Assembly: GCA_021904315.1 (NCBI GenBank)
Contig: CM038926.1
Span: forward strand, 4,264,390-4,328,389
DNA length: 64,000 nt
Source: Sphagnum magellanicum
Lineage: Eukaryota; Streptophyta; Sphagnopsida; Sphagnales; Sphagnaceae
Direction of reading: 5' to 3'
In this document: positions 1-64,000 of the stretch, piece by piece
How the letters are laid out: the number at the start of each line of letters is the position of its first letter
How positions within the stretch are numbered: position 1 is the stretch's first letter
The notes under the pieces: generated by a model
Database searches by the model: none
What the model was told of the DNA's origin: nothing
What the model saw: the letters and a program-made list of their open reading frames with translations, nothing else
Position numbers and translations under genes: made by a program

Positions 1-1940
1 CCAAACACACGCATGTGTGAAATGCAAGGCTTTTCCCCACTCCATGCTTCCTCGGGTGTGATGGATGGCAATGCTCTTGATGGACATCGATTCCTTGTGT
101 AGGCCGCATTCACCACCGCTTCCGCCCAAAGTGACTTATTGAGGTTTTGAGCATGAAGCATGCTCCTGGCCATCTCCACAAGGGTGCGGTTTGCACGTTC
201 CGCCACTCCATTTTGTTGAGGCCTATATGGTGTGGAGGTTTGCTTCTCGATGCCGTGTGTCTTCAAGAAGCTCTGGAATCCCTTGGAAATGTACTCCCCT
301 CCATTGTCCGACCGAAACACCTTGATCTTGTGTTCTGATTGTGTCTCCACAAGTGCCTTGAATTCCTTGAACTTCTCGAAGCACTCCCCTTTGGACTTCA
401 ACAAGTACACCCATACCTTCCTTGAAAAGTCATCAATGTACGTCACAAAGTACTTTGCACCACCCAAGGATGTGGTCCTCATGGGGCCACATACATCCGA
501 ATGCACAATCTCCAAGGGCTTGGTGGCACGCATCCCTCCATCGCTTGGAAATGGTTTGCGATGTTGTTTTCCCTCAATGCACCCTTCACAAAGAAATGAA
601 GATGTAGGGCAGGGCATGTTTCCAAGGTTCATACCACTCACCATGTTTTGGAGCGCATGCACACCTTTGATGTTCAAATGACCCAGGCGACGATGCCAAA
701 GCTCCAATGCACCATCAATTGTTGAAGTTTGGGCCACGTTGGCCACATTCATGTCACACACCTTGTTGAAGGTCACTTGATACAAGTTGCCTTCACGTAG
801 TGCTATTGTAATCACCTCTCCATCAAAGGCCCTCACAATGCATTCATTCATGTTGAATTGCACTTTGCACCCACTTGACAAGATTTTGCTCACGGAAAGC
901 AAGTTGGCATGCAATTTTGGCACATGGAGCACGTCCTTGATCCTAATCCTCTTGGTTCGCCCTTTCACCATCATTTCCACAAGGATGGACCCCATTCCAA
1001 TTGCCTCAACAATGCTATCATCACCCATATGCACATTGCGTTTTGGAATTACCTCATACGTGTCAAATGCGGCTCTATGAGGGGTCATATGCTTGGTGGC
1101 TCCCGAGTCCATGATCCACTTGCATATGGCCGTGCAATTGTCTCCATCCTTTGTTGCAAAGGCATAGTCATCATTGTCCTTGGCTTTGTTGGCACTCTCC
1201 TTCTCTTTGTTGTTGTTCTTGGCCTTGAAGCAAAATCGTGCAATGTGGCCTGGTTTGCCACAATAGTAACATGTCTTGGTGTCTTTGCGTGTGGATGTGG
1301 TCCCTCCTCTTCCTTGCATCACCATCGCCGCATCCTCACCTTGCGGCTCCTTCTCCTTCCGCTTGGACACTTCATGCATCAATCGTGCGGTCACAAATTC
1401 CATGGTGAGGTTTTGCATGGGCAAGGTCTCCAAGGCGGTGATTAGGTATTCGTAGGAGGGTGGCAAGCTCTCAAGCAAGGTCATCACAACATCTTCATCC
1501 CTCACGGGCACCTCCAAGCAAGCAAGTTGATCCGCAAGTGCCTTGACCTTGTTGATGTGCTCTAGAAGGTCCTCTCCTTCTTGCATCTTGCACGTGAAGA
1601 ACTTGCGGCGAATGAAGAGGATGTTAGACAAGCTCCGCGTCTCATGGATGTTGCAAAGTGTGTTCCATGCCTCCGCTGGTCCCTTGCACCTCTTGATGTG
1701 GTGAAGTTGACTATCAACCAAGTTGATGCCAATGATGGACATGGCCTTCTTTGCGCGTCGTTGGTACTCCTTGATGACTTTGGGGTCCGCATTGGATGGT
1801 GGAGCCTCCTCAGACCCGTCAACAATCTCCCAAAGGTCCATGGAGGCCAACACCATCTCCATCTTGAACTTCCAAAGGTTGAAGTTCTCCCCATTGAACT
1901 TGTCAATGACTCTAGTGCTCTCTCCCTCAAAGGATGCCAT
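1..1940 (-). CDS. A1 gag-pol polyprotein, N-terminal part
   Basis: Open from the ATG at 1938-1940 to the window edge without a stop, about 646 codons. It carries the copia-type Gag, the CX2CX4HX4C zinc knuckle (about residues 224-237), the DSG protease motif (about 278-280), the integrase HHCC region and the DD35E core. It ends near the conserved RVFG segment that follows the integrase core. The start is chosen by identity with the intact copies, all of which begin MASFEGES. Reverse transcriptase and RNase H lie outside the window. Whether the copy is intact beyond the edge is unknown. Confidence 0.93.
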   Translation of the reverse strand, partial: MASFEGESTRVIDKFNGENFNLWKFKMEMVLASMDLWEIVDGSEEAPPSNADPKVIKEYQRRAKKAMSIIGINLVDSQLHHIKRCKGPAEAWNTLCNIHETRSLSNILFIRRKFFTCKMQEGEDLLEHINKVKALADQLACLEVPVRDEDVVMTLLESLPPSYEYLITALETLPMQNLTMEFVTARLMHEVSKRKEKEPQGEDAAMVMQGRGGTTSTRKDTKTCYYCGKPGHIARFCFKAKNNNKEKESANKAKDNDDYAFATKDGDNCTAICKWIMDSGATKHMTPHRAAFDTYEVIPKRNVHMGDDSIVEAIGMGSILVEMMVKGRTKRIRIKDVLHVPKLHANLLSVSKILSSGCKVQFNMNECIVRAFDGEVITIALREGNLYQVTFNKVCDMNVANVAQTSTIDGALELWHRRLGHLNIKGVHALQNMVSGMNLGNMPCPTSSFLCEGCIEGKQHRKPFPSDGGMRATKPLEIVHSDVCGPMRTTSLGGAKYFVTYIDDFSRKVWVYLLKSKGECFEKFKEFKALVETQSEHKIKVFRSDNGGEYISKGFQSFLKTHGIEKQTSTPYRPQQNGVAERANRTLVEMARSMLHAQNLNKSLWAEAVVNAAYTRNRCPSRALPSITPEEAWSGEKPCISHMRVF

Positions 1941-2175
1941 GTTGCACTCAAATCCGACCTCTCTACCCGCTTATGCACTCAAACAAATGCTAATTAGTGC
2001 CTAATGTGCACTCTTAGATGCAATTTCCTCAATGCACTATCAAATGTGCTTCAATCACTCAAATGCACACGAATGCACCTCACAAACACACTCTGGCCCC
2101 TAGAAGACTGAATTGTGCACCAATGCACCTCTAATCACAAAATTCAGGCCTTAATGGCTCCCACTTGCATCAATG

Positions 2176-2355
2176 CTTCCTCACACACTCGAAATACACT
2201 CAAGCAACTCAAATCAAGTGCTTCCTCACACATTCGAAATGCACTCAACCAACTCAAATCAAGTGCTTCCTCACACACTGGAAATGCACTCAACCAACTC
2301 AAACCAAGTGCTTCCTCACACACTCGAAATGCACTCAGCCAACTCAAATCAAGTG
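2176..2355 (-). repeat. A1 leader 45-bp tandem repeat, 4 units
   Basis: Four head-to-tail 45-bp units between the primer-binding site and gag. In element sense each contains TTGAGTTGG and GTGTGAGGAAGC. Units differ by one to four bases. The length is a multiple of three, so unit gain or loss keeps any reading frame. Confidence 0.95.
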
Positions 2356-2631
2356 CTCTACAAATCAAATGTGCACAAGTACAGCTCAATGATTCAAATC
2401 AAGACTTACAATGTTGGAATGTGCACACATGCACATCTAATGCTTCAAAACACCTCCAAAGAACACCAATCAAGAACTTGTGCACCTCCAAGCTCCAAAT
2501 GGCTTGCAAAACCTCAAAGCTCCTCCAAAGCTCTTCAAAAGAGCAAACTTGCACCTCCAATACACACAAATCCTCAAGATCTGTCTCAATGCATACAAGC
2601 AATCAGACCTCTAATCATGCAACTTGCATGT

Positions 2632-2645
2632 GTGGGCCCATAACC
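2632..2645 (-). other. A1 primer-binding site (internal initiator tRNA-Met type)
   Basis: In element sense GGTTATGGGCCCAC follows the LTR directly. It is complementary to the anticodon arm of plant initiator tRNA-Met (GTGGGCCCATAACC). This matches the half-tRNA primer described for Drosophila copia. Confidence 0.85.
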
Positions 2646-2963
2646 TATTGAAGTATTGAAGAACAATAGGATCAGAGGAGAGATTGCGCAATTACAAGCA
2701 CATAAGACACACAAGTATGTGAACAATGCTTGGAGTGAGATATCCAACTCCCCTCCAGCCTTGCTCTTTATTCCCTTCCATGTACCACTACATTGACAAA
2801 CCATATGGGATAAATCCCTCCTTATTCTAACATGTTCGTGGTACTTACATATTTCAAATCTACCTATGTCTTTGATTACTTGCAACACTTAACTACCACA
2901 TTGTTTCTAATATCTACCACACCATTTCTAATGTTTCTAACATCTACATCATAATCTTCAACA
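2646..2963 (-). repeat. A1 5' LTR (318 bp)
   Basis: Full family A LTR. In element sense it begins TGTTGAAG and ends CTTCAATA, followed by the primer-binding site. The outer flank is AGAAT on the + strand. Confidence 0.95.
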
Positions 2964-3359
2964 AGAATGTCATAATTATGTGCAATTCTTTTGAGTATGA
3001 GCCTTTAATTTTGTTTCCAAAATCGGAGTCTTCAAATGAGGAAGAAGATAGAAGGGATACAGATGGGGCAGGACCATCAAATACATGAGTTTTTGAAGAG
3101 CCAAGAGACCTTGAAGGAGGAAAGGATAGTCTTGAGAAGGAGGCTACTGATCAAATTTTAAAACAAGTAAAATTTGTTTTGCATGAAGTTAGTTCTCATG
3201 AATATGCATTTGTAGCCACAGATATAGGGGAACATATACAACCTAAAGAACATATAATGTAAGAGGATCAAAAGGGTCAAATTAAACATGTGTTAGAGTT
3301 GTAACAACAGGATTAGACTTAGATTACATCATATTTGTAATCAAACTAACACTTATAAC
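2964..3359 (+). pseudogene. Displaced C-terminal piece of decayed gene U1
   Basis: Coding-like on the + strand. After a one-base frameshift it reads FEYEPLILFPKSES, then an acidic stretch (SSNEEEDRRDTDGAG), then LKQVKFVLHEVSSHEYAFVA, with TGA and TAA stops between. Coding character fades after about 3260. Joining its left end to the base after the ATTCT at 23794-23798 continues a minus-strand frame across the join (LWASITFPHQECHNYVQFF), so it is read as the end of U1. The product is not recognised. The last bases (ATAAC, 3355-3359) are the expected TSD of A2. Confidence 0.6.
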
Positions 3360-3677
3360 TATTGAAGTATTGAAGAACAATAGGATCAGAGGAGAGATTG
3401 CGCAATTACAAGCACATAAGACACACAAGTATGTGAACAATGCTTGGAGTGAGATATCCAACTCCCCTCCAGCCTTGCTCTTTATTCCCTTCCATGTACC
3501 ACTACATTGACAAACCATATGGGATAAATTCCTCCTTATTCTAACATGTTCGTGGTACTTACATATTTCAAATCTACCTATGTCTTTGATTACTTGCAAC
3601 ACTTAACTACCACATTGTTTCTAATATTTACCACACCATTTCTAATGTTTCTAACATCTACATCATAATCTTCAACA
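3360..3677 (-). repeat. A2 3' LTR (318 bp)
   Basis: TATTGAAG to CTTCAACA on the + strand, bordered on the right by CTCCCACTTTGC, the complement of the polypurine tract. The outer flank is ATAAC (3355-3359). It has a few private substitutions, for example AAATTC for AAATCC near 3528. Confidence 0.95.
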
Positions 3678-4143
3678 CTCCCACTTTGCAAGTAATCTAA
3701 GACTCTCAATCCCATGCTTCTTGTAAGGTTTTGATGTCGCTCCTTTGCCAATGCCTTTGTCAACACATCCGCCACCATATCTTGAGTTGGGCAATACTTC
3801 AGGCCTATTTCTCCACTCTCCAACTTCTCTCGAATGAAGTGGTGTTGTATGTCAATGTGCTTTGTGCGAGAGTGGTGTGTAGGGTTCTTTGCAAGTGCAA
3901 TGCATCCTTGATTGTCACACATGATGATTGTTGCTCCATCTTGCACAAGTCCCACATCCGCCATCAACTTCCTCAACCATATGGCCTCCTTGGTGCATTG
4001 ACTAGTGGCCATGTATTCGGCCTCCGTGGTAGACAAGGCAATTGTAGGTTGCCTCTTGCAATTCCATGAGATGGCTCCCACTCCAACAAAGAACACGTAC
4101 CCGGTGGTGGAACGCCGCTCATTTGCATCTCCACCCCAATCGG
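3590..4143 (-). pseudogene. A2 gag-pol, C-terminal RNase H piece
   Basis: The end of the polyprotein: the RNase H segment with STTEAEYMA and MCDNQG, the DVLTKAL motif, and the family-specific tail that runs through the PPT into the LTR and stops at 3590. The upstream side is cut at 4143 by solo LTR A6. The missing middle resumes at 9971-9976 after the duplicated ATCGG. Confidence 0.9.
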
Positions 4144-4251
4144 TGTTGAAGATTATGATGTAGATGTTAGAAACATTAGAAATGGTGTGGTAGATATTAG
4201 AAACAATGTGGTAGTTAAGTGTTGCAAGTAATCAAAGACATAGGTAGATTT
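4144..4251 (+). repeat. Solo LTR A6, left piece (108 bp)
   Basis: First 108 bases of a family A LTR in + orientation, starting TGTTGAAG. It is flanked on the left by ATCGG (4139-4143), which recurs at 9971-9975 after the other piece. A3 splits it, and GATTT (4247-4251) is the duplicated target. No internal sequence accompanies it, so it is a solo LTR formed by LTR-LTR recombination. Confidence 0.93.
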
Positions 4252-4569
4252 TATTGAAGTATTGAAGAACAATAGGATCAGAGGAGAGATTGCGCAATTA
4301 CAAGCACATAAGACACACAAGTATGTGAACAATGCTTGGAGTGAGATATCCAACTCCCCTCCAGCCTTGCTCTTTATTCCCTTCCATGTACCACTACATT
4401 GACAAACCATATGGGATAAATCCCTCCTTATTCTAACATGTTCGTGGTACTTACATATTTCAAATCTACCTATGTCTTTGATTACTTGCAACACTTAACT
4501 ACCACATTGTTTCTAATATCTACCACACCATTTCTAATGTTTCTAACATCTACATCATAATCTTCAACA
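4252..4569 (-). repeat. A3 3' LTR
   Basis: 318 bp, identical by eye to the LTR at 9438-9755. The polypurine tract complement CTCCCACTTTGC follows at 4570-4581. The first 88 bases in element sense also encode the end of gag-pol. Confidence 0.97.
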
Positions 4570-7500
4570 CTCCCACTTTGCAAGTAATCTAAGACTCTCA
4601 ATCCCATGCTTCTTGTAAGGTTTTGATGTCGCTCCTTTGCCAATGCCTTTGTCAACACATCCGCCACCATATCTTGAGTTGGGCAATACTTCAGGCCTAT
4701 TTCTCCACTCTCCAACTTCTCTCGAATGAAGTGGTGTTGTATGTCGATGTGCTTTGTGCGAGAGTGGTGTGTAGGGTTCTTTGCAAGTGCAATGCATCCT
4801 TGATTGTCACACATGATGATTGTTGCTCCATCTTGCACAAGTCCCACATCCGCCATCAACTTCCTTAACCATATGGCCTCCTTGGTGCATTGACTAGTGG
4901 CCATGTATTCGGCCTCCGTGGTAGACAAGGCAATTGTAGGTTGCCTCTTGCAATTCCATGAGATGGCTCCCACTCCAACAAAGAACACGTACCCGGTGGT
5001 GGAACGCCGCTCATTTGCATCTCCACCCCAATCGGCATCACAATATCCCCTCAAACTAACCTCCTTGCCTCCAAGGCACAATTTCAAGTCCATAGTGCCC
5101 TTCAAGTATCGCATGATGCGTTTCACCGCCATCCAATGGGAAGGACCAGCCCTTGACATGAATTGACTCACCATGCTCACCGGGAATGCAAGATCAGGCC
5201 GTGTGCCCACCATGGCATACATCAATGATCCCACCGCCGCCTTGTATGGAATGCCTTGCATCTCCTCTTGAATGCCTTGAAACTCCTCCTCCGTGAGCTT
5301 CAAGAGCTTGGAATTCACATCAAGCGGAGTTCCAATGGGCTTGCATTCCTCCATGTTGAAGCGCTTGAGCACCTCCTCAATGTACTTGCTTTGGCTCATG
5401 GTTATGGTGTGGTTGGCACGGTCTCTCTCAAACTCCACACCAAGGCAATAGTGCAACTCTCCAAGATCACTCATCTCAAATTCATTTTCAAGCCTTGACT
5501 TCAACCACTTCAAAATGTTCCCATTGCTTGCTAAGATGATCAAATCATCCACATAGATTATCACTATCAACAAGTACTCACCCGTTCGCTTGATGTACAA
5601 CGAATGGTCCGCTTGGCTCCTAGAAAAGCCTTCGTGGGTGAAGAACATGTCAATGCGTTGGTACCATGCTCTTGGTGATTGCTTGAGCCCGTACAAGGAC
5701 TTCTTCAACTTACACACCAGGTCCTCCTTGCCATCTTGCACGAATCCTTGGGGTTGGTCCATGTAGATGTCCTCCTCCAATTCTCCATTCAAGAATGCGG
5801 TCTTCACGTCCATTTGGTGGATCTCCAAGTCCATGGCGGCTCCAATTGCAAGAATGCATCTAATGGTTGTGAACTTGGCCACCGGGGCAAATGTCTCGTT
5901 GAAGTCCACACCTTCAACTTGAGAATACCCCTTGGCCACCAACCTTGCCTTGTGCCTCACGATATGGCCTGATGCATCCCTTTTGGTGCGAAACACCCAC
6001 TTGCATCCCACACTTTTGCGATCCTTTGGAAGAGGGACCAACTCCCATGTGCCATTGGCCATGAGTGAGCCATACTCCTCTTGCATGGCCGCCTCCCACT
6101 TGCTTGCATCCTCCGAACGCATTGCATCACACAAATTCAATGGATCATCAAGACAAGCAACATTGGCACGTTCCACATCTTGTTGGGGTAGGATGTGGTT
6201 CTTCCACCATTCTCCAAGCGGTCGTCGCTCCCTCAAGGGGTACCTACGCTCCTCCGAGGGCTGCCCATCTTCTTCATCACTTGTGCTTGCATCCTTAGAT
6301 GGTGTTGGGGTTGGCGGTGCCTCTTGATTGCTTGGATACTCTTTGGCATCACTTGCGCCCTCATCATTATCCACATAGGGCGATTTGGAAGATGTGTCCA
6401 TAATCACCACATTAGGGGTCTCATTTCTCCCACTTGGACGCATTTCCAAATCATTGCCCACATTAGTGCTATCCTCCATGAACTCAACATCCCTACACTT
6501 GATGATTTTCTTGGATTGCACACACATGAGCCTATATGCCTTGGTGCCTTCACAATACCCAAGAAACAAGCATTTTGTGCCCTTTGCATCAAGCTTACCC
6601 CTCTTCTCGTCCGGCACCATGGCATATGCAATGCATCCAAACACACGCATGTGTGAAATGCAAGGCTTTTTCCCACTCCATGCTTCCTCGGGTGTGATGG
6701 ATGGCAATGCTCTGGATGGACATCGATTCCTTGTGTAGGCCGCATTCACCACCGCTTCCGCCCAAAGTGACTTATTGAGGTTTTGAGCATGAAGCATGCT
6801 CCTGGCCATCTCCACAAGGGTGCGGTTTGCACGTTCCGCCACTCCGTTTTGTTGAGGCCTATATGGTGTGGAGGTTTGCTTCTCGATGCCGTGTGTCTTC
6901 AAGAAGCTCTGGAATCCCTTGGAAATGTACTCCCCTCCATTGTCCGACCGAAACACCTTGATCTTGTGTTCTGATTGTGTCTCCACAAGTGCCTTGAATT
7001 CCTTGAACTTCTCGAAGCACTCCCCTTTGGACTTCAACAAGTACACCCATACCTTCCTTGAAAAGTCATCAATGTACGTCACAAAGTACTTTGCACCACC
7101 CAAGGATGTGGTCCTCATGGGGCCACATACATCCGAATGCACAATCTCCAAGGGTTTCGTGGCACGCATCCCTCCATCGCTTGGAAATGGTTTGCGATGT
7201 TGTTTTCCCTCAATGCACCCTTCACAAAGAAATGAAGATGTAGGGCAGGGCATGTTTCCAAGGTTCATCCCCCTCACCATGTTTTGGAGCGCATGCACAC
7301 CTTTGATGTTCAAATGACCCAGGCGACGATGCCAAAGCTCCAATGCACCATCAATTGTTGAAGTTTGGGCCAAGTTGGCCACATTCATGTCACACACCTT
7401 GTTGAAGGTCACTTGATACAAGTTGCCTTCACGTAGTGCTATTGTAATCACCTCTCCATCAAACGCCCTCACAATGCAGTCATTCATGTTGAATTGCACT

Positions 7501-8579
7501 TTGCACCCACTTGACAAGATTTTGCTCACGGAAAGCAAGTTGGCATGCAATTTTGGCACATGGAGCACGTCCTTGATCCTAATCCTCTTGGTTCGCCCTT
7601 TCACCATCACTTCCACAAGGATGGACCCCATTCCAATTGCCTCAACAATGCTATCATCACCCATATGCACATTGCGTTTTGGAATTACCTCATACGTGTC
7701 AAATGCGGATCTATGAGGGGTCATATGCTTGGTGGCTCCCGAGTCCATGATCCACTTGCATATGGCCGTGCAATTGTCTCCATCCTTTGTTGCAAAGGCA
7801 TAATCATCATTGTCCTTGGCTTTGTTGGCACTCTCCTTCTCTTTGTTGTTGTTCTTGGCCTTGAAGCAAAATCGTGCAATGTGGCCTGGTTTGCCACAAT
7901 AGTAACATGTCTTGGTGTCTTTGCGTGTGGATGTGGTCCCTCCTCTTCCTTGCATTGACACCATCGCCGCATCCTCACCTTGCGGCTCCTTCTCCTTCCG
8001 CTTGGACACTTCATGCATCAATCGTGCGGTCACAAATTCCATGGTGAGGTTTTGCATGGGCAAGGTCTCCAAGGCGGTGATTAGGTATTCGTAGGAGGGT
8101 GGCAAGCTCTCAAGCAAGGTCATCACAACATCTTCATCCCTCACGGGCACCTCCAAGCAAGCAAGTTGATCCGCAAGTGCCTTGACCTTGTTGATGTGCT
8201 CTAGAAGGTCCTCTCCTTCTTGCATCTTGCACGTGAAGAACTTGCGGCGAATGAAGAGGATGTTAGACAAGCTCCGCGTCTCATGGATGTTACAAAGTGT
8301 GTTCCATGCCTCCGCTGGTCCCTTGCACCTCTTGATGTGGTGAAGTTGACTATCCACCAAGTTGATGCCAATGATGGACATGGCCTTCTTTGCGCGTCGT
8401 TGGTACTCCTTGATGACTTTGGGGTCCGCATTGGATGGTGGAGCCTCCTCAGACCCGTCAACAATCTCCCAAAGGTCCATGGAGGCCAACACCATCTCCA
8501 TCTTGAATTTCCAAAGGTTGAAGTTCTCCCCATTGAACTTGTCAATGACTCTAGTGCTCTCTCCCTCAAAGGATGCCAT
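4482..8579 (-). CDS. A3 gag-pol polyprotein (1365 aa), intact
   Basis: One frame encodes all copia functions in order. These are copia-type Gag (about residues 1-200), a CX2CX4HX4C zinc knuckle (about 225-238), aspartic protease with DSGATKHMT (about 280), an integrase zinc domain (WHRRLGH, then CEGC), a DD35E core (HSDVCGP, RSDNGGE, AERANR), reverse transcriptase (QMDVKTAFLNG, then YVDD about 1009-1012) and RNase H (CDADWGG, STTEAEY, CDNQG). The frame passes through the polypurine tract and ends 88 bases inside the 3' LTR. All catalytic residues are present. It has one codon more than A4 and A5 just before the knuckle. The start is the first ATG after the leader and matches every other copy. 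Confidence 0.97.
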   Translation of the reverse strand: MASFEGESTRVIDKFNGENFNLWKFKMEMVLASMDLWEIVDGSEEAPPSNADPKVIKEYQRRAKKAMSIIGINLVDSQLHHIKRCKGPAEAWNTLCNIHETRSLSNILFIRRKFFTCKMQEGEDLLEHINKVKALADQLACLEVPVRDEDVVMTLLESLPPSYEYLITALETLPMQNLTMEFVTARLMHEVSKRKEKEPQGEDAAMVSMQGRGGTTSTRKDTKTCYYCGKPGHIARFCFKAKNNNKEKESANKAKDNDDYAFATKDGDNCTAICKWIMDSGATKHMTPHRSAFDTYEVIPKRNVHMGDDSIVEAIGMGSILVEVMVKGRTKRIRIKDVLHVPKLHANLLSVSKILSSGCKVQFNMNDCIVRAFDGEVITIALREGNLYQVTFNKVCDMNVANLAQTSTIDGALELWHRRLGHLNIKGVHALQNMVRGMNLGNMPCPTSSFLCEGCIEGKQHRKPFPSDGGMRATKPLEIVHSDVCGPMRTTSLGGAKYFVTYIDDFSRKVWVYLLKSKGECFEKFKEFKALVETQSEHKIKVFRSDNGGEYISKGFQSFLKTHGIEKQTSTPYRPQQNGVAERANRTLVEMARSMLHAQNLNKSLWAEAVVNAAYTRNRCPSRALPSITPEEAWSGKKPCISHMRVFGCIAYAMVPDEKRGKLDAKGTKCLFLGYCEGTKAYRLMCVQSKKIIKCRDVEFMEDSTNVGNDLEMRPSGRNETPNVVIMDTSSKSPYVDNDEGASDAKEYPSNQEAPPTPTPSKDASTSDEEDGQPSEERRYPLRERRPLGEWWKNHILPQQDVERANVACLDDPLNLCDAMRSEDASKWEAAMQEEYGSLMANGTWELVPLPKDRKSVGCKWVFRTKRDASGHIVRHKARLVAKGYSQVEGVDFNETFAPVAKFTTIRCILAIGAAMDLEIHQMDVKTAFLNGELEEDIYMDQPQGFVQDGKEDLVCKLKKSLYGLKQSPRAWYQRIDMFFTHEGFSRSQADHSLYIKRTGEYLLIVIIYVDDLIILASNGNILKWLKSRLENEFEMSDLGELHYCLGVEFERDRANHTITMSQSKYIEEVLKRFNMEECKPIGTPLDVNSKLLKLTEEEFQGIQEEMQGIPYKAAVGSLMYAMVGTRPDLAFPVSMVSQFMSRAGPSHWMAVKRIMRYLKGTMDLKLCLGGKEVSLRGYCDADWGGDANERRSTTGYVFFVGVGAISWNCKRQPTIALSTTEAEYMATSQCTKEAIWLRKLMADVGLVQDGATIIMCDNQGCIALAKNPTHHSRTKHIDIQHHFIREKLESGEIGLKYCPTQDMVADVLTKALAKERHQNLTRSMGLRVLDYLQSGSVEDYDVDVRNIRNGVVDIRNNVVVKCCK

Positions 8580-8814
8580 GTTGCACTCAAATCCGACCTC
8601 TCTACCCGCTTATGCGCTCAAACAAATGCTAATTAGTGCCTAATGTGCACTCTTAGATGCAATTTCCTCAATGCACTATCAAATGTGCTTCAATCACTCA
8701 AATGCACACGAATGCACCTCACAAACACACTCTGGCCCCTAGAAGACTGAATTGTGCACCAATGCGCCTCTAATCACAAAATTCAGGCCTTAATGGCTCC
8801 CACTTGCATCAATG

Positions 8815-9039
8815 CTTCCTCACACACTCGAAATACACTCAAGCAACTCAAATCAAGTGCTTCCTCACACATTCGAAATACACTCAACCAACTCAAATCA
8901 AGTGCTTCCTCACACACTGGAAATGCACTCAACCAACTCAAACCAAGTGCTTCCTCACACACTCGAAATGCACTCAACCAACTCAAATCAAGTGCTTCCT
9001 CACACACTCGAAATGCACTCAGCCAACTCAAATCAAGTG
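8815..9039 (-). repeat. A3 leader 45-bp tandem repeat, 5 units
   Basis: Five 45-bp units of the same type as in A1. In element sense they lie inside an open frame of 96 codons (8783-9073) built from a 15-residue repeat. Confidence 0.95.
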
Positions 9040-9170
9040 CTCTACAAATCAAATGTGCACAAGTACACCTCAATGATCCAAATCAAGACTTACAATGTTG
9101 GAATGTGCACACATGCACATCTAATGCTTCAAAACACCTCCAAAGAACACCAATCAAGAACTTGTGCACC

Positions 9171-9320
9171 TCCAAGCTCCAAATGGCTTGCAAAACCTCA
9201 AAGCTCCTCCAAAGCTCTTCAAAAGTCCTCCAAGGCTCCAAAAGCGCCTCCAAGCTCCAAATGGCTTGCAAAACCTCAAAGCTCCTCCAAAGTCGTCCAG
9301 GGCTCCAAAAGCGCCTCCAA
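9171..9320 (-). repeat. A3-specific 78-bp leader duplication
   Basis: TCCAAGCTCCAAATGG starts at 9171 and again at 9249, giving a 78-bp period. The second copy lacks about nine bases. A1, A4 and A5 carry a single unit, so this is a recent tandem duplication in A3 or its direct source. Confidence 0.9.
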
Positions 9321-9423
9321 AACCCTCCAAAAGAGCAAACTTGCACCTCCAATACACACAAATCCTCAAGATCTCTCTCAATGCATACAAGCAATCAGAC
9401 CTCTAATCATGCAACTTGCATGT

Positions 9424-9437
9424 GTGGGCCCATAACC
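9424..9437 (-). other. A3 primer-binding site
   Basis: Fourteen bases next to the 5' LTR, complementary to the anticodon arm of initiator tRNA-Met; same sequence as in A1, A4 and A5. Confidence 0.85.
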
Positions 9438-9755
9438 TATTGAAGTATTGAAGAACAATAGGATCAGAGGAGAGATTGCGCAATTACAAGCACATAAGAC
9501 ACACAAGTATGTGAACAATGCTTGGAGTGAGATATCCAACTCCCCTCCAGCCTTGCTCTTTATTCCCTTCCATGTACCACTACATTGACAAACCATATGG
9601 GATAAATCCCTCCTTATTCTAACATGTTCGTGGTACTTACATATTTCAAATCTACCTATGTCTTTGATTACTTGCAACACTTAACTACCACATTGTTTCT
9701 AATATCTACCACACCATTTCTAATGTTTCTAACATCTACATCATAATCTTCAACA
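9438..9755 (-). repeat. A3 5' LTR
   Basis: 318 bp, followed on the right by the GATTT target duplication and then the remainder of solo LTR A6. Confidence 0.97.
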
Positions 9756-9970
9756 GATTTGAAATATGTAAGTACCACGAACATGTTAGAATAAGGAGGG
9801 ATTTATCCCATATGGTTTGTCAATGTAGTGGTACATGGAAGGGAATAAAGAGCAAGGCTGGAGGGGAGTTGGACATCTCACTCCAAGCATTGTTCACATA
9901 CTTGTGTGTCTTATGTGCTTGTGATTGCGCAATCTCTCCTCTGATCCTATTGTTCTTCAATACTTCAAGA
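9756..9970 (+). repeat. Solo LTR A6, right piece
   Basis: Begins with the duplicated GATTT and continues the LTR to CTTCAAGA, where other copies read CTTCAATA. ATCGG (9971-9975) follows, matching 4139-4143. Several substitutions against the other LTRs make it older than A3. Confidence 0.93.
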
Positions 9971-12900
9971 ATCGGCATCACAATATCCCTTCAAACTAAC
10001 CTCGTTGCCTCCAAGGCACAATTTCAAGTCCATAGTGCCCTTCAAGTATCGCATGATGCGTTTCACCGCCATCCAATGGGAAGGACCAGCCCTTGACATG
10101 AATTGACTCACCATGCTCACCGGGAATGCAAGATCAGGCCGTGTGCCCACCATGGCATACATCAATGATCCCACCGCCGCCTTGTATGGAATGCCTTGCA
10201 TCTCCTCTTGAATGCCTTGAAACTCCTCCTCCGTGAGCTTCAAGAGCTTGGAATTCACATCAAGTGGAGTTCCAATGGGCTTGCATTCCTCCATGTTGAA
10301 GCGCTTGAGCACCTCCTCAATGTACTTGCTTTGGCTCATGGTTATGGTGTGGTTGGCACGGTCTCTCTCAAACTCCACACCAAGGCAATAGTGCAACTCT
10401 CCAAGATCACTCATCTCAAATTCATTTTCAAGCCTTGACTTCAACCACTTCAAAATGTTCCCATTGCTTGCTAAGATGATCAAATCATCCACATAGATTA
10501 TCACTATCAACAAGTACTCACCCGTTCCCTTGATGTACAACGAATGGTCCGCTTGGCTCCTAGAAAAGCTTTCGTGGGTGAAGAACATGTCAATGCGTTG
10601 GTACCATGCTCTTGGTGATTGCTTGAGCCCGTACAAGGACTTCTTCAACTTACACACCAGGTCCTCCTTGCCATCTTGCACGAATCCTTGGGGTTGGTCC
10701 ATGTAGATGTCCTCCTCCAATTCTCCATTCAAGAATGCGGTCTTCACGTCCATTTGGTGGATCTCCAAGTCCATGGCGACTCCAATTGCAAGAATGCATC
10801 TAATGGTTGTGAACTTGGCCACCGGGGCAAATGTCTCATTGAAGTCCACACCTTCAACTTGAGAATACCCCTTGGCCACCAACCTTGCCTTGTGCCTCAC
10901 GATATGGCCTGATGCATCCCTTTTGGTGCGAAACACCCACTTGCATCCCACACTTTTGCGATCCTTTGGAAGAGGGACCAACTCCCATGTGCCATTGGCC
11001 ATGAGTGAGCCATACTCCTCTTGCATGGCCGCCTCCCACTTGCTTGCATCCTCCGAACGCATTGCATCACACAAATTCAATGGATCATCAAGACAAGCAA
11101 CATTGGCACGTTCCACATCTTGTTGGGGTAGGATGTGGTTCTTCCACCATTCTCCAAGCGGTCGTCGCTCCCTCAAGGGGTACCTACGCTCCTCCGAGGG
11201 CTGCCCATCTTCTTCATCACTTGTGCTTGCATCCTTAGATGGTGTTGGGGTTGGCGGTGCCTCTTGATTGCTTGGATACTCTTTGGCATCACTTGCGCCC
11301 TCATCATTATCCACATAGGGCGATTTGGAAGATGTGTCCATAATCACCACATTAGGGGTCTCATTTCTCCCACTTGGACGCATTTCCAAATCATTGCCCA
11401 CATTAGTGCTATCCTCCATGAACTCAACATCCCTACACTTGATGATTTTCTTGGATTGCACACACATGAGCCTATATGCCTTGGTGCCTTCACAATACCC
11501 AAGAAACAAGCATTTTGTGCCCTTTGCATCAAGCTTACCCCTCTTCTCGTCCGGCACCATGGCATATGTAATGCATCCAAACACACGCATGTGTGAAATG
11601 CAAGGCTTTTTCCCACTCCATGCTTCCTCGGGTGTGATGGATGGCAATGCTCTTGATGGGCATCGATTCCTTGTGTAGGCCGCATTCACCACCGCTTCCG
11701 CCCAAAGTGACTTATTGAGGTTTTGAGCATGAAGCATGTTCCTGGCCATCTCCACAAGGGTGCGGTTTGCACGTTCCGCCACTCCATTTTGTTGAGGCCT
11801 ATATGGTGTGGAGGTTTGCTTCTCGATGCCGTGTGTCTTCAAGAAGCTCTGGAATCCCTTGGAAATGTACTCCCCTCCATTGTCCGACCGAAACACCTTG
11901 ATCTTGTGTTCTGATTGTGTCTCCACAAGTGCCTTGAATTCCTTGAACTTCTCGAAGCACTCCCCTTTGGACTTCAACAAGTACACCCATACCTTCCTTG
12001 AAAAGTCATCAATGTACGTCACAAAGTACTTTGCACCACCCAAGGATGTGGTCCTCATGGGGCCACATACATCCGAATGCACAATCTCCAAGGGCTTGGT
12101 GGCACGCATCCCTCCATCGCTTGGAAATGGTTTGCGATGTTGTTTTCCCTCAATGCACCCTTCACAAAGAAATGAAGATGTAGGGCAGGGCATGTTTCCA
12201 AGGTTCATACCACTCACCATGTTTTGGAGCGCATGCACACCTTTGATGTTCAAATGACCCAGGCGACGATGCCAAAGCTCCAATGCACCATCAATTGTTG
12301 AAGTTTGGGCCACGTTGGCCACATTCATGTCACACACCTTGTTGAAGGTCACTTGATACAAGTTGCCTTCACGTAGTGCTATTGTAATCACCTCTCCATC
12401 AAACGCCCTCACAATGCATTCATTCATGTTGAATTGCACTTTGCACCCACTTGACAAGATTTTGCTCACCGAAAGCAAGTTGGCATGCAATTTTGGCACA
12501 TGGAGCACGTCCTTGATCCTAATCCTCTTGGTTCGCCCTTTCACCATCACTTCCACAAGGATGGACCCCATTCCAATTGCCTCAACAATGCTATCATCAC
12601 CCATATGCACATTGCGTTTCGGAATTACCTCATACGTGTCAAATGCGGCTCTATGAGGGGTCATATGCTTGGTGGCTCCCGAGTCCATGATCCACTTGCA
12701 TATGGCCGTGCAATTGTTTCCATCCTTTGTTGCAAAGGCATAGTCATCATTGTCCTTGGCTTTGTTGGCACTCTCCTTCTCTTTGTTGTTGTTCTTGGCC
12801 TTGAAGCAAAATCGTGCAATGTGGCCTGGTTTGCCGCAATAGTAACATGTCTTGGTGTCTTTGCGTGTGGATGTGGTCCCTCCTCTTCCTTGCATTGACA

Positions 12901-13519
12901 CCATCGCCGCATCCTCACCTTGCGGCTCCTTCTCCTTCCGCTTGGACACTTCATGCATCAATCGTGCGGTCACAAATTCCATGGTGAGGTTTTGCATGGG
13001 CAAGGTCTCCAAGGCGGTGATTAGGTATTCGTAGGAGGGTGGCAAGCTCTCAAGCAAGGTCATCACAACATCTTCATCCCTCACGGGCACCTCCAAGCAA
13101 GCAAGTTGATCCGCAAGTGCCTTGACCTTGTTGATGTGCTCTAGAAGGTCCTCTCCTTCTTGCATCTTGCACGTGAAGAACTTGCGGCGAATGAAGAGGA
13201 TGTTAGACAAGCTCCGCGTCTCATGGATGTTGCAGAGTGTGTTCCATGCCTCCGCTGGTCCCTTGCACCTCTTGATGTGGTGAAGTTGACTATCCACCAA
13301 GTTGATGCCAATGATGGACATGGCCTTCTTTGCGCGTCATTGGTACTCCTTGATGACTTTGGGGTCCGCATTGGATGGTGGAGCCTCCTCAGACCCGTCA
13401 ACAATCTCCCAAAGGTCCATGGAGGCCAACACCATCTCCATCTTGAATTTCCAAAGGTTGAAGTTCTCCCCATTGAACTTGTCAATGACTCTAGTGCTCT
13501 CTCCCTCAAAGGATGCCAT
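9971..13519 (-). pseudogene. A2 gag-pol, main part, with premature stop
   Basis: Runs from the MASFEGES start at 13519 to the site where A6 interrupts RNase H (GYCDAD). The Gag knuckle, protease, integrase DD35E and reverse transcriptase YVDD are all present. A TGA near 13337-13339 replaces the CGA arginine codon seen in every other copy, a C-to-T change at a CpG. A long frame reopens at an internal methionine (13321). The nonsense change and the A6 insertion inactivate this copy. Confidence 0.92.
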
Positions 13520-13672
13520 GTTGCACTCAAATCCGACCTCTCTACCCGCTTATGCGCTCAAACAAATGCTAATTAGTGCCTAATGTGCACTCTTAGATGC
13601 AATTTCCTCAATGCACTATCAAATGTGCTTCAATCACTCAAATGCACACGAATGCACCTCACAAACACACTC

Positions 13673-14153
13673 TGTATTGGAAATAACTTGAAAACAAGCA
13701 AGAAATGAAAGCTTCAAGGTTCATGAAATGGAACAATTGTATTAACTAACAAGAAGATTACAAAGGTTGTATACTTCAATTGCTACAATCACAAAACTAT
13801 GGCTTGCAACAACTAACAAAGCTTGAAGGTTCTATGTGCACTCAAAAACCATGAAAGGAAAGAATGAAAAACAACTCAAAACCATTCCACTATATACTAT
13901 CTCCTAACCCTAAAGTAGCCGCCACTTAACCCTAACCTAGCCGCCGCCAAACCCTAACCCTAGCCGCCGCCTAACCCTAGCCACCACCAAACCCTAAACG
14001 TAGCCGCCGCTTAACCCTAATCCTAGCCGCCCCCAAACCCTAAGTAGTCTCCTAACCTAACTACTACAAGGATGTGTATACTATTCATCCTTTTGATGAA
14101 TGTTTAACACATTCATCAACATTGGGAATTAGAAACGAATAGAATTTCTAACA
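13673..14153 (-). repeat. B 3' LTR (481 bp)
   Basis: In element sense it starts TGTTAGAAATTC and ends TTTCCAATACA, giving canonical TG...CA ends. The purine run AGAGTGGGAG precedes it. It contains a GC-rich box array and a TATA-like stretch. With no second copy in the window, its age cannot be estimated from LTR divergence. Confidence 0.9.
13891..14050 (-). promoter_or_regulatory. B LTR promoter candidate: GCC-box / telo-box array next to TATA
   Basis: Five exact AGCCGCC motifs (13917, 13939, 13962, 14002, 14025) and one AGCCACC variant (13979) alternate with three exact AAACCCTAA motifs (13949, 13989, 14035) and further CCCTAA cores. In element sense the array lies just upstream of ATAGTATATA (13891-13900), a TATA-box candidate. 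AGCCGCC is the known ERF-binding GCC-box and AAACCCTAA the known plant telo-box. Promoter function is inferred from layout. Confidence 0.6.
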
Positions 14154-14161
14154 CTCCCACT

Positions 14162-17100
14162 CTATGAAGTTTCTAATCCGAACATGTTTATCAACTTATG
14201 ATGTCGTTCTTTTGATAATGCCTTGGTAAGCACATCCGCCACCATATGTTCCGTTGGACAATATTCAAATTGAACTTCTCCATTTTCAACTCGTTCTCGA
14301 ACAAAATGATGTTGTACATCAATGTGTTTTGTTCGTGCATGGTGAGTGGGATTCTTGGTCAATGATATCGCACCTTGATTGTCGCATCGAATCACCATCA
14401 TTTTCTTTTCCATGTATCCTAAATCCATCATCAATTTTGTTATCCATATGGCTTCTTTTGTGGCTTGTGTGTTTGCCATGTATTCCGCCTCCGTGGTGGA
14501 CAATGCTATTGTGGGTTGTCGTTTGCTACTCCAAGAAATGGCTCCACCTCCGATCATGAAAACAAACCCTGTGGTGGACCTCCTATCTTCAAGATCACCA
14601 CCCCAATCCGCATCGCAATATCCAAGAACTTCCTTGGATGGTGTTCCACCAAATTGTAATTTCATTTGCAATGTACCTTGCAAATATCGAAAGATTCGTT
14701 TGACGGCCATCCAATGCTCCATGTTAGGGTTCGCCATGTGTTGACTCAACACGCTTATTGGGTATGCCAAATCGGGTCGTGTGCACAACATGGCATACAT
14801 CAAAGACCCAACCGCTTGTTGATATGGAAATCCCTTTGATTCATCATTTCCATTCGCATTCCTTTGTAACTTCACCTTGGGATCCAATGGAACTCCAATG
14901 GGCTTACATTCCTCCATTCGAAACCGCTTCAATATTTCTTTGAGGTATTTGATTTGGTTGATACGTAGGAGTCTTTCATCACGATTCCTTTCCACCTCCA
15001 TCCCCAAAAAGAAATGCAACTCCCCGAGGTCCTTCATTTCAAACTTTTGACTCAATTCCTCCTTGATTTGCAAAAGTTTGTTTTGATCGTTGCACACCAA
15101 AATGAGGTCATCCACATAGACCACAATGAAAAACTTCACATCTCCCACTTGTGCAACGTACACACTCGGATCCGCCTCACTCTTCATAAATTCAATGCTT
15201 TTGAGAAACGCATCTAACTTTTGATTCCATGCCCTTGGAGATTGTTTCAAACCATACAAGGACTTGTGAAGCTTACACACGAGATGTTCGCCTCCTTGGT
15301 GCACGAACCCTTGAGGTTGCTCCATGTAAATCTCCTCTTCAAGCTCGCCATTGAGAAATGCGGTTTTCACGTCCATTTGATGGATCTCCATGTCTTCCAA
15401 GGCCGCCAATGCAAGAATACAACGAATAGATGCAAATTTTGCGACGGGCGCAAAAGTTTCGTTGTAATCCACTCCGTAGGTTTGGGTAAAACCTCTTGCC
15501 ACTAATCTAGCCTTGTAGCGTTCCACTTCCCCATTTGCGCCTTGTTTGATTTTGAACACCCATTTGCAAGAAACGGGTTTCCTTCCGATGGGAAATGGTA
15601 CCAAAGTCCATGTGTTGTTTGTCATGAGGGAATCAAATTCTTCTCGCATTGCACACTCCCACTCCTTGGAATTTTCACATGACAATGCTTCTTCAATATT
15701 TTGGGGCTCCTCCAAAAATGCAACGGTGGCGCGCTCCACCTCTTTGGTAGCAATCCACCAATCTCGAGGCCATTCCCTTCGTTGCCTTTGAGGTCTTTCC
15801 TTCGCAACATCTTGTGAAGGTTCACAAGATGGGTTATCATTGGAAACAACAAATTCTTCATCCGATGAAGAACTTGGTGTGGATTCACTTTGCACACCTT
15901 CCATTCTTCTTTCACTCAAAGGTGCATCTCGACTAAGGTTCAATGGTTCTTCTCCCTCAACTTCTTCATGCACAACTACATTTTCTTCTTTCTCAACATG
16001 AGGTACACCACCTATTTGCTTCGACCCTTCAATGAACACGACATCTCTACTTTTGATGATTCTTTTGGTTTTCACACACATCAAGCGATATGCTTTAGTG
16101 CCTTCGTAATATCCTAAAAACACACAAGGCATGGACTTGGACTCTAATTTGGTCCTCTTCTCATCGGGGACATGTGCAAAGGCCTTACAACCAAAAACTC
16201 TCAAATGGGACACATCGGGTTTTCTACCGCTCCACACTTCTTGAGGGGTCTTGGAATCAAGAGCCTTGGTTGGACATCGATTTTTGATGTACACCGCCGT
16301 GTTCACCGCTTCGCCCCAAAATTCAAGTTCCAACCCTTGTGCAAGAATCATGCTTCTTGCACATTCCATGATGGTTCTATTGGCACGTTCTGCAACACCG
16401 TTTTGTTGTGGGGAATATGGCGCACTTGTTTGTCGTTGAATTCCACATTCCGCAAGAAATGCGTCAAATTTCTTAGACACAAATTCTCCTCCGTTGTCGG
16501 AACGTAGCACTTTGATTTTGTGACCAATTTCGTTCTCCACCAACGCCTTGTATTGTTTGAACTTTTCAAACGCTTCTCCTTTGGCCTTCAAAAGATAGAC
16601 ATGAGTTTTCCTTGAGAAGTCGTCAATGAAAGTGAGAAAGTATCGCGCTCCACCATGCGATGTAGTCTTCATTGGCCCGCACACATCCGTGTGCACAATC
16701 TCCAAAAGTTGTGAAGCCCTCGTTGCTCCGTCCTTGGGAAATGATGTTCTTTGATGTTTGCCTTTGACGCATCCCTCACAAATGTGATGCAACGGCACTT
16801 CTTTCAAATTCATGCCATCCACCATGGCATCTAACTCCTTAAGGCTTGCCATGTTGAGATGGCCAAGTCTTTCATGCCAAAGCATGGCACTTTCCTCCAA
16901 AGAATTTGCAATGTGTGCCATGTCCTTACGCACCTTCACATTAAGAAGGTACAAGTTCTTGTCCCTTCGTGCTTGCGCCACAACAACTCCTCGAGCATCG
17001 TTGACCTTACAACCATCCTTGTCAAACTCCACTTTGAAACCTTCCGAAATGAGTTTGCTCACCGAAATGAGATTATTCTTCATTTTTGGAACATGAAGAA

Positions 17101-18073
17101 CTTGGGTGATGGTTGTGTGCGTCAATTGGCCTCCCACTTGCAATGTGGCTTTGATGCTCCCCTTGCCAATGGCCTCCAAAATGGTGTCATCCCCCATGAA
17201 CACCCTCCTTGGGGAAATGCGCTCGTACGTGGTAAACCATTCTTGTTCGAATGTCATGTGTTGCGTTGCACCCGAATCCACAATCCAATCATACGTGGTA
17301 TGATCATTGGCACTCAATGCCGCAACAAACATTTGTTCGTGATCTTCACAAGCTTGATTAACTTTTTCTTTTTCATCATTTTTTTTCTTCAAGCAATTTC
17401 TCACAAAATGTCCGGGTTTCTTACAATAAAAGCAAAGCTTCTCATTTGGCTTGTGAGTTTTGTTCACTAATGCAGTAGTTTCGGAACTTTCACATTCTTT
17501 TCTCTTGGACACTTCGTGAAGCAACCTTGCTACAATGAATTGAAGGTCTACATCTTTCGTGGACATGGACTCCAAGCTTGTGACTAAGTTATCAAAGGAT
17601 GGAGGAAGGCTCATGAGGAGTACCATGTAAACATCTTCATCCGTAATGTTCACCTCGATAGAACGTAGTTGGTCCGCAAGGGCTTTCACCGTGTTGATGT
17701 GCACAAGCATGTCATCTCCTTCTTGCATTTTGATGGTGAAGAATCTCCTTCGAAGGAACAACTTGTTGCCAATGGTCTTAGCTTCATGGACACCGCAAAG
17801 AGCCTCCCACGCACTTCTCACATTGTCACAATATTGAATGTGTGCAAGTTGGGCATCCGTGAGATGTTCACAAAGCAATGCAAAGGCCTTGGTCTCTTTT
17901 TCGTTGTAATCGGCCGTTGCAAGTTCTTCACTTGGCAAAGTGGCACTCCCATCAACAAATTTCCAAAGGCCATGTTTGGAAAGCATCATGCGCATTTTGA
18001 ACTTCCAAAGGTGAAAGTTGCCACCATCAAACTTCTCCATGACTTTTAAGGACTCCATTTGAAAAGAAGACAT
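14162..18073 (-). CDS. B gag-pol polyprotein (about 1303 aa), intact
   Basis: An uninterrupted copia polyprotein. It has Gag with NFHLWKFKM, a zinc knuckle (CFYCKKPGHFVRNC), protease (DSGATQHMT), an integrase zinc domain and a DD35E core (HTDVCGP, RSDNGGE, AERANR), reverse transcriptase (QMDVKTAFLNG, VYVDDL) and RNase H (CDADWGG, STTEAEY, CDNQG). The frame opens 11 codons earlier at 18106, but MSSFQMES at 18073 aligns with the MASFEGES start of family A and is preferred. Unlike family A, it stops just before the polypurine tract and does not enter the LTR. It is clearly related to A but too diverged to be the same family. Confidence 0.93.
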   Translation of the reverse strand: MSSFQMESLKVMEKFDGGNFHLWKFKMRMMLSKHGLWKFVDGSATLPSEELATADYNEKETKAFALLCEHLTDAQLAHIQYCDNVRSAWEALCGVHEAKTIGNKLFLRRRFFTIKMQEGDDMLVHINTVKALADQLRSIEVNITDEDVYMVLLMSLPPSFDNLVTSLESMSTKDVDLQFIVARLLHEVSKRKECESSETTALVNKTHKPNEKLCFYCKKPGHFVRNCLKKKNDEKEKVNQACEDHEQMFVAALSANDHTTYDWIVDSGATQHMTFEQEWFTTYERISPRRVFMGDDTILEAIGKGSIKATLQVGGQLTHTTITQVLHVPKMKNNLISVSKLISEGFKVEFDKDGCKVNDARGVVVAQARRDKNLYLLNVKVRKDMAHIANSLEESAMLWHERLGHLNMASLKELDAMVDGMNLKEVPLHHICEGCVKGKHQRTSFPKDGATRASQLLEIVHTDVCGPMKTTSHGGARYFLTFIDDFSRKTHVYLLKAKGEAFEKFKQYKALVENEIGHKIKVLRSDNGGEFVSKKFDAFLAECGIQRQTSAPYSPQQNGVAERANRTIMECARSMILAQGLELEFWGEAVNTAVYIKNRCPTKALDSKTPQEVWSGRKPDVSHLRVFGCKAFAHVPDEKRTKLESKSMPCVFLGYYEGTKAYRLMCVKTKRIIKSRDVVFIEGSKQIGGVPHVEKEENVVVHEEVEGEEPLNLSRDAPLSERRMEGVQSESTPSSSSDEEFVVSNDNPSCEPSQDVAKERPQRQRREWPRDWWIATKEVERATVAFLEEPQNIEEALSCENSKEWECAMREEFDSLMTNNTWTLVPFPIGRKPVSCKWVFKIKQGANGEVERYKARLVARGFTQTYGVDYNETFAPVAKFASIRCILALAALEDMEIHQMDVKTAFLNGELEEEIYMEQPQGFVHQGGEHLVCKLHKSLYGLKQSPRAWNQKLDAFLKSIEFMKSEADPSVYVAQVGDVKFFIVVYVDDLILVCNDQNKLLQIKEELSQKFEMKDLGELHFFLGMEVERNRDERLLRINQIKYLKEILKRFRMEECKPIGVPLDPKVKLQRNANGNDESKGFPYQQAVGSLMYAMLCTRPDLAYPISVLSQHMANPNMEHWMAVKRIFRYLQGTLQMKLQFGGTPSKEVLGYCDADWGGDLEDRRSTTGFVFMIGGGAISWSSKRQPTIALSTTEAEYMANTQATKEAIWITKLMMDLGYMEKKMMVIRCDNQGAISLTKNPTHHARTKHIDVQHHFVRERVENGEVQFEYCPTEHMVADVLTKALSKERHHKLINMFGLETS

Positions 18074-18359
18074 TTTGAACACAAATGCTACAACAAACAC
18101 TCTCAAACTTGAAAGTTAAAGTTTTCAACAACTAAAGAACTATCTTCCGAACACTTTCACTTGGAAAAGCTTGATACTTTCAAAAACAATTTTTTCACAC
18201 TTGAAAAACTTACAACACCTTGAAGAAATCTCTTCCACACCTCCCACTCACTTGGAAAGACTATTACTCTCTTTGCAACCTTGCAAACTAAAAGCCTTCC
18301 TTCAAAAGGATTCTCGCTTTCTATGTTGTACAAGGAAACACGTTCAAAAACCTTAAAGG
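18074..18359 (-). other. B leader fragment
   Basis: Untranslated leader rich in ACTTTCA and CTTGGAAA motifs. It ends at the A4 boundary with AAAGG. No primer-binding site or LTR is present. The complement of the last five bases (CCTTT) should be the TSD of the left-hand A element if the inversion model holds. Confidence 0.7.
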
Positions 18360-18677
18360 TGTTGAAGATTATGATGTAGATGTTAGAAACATTAGAAATG
18401 GTGTGGTAGATATTAGAAACAATGTGGTAGTTAAGTGTTGCAAGTAATCAAAGACATAGGTAGATTTGAAATATGTAAGTACCACGAACATGTTAGAATA
18501 AGGAGGGATTTATCCCATATGGTTTGTCAATGTAGTGGTACATGGAAGGGAATAAAGAGCAAGGCTGGAGGGGAGTTGGATATCTCACTCCAAGCATTGT
18601 TCACATACTTGTGTGTCTTATGTGCTTGTAATTGCGCAATCTCTCCTCTGATCCTATTGTTCTTCAATACTTCAATA
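18360..18677 (+). repeat. A4 5' LTR
   Basis: TGTTGAAG to CTTCAATA, 318 bp, followed directly by the primer-binding site. A candidate poly(A) signal AATAAA lies at 18551-18556. No convincing TATA box was seen. Confidence 0.96.
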
Positions 18678-18691
18678 GGTTATGGGCCCAC
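18678..18691 (+). other. A4 primer-binding site (half-tRNA type)
   Basis: GGTTATGGGCCCAC abuts the LTR with no gap. It pairs with the 3' end of the 5' half of initiator tRNA-Met, cut in the anticodon loop. The TGGTATCAGAGC site usual in plant copia elements is absent. Confidence 0.87.
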
Positions 18692-18974
18692 ACATGCAAG
18701 TTGCATGATTAGAGGTCTGATTGCTTGTATGCATTGAGAGAGATCTTGAGGATTTGTGTGTATTGGAGGTGCAAGTTTGCTCTTTTGGAGGGTTTTGGAG
18801 GCGCTTTTGGAGCCTTGGAGGACTTTTGAAGAGCTTTGGAGGAGCTTTGAGGTTTTGCAAGCCATTTGGAGCTTGGAGGTGCACAAGTTCTTGATTGGTG
18901 TTCTTTGGAGGTGTTTTGAAGCATTAGATGTGCATGTGTGCACATTCCAACATTGTAAGTCTTGATTTGAATCA

Positions 18975-19265
18975 TTGAGGTGTACTTGTGCACATTTGAT
19001 TTGTAGAGCACTTGATTTGAGTTGGCTGAGTGCATTTCGAGTGTGTGAGGAAGCACTTGATTTGAGTTGGCTGAGTGCATTTCGAGTGTGTGAGGAAGCA
19101 CTTGGTTTGAGTTGGTTGAGTGCATTTCCAGTGTGTGAGGAAGCACTTGATTTGAGTTGGTTGAGTGCATTTCGAATGTGTGAGGAAGCACTTGATTTGA
19201 GTTGGTTGAGTGTATTTCGAGTGTGTGAGGAAGCATTGATGCAAGTGGGAGCCATTAAGGCCTGA
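18975..19265 (+). CDS. Possible leader small ORF built of 15-residue repeats (96 codons)
   Basis: A sense-strand open frame in the leader, upstream of gag. It starts MRCTCAHLICRAL, passes through five 15-residue repeats (SWLSAFRVCEEALDL type) and ends MQVGAIKA. Equivalent frames exist in A3 (8783-9073, 96 codons), A5 (57763-58053, 96 codons) and A1 (2144-2389, 81 codons). The 45-bp unit has no stop in several frames, so openness alone is weak evidence of coding. It could be a translated upstream ORF or chance. No known protein was recognised. Confidence 0.25.
   Translation: MRCTCAHLICRALDLSWLSAFRVCEEALDLSWLSAFRVCEEALGLSWLSAFPVCEEALDLSWLSAFRMCEEALDLSWLSVFRVCEEALMQVGAIKA
19009..19233 (+). repeat. 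A4 leader 45-bp tandem repeat, 5 units
   Basis: Five 45-bp units starting at CACTTGATTTGAG and ending GTGAGGAAG. Units differ at a few positions, and the order of variants is shared with A3 and A5. Confidence 0.95.
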
Positions 19266-19468
19266 ATTTTGTGATTAGAGGTGCATTGGTGCACAATTCA
19301 GTCTTCTAGGGGCCAGAGTGTGTTTGTGAGGTGCATTCGTGTGCATTTGAGTGATTGAAGCACATTTGATAGTGCATTGAGGAAATTGCATCTAAGAGTG
19401 CACATTAGGCACTAATTAGCATTTGTTTGAGTGCATAAGCGGGTAGAGAGGTCGGATTTGAGTGCAAC

Positions 19469-22400
19469 ATGGCATCCTTTGAGGGAGAGAGCACTAGAGT
19501 CATTGACAAGTTCAATGGGGAGAACTTCAACCTTTGGAAGTTCAAGATGGAGATGGTGTTGGCCTCCATGGACCTTTGGGAGATTGTTGACGGGTCTGAG
19601 GAGGCTCCACCATCCAATGCGGACCCCAAAGTCATCAAGGAGTACCAACGACGCGCAAAGAAGGCCATGTCCATCATTGGCATCAACTTGGTTGATAGTC
19701 AACTTCACCACATCAAGAGGTGCAAGGGACCAGCGGAGGCATGGAACACACTTTGCAACATCCATGAGACGCGGAGCTTGTCTAACATCCTCTTCATTCG
19801 CCGCAAGTTCTTCACGTGCAAGATGCAAGAAGGAGAGGACCTTCTAGAGCACATCAACAAGGTCAAGGCACTTGCGGATCAACTTGCTTGCTTGGAGGTG
19901 CCCGTGAGGGATGAAGATGTTGTGATGACCTTGCTTGAGAGCTTGCCACCCTCCTACGAATACCTAATCACCGCCTTGGAGACCTTGCCCATGCAAAACC
20001 TCACCATGGAATTTGTGACCGCACGATTGATGCATGAAGTGTCCAAGCGGAAGGAGAAGGAGCCGCAAGGTGAGGATGCGGCGATGGTGATGCAAGGAAG
20101 AGGAGGGACCACATCCACACGCAAAGACACCAAGACATGTTACTATTGTGGCAAACCAGGCCACATTGCACGATTTTGCTTCAAGGCCAAGAACAACAAC
20201 AAAGAGAAAGAGAGTGCCAACAAAGCCAAGGACAATGATGACTATGCCTTTGCAACAAAGGATGGAGACAATTGCACGGCCATATGCAAGTGGATCATGG
20301 ACTCGGGAGCCACCAAGCATATGACCCCTCATAGAGCCGCATTTGACACGTATGAGGTAATTCCAAAACGCAATGTGCATATGGGTGATGATAGCATTGT
20401 TGAGGCAATTGGAATGGGGTCCATCCTTGTGGAAATGATGGTGAAAGGGCGAACCAAGAGGATTAGGATCAAGGACGTGCTCCATGTGCCAAAATTGCAT
20501 GCCAACTTGCTTTCCGTGAGCAAAATCTTGTCAAGTGGGTGCAAAGTGCAATTCAACATGAATGAATGCATTGTGAGGGCCTTTGATGGAGAGGTGATTA
20601 CAATAGCACTACGTGAAGGCAACTTGTATCAAGTGACCTTCAACAAGGTGTGTGACATGAATGTGGCCAACGTGGCCCAAACTTCAACAATTGATGGTGC
20701 ATTGGAGCTTTGGCATCGTCGCCTGGGTCATTTGAACATCAAAGGTGTGCATGCGCTCCAAAACATGGTGAGTGGTATGAACCTTGGAAACATGCCCTGC
20801 CCTACATCTTCATTTCTTTGTGAAGGGTGCATTGAGGGAAAACAACATCGCAAACCATTTCCAAGCGATGGAGGGATGCGTGCCACCAAGCCCTTGGAGA
20901 TTGTGCATTCGGATGTATGTGGCCCCATGAGGACCACATCCTTGGGTGGTGCAAAGTACTTTGTGACGTACATTGATGACTTTTCAAGGAAGGTATGGGT
21001 GTACTTGTTGAAGTCCAAAGGGGAGTGCTTCGAGAAGTTCAAGGAATTCAAGGCACTTGTGGAGACACAATCAGAACACAAGATCAAGGTGTTTCGGTCG
21101 GACAATGGAGGGGAGTACATTTCCAAGGGATTCCAGAGCTTCTTGAAGACACACGGCATCGAGAAGCAAACCTCCACACCATATAGGCCTCAACAAAATG
21201 GAGTGGCGGAACGTGCAAACCGCACCCTTGTGGAGATGGCCAGGAGCATGCTTCATGCTCAAAACCTCAATAAGTCACTTTGGGCGGAAGCGGTGGTGAA
21301 TGCGGCCTACACAAGGAATCGATGTCCATCAAGAGCATTGCCATCCATCACACCCGAGGAAGCATGGAGTGGGGAAAAGCCTTGCATTTCACACATGCGT
21401 GTGTTTGGATGCATTGCATATGCCATGGTGCCGGACGAGAAGAGGGGTAAGCTTGATGCAAAGGGCACAAAATGCTTGTTTCTTGGGTATTGTGAAGGCA
21501 CCAAGGCATATAGGCTCATGTGTGTGCAATCCAAGAAAATCATCAAGTGTAGGGATGTTGAGTTCATGGAGGATAGCACTAATGTGGGCAATGATTTGGA
21601 AATGCGTCCAAGTGGGAGAAATGAGACCCCTAATGTGGTGATTATGGACACATCTTCCAAATCGCCCTATGTGGATAATGATGAGGGCGCAAGTGATGCC
21701 AAAGAGTATCCAAGCAATCAAGAGGCACCGCCAACCCCAACACCATCTAAGGATGCAAGCACAAGTGATGAAGAAGATGGGCAGCCCTCGGAGGAGCGTA
21801 GGTACCCCTTGAGGGAGCGACGACCGCTTGGAGAATGGTGGAAGAACCACATCCTACCCCAACAAGATGTGGAACGTGCTAATGTTGCTTGTCTTGATGA
21901 TCCATTGAATTTGTGTGATGCAATGCGTTCGGAGGATGCAAGCAAGTGGGAGGCGGCCATGCAAGAGGAGTATGGCTCACTCATGGCCAATGGCACATGG
22001 GAGTTGGTCCCTCTTCCAAAGGATCGCAAAAGTGTGGGATGCAAGTGGGTGTTTCGCACCAAAAGGGATGCATCAGGCCATATCGTGAGGCACAAGGCAA
22101 GGTTGGTGGCCAAGGGGTATTCTCAAGTTGAAGGTGTGGACTTCAAGGAGACATTTGCCCCGGTGGCCAAGTTCACAACCATTAGATGCATTCTTGCAAT
22201 TGGAGCCGCCATGGACTTGGACATCCACCAAATGGACGTGAAGACCGCATTCTTGAATGGAGAATTGGAGGAGGACATCTACATGGACCAACCCCAAGGA
22301 TTCGTGCAAGATGGCAAGGAGGACCTGGTGTGTAAGTTGAAGAAGTCCTTGTACGGGCTCAAGCAATCACCAAGAGCATGGTACCAACGCATTGACATGT

Positions 22401-23563
22401 TCTTCACCCACGAAGGCTTTTCTAGGAGCCAAGCGGACCATTCGTTGTACATCAAGCGAACGGGTGAGTACTTGTTGATAGTGATAATCTATGTGGATGA
22501 TTTGATCATCTTAGCAAGCAATGGGAACATTTTGAAGTGGTTGAAGTCAAGGCTTGAAAATGAATTTGAGATGAGTGATCTTGGAGAGTTGCACTATTGC
22601 CTTGGTGTGGAGTTTGAGAGAGACCGTGCCAACCACACCATAACCATGAGCCAAAGCAAGTACATTGAGGAGGTGCTCAAGCGCTTCAACATGGAGGAAT
22701 GCAAGCCCATTGGAACTCCACTTGATGTGAATTCCAAGCTCTTGAAGCTCACGGAGGAGGAGTTTCAAGGCATTCAAGAGGAGATGCAAGGCATTCCATA
22801 CAAGGCGGCGGTGGGATCATTGATGTATGCCATGGTGGGCACACGGCCTGATCTTGCATTCCCGGTGAGCATGGTGAGTCAATTCATGTCAAGGGCTGGT
22901 CCTTCCCATTGGATGGCGGTGAAACGCATCATGCGATACTTGAAGGGCACTATGGACTTGAAATTGTGCCTTGGAGGCAACGAGGTTAGTTTGAAGGGAT
23001 ATTGTGATGCCGATTGGGGTGGAGATGCAAATGAGCGGCGTTCCACCACCGGGTACGTGTTCTTTGTTGGAGTGGGAGCCATCTCATGGAATTGCAAGAG
23101 GCAACCTACAATTGCCTTGTCTACCACGGAGGCCGAATACATGGCCACTAGTCAATGCACCAAGGAGGCCATATGGTTGAGGAAGTTGATGGCGGATGTG
23201 GGACTTGTGCAAGATGGAGCAACAATCATCATGTGTGACAATCAAGGATGCATTGCACTTGCAAAGAACCCTACACACCACTCTCGCACAAAGCACATTG
23301 ACATACAACACCACTTCATTCGAGAGAAGTTGGAGAGTGGAGAAATAGGCCTGAAGTATTGCCCAACTCAAGATATGGTGGCGGATGTGTTGACAAAGGC
23401 ATTGGCAAAGGAGCGACATCAAAACCTTACAAGAAGCATGGGATTGAGAGTCTTAGATTACTTGCAAAGTGGGAGTGTTGAAGATTATGATGTAGATGTT
23501 AGAAACATTAGAAATGGTGTGGTAGATATTAGAAACAATGTGGTAGTTAAGTGTTGCAAGTAA
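19469..23563 (+). CDS. A4 gag-pol polyprotein (1364 aa), intact
   Basis: Complete copia polyprotein. Zinc knuckle C224, C227, H232, C237. Protease D278-S-G. Integrase zinc ligands H416, H421, C451, C454 and catalytic D482, D545, E581 (exact DD35E spacing). Reverse transcriptase D923 and YVDD 1008-1011. RNase H D1180, E1221 and D1257 regions. The last 29 codons are encoded inside the 3' LTR, after the frame has passed through the polypurine tract. It is nearly identical to A3 and A5; private changes shared with A1 include VEMMVKG for VEVMVKG. No feature suggests loss of function. Confidence 0.97.
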   Translation: MASFEGESTRVIDKFNGENFNLWKFKMEMVLASMDLWEIVDGSEEAPPSNADPKVIKEYQRRAKKAMSIIGINLVDSQLHHIKRCKGPAEAWNTLCNIHETRSLSNILFIRRKFFTCKMQEGEDLLEHINKVKALADQLACLEVPVRDEDVVMTLLESLPPSYEYLITALETLPMQNLTMEFVTARLMHEVSKRKEKEPQGEDAAMVMQGRGGTTSTRKDTKTCYYCGKPGHIARFCFKAKNNNKEKESANKAKDNDDYAFATKDGDNCTAICKWIMDSGATKHMTPHRAAFDTYEVIPKRNVHMGDDSIVEAIGMGSILVEMMVKGRTKRIRIKDVLHVPKLHANLLSVSKILSSGCKVQFNMNECIVRAFDGEVITIALREGNLYQVTFNKVCDMNVANVAQTSTIDGALELWHRRLGHLNIKGVHALQNMVSGMNLGNMPCPTSSFLCEGCIEGKQHRKPFPSDGGMRATKPLEIVHSDVCGPMRTTSLGGAKYFVTYIDDFSRKVWVYLLKSKGECFEKFKEFKALVETQSEHKIKVFRSDNGGEYISKGFQSFLKTHGIEKQTSTPYRPQQNGVAERANRTLVEMARSMLHAQNLNKSLWAEAVVNAAYTRNRCPSRALPSITPEEAWSGEKPCISHMRVFGCIAYAMVPDEKRGKLDAKGTKCLFLGYCEGTKAYRLMCVQSKKIIKCRDVEFMEDSTNVGNDLEMRPSGRNETPNVVIMDTSSKSPYVDNDEGASDAKEYPSNQEAPPTPTPSKDASTSDEEDGQPSEERRYPLRERRPLGEWWKNHILPQQDVERANVACLDDPLNLCDAMRSEDASKWEAAMQEEYGSLMANGTWELVPLPKDRKSVGCKWVFRTKRDASGHIVRHKARLVAKGYSQVEGVDFKETFAPVAKFTTIRCILAIGAAMDLDIHQMDVKTAFLNGELEEDIYMDQPQGFVQDGKEDLVCKLKKSLYGLKQSPRAWYQRIDMFFTHEGFSRSQADHSLYIKRTGEYLLIVIIYVDDLIILASNGNILKWLKSRLENEFEMSDLGELHYCLGVEFERDRANHTITMSQSKYIEEVLKRFNMEECKPIGTPLDVNSKLLKLTEEEFQGIQEEMQGIPYKAAVGSLMYAMVGTRPDLAFPVSMVSQFMSRAGPSHWMAVKRIMRYLKGTMDLKLCLGGNEVSLKGYCDADWGGDANERRSTTGYVFFVGVGAISWNCKRQPTIALSTTEAEYMATSQCTKEAIWLRKLMADVGLVQDGATIIMCDNQGCIALAKNPTHHSRTKHIDIQHHFIREKLESGEIGLKYCPTQDMVADVLTKALAKERHQNLTRSMGLRVLDYLQSGSVEDYDVDVRNIRNGVVDIRNNVVVKCCK
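23464..23475 (+). other. A4 polypurine tract
   Basis: GCAAAGTGGGAG ends directly at the first base of the 3' LTR. It is also translated, as part of LQSGS in the polyprotein tail. Confidence 0.85.
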
Positions 23564-23793
23564 TCAAAGACATAGGTAGATTTGAAATATGTAAGTACCA
23601 CGAACATGTTAGAATAAGGAGGGATTTATCCCATATGGTTTGTCAATGTAGTGGTACATGGAAGGGAATAAAGAGCAAGGCTGGAGGGGAGTTGGATATC
23701 TCACTCCAAGCATTGTTCACATACTTGTGTGTCTTATGTGCTTGTAATTGCGCAATCTCTCCTCTGATCCTATTGTTCTTCAATACTTCAATA
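23476..23793 (+). repeat. A4 3' LTR
   Basis: 318 bp, identical by eye to 18360-18677. ATTCT follows. AATAAA lies at 23667-23672. Confidence 0.96.
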
Positions 23794-23895
23794 ATTCTTG
23801 GTGCGGGAATGTTATGGAAGCCCAAAGAAGCAAAAATTTTAACGAATTTTATAGATCAACCAGTGAACATTGGTAAACATTCGCGCACCAAGAAT
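23794..23895. repeat. Imperfect inverted repeat, 20-bp arms
   Basis: Arms 23794-23813 (ATTCTTGGTGCGGGAATGTT) and 23876-23895 pair with one mismatch across a 62-bp spacer. The left arm starts at the A4 junction. When the A1 flank is joined in front, the pairing extends by two more bases. It lies inside the decayed gene U1. Confidence 0.8.
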
Positions 23896-26360
23896 GTTTT
23901 GACAAGGTGCTTTACCAAGAATTTTCAAGAATTTTAAAGTGCAAAATGAAGAATGTCATTACTATGGAATTGCATAACTTTTTCCATTGATAAATTATGT
24001 GTTTGTATAGCTTTTCATTCCTTTCATACTTCTTGCAGATCTTCCCAATATCTTTCTAGATAATGTCTTGAACTACATCCCACCATAAGTTTGCATCTTT
24101 TCCCTCCATTGATAGTGCCTTAAGTTTTACCTAAAGCAAAGTATTTTGCTTCTTGAATTCTTTTTTTTTTGTAAAGACAATATCATAATTGAAAGGTTTT
24201 TTCTTCTGAGTCTCCTCCAAAAGTTTATTTAACTTTTCATCAAAGGCCATCTGCTTCTGCAAATTCTTATCCATCTATGCATGCCTTTGGTCAACCTACC
24301 TTTGTACCTCATTTTTAACTTGATATGCATTAACATTATCCACTATGAGCTCCTCCACTTCCTTTTGTTGTTTTAAGAATTTTTTTCCATGTGCTTGTAA
24401 TCCTTCTAATGTTTGTTATATTTTATACTCAAAATATCCTTTTTTGCTTTTAAACCCCAATAATTGGAATTTGCTTCCTTTAAGTTGCATGCAAGGAATC
24501 TCTTTCCATTTTGATGTTCTCCAAATCCTTGTTTTGCTTCTGTATGTTATCAATCTTTTGTCTAGTTGCCTAAAGTTATGCTAATACCTTACTATTTTCA
24601 TTATTTTTATCCTACAATTTTGCTTTAAGCTTCTTCTCCTTCTCCAAAGCTCCCTGAAGATTTTGAACAAATCTATCCTTATCCATTATAATCTGCTTGT
24701 TCTTGATCTCCAAATCAGAAAGTTTAAGCAAAATACTTGTCATCTATACATTGTATTTTGCTACCTATTTAAACATAATAATAATTCTTTTGTGCTCATC
24801 CAATTTTGGTTCTAGCCCTTGCATAGACCTTAGTGTATTAAACCTAGGAGTCTAACCTTTAAAACTTGTACCTAATGATTCTAAACTCATGTGTGCAGTC
24901 TAGACCTCCAAGTACATTCATTTTTGGTGCAGAACTTGGTCTTGAAGGCTACATACCTTCATTATTCTATGGTGATAGAACACATTGCTGAACTTCTAGT
25001 GGACTGTGATCAAAATCCTATATTTGTTCCTCTACTAATTGGTCCTTGAGACCTTGGTTCCTTTTTGGGCAATCTTTAATACTCCTACCCATCAACCCTC
25101 TACTCTTGCTTGGGATAAATTAGTAATCTTGGATTAAACTTAAGAGATATGGATTTCTCCTTTTGTCTCTGATTTTGCTATTGTTGTCTTTTCAACAATT
25201 TTGTTGCTTGTTGCAAATCAATATTGCCTCTCATTGCAATATCCTCTTTTGTAGAGTTTTTCTCTCCTCATCATCATTAGATTCAAACATCATAATTGCT
25301 CTTCTGTTTGTCCTAGTCTTTGGCTGTTTTTCTTTTTTAGGAGAGATGTGCATAGGGTTGATAGGCCTTTTGTTCTTAATGAACCTCTCCCTTAGACAAT
25401 CTTTTCTTCTTTTGTGTTCTTGAGGTTGCTTTCTTTGTTTCTTCCCCTCTTGTGATTTTGCCCCTTCTAATGGAAACCACTTTTGAAATAGAACTTCAAG
25501 GACTATGGCAAAATGGCATACATCCTTTTTTGGTTTTCTTTTGGTTGTTCTTTCAATCATATTTTTTCTAACACTTCTCCCATCTAATCAATTCTTTAAC
25601 CAATTGATAATACATAATGGCAGCCCAATTAACAAACTTTCAATGACATGCCCTTGAGATCATCATAGCATGCTTATTGCTAAAATACTTCACCTTATCC
25701 TTTTGGTAAATAATTAACATAATGGCAACAATTCTATTAGCATACTCTGACTTCATCTTTTTCACAACCCACGTTTCATTTGTGTTATAAATATCAGGAA
25801 CTTTATCTACTATTTTTGCCAATGTTACTCTAGTATAAGACATTTCTACTCGGTTTGCCTTTGTTTCTCCTGTATGGTAGATTCTAAAAACTTTTGCCAA
25901 CACATGATCGTCTATTATTCTTTGCTCCTCACCCAACATAACCTTGATTCTATTATGTTTAGGATCCAACTTCCAATTGTTCAAAAATTCAACAAGAATG
26001 TTGTGGCGAAGTGTCTTCCATTCAATCTCAAATAGGCCTACCAATTTAACTTTATTTAACACAGGCTCTCTCTTCCTCTCCAGAGTAAGTCTAAAGCAAA
26101 TTGTTATTCAAATTTCCATTATAATTATGCTTTGTTGGAGTAAAGACATACCTAATCTCATCATCTTGATGATGAATACACAATTTCTTCCCATGCAGAT
26201 TTACAACCATTGCTTGTTGACTTGTTCTCTTTATGCATTTCTTGTTGGGAATATGAACTCTCTCTGGAATATGTTCCTAAGTATGCTCCTTGATGTAATG
26301 GTGATTACTACTATTGTTATAAATTGTCCTCTTGGTGGTCTTCCTCGGAATCTGAAATAG
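23794..26360 (-). pseudogene. Decayed gene U1 (unrecognised, coiled-coil and basic parts)
   Basis: Coding-like on the minus strand, with many stops and frameshifts. Reading leftwards there is a 140-codon open stretch (26062 to 25640) with FEIEWKTLRHNILVEFLNNW and VFRIYHTGETKANRVEMSY. A lysine/arginine-rich part follows (25560-25231), then a coiled-coil-like part (about 24400-24160, LNKLLEETQKKKP), then LWASITFPHQ at the A4 junction. The expected continuation is at 2964. Stops are often TAG between residues typical of a coiled coil. The family is not recognised; it may be a host gene or a transposon-associated ORF. Confidence 0.55.
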
Positions 26361-27300
26361 AAATGGGAACGACTTGCTCATTAGGACCTACATGTCTTCT
26401 AGGCTTTCTAAAGCTATATCTCCTCAATGTTCACTTACAATTTTATTTTATTTTTTTAATTTCTTCAAAAGCTCTCTCAAATTTGGATATTAAAGAAGAT
26501 TTTTGAAAAGAAAAATAATAATAAATTAAAGAAGAAAAAGGCAAACCTCTTTATGGAAACCTAGATTGTAAAGGCAAAATGTTTGTAAATTTCCACCACT
26601 GTTTCAACTTTCTTGCTCCTCTTTCAACTTCTGCAACTTCTCTCTAGACTATCTTTACAATTTCTCCACAAGACTTTCTTCAGCAGTCATTCTGGAAACC
26701 AAAAAAAATTGGAACATGCTTGTAGAAAATGAAAACAAAGAGTCAATGTAATGTTTGTTGCCTTTTGAAGTGTTATCACCTCATTTCATGAAGTGGTATT
26801 TCACTTTTTGTTTTAAGGCCAATGTTTTAATGATTTGTATTTTATTTACATTGTTTCACATCTATCGGTTTCCATTTAAATTCATATTAACACCAACATG
26901 GGCTATAGTAAATACTTGTTGATTAAAAAATTATGTGGACGTGGCATTGGGTAATTTTGATGACATCTCTAAATCTGATGACTTGGTGCTGTCTACATTA
27001 CAAATCCCCTATAACCTATGTTGAGTCATCATATTAACATTTTTTTTTAATGTCATTAATTTATTTACCCCACAATCCAGTAATTGTGAATATGCATAAT
27101 CATGGTTTGAGTATTTGTTCATAACCTACTAACTTATTAGATTTACTAGGGTTTCTTTTAATACTACTATCTGATCAGTCCCAACGGTCTTTGTTTTTCC
27201 CTATACTTTTGACTTTTCATTAGATCATTCTTCCATGTTTTTTTCATTTAGAAATTGTAAAGACTGCTAATCCTCTAAACTCTGAATTCCCTTCAATATT
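26361..27300. other. AT-rich spacer
   Basis: No gene, tRNA or convincing LTR seen. It should hold the 3' end of the gypsy remnant G1, but no LTR boundary could be placed. Confidence 0.5.
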
Positions 27301-27322
27301 TGATCCGCATATGTGTATGGTT

Positions 27323-28480
27323 TCAACTTATTAACATTGACCAATATTGGGTTTGGTTCAACATTGTTAACAAAAACAAGAATAAAAATATTATTGGGTA
27401 AACAATAATGTACCTTGAATGGACCAAACTATATTCTCTTAAATTTGTCCATATGTGTTTTTTCTCCCATGGGAAACCATACAACATAATTCCAAATTGG
27501 AACTTTTTCTTAGTATTTTTCTGTTGACTCCACATAAATCTACTCCACTAGTTGGCTCCCACATTGTTACAAGCTTCAATTTTTTTCTCTTGTAACTTTT
27601 CCAATTTTGTAATTCTAGTTGTTAGCACTCTGGTTGGTTCTACATCTATGTGGTTCCCAGTGATAGTCGGCAGAACATATTCTATTGGCATTAAAGGATG
27701 CAAACCATAGACTAACTTATAAGGTGTATAACCTATTGCCACCTTATAAGCAATCCTATATGAAAACAAAAATATAGAAAAATGTTCATCCCAATTTGTT
27801 CTTTTCTCATTAACCAACTTGGTCAATAATCTACCAATGATTTTGTTAATAAACTATGCTTGTCCATTTCCTTGTGGATAATTTGTAGTAGAATTAACAT
27901 GCTTCAACAAAAACTATTTTATCTAATGTTTTAATGTGTCATTAATGAAATGTATTCCTTGATTTATAACTATGGTCAATGGACATCCAAATTTGGTCAA
28001 AATATATTCATATAGGAATTTGGCTATAACTATTACAATATTGGTTTTAAGTGTCTTTGCCTCTACCCACTTGGTTGCATAATTTGTAGCTACCAATGTA
28101 TTTTTTTCTTTTTAATCTTCCTGTTGGTTTGATTGGACCTATAAAATCTAGACCCCACTTCATAAAAGGTTCCTATGGAAGTGTTGTTACCAACTTGGTT
28201 AGGCTTTTTGTTTTTAGTCCTTTAATTTTTTGACAACTATCATAACTTCTGCAAAAATCATGAGTATCGTTGAACAAAATTGGCCACCAATATCTTGCAT
28301 CCAAAATTTTCTTTGTAGTAATATCTATAGCAAAATGTCCTCTAGCCACTCTTCATGTAGTTCCTTTAGGACAATTTGTGCTTATGAGGTGGTCAAACAT
28401 CTACACATCATGTTTTCTTATCCCACTTTATACATAATTCCCTCTTTTAGAGTAAAAGGTTCTACTTTCTAACCAACTTT
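27323..28480 (-). pseudogene. G1 integrase, decayed
   Basis: Zinc-domain remnant (LDARYWWPILF, then CRSYDSCQKIKG, 28460-28230). Core remnant with GLDFIGPIKP (about 28170-28130). C-terminal part with GYTPYKLVYGLHPLMPIEY (27826-27548). A GPY/F-type tail follows (FGPFKVH, then NPILVNVNKLKPY, about 27440-27320). The tail needs a frame change. The domain order identifies Ty3/gypsy rather than copia. Confidence 0.82.
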
Positions 28481-28535
28481 TATTTCTGAGCTAGGTTTAG
28501 AGTTTTTGGCATTTGACCCATCTTTAAATAAGTTT

Positions 28536-29760
28536 TCACTTCCTGCATCCAATAGGTTTTACAAAAAATAATGACGTATCCACAATCTGATTTGGGATGA
28601 CCAATGGTTCTGAATTATCTAGCAATCTGGATAAAACATCAATAACTACATGTGTTCTACTAAGTTTGTAGACTACTGTGAACTCATACTCTAAGAATAG
28701 CAACAACCATCTTGTTATCCTTCCCCACACACGTGGTTTGTTGACCAAGTACACCAAAGCCCTATGGTCAACATAAAACATAAACTTGTTTCCCAATAGA
28801 AAATGTTTGAACTTATGCAAAACATAAACCCTTACTAAGGCTTCTCTTTCTATGGTAGTATAACTATATTCTGCTTTATTGAGCGGTTTGAAGGCATATA
28901 CTATAGGCTAATCATACTTACCAGTTGGGTTATGTGCCAACATTGTACCTACTACCAACAATGATGCATTAATGTGCACATGAAACTCCATTTGCCAATT
29001 TAGAGGTATTAAAATTAGTGCTTCCATGTACTTTTTCTTGATCTGATCCCAAGCTTCTTGACACTTTGTGGTCCAAATAAAGGGTTCCATTTTCCTCATC
29101 AACTTGGTAATTATGCCATGATAAAAGCAAATTTTTTAATGAAACATTTATAAAACGAAGCCATACCATTAAAGACTTGAATCTGTTATGGGTTTATAGA
29201 AACTAACATATTCATTATTGCCTGAACCTTCTTAAGGTTTGGTATTTTTCTTTCCTTGGAAACTATGAACCCTAAAATCAATCCTGAAAATACCATAAAG
29301 GCACATTTCTCTAGATTGAAAAGATTATATATTCTCTATAGTTTTGAAAGCAAAGTCTAAGCTTCAATAAATGACTCTCCATATCACTATAAACTATGAA
29401 GTCATCCAAAAATAGCTTCATGAACTGGTTTAAGTACTTTTTGAAAGCCCTACTAATTGCTCTCTAAAAAGTTGATGGCCCATTATTGACACCAAATCAC
29501 ATTACCATCAATATAAAAGCTCTCTAATATGTTACAAAAGATTTTTTGTACCTATCTTTAGGGGCTATAAAAATATGATGGTATCTTAAATATCCATCTA
29601 GAAATGAATAAGCTTCATACCCCGCTCCAATGTTTAGTACTTCATTAGAAGATGGCAAACGATAAGGATTTTTTTTGGTTGCATTATTCAACTTTTTAAA
29701 ATCCACACAAATTTTCAATTTTCCATTCTTCTCAAACACTACCATTATGGGTGATAACCA
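28536..29760 (-). pseudogene. G1 reverse transcriptase and RNase H, decayed
   Basis: RT begins at MVVFEKNGKLKICVDFKKLN (29745) and continues through SFLDGYLRYHHI, FGVNNGPSTF and LFLDDFIVYSD. RNase H follows with REALVRVYVLHKFKHFLLG and FYVDHRAL. Stops include TAG where the family has Q (TF-Q-RA and YD-Q-PI) and TAG where W is usual (TY-W). One stretch near 29200 is badly scrambled. Confidence 0.85.
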
Positions 29761-30493
29761 TGTAACCTCCTTTACTAGTTGTGAATCTAGTTGCTAATAA
29801 TTTGTTGATGTCTTGTTTAATAGCTACAACATAATTAAAGTTCAATCTATACCTTGCTTGATGTGTTGGTGGTATTGAGGTATCCAACTCAAATATGTGT
29901 TGAACTAATTATGGAGGTATGCCTTTCAAACCTTTGTAAAGCAAACACATCCTTGAATTCCTTAGGTAACATTTGAAGCTCCTTAATCTTCTCCTTTGTT
30001 AATTGTGAATTAACCTTGATGTATTATGGATTTGCTTCTGTACCAAAATTCAGCTTATCAAGTTATTGTTCCTCAGTCAAAGTCTAACTTACTATCTAAA
30101 TATTTTGTACCTATATTTTTGTTCGTGTTTCATCCACTTGAATATCATCCTAGCTATGATGGTAATAGGTTTCTAGATAAACCTGGTCTTCTAATGAAAC
30201 TTCTGCTTTGACACAAAAGTCTTTTGTTTTCACTATTGAAAGCACCAATTTTATAGTTATTTGTTATGATGTCCTTTATTTTGAATCAGATGTGTTCTTA
30301 TATGTTACCTTGAACATTAATGACATTGTTACCTTAATCATGTGTAACCTTTGCATCTCTTAGCCAAGGTCCTCTTAGCAACATAAAATAGTTCTAATCT
30401 ACCACACTATTTTTCAAAACAGTAAATGTGGTTATATATGGAATACCATGTATGTGAATTTTCAAATTCCCAATAATTCATTTGACCTATACT

Positions 30494-30748
30494 CTAATTT
30501 GCCATTCTAAGGTGGTATGGAATTGGTCTTGGTTTTGGTAAACCTAACTTTGTTCTAAGGGTTTTTGTTATAATGCTCACACTTGCTCCTTCATCTATCA
30601 AAACATCCCCAACAATGGTCTTCCCCATTTGTACTTGGATAACTACCATTTGGTTATCTACCTCTATAGCTATTATGTTTAGTTTAAAATGTGTCTCAAC
30701 CATTGTGGCTACACTATGTTTTGATATTTGTTTAGTAATTATATTCAA
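30494..30748 (-). pseudogene. G1 aspartic protease, decayed
   Basis: An 84-codon open stretch with VLIDEGASVSIITKTLRTKLGL, matching a retropepsin core in which the D-T/S-G triad now reads D-E-G. It lies between gag and RT, as expected. Confidence 0.75.
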
Positions 30749-30819
30749 ATTTTTTAGCTTCAGTTTCTACAACATATACTTTTAAAGATTTGGTGTTATC
30801 TTTAGTAATTGACCTAACC

Positions 30820-33480
30820 TCAAAGTATAGGTCGTCTCCAACATCTGTCTACTAATATCTTGGAATATTTGTTCACAAACATAATTTTGTTGATAGGACT
30901 AGGAGACAAACTTTGTGACACAATGGGTTTTATGGAAACCTCAAATTCTGGCAATCCAACCCAACTTGTATTGCAATGTGTTTTCTCCTTTGGAATCAAA
31001 TTTTGTGGTGGGTCCTCTCCTTGCATCTCCTTAATAGTCTTGACAAAAGATTGTTGTAGTCTTTACTCTTCTTCTTAGTCAACAACAAACTTCTTCTTGA
31101 TTCGCTCTCTATCATTAAACACATGTTCTTCAGTAACCTTATTCTTGGTGATGGCCATATTCACATCCACCATATGGATTGAAGGATTTGAAACCTTGGG
31201 TTCTACCACAACTTGTTTATCCGTATGCTTCATTCCTTTATTTTTAAATATATTATGCATATCATTGTATTTAAGACAATCTATCACCACAAATATGATA
31301 AGAATATCTCACAGGCCTTTGTACTTTAATATGTTGAGTAATAACTTCAGAAACTACAGGAACAAAATCTTCCTTCCTTTTGACTCTATAAGTTTCAACA
31401 TTATGATTTGTCATGTGATAATTTGTATAATACATTTATATTTTCTTTGGAATTTTATGAGGTTTCTGAGCTGATACTATCTTACTATTATTTGGTACTA
31501 ACAGATTGCTTATGGCCTCTATTTCAAATTTTCCTTCTTCACAAACCAAAGTTGTTTCCTTATGCTGCTAAAGAGTTATTTTCTTCGTACATGCTATTGC
31601 TACACGTAGATATGGTTGTAATCTAGATCTGAAAACAATAGTTAAAAAGTTATTTGTTGTTTTGTGTTGAAGATTAATGGCCAATTCTAGTAATTTCTCA
31701 TAATAGACTTCCACTCTTTCATTCTTCTCCTACTTCATGTTTTTTAACTGCATGTAAACTTGTTCATCACTTTGAACTTTTATGTACCTTTTACAAAAAG
31801 CTAACTGTAATTTTGCAAAAGTATAATTTGGATAATCTTTCAAATAATTATTACACCAATCAAACACAATATCTATAAAGGTAAAACTAAATAGATTAAC
31901 AATTTTTGGATCATTGTTTCACTATTTACATTAATGGAAGCTTTAAATACTATGACGTGAACATATAAGTTAGAATCATTGACTTACTCAAGATAGTTAA
32001 GTGGCCAACGATAAGGTTTGCTTGGTGGTAATGGTGGCATGCCCGGATGCACCATTGGTAATAAAAAATATCTTGGAGGTCTTGGTGGATCTAAGTCGCC
32101 TCCTCCTTGATATGATGGATGACTAGTAAAAAACTTTGTTCATTTCTCTAGGAAAATCTTCATGCAAATGCACAAATTTTGTTCCCCTTGGAGTGTGTGG
32201 TTTAGATCTGATACCACCAACAATAGTAATTAGTGTTGACACAAATGGGGCATTGCCATAAAATACAATGGCACAAATCTTACTGGTTCCATTCTAAAAT
32301 TTGAAGTTCCTACATAGGTAACTTGATTTGTTATAATAAACTTTGTATAAAAGCTACAGAAATAGGTAGTACATTTACCCCAATTTGAGCTCTCATTTTT
32401 ACTTTGTTATCTCTCTAGATCTATTCTTTGAGTTTATTTAGAATTTTGACCCTCTCATGGTATAGATCCTTTGGTTCAATAGGTCCATGATTTTTTACTC
32501 TTGCGGGTTTTGGATTTAGATTTTAGAAATGCTCAACAAATCTTTGCCTCACATTATCTTCAATAAATGGACATTCATTGATCTAATGTCCAATTTGATG
32601 GCAATATGTGCAACATGGAAAATTTGGTCTTAGAATTTTATTAACATTATGAATTCCTCTATTCTAATCCCTTGGAACTCCACCATTAATGCTACCATTT
32701 TGTTGATTAACTATGGGTTAAATGTACCTCACTCTTATTGCCATAGGACTACCTTCTACTACTATTGATTCTGCTCTTGGTAAGACTATAGTTTCTTCTT
32801 TAGTTACAAGTACCAATTTAACTTTTCTAGATATTTTGATACCCTAAGTTGTGACTTCTTGTTCAACAACATAATGAATTGGAGGTTGAAAATTTTGAAC
32901 TTTTTGTTCAAACTCTTCACTTTTTTGGAAAAATAAAAAAATCAAAAAATTCTTGACCTTCCCAATAATAAGGAGGTGAAGCAAATTTGGACTTTAGTAC
33001 CAGTTCTTCCCTTTCTAACATGTTGACTCTCTGGTTTTTTTCTTAAATGAGAGCATCAAAAGCATTTTGCTGCATCAAATCTATTGATTGTAGCATAGCT
33101 ATTTATCAAGGTTCAAATTCTTGACTCCTTCATATAAACTCAACCTGTGAGTTCACATTTTCAATCTAATGCTCTTCTCTCTTAGAATTTTGGTGCAGAT
33201 TGTCAGTGCACCTTTGTGCTTCACCAATTTGCACTTCACAAAAAATAATTGGTGCTGCTTGAGGCGTTTTGTGGCTTGCATGTTTCTCTATTTTCCACGG
33301 ATGTTTTTGTTGTATTGGAGAAACTCTTTTAGGTGTTTCAAACTACTAATCTACTTGATCTGCACTCAAATTGTTGATAATGGTAGTGCCATTTTCCACC
33401 CGTTCATGTAATATAACTTGATCTAATTGTCTTTTCAAACTTCTAGTTCCAATTCTATTTTGCATTTGGCCACATCCCAA
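30820..33480 (-). pseudogene. G1 gag region, decayed
   Basis: Reading leftwards: a CCHC knuckle (CTYCHQIGH, TAG, INECPF, about 32640-32580), then MEPVRFVPLYF (about 32290), then a capsid-like part (VFDWCNNYLKDYP, FAKLQLAFCKRY, ERVEVYYEKLLELA, about 31960-31690), then a linker to protease. The knuckle precedes the capsid-like part, as it does in G2. Two short open stretches (31290-31075 and 31026-30820) belong to the linker. Confidence 0.7.
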
Positions 33481-33700
33481 TTCAAATCAGAACAAAATTT
33501 TACATTATAACAAAAAAATTATAATTAGCTACTCTGTTTACATTTGCTTCCTGAACACAAAATTATGATCAAGATTTGAAAAAATGCAGAAAATGAAACT
33601 GAAGTTCACTATCTATCTATATAAACAAAAATTTCAACAATAAATAAACAACATTATGAAATTCACTCTGAATTCGAACTCTGGGATGATTGCCAAATGG

Positions 33701-34257
33701 TAAATATAAAATCTTTAATCTTATATTTTGGTTTAAAATCTAGACTAAAACGTAATAAAACTAATACTAACACAATCTACTCATTTAGATTTGCTTATAA
33801 TTAGTTTCAAAATTAAAATCCAGTAATGAAAGTATGATAAAAAAACATCAAAATAACAACTCTGACTATGGAAACAAAGCTTTTCCAAAGATCAAAATAT
33901 ATTTATTTCATACTCCGTTACAGCTCCATGTTCTAAAATTATACAATGGTATCTCATCTCTTTCTTTTCTCCAAAAGATATACCTAAAAAAAATAGTCCT
34001 ATGTTCTATTTGAATTCTAATGGTGATAAAAATTATGTAATCTAGCTAGTAATTCTTAAAACAATACCTAAATAAATGGAAATATATTAACTAATAATTA
34101 TCGCAAGTAACTATTCCTTTAACAATAGTTATACAAAGTAACCTGGAAGAAGAACCTGAGCCCAATTTGGACCGGGTAATTAATAACATCCAAGTTGAAC
34201 CTATTCAACGTGTGGTATCAATTGCAAAGCCCAAACAACTTGTAGTTGTAATTGCAG
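33701..34257. other. Spacer with a short coding-like tail
   Basis: Mostly AT-rich with nothing recognisable. About 34149-34257 on the + strand is an open, acidic coding-like piece (EEPEPNLDRVINN, then EPIQRVVSIAKPKQ) that runs into the LTR of element C and is probably cut by it. The family is not recognised. Confidence 0.45.
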
Positions 34258-34570
34258 TGTTAACAAATAGGAGATCTAGTCAAATGCAAACATAAATTTT
34301 TATTGAAAGGAAACTTAATCATGATGCTCACAACATGGAACATAACATCAAGAACTCCTCAAGGTTCTTGTCACATGAAATACACAAACTTGTGCAATGA
34401 AGAAAAGAGAACCAAACCATCAACACCAAGGTATTTAACTAAAAGAACAAACCAAAAAAAACCAAACTAATATAAGTAAAAAAAATGATTCAACCTTGTG
34501 AAAGTAACCTAATTACTTTCCTATTCCAGTAACTAATGAAACCTAACTAGTTAAACTTGAAATCTCAACA
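34258..34570 (-). repeat. Copia remnant C, 3' LTR (313 bp)
   Basis: In element sense it starts TGTTGAGATTTC after the polypurine tract GAGGGGGAG and ends TTTGTTAACA, with canonical TG...CA ends. The matching 5' LTR is missing. Confidence 0.8.
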
Positions 34571-34593
34571 CTCCCCCTCAAGCTCAAATCCAC

Positions 34594-36894
34594 TTATAGT
34601 ACACTAAGCATTTTTTTAAACCTCCCTAGCTTGTATGTACCTAAAGCCGTTGTGAAAATGTCAGCAACTTGATCTTTAATACTGACATGAATAAGGTTAA
34701 TTTCTCTTGCTAAAACATTTTTTCTAATAAAGTGGTAATGCACCTGAATGTGCTTTGTCTTAGCATGATAGACTGGGTTGTTAGCAAGTAGTATGCTACT
34801 GATGTTATCACAATAAATGACAACATGAGCATCCACTAATTGTCCCAAATTTGAAAGTAGTTTTTGTAACCAAACTACTTCACATGTAATAATTATTACG
34901 CCTTTGTATTTTGTTTCCATGTTTGATAGTGCAACTGTTGATTGTTTCTTACTACTCTAACTAACAGCACCATTTCCAAAAGAAAACATGAAACCATTAG
35001 TTGATCTTCTATTCGAAACATTGTCAGCCCAATCGGCATCCGTGTATCCATGTACTTGTAACTGGTTCTTGGCTTCATACAAAATTCCACACTGCAAAAT
35101 ATGTTTTATGTACCTCAGTATGTGCCTCACTACATCCAAATGTGGCTTTTGTGGTGTTTGCATGAATTGACTCACCACTCCAACTGCATAACTCAAATCT
35201 GGCTTTATGATGGTCATGTAAATCAAACTCCCCACTATGCATATGTACATAATGGTATGTTCCACAAGGTCTCCTTCATTTGCATTTAACTTCACATTTT
35301 GCTCTAATTGGAATTAAAATGGGCTTGCAACTTGTCATTCCATATTCAGACAATTTGTTCAAGGCATATTGCCTTTGTAATAACCATATCCCTTTAAGGG
35401 ACTGGATTACTTTAATGCCAAGGAAGTAACACAACTTTCCCAAATCCTTCATCTTAAAACTTTTGCTTCAAAAGCTTCTTCAAATCAAAGATGTTTGCAT
35501 CATTATCTCTTGTGATAATCAAGTCATCAACATAGATGACTATGATTACAATTTCACGATCTATATTTTTCACATATAGTGAAAAATCTGCATTGGATGT
35601 TTGAAATCCACTTGTGACGAGATACCGACCTATCTTGTCTAACCAAGCTCTAGGTGTTTGCTTCAAGCCATACAAAGTTTTCTTCAACTTACAAACCAAA
35701 TTAGGATGTGTTTGGTCCACATAACTTGGTGGTTGTTCCATGTAGACTTCTTCTTATAAATCTCCATGAATTTTTTTTTCTTTACATCCATATGATGTAA
35801 AGACCATCCTTTTGCTACTGCCATAGCAATGATTACTCTTATAGTTGTCATTTTTGTAACTAGACTATAGGTCTTCTCATAGTCTATACCATAAGTTTGG
35901 GCATAACCTTTGGCAACCAATATTGCTTTATATCTTATCTACTCACAGATCCATTTTGTTGCAACCCTACTTTGAGGGAGTGTGAGGATGAAACTCACAC
36001 TCCCAAAATTGGGACTTGGGAGTCCTCTGGGAGTCCCGAGATTTTAGAGTTCGATTGCAAGGGTCAAAACACTTCGCATTGAGGTTTTGTTTATATCATT
36101 GGAAAGCTAGCAAAGTGTAGATGTTGAAAATGAGCATCTAAAGCACAAGTTATGGCAAAAAGAAGGGTCGGAAGTCAAACTAACAATTTGACTTCCAACC
36201 ACTAAAAGTCAGGAATCAACCTAACCCCGGTGTGTACATGTGGAGTGTGATACAATGTTGGAAAGCTCTTAAGGAGAGCTACAAGTTTGCTTTAGACCTC
36301 ATCCCAATCAAAGGTATGAGCAAAGAGTTACGACCTTGCAAAGTCCCAGGAGTCCAAACCAAGATAGTTTCGGGACTCCTCCTTGGGAGTCTCGAGACAA
36401 AAAGCCATTCGGATGTGGGTGATGCAGAGAGGCACATAGTATACTATATGGGGAAAGATGGTGGCTTCCCTCGAGTCCGAGCCGTGGTGAATCATGTGAG
36501 TCCAGAGTTGCCCATGGCTTGTCCTAGCACCAAGGGTGCTCCAGAAAATGATCTAACCAACTTGTTGGTTGGTTTGATGCAAGTTCGAGTAAATAAGTAA
36601 AGCTTGTCACTTTTCCTAGTCCCATCCTGGGACTTTAGCACACCCCTCTATCCTTTTTAGTGCTGAGAGTTAGGAGCATGCCCCGAGTTCCTCACAATTC
36701 CGCTCTTAACTTAGACCGTGAAAAACTTGGGAGTGCATCACATTTGCATTTTGCTTGACTTTGTACACCCATTTGCACCCAATTGTTTTTTTGTCCTTTG
36801 GTAAAGCTACCAATTCCCAATAAGCATTAGCATCCAACTCAGCCATCTCTTCATCCATTGCATTGTCCCACTTAAGGTTTCCAACTGATTCCAT
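34594..36894 (-). pseudogene. Copia remnant C, reverse transcriptase and RNase H
   Basis: A third copia lineage, decayed, reading leftwards. It begins with the RT start (WELVALPKDKKTIGCKWVYK, 36894-36745), is interrupted by solo LTR R1, then continues with VAKGYAQTYGIDYE, LYGLKQTPRAW and YVDDLII (35920-35454). RNase H follows with GYTDADWAD (35130-35090), CDNISS and QVADIFTTAL (34920-34594). Several stops and frameshifts are present. Everything upstream of RT is gone. Confidence 0.85.
35957..36739 (+). mobile_element. Solo LTR R1 (783 bp) in element C
   Basis: Starts TGTTGCAACC and ends GTGCATCA, so it has TG...CA ends with a short inverted repeat. It is flanked by CATTT on both sides (35952-35956, 36740-36744). 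Removing it and one CATTT restores the RT frame (QNANGS). It codes for nothing recognisable. Four copies of the family occur in the window. Which strand is sense is not known; + is by convention here. Confidence 0.85.
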
Positions 36895-38408
36895 GCTAGC
36901 AAGTCAATGGATGAACTTCATCCATTTACATGTCATGTCATTTGGGGGTGTCGAATTAGAATTATGACTATCTTTCAACTATATTACAACCAATGTGGCA
37001 TTGGCACATGTCATGTCATTGAGGAAGGGCATGGAATTTCAGAATTTTGATTATTATTCAATTATATTATAACCAATGGAAAATTAACACGTGTCACATG
37101 GACATTTGTGGTCCACCATCAAACTAAATTATTTGATGTGTGCCATGTGTATCGTCTCAAAATCTTGAAATTGTTGATTTATTGAAACTATTAGCATATG
37201 ATATTGTGCACATGAACACTTATGTTGCACACTTGCATGACACATGGCATCTTGTTGTTTGTAAGTCATCCAACATATGTGAAATTGAGCCAAAGTAAAG
37301 ATATCAACTACATTAAGGTAGTTGAAAGCAAGTTGAAAATAAGTTGAAGATAAGTCAAATTTATGTAAATGAATTGAAATGTAATTGAGATTACAAGCCT
37401 ACACAAATTATAGTCACAATTGTAAAACTATTAAAACTAGACTATGGGGATAATACACCTAGCGAAAATTAACTAAAGAAAATCAAACCATAATAAAAAC
37501 ACAGTCTACCTATACATTATCAACTAAGAATGTAAAACCTATTATAATCTAAAAATTATGCAAATAAACATTGTTCCCATGTAGGAAATGGTCCCATCCA
37601 CATCTCGAAAATGTTAATGTTGTTAATCAAACATTTACTGGAACAATTAAATGATTCTCCTATAAGATGGTTGTCTATGTTTATGAATTAATGGTGTGAA
37701 CTTGTTATTGACATGCTTAATTAAATTATTGCCTTGTTGGACCACGTCTTTTGACTTGTTCATAGCTACACCCTGCATTTTTAAATTAAAGAAATGAAAA
37801 TGATTAGAAATGAAAAAAATTAATAGGGATCTAAGTTATAATGCATCAAAAAAAAGATTGTGCATTAGTTGCACACATTAAAAATCCATAAAAATGTCAT
37901 CATTTACTACTCAAGAATAAGGAAGTTTGACGAAGAAAAAACATTTTGAAATCTGGAAAAATTAGAACTAAATAATGAATAGAAATGGTACACATCATGG
38001 GCATAATTATACATAGTCGACAAACATAGTGGAAACCTAATTGAAATATGGTTGAACCCAATCAAAATATAGGAAAAAATATATAATTGAAACTTAGGTG
38101 AAAGTAGTTGTAAAATAAACATAATCAAAACCTTACTTGCATTGATGGTTGAAAAGGTTCAGAAGTTTAATTCTCATTGCCCAAATGTTTGTTTTGGAAT
38201 TGAAAAAGAAGAAAACCAATGAAAGTTGAAGAAAAAAACTTTCATACTTACAAAACACGATTTTCTTTTTTCTTCTATTTGGACCCCTCCTACTTTCAAA
38301 GCTCATAATTTTCTCATTTCTTTTTCATTTTAAATGATTTAAAGTATAATAGGAGGGCCACCTTAAGTTCTACAAATAATATTGGAACGATAATAATAAC
38401 ATAACAAT
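36895..38408. other. AT-rich spacer with a 78-bp tandem duplication
   Basis: A diverged tandem repeat lies at about 36928-37100: ACATGTCATGTCATT starts at 36928 and 37006, with a third partial start near 37087. Otherwise no gene or element was recognised. Confidence 0.6.
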
Positions 38409-39212
38409 TGACGTGCCCCCAAGTTCCTTGTTAGACCCAAAAAGGGTCCAACTATGTTAAAGAGCGGAAATAGTTGGAACTTGGTGCCGTTCCCAGCTTC
38501 CAACACTAAAGGGGGTGAGAGGGGCGTGTTGAAAGCTTCGAGATTAGACTAGGAAGAGGGACAAGCTATTTAATTATTCAGTCCTGCATCTAAAGCCAAC
38601 CAACAAGTTGGTTAGAACTCATTATGCACACTTTTGGTGTTGGGACAAGCCACAGGCAACCTTGGACTCACTTGACTCACCACGGCCCGGACTCGGGGGA
38701 AGCCACCACCTTCCCCCATATAGTATTTTTTGCATCTCTCCATCGCATTTGCATCCGAATGGCATTTTTTTCCAGGACTTCCAAAGTGGAGTCTCGAAAC
38801 TGTCCCGGTTTCGACTCCCGGGACTTTGAGCATTCATAACTTTTTGCTTCAACCTCCGATTGGGACGAGGTCTAAAGCAAACTTGTAGCTCTCCTTGAGA
38901 GCTTTCCAAAGGTGTGTTGCACTCTACCTGTACACACCGGGATCGGGTAGATTCCCGACTTTTAGTGGTCAGGAGTCAAACTACCAATTTGACTCCCGGC
39001 CCTTCTTTCAACCATAACTTGTGTTGCAAATGTCCAAATGGTTCATGCGAGGTCATTTCAGACATCTACACTTCAAGACCTTTCCAATGGTATAAAAAAC
39101 ACTTTTATAAAAAGTGTTTTGACCCCTGCAATGGCGTTCTCAATTTTTGGGAGTCCTCAAGTCCCATTTTCGAGAGTGTGAGTGGCGACCTCACACTTCC
39201 CTCAAAGTGGGG
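38409..39212 (-). mobile_element. R-family copy R2
   Basis: Homologous along its length to R1 in the opposite orientation, starting TGACGTGCCCCC. It shares CCAACCAACAAGTTGGTT and GGGAGTCC-type motifs. Its distal end departs from the family near GGGGTTCTTGTC, next to a palindrome. No target duplication was found, so that end is probably rearranged. Confidence 0.75.
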
Positions 39213-39261
39213 TTCTTGTCTAATTATAAGTATTGAACTAATACTTATAATTAGACAAGAA
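39213..39261. repeat. Perfect palindrome, 22-bp arms, 5-nt loop
   Basis: Arms 39213-39234 and 39240-39261 are exact reverse complements around GAACT. The right arm continues into gypsy fragment G2 and has a counterpart in G1; the left arm is the inverted copy at the R2 junction. Confidence 0.92.
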
Positions 39262-40470
39262 ACTATAGTCTTACAAGAGGAGAACCAACGATAGCGAAAG
39301 GTGTTCCTATGGTTATAAGAGTGAGGTACAATGAACCCAAATTTAATCAACAAAATGGAAACATAGTTAGAAAAGTTCCAAAGCATTGGAGTAAAGGAAT
39401 TCACTGTGTGAATAGAGTTCCAAGACCAAATTTTCCATGTTGCGCATATTGCCATCAGATTGGACATCAAATTAATGAATGTCCATTTATTGAAGATAAG
39501 TGAGGTAAGGATTTGTTGAGTATTTCCAAAATTTGAATTCGAAACTTGCAAAAGTAAGGAATCATGGACATGTTGAACTAAAGGGTCAATACCATGAAAG
39601 GGTTAGAATTCTGAATATACTCAAAGAACAAATATGGAGACAAAACATAGTAGAAATGAAAGTTCAAATTGTGGTAAATGTAGTACCTATTTATGTAATT
39701 CTTGTACCAAGTTTGTTGCATCAAAATTATATTGGAGTTACCTATGTAGGAACTTCAAATTTTGGCATGGAACCAATAAGATTTGTGCCATTATACTTTA
39801 TGGGTGCAATGTCCAAGTTTATAGTTATAGTTACTGAAGGTCTGTTTGTTTCAGCACCAATTCAGATTATAGATGTTGTTAAATCTAGAACACAAACTCC
39901 AAAAGCAACATAATTTGTGAGTTTGCATGAAAATATACCTAGAGAGGTGAATAGAATTTTTGTTAGTCAGCCATTAAATCCAAGAGGAGGCAGTTCAGAT
40001 CCACTAGGACTTTAATGATATTTTGGATTACCAATGGTGAATCCAAACAAGCCATCATTCTCACTAAATAGACTTTATCGTTAACCATTTAACTATCGGA
40101 AATATGTTAAAGATTTTGACCTAGATGCTCATGTCAAAATATTTAAAGTTGCTATTATAGCAAATAGTGAAACATATGATATAAAAGTTGTTAATTTGTT
40201 TAGTTTTACCCTCAAAGATACTATGTTTGATTGGTGTAACAATTATATGGGAGACTACCCAAATTGTACTTTTGCAGAATTACAACTGGCTTTTTGTAAG
40301 AGGTATAAAAAAAGTTCAAAATGATCAACAAATTTACCTGCAGTTGAAAAATATGAAGCGGGAAAAGAATGAAAGAGTGGAAGTTTATTATGAGAGATTA
40401 TTGAAGTTGGCTTCTTCAATTGGGTCAATCAAATCTTTCCTTGTTGCATAATTATGAGCTTACATAATTA
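39240..40470 (+). pseudogene. Ty3/gypsy gag fragment G2
   Basis: A + strand gag piece of the G1 family: YNEPKFNQQNGN, then the CCHC knuckle CAYCHQIGHQINEC (39441-39482), then GTSNFGMEPIRFVPLYFMGA (about 39750-39810), then a capsid-like part (LFSFTLKDTMFDWCNNYMGD, FAELQLAF, ERVEVYYERLLKLASS, about 40110-40440). Several stops are present. Protease and pol do not follow. Its left edge is the palindrome beside R2. Confidence 0.78.
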
Positions 40471-43389
<2,919 letters not shown>

Positions 43390-45899
43390 AAAAAACATCT
43401 TAAAATTAATTATGCAGATCATTTCAGTGATATTTTTTAGGATAATTTTTCTTCTTTTTTTGACAAAAAACTTGGGAACTCATATATGAGATTTCAATGC
43501 AATATTATTTAGATTTGGCGACTTGTAGTCCCAACAAATTCACCATTCACAATTTTTGTTTTCCCACAAAAAATCAATGATTCATATCTTTAATGAGTAA
43601 AGTTGTTGTTAGCCAAATGTTCATGCAATGACATATACTAGAGGCCATTAGTGTTTTTTGCCTTAGTTTTGCTTGGGAGCACCCAAATCACCTTACATAA
43701 CAACAACCACATGATTTTCATAATTCTCGTCATGTTCAAACATCAACATACAAATGAAAAGCTTTGTTGGGTGCACTTTAGACAAAGAACAAAATCCAAA
43801 AGCTATTCCTAAACTAGTTAGTAGTTGCAACAAGTTGCAAATATAGATTCACATCATTGGGACTTTTTTATACAATGCACATATGAATTGCATGTATGAG
43901 CTTGCAAAGAACCTTTGGCAAAGATGAACAAATGTGAAAAAGTATTCATTTTAGCATTATGTGTGTGAATAAATAATGCATGGTTGCATGTCACAACACC
44001 TATTGGCATTTGAAGCAAATTCATACCCATATTACAAAAAATTGACCCACTGTAATTAACAATATCCTAGTGTGTATATGACTCTACACTATTTCTTGCA
44101 ACCAAGGATTTAATGCCTTTACTTAGCCATGGCATTGACCATCTGCTCCCTTGCCTTGCAGTAACAATAGAACCAAGGAACATGTGGACATCTAAATAAA
44201 TAAATCTCCTTTTTCTTCACAACAAATTTTAAACCGAAAGTGCCATTTAGTTTTAAGTCACGTTCGCATTCAAGCAAATGTGCTCACCACATAATATTGC
44301 ACACTTGACAATTATAGTCTTCACACAATTGTGTGCAATAAAACCCGTCCTCAATTAGCACCCCAACCATGCGCTTGAATGTCATGGCTAGATGATGTTG
44401 CCAAGATTGATTTAGAGCGAAAGGTTCAAGATGCATGTGTTGCTTTGATTCCTCTACATACTCAAGTTGTTTTGTGTTCATTAACCAACCACACAAGAGG
44501 CATGTCGATGGAAAGGCCATTGGAAATGGACATATGTGGTGGTACAATGTAAGCTTGACTGTGGTCTATAATTTAGAACATAACTAATTACATTTGAGGA
44601 TTGGGTATAAGAATGCAAACCTTTTGATGGAGTTGAAGCCATGACACTTGTTATTGGATGGGTCCTTCACTACTTTGTAACCCAAAGTCACCCACCGTTC
44701 ACTTGCAAAACTTGCAACCTTCCAAGTTTATTCAATTGCCTATGCGTGGGAAAAGTGCCTCTTATATAGTTCACAAGTCCTTTGTACCATGAAAGACAGT
44801 GAACTTGATGTCAATGTTCATTGCATGCAAAAAATTAAATTTATAAATAGGGCCCAAAAAAAAAAATTGGCAATATGTGCCGTAGGCACCAAGAAGGAAC
44901 AGTGATGAGAAGAAACTCCTACAATGGCTTGGTGAAAGATTTGCCAAAGAAATGTTCTAAAGATAACTTGCCATACCTCTAGATGATTGGACAACACTAT
45001 TACATATAAGACTAGGCAAATTGTGAGCTTGATCAGTTTACCCTTAGACTCATTTCATATGGTCAAACTATTTTAGACAAAAATAATACTTAATAAGGAA
45101 AACCAAATTTCAATTTTAAGTATTGGCGATTGTAGAGTAGAAAAGATGAAAGATGGTTACACCCAAGTGTTCATCAACTGCTTGTATGCTCATTACATAA
45201 CACGAGAATCCATTAGCAACATGCCACATCATTTTGCATGCAATAATTTAGAAAGTACAAAAGCATAAAAAAGAATGATGTGTAATCTCTCAAGAAATCT
45301 CCTAGCCGATAGTTATTTATAAGATTAATCCTTTTTTTTAAAAATGTAGTGCTTATTGAAATAGGGAGTAGCGTGTAATTGTAGAAGTCTTAGAAATGGC
45401 CCTGTAAAAACCAAGCAATTTGTTTGCCGAACTAAGTTAGTTGTCTAACCAAACTAGGGTAAACACGTTACTAATATTCGACAGAGTACTATTTAGTAGG
45501 ACCTACCGGGTTTGATTGTCAACATCTTTACCTACCAAACCCATGGGTCTAGAACAACGTATGTTTAATTATCTGAAGGTTTGAGGAATCAGGGAAAAGA
45601 ATGGAAATATAAGGGGAGGCAAAGAATAGTCTTTACCAAGCAGCTTAAGACAAGTGATACTCTTGTACTCGAATATGAAAATACACACTACACTAATTCC
45701 TGGTCACAAGATGTCTTATGTATGCATGTTCCATCTCTTACATTGCTTGTTGGTAATAGATTACAGCTTGTAATATGTCTTAACTACTTGGGTACATGGT
45801 GTTATTGGTGCTATGTCGTGTTATGTGTAATTTAGGAGACAAGAACTCAGTAGCAATGAATGTTCAAGTTTCTTCAAAATCATTGCTAAAATTTGGTAA
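43390..45899. other. AT-rich spacer
   Basis: No gene recognised. An 87-codon open stretch on the minus strand (44547-44284, with MAFPSTCLLCGWLMNTKQLEY) has no clear homology. No tRNA or tandem repeat was noticed. Confidence 0.4.
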
Positions 45900-47760
45900 T
45901 CATATTGGGGATATTATTTAATAAAAGAAGTTCATAATGGAACATGTAGAAATATATCACATAAATGTAGGATTTTGTATTATGTATATTTTGAGCAAAT
46001 GGATACAATTACAATATGGGGGTAAACGTTATTATAATTTAGGAGCCTTTCATGTTAATCAACTTGGTTGTATGTTAAAGAATATGTCGTTAAAAGGTGC
46101 CAACTATGTCCAATATTTTCCTTAATTAATTTTAGAGAAATTGAACAATACCATGCAAGAGAGATGTGTCTAAAATAGTACTTTATTTGTAGACTCAAAA
46201 ATGGGATGGAAACATGATAAGAGGGTATAATCTTGTTCATTGGGAAAAACTTACATTACTAATAGAGGAGGCATTACAATTGCTCAAAGATCATTGTATG
46301 TATGGGTGGACATTACAAACATATTTATATACCCAAGATCATGTCCACAAAAAGGCGATTAGAATGAATTTGCTGGAATATTTAAATTATTACCAATAGG
46401 TATCTAGGAGTTAATTTTATAAAAATTACATGGAAAAACAATTGTTTGGTGATTACAAAATTATATTCTATACATTGGTAGTGCAAAATTATGTTAATAT
46501 AAAAAATGGTTGCCAATAATAGTTTGTGTTTTTATCTTAACAAAAGTGGACAAAATAATAATGACTAATCGTATTATAAGTATGAGAGATGAAAAAAAAT
46601 ATTTAAAACCAAATATTAATGCATTAATTAAATGGTTCATACCTTCTGATTTGTTACAATTACAATGTAAATGGATCAAGGATTTGGTAGCATATAATTG
46701 AGGAAATGAATCATATTGCTCTAAAAAATTATCCATCGAAGAAAAAAAAATACCATTGTTATTACCATAAATGGCTAAAAAAATGTTTGTAGAAGTATAT
46801 GAAGTTGTTTTATAGTTTTGTTATTTGCACATTTTAATAGTTATTTTTCCATGTAGATTTAAGATTTTTATGGAATGTATTGATTTAGGAAAAAAAAGGT
46901 ACCTTGTTTAAAAATGAATGTAGAAAAAGTAGAATACATAATTACGTACTCTAATTTCTTCAATTATTATGAACAAGGTATGTCAAAATCAAAATTAATA
47001 GTGTTTATGAAGGTTGGCATAAACGATGGTGAGTGATGTCTATGATCACTTAAGGAGAAGGAAAATTAAAAGCGATCATTATCGTAGACATGGCTTAGGA
47101 AAGATTATGTTAATTAAATACTTTTGGATGGTATATAACAAAATATTTTTATACACCTCAGAGAGTACCAGAAGAAGAAACATGGGTCAATTTTATGGAA
47201 TTCTTTTGGGAATTACCACATAATGTTCAAGCGTTAATCATAAAAAAATTACATGGGAATACGAAAACATGGTGTATTCAACATAAATCATTGATTATAC
47301 ATGCATTTGAATTAACAAAATATAGACAATGGCCTCCTAGTTTGTTTATTCATATTGTTGAAAATTGAAAATGTTTATACAACATATCATATTATTAAAC
47401 TATTAAATCGTAAGGAATTTGACAAAGTAAATATCAATGCATTAATTGAAAAATGGATGTCGTGTGATGCATTATGGGTATTTGGAAAAAGAAAGGGGAA
47501 AATATTCTTTAAGAACAAGGGGAAATAAAAAATATTCTCTAGAAGAATACGAAAAAAACTATATTAATACCTATTCTACTTATTCCATCTTTAACAGAAA
47601 ACCAATAACCAAAAATATGAGGGATAGAAAAGGTAGAAAGTACACATTCATGGGAACCCATGATGACCAAGAAGAAAAGTTGAGAGCAAATTAATATAGA
47701 GTGGAATTTAAAAAGAGAAGTGAGGGAAGATTTTAGGAATGTCGAATTTTGCATTAAACA
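45900..47760 (+). pseudogene. Coding-like region V with two diverged copies, unrecognised
   Basis: Decayed + strand coding-like sequence. A segment near 46205-46700 recurs near 47030-47485. Shared landmarks in order are LYT, LP, KLHG-T-W, a Y..W motif and NINALI-KW. The second copy is better kept (FFWELPHNVQALIIKKLHG, NVYTTYHIIKLLNRKEF). Frames are broken by stops, often TAG. The family was not recognised; an old mobile element, an integrated virus-like sequence or a host gene cannot be told apart from sequence alone. Confidence 0.45.
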
Positions 47761-48250
47761 TTTTGATACTTATAGTCGATGGAGAAAGTTAGGCATTTTG
47801 GGTAGTAAGACAAAATATTAGCTCCAAGAATCATTGCTTCAAGAAGCATCTGTACTTGGCTAAGTAGTATACCAGTGACACTGATGTGTAATTCACAACA
47901 TCAACTACACTTGAAGAACACGACGAAGCTTAAACATCAACATGATAGGAAGGAGAAGCTTAATCTTGGCTAGAAACTTTCATACTTGAACATAAGCCTA
48001 CCAAAATAGGAGCACAATCTTTACAACCAATACAAGGGTTTATCACTCTAACTAAATATCTATGAACAAACTTATTTGATATTAAAGTCGAAAAAGAATT
48101 AATTTCACATGAAGATAACAGTGCAACACTAGAAAGATTCAATACAATAAAAAATCCATTGTTTGAAGTAGTTGAACAACAACCATTACAATCGGAAAGA
48201 CCAACATTTGTTGTGCAACAAACCAATTTATTTTCTTAATTCACAACAAT
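47761..48250. other. Spacer
   Basis: AT-rich, with nothing recognisable. It contains short open stretches on both strands without homology. Confidence 0.4.
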
Positions 48251-49114
48251 TGTCATAAAGGTGCAGGACAAAAGTTAAACTCGGGAATTACATTTCATGT
48301 TCTGAGAGTGCAAGAATGTGTGAGGGAATGAATCCACACTCCCAAGTGGGTTCCCACTTTGGGAGTTAGAGTCCACGAATCTTCAAAGAGTGATTGTAGG
48401 CATCAAAACTCATTAAATTAAAGAGTTATTTATAACATTGCAAAACTCTTAGAAAGTAGATGTCTAAAATGGGCTCGCATCCCATTTGAGTACTTAAAAC
48501 ACAACTTATGACTAAAAAAAGAGTTAGGAGTCAAAGTGCCAATTTGACTCTCGACCATTAAAAGTTGAGAATCTCCTTGATTTACTTGTGTGCAAGTTGC
48601 GTGTCACATATCATTGGAAAGCTCTCAACAAGGGCTACAACTTTGCTTGAAACCTAACCTCAATCAAAGGTCTAAATAAAAAGTTGTGGGCCTCCAAAAT
48701 TGTAAGAGTCCCAATTTTGGAAATTTCAAAACTCCCAACTTGGGAGTCTCGGGACAAAATGACATTTGGGTGTAGGCCCCATGGCTAGGCACAGAAAATA
48801 CTATAAGGGGGAAGGTGGTGGCTTCCCCCAAGTTTGGGCCGTGGTGAGTCTTGTGAGTTTGTGTATGCATGTGGCTTGTTTGTGCACCAAAGGTGCTCGA
48901 ATTATACACTAACCAACTTGTTATTTAGTTTGTGTAAGTTGGTGTGAGTAATTGACCAGCTTGGCATTTGTTTTAGTCCCATCCCAGAGCTCCAGCATGC
49001 CCCTCTGCCCTCGACATGTTACGAATTAGATAATGTACCCCAATTCCTTCTCCTTTTGTTGTTTTCACCTTTGGACTCGCAATTGTGTCTATCAAGGAGT
49101 TTGGTAGTGCGTCA
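48251..49114 (+). mobile_element. R-family copy R3
   Basis: Same orientation as R1. The right end GGTAGTGCGTCA matches the family terminus. The left end extends past that of R1 and matches R4 in this extra part (AACTCGGGAAT.ACATTT), so two length forms exist. Diverged from R1. No clear target duplication. Confidence 0.7.
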
Positions 49115-49242
49115 CTCATTGCCTCTGATAGTATGAAGAAATAAACAAGAACAAAGAGGCAAAATAAAGGTTATGGTGGTTCCTTATATTGTTTCAACTA
49201 GTAACAAACTTGTGGTTGTGAATAAACGTGACCTTTAGGGTT

Positions 49243-49880
49243 TTAAACTTCAATATAGACATTAATAAGTGTTTCATTAAATGGATCATTTTGATCATTG
49301 TGTACTATTACATTATTGTCCTCAATAGACACATCATGATAATGATGAACATGTACATCTATTCCTATAATATTGCCATGTGTCAAATAATTATTAATCG
49401 ATTCAAACTTTGTAGGTTGAAGATCTTCATATTCAACAGGTAGTGGTTCAAGTTCCTTGGTTTGAACATGTTCACCAACAACCAAGTCACTAGGTTTAAT
49501 TAATACATGTTGTAGTGCTTTATCTTTAATGAACCTGTATGGCTTCAACTTGTTGATGTTGACAAGAATTGGGTTATGATCAAACTCATCAATAGTGCCT
49601 TTTATGACTACTTTTGACATCTTTTAGAAATCACTATTTTAGATTTTCTTTTAGTCAACAGGTTGTTGAAGAAAATATCAAAATTCAACATGTAAATCCA
49701 AATTTGTGATTACTATTTGTAAAGAAAAACAAAAAGTTTGGACACAATTAAAATCTTAAAAAACTCTTAAAGCTTATTACAAATCCAAACTTAAAATATT
49801 AAAACAAAACAATTACTAAAACCCAAAAAACATAATCATTTTTTTGCTTATAGTTTCATTCCACTATTTGGTCGCCAAAT
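49243..49880 (-). pseudogene. Ty3/gypsy deletion remnant G3 (integrase tail)
   Basis: A 125-codon open frame (49620-49243) reads MSKVVIKGTIDEFDHNPILV, then NINKLKPYRFIKD, matching the tail that follows the GPY/F motif in G1. About 250 bp upstream in element sense is TTAACATTTGGCGACCAAAT (near 49862-49882), which looks like an LTR end plus primer-binding site. Gag, protease and RT are missing between them, so this looks like an internally deleted element. The LTR end is inferred. Confidence 0.6.
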
Positions 49881-49882
49881 GT

Positions 49883-51543
49883 TAAGGGTGTTTTTTGCCC
49901 TATTTAATTTATTTGTCCTCTTCCAAATTTATGACTTTGGTTTATTGAATTTCATCAATAGGTTGTTCAAATTTGTACATCAAAAAACCAATAGAAGTTC
50001 TTTAGTTTCTTGGTTTTACATTAGGAAAAAATAAATTCAAGCATTGCATTTTCTTAACAAATGACTCAGAAATTCAAAACTTCTCCAATAGTTACATCAA
50101 AAAATAATGGAAAGGAATTTAGATCCTCTCTATGTCCAAGTCTTCCTAGTTATACCAATTCATAATGTTGTTGTAACTTAAATAGTCACTAGCTAGTACA
50201 ACTCAAAAATTAAAATAACAAGTTACTAGTCACAAGTTCAAATTTTCCTATTTTGTTAACCAACTAGTTACTACAACAATCTGATTACCACTTCTTGTAA
50301 CAAACCGGTTATCCTTTGAACATGTTAATTAGAAAATTGAGGTATCTTCAATCAAAATGTTTTATTAGTTATTGGTTAAATAAACCGATTACTATATATA
50401 AACTGAAAAATTAAGTTAACAATGAACAAATGTGGAATTGATAATAATTGATTCCTTTGCAAATAACTTTTTTGCACCCACAAGGGTTGCATCTTATGGC
50501 ATTGGCAAATGTCATCGGTGTGTTAGCCATGGCACACCATCATCAATGCAAATCAATTTAGCACAAATATCCATCATGATGTAAGATGATCGAGATTCTT
50601 TCTAGACCACCATTTTTTAGGAAGGTTTTATTCTTCATCAATGAAGTACATTTGTTGGGCTTGGGCATAAAACAGAAGGTTCTTCATCCTTCGCCATCAT
50701 GTATTGAAAATGACAAACTAAGAACCCTATTTCATCTCACCTATAAGTTGGATTCCCCCTAACATCATTTCCATTTTTAACCCATGCACACTGCATGAGA
50801 ATGATGGAAGCTAAAATTGGCCCATAATTTAATTTGAATATGTATCTTCAAAAACCAACATATTTTATCATTGCATCACCATCCCCCATGTGGGTTTATG
50901 GGTTTATGTTGGCCAAAAATTGATGCCACCTTGCAATCAAAAGAAACCTTTCATGCCATTGTCCCAAATGTGAATATTGTGATGTAAAGTTTGAATGTGA
51001 ATAGTCTAGCCATGTCCAACCTTGGTGTTTGACTAAGTTAAAACATGTCCATCAACTTGAGGCCAAGCAAATCCTACAAAATGCATATGTAGAAGTGGAA
51101 TATGGGAGTGGAGGGGAAGAAATGGCTGATGTTGTTGTTGTGGGTGACAATATAATAATGTTATGCTAAAGTTCTATAAATGAAATCTTTTGGATTATGC
51201 TCGTTGATATTCTTGTCCATTTGATCAAAGGACATTTCATAGATGTTTGGGGGCAACAATGGTTTGAAGGAAACTACATCATACGAGGGTTATGGTATAA
51301 GAGATCACGTTCAAATAGTAGGTCCTATTACCTACTGGAAGATTCACCACTTGCATTTGTGTATTCTCATCTGATTGTGGCATCCAAATTTTTTATGCCA
51401 CCTATAACACATTTTGTAAGAGGTTCATTAAGTGCATATGAACTATCAACAAAAGTGTTGGGCATAATTCACAAAGGTGTTGCCTATTGACAGTTGGTAG
51501 ATGAGAATGATGGTTATAGTTATAAATTGCAAGATTGAGGTAA
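49883..51543. other. Spacer with one open stretch
   Basis: At 51197-51490 (+) a 97-codon open frame includes FIDVWGQQWFEGNYIIRG and SYYLLEDSPLAFVYSH. It looks coding but was not recognised. The rest is AT-rich without recognisable features. Confidence 0.4.
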
Positions 51544-52415
51544 TGACGCACCCCCACACTCCTTGAAAGACTCAAATGTGAGTCTGAAAATGAAAACAAC
51601 GAAAGAAGGAGTTGGGGTATGTCCTTAGCTCGCAACACTTTGGGGGTAGAAAAGCATGTTGGAGCTCCGAGATGGGGACTAAAACGAATGACAAGCAGGT
51701 TGATTATTCACACAAACTTACACAAACCAAACAACAAGTTAGTTAGTGTGTGGTTGGAACACTTTTGGTGCACGGACGAGCCACAAGCATACACAGATTC
51801 ACAAAACTCACCACGGCCTAAACTTGGGGGAAACCATCACCTTCCCCCTTATAGTATTTTTTGTGATTAGCCACAAGGGCTGCATCCAAATGTCATTTTG
51901 CCCCAGGACTCCCAAGTTGGGAGTCCCGAAATTCCCAAAATTGGGACTCCCAGCTTTTTGGAGGGCCATATTTTCTTATGTAAACCTCCAATTGAGGTGA
52001 GATCTAAAGCAAAGTTGTAGCGCACGTCAAGAGCTTTTCAATGATATGGGTACATTGGCTACACATATATATTTCAGGGCAATTCTCGACTTTTAGTGGC
52101 CCTTCTTTTGGCCATAACTTGTTTTTAAAGTACTCAAATGGGTCATGTGAACCCATTTTTGACATCTATGTTTCAAGAGATTTCCAATGGTATAATTAAA
52201 TATTCAATCCAATGATTTTTAACCCTTGAAATACCTTTTTGAAGATTCGGGACTCCATAGGGACTCCAACTCCCAAAGTGGGAGTACATTTAGGAGTGTG
52301 TGGGTTCATTTTCTCACATTCCCAGGAGTGCAAATGTGATTCCCGAGTTGCATTTTCGGCTCGCACCTTGTCATGCCTTTGCCTTGGTCGCAAGCCCAAG
52401 GCTAGGGTCGTGATA
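51544..52415 (-). mobile_element. R-family copy R4
   Basis: Opposite orientation to R1 and R3. It starts TGACGCACCCCC and carries the family motifs (AACAAGTTAGTTAGT, CCCAAGTTGGGAGTCC). It extends past the R1 end like R3. The far end is approximate. Confidence 0.7.
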
Positions 52416-53100
52416 AGTATTGTCTATAAACCAAACCTTTGATAAGCAAACCATTTTACATGTATGTCAAAATATAATCCTAATGAGTTTTTTTCCAAGT
52501 GTTGCCACTATTTTAAATTGCCCTTCTATGAATTCTTTAAAATTCATGTACAACTAGGTCATATTCTGTTACTTTGTGTTTTTGTTAACCGATCCATAGG
52601 TAGAATTGATGTTCTATCCATCCAAATCAAGGTTTCTGTTGACATTGTGAGGTTAATAATAATTATAAGATATAAGCTAGAAGTACATGTTTGTGGAAAA
52701 CAAAGAGCACAAGTAGCCAATGCTTGTTGTTTTAATATCTTTGCATTTGTCATTGTACCAAGTGCAAGTGGTGTTCCAATGTGCTAAAATGTTTGTCGAG
52801 AATTGCTAAAATGGGAAAAGAATACATGTGGTGGAAACTAGGTTTACAATGAAGGTCAAGAAAGGTGGCATTGAAGGTGGAAGTTTGGAATGACTCATAT
52901 TTAAAGACTATTTAAATGAAAGAAAAATTGAGGCCTTTGGAAGTTTTTTTCACCATGCACCCTTTGTTTGTTAACTATGTTGTTTTTGCAAATTTGGTAG
53001 ATCAAATTGGCTATCCCTATAATATCTTGTACCTTAACAACCTTGCAACAAAATATTAAAGCTTGATGCATTGATGCATTTTGATGGACTGGTGATTCTT
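52416..53100. other. Spacer
   Basis: No recognisable gene. Open stretches on both strands (52464-52787 on +, 52753-52559 on -) overlap each other and have no clear homology. Confidence 0.4.
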
Positions 53101-53234
53101 GATGCATTTATCTCATCAACCAACAGACCATGATGTTGGGATATCAGATATTATATTATGGGGTTTGTAGTCCTATTAGGGTTTACTAGATAGGAGTTTT
53201 GTTATGGTTTATTAGACAAGACTCATGTTATATT
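53101..53234 (+). repeat. Tandem duplication unit 1, part left of A5
   Basis: Starts GATGCATTTATCTCATCAAC and is similar to 59117 onward. It is interrupted by A5 after ATATT and resumes at 58674. Confidence 0.7.
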
Positions 53235-53552
53235 TATTGAAGTATTGAAGAACAATAGGATCAGAGGAGAGATTGCGCAATTACAAGCACATAAGACACA
53301 CAAGTATGTGAACAATGCTTGGAGTGAGATGTCTAACTCCCCTCCAGCCTTGCTCTTTATTCCCTTCCATGTACCACTACATTGACAAACCATATGGGAT
53401 AAATCCCTCCTTATTCTAACATGTTCGTGGTACTTACATATTTCAAATCTACCTATGTCTTTGATTACTTGCAACACTTAACTACCACATTGTTTCTAAT
53501 ATCTACCACACCATTTCTAATGTTTCTAACATCTACATCATAATCTTCAACA
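53235..53552 (-). repeat. A5 3' LTR
   Basis: 318 bp, with the polypurine tract complement (CTCCCACTTTGC) immediately to the right. It encodes the last 29 codons of gag-pol. Confidence 0.97.
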
Positions 53553-56500
53553 CTCCCACTTTGCAAGTAATCTAAGACTCTCAATCCCATGCTTCTTGTA
53601 AGGTTTTGATGCCGTTCCTTTGCCAATGCCTTTGTCAACACATCCGCCACCATATCTTGAGTTGGGCAATACTTCAGGCCTATTTCTCCACTCTCCAACT
53701 TCTCTCGAATGAAGTGGTGTTGTATGTCAATGTGCTTTGTGCGAGAGTGGTGTGTAGGGTTCTTTGCAAGTGCAATGCATCCTTGATTGTCACACATGAT
53801 GATTGTTGCTCCATCTTGCACAAGTCCCACATCCGCCATCAACTTCCTCAACCATATGGCCTCCTTGGTGCATTGACTAGTGGCCATGTATTCGGCCTCC
53901 GTGGTAGACAAGGCAATTGTAGGTTGCCTCTTGCAATTCCATGAGATGGCTCCCACTCCAACAAAGAACACGTACCCGGTGGTGGAACGCCGCTCATTTG
54001 CATCTCCACCCCAATCGGCATCACAATATCCCCTCAAACTAACCTCCTTGCCTCCAAGGCACAATTTCAAGTCCATAGTGCCCTTCAAGTATCGCATGAT
54101 GCGTTTCACCGCCATCCAATGGGAAGGACCAGCCCTTGACATGAATTGACTCACCATGCTCACCGGGAATGCAAGATCAGGCCGTGTGCCCACCATGGCA
54201 TACATCAATGATCCCACCGCCGCCTTGTATGGAATGCCTTGCATCTCCTCTTGAATGCCTTGAAACTCCTCCTCCGTGAGCTTCAAGAGCTTGGAATTCA
54301 CATCAAGCGGAGTTCCAATGGGCTTGCATTCCTCCATGTTGAAGCGCTTGAGCACCTCCTCAATGTACTTGCTTTGGCTCATGGTTATGGTGTGGTTGGC
54401 ACGGTCTCTCTCAAACTCCACACCAAGGCAATAGTGCAACTCTCCAAGATCACTCATCTCAAATTCATTTTCAAGCCTTGACTTCAACCACTTCAAAATG
54501 TTCCCATTGCTTGCTAAGATGATCAAATCATCCACATAGATTATCACTATCAACAAGTACTCACCCGTTCGCTTGATGTACAACGAATGGTCCGCTTGGC
54601 TCCTAGAAAAGCCTTCGTGGGTGAAGAACATGTCAATGCGTTGGTACCATGCTCTTGGTGATTGCTTGAGCCCGTACAAGGACTTCTTCAACTTACACAC
54701 CAGGTCCTCCTTGCCATCTTGCACGAATCCTTGGGGTTGGTCCATGTAGATGTCCTCCTCCAATTCTCCATTCAAGAATGCGGTCTTCACGTCCATTTGG
54801 TGGATCTCCAAGTCCATGGCGGCTCCAATTGCAAGAATGCATCTAATGGTTGTGAACTTGGCCACCGGGGCAAATGTCTCCTTGAAGTCCACACCTTCAA
54901 CTTGAGAATACCCCTTGGCCACCAACCTTGCCTTGTGCCTCACGATATGGCCTGATGCATCCCTTTTGGTGCGAAACACCCACTTGCATCCCACACTTTT
55001 GCGATCCTTTGGAAGAGGGACCAACTCCCATGTGCCATTGGCCATGAGTGAGCCATACTCCTCTTGCATGGCCGCCTCCCACTTGCTTGCATCCTCCGAA
55101 CGCATTGCATCACACAAATTCAATGGATCATCAAGACAAGCAACATTGGCACGTTCCACATCTTGTTGGGGTAGGATGTGGTTCTTCCACCATTCTCCCA
55201 GCGGTCGTCGCTCCCTCAAGGGGTACCTACGCTCCTCCGAGGGCTGCCCATCTTCTTCATCACTTGTGCTTGCATCCTTAGATGGTGTTGGGGTTGGCGG
55301 TGCCTCTTGATTGCTTGGATACTCTTTGGCATCACTTGCGCCCTCATCATCATCCACATAGGGCGATTTGGAAGATGTGTCCACAATCACCACATTAGGG
55401 GTCTCATTTCTCCCACTTGGACGCATTTCCAAATCATTGCCCACATTAGTGCTATCCTCCATGAACTCAACATCCCTACACTTGATGATTTTCTTGGATT
55501 GCACACACATGAGCCTATATGCCTTGGTGCCTTCACAATACCCAAGAAACAAGCATTTTGTGCCCTTTGCATCAAGCTTACCCCTCTTCTCGTCCGACAC
55601 CATGGCATATGCAATGCATCCAAACACACGCATGTGTGAAATGCAAGGCTTTTTCCCACTCCATGCTTCCTCGGGTGTGATGGATGGCAATGCTCTCGAT
55701 GGACATCGATTCCTTGTGTAGGCCGCATTCACCACCGCTTCCGCCCAAAGTGACTTATTGAGGTTTTGAGCATGAAGCATGCTCCTGGCCATCTCCACAA
55801 GGGTGCGGTTTGCACGCTCCGCCACTCCATTTTGTTGAGGCCTATATGGTGTGGAGGTTTGCTTCTCGATGCCGTGTGTCTTCAAGAAGCTCTGGAATCC
55901 CTTGGAAATGTACTCCCCTCCATTGTCCGACCGAAACACCTTGATCTTGTGTTCTGATTGTGTCTCCACAAGTGCCTTGAATTCCTTGAACTTCTCGAAG
56001 CACTCCCCTTTGGACTTCAACAAGTACACCCATACCTTCCTTGAAAAGTCATCAATGTACGTCACAAAGTACTTTGCACCACCCAAGGATGTGGTCCTCA
56101 TGGGGCCACATACATCCGAATGCACAATCTCCAAGGGCTTGGTGGCACGCATCCCTCCATCGCTTGGAAATGGTTTGCGATGTTGTTTTCCCTCAATGCA
56201 CCCTTCACAAAGAAATGAAGATGTAGGGCAGGGCATGTTTCCAAGGTTCATACCACTCACCATGTTTTGGAGCGCATGCACACCTTTGATGTTCAAATGA
56301 CCCAGGCGACGATGCCAAAGCTCCAATGCACCATCAATTGTTGAAGTTTGGGCCACGTTGGCCACATTCATCTCACACACCTTGTTGAAGGTCACTTGAT
56401 ACAAGTTGCCTTCACGTAGTGCTATTGTAATCACCTCTCCATCAAACGCCCTCACAATGCATTCATTCATGTTGAATTGCACTTTGCACCCACTTGACAA

Positions 56501-57559
56501 GATTTTGCTCACGGAAAGCAAGTTGGCATGCAATTTTGGCACATGGAGCACGTCCTTGATCCTAATCCTCTTGGTTCGCCCTTTCACCATCACTTCCACA
56601 AGGATGGACCCCATTCCAATTGCCTCAACAATGCTATCATCACCCATATGCACATTGCGTTTTGGAATTACCTCATACGTGTCAAATGCGGCTCTATGAG
56701 GGGTCATATGCTTGGTGGCTCCCGAGTCCATGATCCACTTGCATATGGCCGTGCAATTGTCTCCATCCTTTGTTGCAAAGGCATAGTCATCATTGTCCTT
56801 GGCTTTGTTGGCACTCTCCTTCTCTTTGTTGTTGTTCTTGGCCTTGAAGCAAAATCGTGCAATGTGGCCTGGTTTGCCACAGTAGTAACATGTCTTGGTG
56901 TCTTTGCGTGTGGATGTGGTCCCTCCTCTTCCTTGCATCACCATCGCCGCATCCTCACCTTGCGGCTCCTTCTCCTTCCGCTTGGACACTTCATGCATCA
57001 ATCGTGCGGTCACAAATTCCATGGTGAGGTTTTGCATGGGCAAGGTCTCCAAGGCGGTGATTAGGTATTCGTAGGAGGGTGGCAAGCTCTCAAGCAAGGT
57101 CATCACAACATCTTCATCCCTCACGGGCACCTCCAAGCAAGCAAGTTGATCCGCAAGTGCCTTGACCTTGTTGATGTGCTCTAGAAGGTCCTCTCCTTCT
57201 TGCATCTTGCACGTGAAGAACTTGCGGCGAATGAAGAGGATGTTAGACAAGCTCCGCGTCTCATGGATGTTGCAAAGTGTGTTCCATGCCTCCGCTGGTC
57301 CCTTGCACCTCTTGATGTGGTGAAGTTGACTATCCACCAAGTTGATGCCAATGATGGACATGGCCTTCTTTGCGCGTCGTTGGTACTCCTTGATGACTTT
57401 GGGGTCCGCATTGGATGGTGGAGCCTCCTCAGACCCGTCAACAATCTCCCAAAGGTCCATGGAGGCCAACACCATCTCCATCTTGAACTTCCAAAGGTTG
57501 AAGTTCTCCCCATTGAACTTGTCAATGACTCTAGTGCTCTCTCCCTCAAAGGATGCCAT
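53465..57559 (-). CDS. A5 gag-pol polyprotein (1364 aa), intact
   Basis: Uninterrupted copia polyprotein with the same domain order and the same catalytic residues as A4: zinc knuckle, DSG protease, DD35E integrase, YVDD reverse transcriptase and RNase H. It differs from A3 and A4 by scattered substitutions, for example MVSDEKRG for MVPDEKRG and VDDDEGAS for VDNDEGAS. It shares DFKETF with A4 where A3 has DFNETF. It ends inside the 3' LTR like the other family members. Confidence 0.97.
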   Translation of the reverse strand: MASFEGESTRVIDKFNGENFNLWKFKMEMVLASMDLWEIVDGSEEAPPSNADPKVIKEYQRRAKKAMSIIGINLVDSQLHHIKRCKGPAEAWNTLCNIHETRSLSNILFIRRKFFTCKMQEGEDLLEHINKVKALADQLACLEVPVRDEDVVMTLLESLPPSYEYLITALETLPMQNLTMEFVTARLMHEVSKRKEKEPQGEDAAMVMQGRGGTTSTRKDTKTCYYCGKPGHIARFCFKAKNNNKEKESANKAKDNDDYAFATKDGDNCTAICKWIMDSGATKHMTPHRAAFDTYEVIPKRNVHMGDDSIVEAIGMGSILVEVMVKGRTKRIRIKDVLHVPKLHANLLSVSKILSSGCKVQFNMNECIVRAFDGEVITIALREGNLYQVTFNKVCEMNVANVAQTSTIDGALELWHRRLGHLNIKGVHALQNMVSGMNLGNMPCPTSSFLCEGCIEGKQHRKPFPSDGGMRATKPLEIVHSDVCGPMRTTSLGGAKYFVTYIDDFSRKVWVYLLKSKGECFEKFKEFKALVETQSEHKIKVFRSDNGGEYISKGFQSFLKTHGIEKQTSTPYRPQQNGVAERANRTLVEMARSMLHAQNLNKSLWAEAVVNAAYTRNRCPSRALPSITPEEAWSGKKPCISHMRVFGCIAYAMVSDEKRGKLDAKGTKCLFLGYCEGTKAYRLMCVQSKKIIKCRDVEFMEDSTNVGNDLEMRPSGRNETPNVVIVDTSSKSPYVDDDEGASDAKEYPSNQEAPPTPTPSKDASTSDEEDGQPSEERRYPLRERRPLGEWWKNHILPQQDVERANVACLDDPLNLCDAMRSEDASKWEAAMQEEYGSLMANGTWELVPLPKDRKSVGCKWVFRTKRDASGHIVRHKARLVAKGYSQVEGVDFKETFAPVAKFTTIRCILAIGAAMDLEIHQMDVKTAFLNGELEEDIYMDQPQGFVQDGKEDLVCKLKKSLYGLKQSPRAWYQRIDMFFTHEGFSRSQADHSLYIKRTGEYLLIVIIYVDDLIILASNGNILKWLKSRLENEFEMSDLGELHYCLGVEFERDRANHTITMSQSKYIEEVLKRFNMEECKPIGTPLDVNSKLLKLTEEEFQGIQEEMQGIPYKAAVGSLMYAMVGTRPDLAFPVSMVSQFMSRAGPSHWMAVKRIMRYLKGTMDLKLCLGGKEVSLRGYCDADWGGDANERRSTTGYVFFVGVGAISWNCKRQPTIALSTTEAEYMATSQCTKEAIWLRKLMADVGLVQDGATIIMCDNQGCIALAKNPTHHSRTKHIDIQHHFIREKLESGEIGLKYCPTQDMVADVLTKALAKERHQNLTRSMGLRVLDYLQSGSVEDYDVDVRNIRNGVVDIRNNVVVKCCK

Positions 57560-57794
57560 GTTGCACTCAAATCCGACCTCTCTACCCGCTTATGCGCTCA
57601 AACAAATGCTAATTAGTGCCTAATGTGCACTCTTAGATGCAATTTCCTCAATGCACTATCAAATGTGCTTCAATCACTCAAATGCACACGAATGCACCTC
57701 ACAAACACACTCTGGCCCCTAGAAGATTGAATTGTGCACCAATGCACCTCTAATCACAAAATTCAGGCCTTAATGGCTCCCACTTGCATCAATG

Positions 57795-58019
57795 CTTCCT
57801 CACACACTCGAAATACACTCAACCAACTCAAATCAAGTGCTTCCTCACACATTCGAAATGCACTCAACCAACTCAAATCAAGTGCTTCCTCACACACTGG
57901 AAATGCACTCAACCAACTCAAACCAAGTGCTTCCTCACACACTCGAAATGCACTCAACCAACTCAAATCAAGTGCTTCCTCACACACTCGAAATGCACTC
58001 AGCCAACTCAAATCAAGTG
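57795..58019 (-). repeat. A5 leader 45-bp tandem repeat, 5 units
   Basis: Five units with the same order of variants as A4. The matching sense-strand small open frame is 57763-58053. Confidence 0.95.
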
Positions 58020-58336
58020 CTCTACAAATCAAATGTGCACAAGTACACCTCAATGATTCAAATCAAGACTTACAATGTTGGAATGTGCACACATGCACAT
58101 CTAATGCTTCAAAACACCTCCAAAGAACACCAATCAAGAACTTGTGCACCTCCAAGCTCCAAATGGCTTGCAAAACCTCAAAGCTCCTCCAAAGCTCTTC
58201 AAAAGTCCTCCAAGGCTCCAAAAGCGCCTCCAAAACCCTCCAAAAGAGCAAACTTGCACCTCCAATACACACAAATCCTCAAGATCTCTCTCAATGCATA
58301 CAAGCAATCAGACCTCTAATCATGCAACTTGCATGT

Positions 58337-58350
58337 GTGGGCCCATAACC
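58337..58350 (-). other. A5 primer-binding site
   Basis: Same 14-base internal initiator tRNA-Met complement as in the other family A copies, abutting the 5' LTR. Confidence 0.85.
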
Positions 58351-58668
58351 TATTGAAGTATTGAAGAACAATAGGATCAGAGGAGAGATTGCGCAATTAC
58401 AAGCACATAAGACACACAAGTATGTGAACAATGCTTGGAGTGAGATGTCTAACTCCCCTCCAGCCTTGCTCTTTATTCCCTTCCATGTACCACTACATTG
58501 ACAAACCATATGGGATAAATCCCTCCTTATTCTAACATGTTCGTGGTACTTACATATTTCAAATCTACCTATGTCTTTGATTACTTGCAACACTTAACTA
58601 CCACATTGTTTCTAATATCTACCACACCATTTCTAATGTTTCTAACATCTACATCATAATCTTCAACA
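58351..58668 (-). repeat. A5 5' LTR
   Basis: 318 bp, identical by eye to 53235-53552; followed by ATATT. Confidence 0.97.
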
Positions 58669-58673
58669 ATATT

Positions 58674-59030
58674 ATGGGGTCACAATTTACATGACTCCTT
58701 CCTTGGATAACCTTTGGGGTCAATGGAGAAGTGGTATCTATAATATAATTACAAGGGCTTTTAGGTCTTTGAAAATGGTCAGTCCACTTAAGGGTGTATG
58801 TGGTTATTGAAGTAGCTTTATTAAGGAAAATGTTGTTAAACTTAAGTATTGTTTGTTTGACAAATCTTTAGGTAGGTATGGCAAGTGGTCAAGGTAAATG
58901 TTATAAGGGGTGAAGTCCTTTTTGAAAAGTTATCTCTACTAAATTCAAGGTGTTTTTATTTTGTTAAAATTCTGAATTCTTTTTAAAATGAAAGTTTATG
59001 ATTCACCATCCTAGGAAAACATGGAAAATG
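58674..59030 (+). repeat. Tandem duplication unit 1, part right of A5
   Basis: Contains TTACATGACTCCTTCCTTGG, AAGGGTGTATGTGGTTA and GTTTATGATTCACCATCCTA, each matched in unit 2 with substitutions and small indels. No coding sequence recognised. Confidence 0.7.
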
Positions 59031-59115
59031 AGTTGTCTAAAGAGAAAATGGTAAATTCATAGTTCATGAAATTTCATTAAAAATTACAATAGATTATGGA
59101 AGCTTTCATGCATTG

Positions 59116-59465
59116 ATGCATTTGTCTCATCAACCAATAGACCATGTTGTTGGGTTTTGAATATATATTATGAGGTTTGTAGTTTGTATTTAACCAAAAA
59201 TTACATGACTACTTCCTTGGATAACCTCTAGGGTCTATGGAGAACCAAGGTTATCCAAGTGGTATATATATCAAGTCCTTGAAAATGTTCAATCCACTTG
59301 CTTAAGGGTGCATGTGGTTACTGAAGCTATTTTATCATGGCAAATGTTGTTAAATTTAAGTATTATTTACGTTAAATTCAAGGTGTTTCTGGTTAGTTAA
59401 ATTTTGAATGCTTTTAAAAGTGCAAGTTTATGATTCACAATCCTAGGAAAATATACTTGTGGTTA
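59116..59465 (+). repeat. Tandem duplication unit 2
   Basis: A diverged direct copy of 53101-53234 plus 58674-59030. It has the same order of landmarks: CTCATCAACCAA, GACCATG, TTACATGACT, GTTTATGATTCAC. The copies have diverged far more than the A5 LTRs, so the duplication is much older than A5. Confidence 0.7.
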
Positions 59466-59889
59466 ATCAAAGAGAAGTGACAAATTATATCATTGTATGA
59501 ATGTAGAATTTTAATTAGAAGTAATTTATGAAATCTCTCAATTATGAGAATTGTAATCTGCCATTTTTCATTGTAAGTTAAATTTCATTAAGGGGTTAAA
59601 ATACAAGAGTGTGTTTCAAAAAACATAAGATACACAAAAGTTTATGTGCGCATACAAAGGTGAACTCATTATAGTTATGCTTCTTAATCCTTACTAAATT
59701 CTCTATAATAATTTGGCTAGTTGGCTTCTTACCACTCTTCACTTCAAATTCAAACCATTAGCCAAGTACCAAATATAGTCATCCACTTCAAAAATGAACA
59801 AGCATACATTAGACTTGGAAATCCAAGATCTCACAACTACAAAATTGTTAAAGTTTGGAACAAGTCTAAAAGCTCAAACTCCTAGGGCT
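59466..59889. other. Spacer
   Basis: No recognisable feature. Confidence 0.4.
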
Positions 59890-62660
59890 TGGCTAAGGAT
59901 CTTGTAGTCACACCCTTGTCTGAACGTGTATTGATAACTTTTATTTATCCAATAGAAACCTTTGGTAGTTTTGGGAGTTTTTTATTTTGGGTTTTCACTT
60001 CTTTTGACACATCATCAACAATGACAATAGAATTTGAAGGTTCTTTACCTTCACGAAGCAATATTCTTAGTAAGTTTGTAGGTACTGTACTTGTCTTAAT
60101 GATTTCACTAAGCAAACTACTAAGCATTTTTGTAGGTATGTTGACAATTCTTTAACTTGAATTTTGGACTAAGGCATTTGAAAAGGCTAACTTAACAAAT
60201 TGCCAACCCCTTTGCTCTTCACATAATCAAGCCCAAATATGGTAAATTTTGGCTTTGTAGATTTGATTGGGCTAGACTTTTGCACCTTAGACTTTCACAT
60301 AGGGCTAATGATACCACCTTGGGACTTCTTGCCAACTTGTTTATCTACATCAGGGTATTGCAAGGCATGGTTGTCACCACTAGTTAAGTTTTTCATTGGG
60401 TATTGTAAACCTTAAGTAGTAACCTCCTCCACAACACTTACACCACAAAAACAATAGAAACCGATTTGGTTAACAAATGGATGGTGTTTCTAGAAAATCA
60501 ATTGCAACCCACAACATAAATATTTTTAAAGTTATTAATTGAATTTTAGAAACTAAAACAAAAAAATCAAAACTACCTTGAATCTTTCACTATATGAAAT
60601 GTTGGTTTCAATGTCTTATCATTGGAGTCATCTTCAAACAACTTCATCTTCTTTGTGAGTGGTTATTCAAAATTTAACCCCTTTTGGTGGTGTCGTTGGG
60701 GAGATGCAATTTTAGTAGGCCTTAAATCAAGCACTTGTTGAACATTTGTTGGTTCGAATCGTCATCACATTCAAGTTGTGGCTAGGTGAGTCAATGCTCA
60801 CATGTGACTTTGTGGGAGAGTTGAGAGGGTTCACAATATGTGCCTTTGTACATGAAAACACAATAGTGGGACTACTCATAGGTGTGTTGTCAATTTGAGT
60901 TTTACATATGAGATTCCCATGGGAGTTTATTGATCCATACTTTGTATGTTTGGGCTCTATGGTCAAACCTACAAACATGGGTGTTTGATTAAGGCAACAT
61001 AACTTTAACAAAATATATTGGTTAATGATATCATGATGTAGCTTGCAAAACATATTGAAAATTCTAATATATTGTAGATTAAATTAAAATTGCACTCACC
61101 ATCCAACTTTAGTTCTAGTCCATTTTTTGCAGCTTCCAACACATTATTTACCACATCTTGTTTCAAATTTTTGAACTGCATATCCTTGGCTAATTCGTTC
61201 ACCTCCTCATCTTCTTTACAAATCCCCCAACTAGACCACCAATCCGGATGTAGCTTTTGCTTACAAACATCACACTTATTAGATTTTTATAACATTGCCC
61301 CAAGGCAAAACGAATGGAAGCAGTGTTTACATGATGTGATGGTAATGTCATAGTAGTGGTAACACTGGTTGCAATAACCACAAGGTTTAATTACAAGAAC
61401 ATTTCTGCCACCATCATCTACACGTTTTTCTAGATGTACAATGGGTAATGGTTGGAAGCAGATACCACTTTGTCCTATTTTCATCTCATGTAGTTGAGAC
61501 CAGATGTTGTCATCTTCTTTGACCAATGCTTCAACATCCAACAAAACCCTTTGCAACTCTAATTCCATCATCTCAAAATCTATCTCTACCTCCTTATGTA
61601 ATGCTTCATCATGGAGGGCCCTTTTTTTATCTTGACCTAATATCTTGGCATCCTCCAACTCCCTTTCCATTTCTGACTTCTTTTTATAGAAGTTAGTGTC
61701 ATCAAGTTTGTCCACTGATATTTTCACACTATCAATAGATGGCAAGTTTGTTCCAACAATGGGTCTCTCCTCCAAATTGGCAGAGGATGTTTGTTCTAAG
61801 CTTGTAACATCCATCTTCTATGCCCTAAAAAAAATCAACATTTTAGACAAAAAAACCTTTGCATGAATAAATTTGCACTTAAAACAATTTCAAATTTTTG
61901 GTCACCCAAGGTAGTTAAAGATATAAGAACTTGAATGGATCATACTTTATAGACAGGATATTGCATGACACATACCACCAACTAGGACAATGATTGTTGT
62001 TTCATGAAAATTTGCAAGGCAACTTCTGTTGCATGGATATTCTCCTTAGCCTCCACAAGCTACAATTTTTTATCATCCATGCTAAACTTTAAACCAATTA
62101 GATGGTCTTGTAGCTTTTTCCTTTTTTCCTCAAGTTGTTTTACACGAAGTTTAGTTAGCTTGTAGACTTCATGCTTGAGATCTGCAACTGTTTCCACCAT
62201 GGTAATCCTTTCTTTAAACAATGGCTTACCTATAGGTGTGGTTGCATTTCTCCATGGTTGCGCACCTTCCGAACTTCCCACTTCCATTTCCCACAACTAA
62301 AAGTTCATGTGAGCAATGAGACCTTTCACTGAAATTTGATTTCTCATATTTGGATTTGTTGACAGTACCCAAACATTGAACTTTTTTTTCGCAGTTGCAA
62401 CAATAGCAATAGCCTAATTAATAGGATGCCCATTCCACTGTGTTATCCAACCTTTGACAAACCAAACCATTAGCTCATTGTTGGTTATATGTCCAATCCC
62501 ATAAATCTTCCAATACAAGGTTTCAATCTCCTTCCTTGCATTTGGAGGAAGGATTGGATTAGTGGTCTTAAAAGTTTTGACATTGCTAAAGATGGTTGCA
62601 ATGTCTATTGTCATGACATGTTCGTTAATCAAATCATGTTTGGGATCTAAACCCATTGCC
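59890..62660 (-). pseudogene. Decayed intron-containing gene U2 (coiled coil and RING-like cysteines)
   Basis: Reads leftwards. A first frame (62656 to about 61960) has NELMVWFVKGWITQWNGHP, then a coiled coil (LTKLRVKQLEEKRKKLQDHL), with TAG stops at about 62412, 62297 and 62060 where a residue such as Gln would fit. A new exon-like stretch starts after TTTTTTTTAG (about 61825), contains another coiled-coil region and ends in a cysteine/histidine cluster (CGYCNQC, then CKHCFHSFC, a TAA, then CDVCKQKLH; 61395-61250). The likely donor GTGAGT is at 61099-61094. A degraded tail extends to about 59890. It may be a plant gene or a transposon-associated ORF; function is not assigned. Confidence 0.55.
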
Positions 62661-63675
62661 GAGAGCTCCCCGCCTCCTTAAAAAATTGAAAATTTTGAAG
62701 TTTGTAATCAACCCACGCCCACTTTAGGTACTCTTTATCAAAATATCATTCTGACTTCCTCTCCTTCTTCTTTCCCCATATTAACAACACCTACAACATT
62801 TTGTTGACTTAAATTAAACATTTAGTTATCAACATTAGAAGTCACAATCAAAATTGTGTATTAAAGCACTTAAAATGACTATGTTCCTTCTCTATACAGT
62901 CACAAAATAGTTCAATGTAAGGGATCACATTGATCTTGTCCATAAGTTCTAACAAAGTTTTGTGGATGTACACACCTAGGTTAAGTGACAAGGTGTTAAA
63001 CTTGTAGTTAAGCTATAACTACAATTATCAACCACAAATTTTAGTGGGATAAAATTTGATGGGGATGCTAATAATTTAATAAAGGAAAATTTGTACCTTC
63101 AGTAGCACCTGCAATAAAAAATAATCAGGGATTTAGATGTTTGACATTCTAGATTTGAACCCTAGCATGCTAATGTCTCATGTGTATCAAAGACATGGCA
63201 TTAGATTCCAATACACCATGGGTTTGAAAGTAGTAGGGATCAAAACGGTTTTAATCCTATGCAAAAGCATTTTGCACATGCGCTTTAACCTCTATGTACA
63301 AATGGGTTCAAGGGCATTTCAAAACAACACATGTACAAATGGCACAATAGTTTAGCTAGGCTTTGAATGATACCTATAAGCACTTGGACAAGGTGTTTAT
63401 CTTGTTAAATATAAAACTAGAATGAACAACTAATGAGAATAAAAACAATGAATTTAAACAAGTATAAATTAATTAAGGTCAACAAAATCAAAAAAATAAT
63501 AAACTAATGAATGAAAGGTTCAAAGTGAACAACATCTCACTTATACAATAGAGGTAATGCAATTCAAGCAAAGTACACATGGGATCTTACAAGAACCTAA
63601 TTTTTAGACCTACAACAAATTAGCAAAGGACTTCAAAGTGGTTGATAAGTAGCATCTACTTTGGCAGAAGTAGTT
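62661..63675. other. Spacer
   Basis: AT-rich, with no recognised gene. A 72-codon open stretch (63137-63355, +) has no clear homology. Confidence 0.4.
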
Positions 63676-64000
63676 ACACCTTTTGTAAGTACTTGCCCAC
63701 AAGTGAAAGGTGTTAGTGGACTAAAGGAAAAGGCTTTGAAAAGGACGAATTGATGACTTTAACGCCACAACACACTTTAATTTGTCATAAACAAATGGGG
63801 TCCTTTCATAAGTACTTATGAGTAACAAAAAGGTGTTAGTCCTGAAGAGGTGAACTTGGCAAATGACATAATGTTGACCTTAAGGATTTAGAGTGGTTTC
63901 ATAGCACAATATACTTTCTCATTAGTACCCAAAGTCCTTTTCCTAGTACCTAGGATCAACACAAAAAGTTAATCTTGAAGAGATGTACTTGGCAAATGAC
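63676..64000. repeat. Degenerate tandem repeat, about 125-bp period
   Basis: The motif AAGTACTT or AGTACCT followed by GGTGTTAGT or AAGTTAAT recurs at about 63687, 63810 and 63945. CTTGGCAAATGAC occurs at 63857 and at the window end. At least three imperfect units; the array continues beyond the window. Confidence 0.6.

Follow-up and report, generated by a model that had tools for sequence, protein, structure and literature searches.

A 15.4-kb segment likely inverted by recombination between two oppositely oriented Copia elements

Background

Inversion by recombination between oppositely oriented copies of a transposable element is a textbook kind of event, exemplified by the Galileo DNA transposon, which generated inversion 2z3 of Drosophila buzzatii (PMC2775673). 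The locus described here resembles that case in having opposite copies at both ends of the segment and exchanged target-site duplications, but the elements are LTR retrotransposons instead of a DNA transposon, the segment measures ~15 kb, and no un-inverted allele has been seen. For 2z3, according to the available text of that paper, un-inverted chromosomes were sequenced and supplied the single-copy target, and both Galileo copies are chimeric, whereas here the single-copy target comes from a paralog, for one end, and the partners are nearly identical (PMC2775673). The kind of event is thus known and the setting is less usual.

Two further systems bear on that setting. In maize centromere 10, complete CR elements with mismatched target-site duplications have been read as recombination products, with some others being assembly errors (PMC4806543); like the family studied here (family A), these are LTR retrotransposons with mismatched duplications in a centromere cluster (a probable one in our case), but no reciprocally exchanged pair across an inverted segment is described in the available text of that paper (PMC4806543). 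In the peat moss Sphagnum divinum, clusters of RLC5 Copia elements occur on every chromosome and were interpreted as centromeres (PMC9946827). Family A and moss RLC5 are both Copia elements clustered in chromosomes, a likeness drawn from clustering alone (PMC9946827, PMC11899658), and family A probably belongs to RLC5. The word "inversion" is absent from the available text of PMC9946827, and the literature titles and abstract openings examined report no case in Sphagnum of an inversion between copies of RLC5 or of other Copia elements, which does not prove absence.

Organization of the locus

The window, the whole 64,000-nucleotide stretch that was analysed, corresponds to C20:4264390-4328389 of an assembly of 438,994,042 bases in 31 contigs. 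The sequence examined comprised the window with 20 kb to its left and 10 kb to its right (94 kb), and window coordinates are used throughout, negative numbers lying to the left of the window. A4 (18360-23793, plus strand; 5434 bp, LTR 318 bp, ORF of 1374 aa) served as the reference for family A anatomy. Pieces of A4 contain, in order, the Copia domains PF14223, PF00665, PF25597 and PF07727, and the order gag, integrase, RT is found in pieces of both A4 and B, a second Copia family. Family A has the domain order, the flanking LTRs (318 bp) and the 5-bp duplications of a Ty1/Copia element. Open frames span 1374-1375 codons in A3, A4 and A5 and 1317 in B.

At the left edge of the window lies the 5' part of A1 (1-2963, minus strand; 5' LTR 2646-2963), which extends outside to -2384 and totals 5348 bp. 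The segment to its right opens with AGAAT (2964-2968), which is ATTCT in element sense, and with one end (TIR, 2964-2980, plus strand) of a split 185-bp MITE-like element, followed by the 8-bp duplication of that element, TGCAATTC (2981-2988, plus strand), and by the continuation of U1, a decayed coiled-coil-like gene (2989-3359, plus strand). Next comes the 3' end of A2 (3360-4143, minus strand; 3' LTR 3360-3677), flanked in element sense by GTTAT. Within A2 stands a family A solo LTR (plus strand) with duplication ATCGG, whose first part (4144-4251) and second part (9756-9970, last bases GA, not TA) enclose A3, a full-length copy (4252-9755, minus strand). The A2 interior (element 4656-955) resumes at 9970-13674 on the minus strand, and the 3' LTR and interior of B (13675-18359, minus strand; ORF 14162-18115) complete the segment, its final bases being AAAGG (18355-18359). 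To the right of A4 are ATTCT (23794-23798), the remainder of the split MITE-like element (23799-23966, minus strand), and a stretch of U1 on the minus strand that aligns with proteins P0121 and P0122 (23967-24743, approximate limits), of which 23967-23974 is the partner copy of the MITE-like element's duplication. A5 (53235-58668, minus strand) is a full-length copy that served as a control.

Target-site duplications and the left flank of A1

A1 and A4 belong to one family and lie in opposite orientation, minus and plus, at the two ends of the segment. Read in element sense, A1 carries ATTCT at its 5' end and AAAGG at its 3' end (CCTTT on the plus strand, -2389 to -2385), and A4 carries AAAGG at its 5' end and ATTCT at its 3' end, so that the four flanks form two exchanged duplications. 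The duplications of A3 (AAATC/AAATC), A5 (AATAT/AATAT) and the solo LTR (ATCGG/ATCGG) are intact. This reading confirms the flanks given in an earlier note on this DNA, in which ATTCT had been placed outside the 5' end of A1 and the 3' end of A4, the two flanks of A4 had been said to differ, and A3 and A5 had been called perfect.

The same note had proposed that 2964-18359 was inverted between A1 and A4, and had predicted what should lie beyond the left edge of the window. The left extension bears this out. Past the end of A1 at -2384 stand, in order, CCTTT, the first part of the B leader and the B 5' LTR (-3257 to -2779; with the leader, -3257 to -2385), then the predicted A2/B junction sequence and the A2 interior as far as the site where B inserted; the A2 5' LTR begins at -4205 with GTTAT before it. 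The B 5' LTR shows no difference from the B 3' LTR. The flank is therefore neither ATTCT nor unrelated to B, and the B and A2 5' LTRs missing from the window, which the note had attributed to the same event, are located just left of A1. The bases after the B LTR are identified as the predicted primer-binding site by position only. With these outer ends included, GTTAT flanks A2 on either side, even though the two ends of that element are on different strands, and CAGAG likewise flanks both ends of B. A single flip restores the duplications of A2 (GTTAT), of B (CAGAG) and of the two insertions, here called E1 (AAAGG) and E2 (ATTCT), whose ends are now distributed between A1 and A4.

To place these matches in context, 48 outer LTR termini (97 seen) from this locus and 20 further loci were surveyed, with LTR matches below 95% identity dropped. 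Among the 560 possible 5'/3' pairs (28 x 20), 13 share a 5-mer. In ten of these the paired termini belong to a single element and lie on the same strand; the remaining three, on opposite strands, are A2 GTTAT, E1 AAAGG and E2 ATTCT; all three are at this locus and all are mended by one flip. Chance matching of 5-mers, at 0.0013-0.0022 per pair, leads one to expect about one stray match in 560 pairs, and none was observed. A match of that rare kind is called upon by a reading without any inversion, in which A4 arose by deletion between direct copies in B and U1 and the ATTCT of A1 agrees by chance. Such a deletion would account for the unequal flanks of A4 and for the absent right parts of B and A2. 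However, those parts were not deleted but sit just left of A1, a finding that refutes the deletion, and the MITE-like element, the paralog and P0121 described below link 2964 to 23799; we regard this reading as having a negligible probability.

Ancestral adjacency of 2964 and 23799

Further evidence comes from the far end of the proposed inversion. When 2964 is joined to 23799, the 185-bp inverted-repeat element regains both ends and its 8-bp duplication, with TIRs that match at 16 of 18 positions and a duplication whose two copies are perfect. The best joined structure reaches 24/26, whereas none of 700 controls (300 shuffles and 400 other window stretches) exceeds 20; if the 5 bases common to both flanks are left out, it reaches 18/20, the top value among 20,000 window stretches being 17. 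On the minus strand to the right of A4, the decayed gene runs to ...YQWKKLCNS and then enters the inverted repeat, and from 2989 onward it continues as FEYEPLILFPKSES.

A paralog of U1 is present at about -15391 to -10683, ~14 kb left of 2964. Aligned with the joined flanks it agrees at 395 of 507 positions, the element being left out, and it has 194 bases fewer at the element site, equal to 185 + 8 and one base more. Judged from this alignment, the paralog is the empty site of the 185-bp element. A second protein query gave two matches to the gene, P0121 and P0122, among 190 candidates. P0121 reads across the join without a gap (...MPSFEYEP, continuing ...MEKFMPSFEYEP) and extends five residues (FEYEP) past it; the query had both sides of the join fused, and FEYEP nonetheless belongs to P0121 itself. 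P0122 ends at the join and speaks neither for nor against it. It should be noted that the paralog and P0121 show only the empty site at the U1 end of the un-inverted arrangement.

Other searches were negative within their scope. Of 7999 candidate proteins scored, none matched the right-flank read-through (630 residues) at E <= 0.001. The empty-site 20-mer had 0 matches in viral_contigs, and no relatives of P0121 were confirmed among 18 and 88 pattern-matching stretches in viral_contigs and genome_contigs, respectively, plants not being expected in either collection and sequences from the window's own genome possibly being excluded.

Positions 2964 and 23799 were thus formerly adjacent, as the earlier note had claimed, and the claim is upheld by the 185-bp element, the paralog and P0121, the element being the strong evidence for the join. 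The grounds originally offered were different. The two extra paired bases gained by the inverted repeat at 23794 are real, but weak alone. The frame TFPHQECHNYVQFF, which had been read as U1 coding sequence continuing across the join, is rejected: it belongs to a run of 26 residues between two stops that lies within the MITE-like element, and the true coding frame is another.

Relationships among the copies and origin of the rearrangement

E1 and E2 are young copies; LTR pairs differ at 0/318 positions in E1, E2, A3 and A5, at 2/318 in A2 and at none in B. A1 and A4 form the closest pair among the window copies, with 1 difference in 2095 sites of element 955-3049, and the other window copies show 9-17 differences from A1 in that interval. 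Five states in 955-3049 are common to A1 and A4 and found in no other window copy; among all other window pairs a single such site exists, in one pair. The suggestion that A1 and A4 uniquely share private variants accordingly stands among the window copies, but it does not survive for three of the five states, since 1073, 1334 and 2076 lose their private status once outside loci are added. States 2222 and 3015, and 3863 as an additional one beyond the five, remain private to A1 and A4, with few outside loci reaching those sites. The density of A1-A4 differences is 1/2095 in element 955-3049 versus 3/868 in 1-954, which is not significant (Fisher p = 0.08). No parental copies usable for a mosaic test of the crossover point were found among the family loci compared. 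Because all E1 and E2 LTRs are identical, the insertion from which each LTR originated is not readable, and the near identity of the partners likewise prevents chimerism of A1 and A4 from being demonstrated.

These observations are best accounted for by an inversion in which two young Copia elements of opposite orientation underwent ectopic homologous recombination (NAHR), an interpretation that draws support from the left flank and the join and that we consider likely. The parental order would have been the A2 5' part, the B 5' part, E1 (minus), the rest of B, the rest of A2, the left part of U1 with part of the MITE-like element, E2 (plus) and the right part of U1. E1 would have inserted into B, B into A2 and A2 into the U1 remnant, and E2 into the MITE-like element of the same U1. 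NAHR of E1 with E2, either in a single chromatid or across sister chromatids, would then invert the intervening segment and yield A4 from the E1 5' end and the E2 3' end, and A1 from the E2 5' end and the E1 3' end. Such an exchange would trade the target-site duplications, and no loss or gain of sequence is seen. Since the crossover could have taken place anywhere in the 5.4 kb of homology, the inverted interval would measure no less than 15,396 bp (2964-18359) and no more than ~26.2 kb (-2384 to 23793).

Family A shows other recombinant forms elsewhere, namely a solo LTR with its duplication, one LTR common to two interiors at 2 of 20 loci (L018, L019), and 3 of 11 full-length copies whose two duplications do not match (L017, L020, L024). 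Their occurrence lends something to a more complex history at this locus, of at least two rearrangements or of break repair with template switching, whose net result is one inversion. A single exchange, however, suffices for the four duplications, for the MITE-like element and for the gene, and neither end shows loss or gain; we hold the complex history to be very improbable.

The mismatched copies elsewhere fit frequent recombination or frequent misassembly, and they bear also on the most serious alternative, an assembly flip: the 15.4-kb segment would stand un-flipped in the plant and would have been reversed by the assembler between two 5.4-kb inverted repeats. Both orders give identical sequence at all junctions outside the repeats, and near-identical inverted repeats of this length are places where assemblers can turn a segment. 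In maize CEN10, five elements with mismatched duplications proved to be misassembled and were corrected by re-sequencing (PMC4806543). The S. divinum assembly, the presumed source of this sequence, was produced with MECAT from PacBio CLR reads, and its authors broke four misjoins (PMC9946827). Against these points, the plant of that presumed source was haploid and covered by ~70x long reads, with a contig N50 of 17.5 Mb (PMC9946827); the 94 kb, both extensions included, contain no N bases; and two deletions in A1 (41 and 45 bp) together with several substitutions separate A1 from A4, so that reads longer than the element can discriminate between them. None of these three is decisive. On balance we favour a real inversion, in which the crossover would have occurred in the plant instead of the assembler, and we judge the assembly flip unlikely, yet deserving of real weight.

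Chromosomal context and significance

Contig C20, which carries the window, is 4.72 Mb long. At least 41 full-strength family A Copia matches were obtained on 19 contigs (40 of 651 candidates scored), and 11 contigs have at least two matches; in 10 of these 11 the matches lie within 0.8 Mb, the exception being C1. For comparison, S. divinum has 439 Mb in 20 chromosomes, of which chromosome 20 is a V chromosome of ~5 Mb (PMC9946827, PMC13120521), described by the authors as non-recombining (PMC9946827). We infer that the chromosome bearing the inversion is probably the V (male) sex chromosome of peat moss, and that the locus probably belongs to a retrotransposon cluster like those proposed as centromeres. 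If the V identification is true, the plant is haploid, which removes mixed alleles as a cause of a false flip, and the inversion sits on a non-recombining chromosome.

It is uncommon to find an inversion made by transposable elements with this many scars preserved; at this locus a single event is recorded by five nested insertions (A2, B, E1, E2 and the MITE-like element). The locus also carries a warning, in that dating A1 and A4 by their LTRs would mean comparing LTRs from different insertions. Beyond this, it offers a testable case of how retrotransposon clusters change without meiotic pairing. We put forward, as a speculation unlikely to hold, that the putative centromere of the non-recombining V is now being rearranged by exchange between RLC5-type Copia elements, this inversion being one of many, given the 3 mismatched copies among the 11 sampled elsewhere, and that the clusters which mark centromeres may also drive structural turnover by sister- or intra-chromatid recombination where pairing of homologues is impossible.

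Mismatched flanks and shared LTRs in other family A copies

Full-length copies of the Copia family A that carry mismatched 5-bp flanks also occur outside the window, namely L017 on contig C14 (AAATG/CCCAT), L020 on C3 (CATTT/AAAAC) and L024 on C11 (GAGAT/GATTG). An oppositely oriented family A fragment lies about 0.9 to 2.6 kb past the 3' end of L024, and the two could represent a second exchange pair. L018 (C11) and L019 (C3) display an internal-LTR-internal structure, in which a single LTR is common to two interiors, an arrangement of the kind that unequal exchange or tandem insertion could leave.

Repeats and gene remnants around the probable inversion

The 185-bp MITE-like element, with its 8-bp duplication, lies in two pieces (window 23799-23966 and 2964-2980), split by the insertion of the parental family A element E2 together with the inversion; no further full copies were found within the 64-kb window. 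The untranslated leader of A1 has two deletions, of 41 bp (element 423-463) and 45 bp (element 668-712), adjoined by a short tandem-repeat stretch. Irregular TTAGGGTTT-like and GGCGGCTA repeats are present inside the LTR of B, the second Copia family (about 13675-14153 and -3257..-2779).

Three older long inverted repeats, with arms 73-77% identical across the three pairs, occupy window 31680-32812/39242-40411, 35963-36714/38452-39214 and 48258-49114/51544-52369. Some of them cross-match; they may be long-TIR elements, Mutator- or foldback-like by shape only, and may be nested.

To the left of the window, a paralog of the region of U1, a decayed coiled-coil-like gene, extends from about -15391 to -10683 (L010/L009; 77-79% alike), with LTR sequence of the B type breaking into it. 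Possibly U1 is a repeated gene family.
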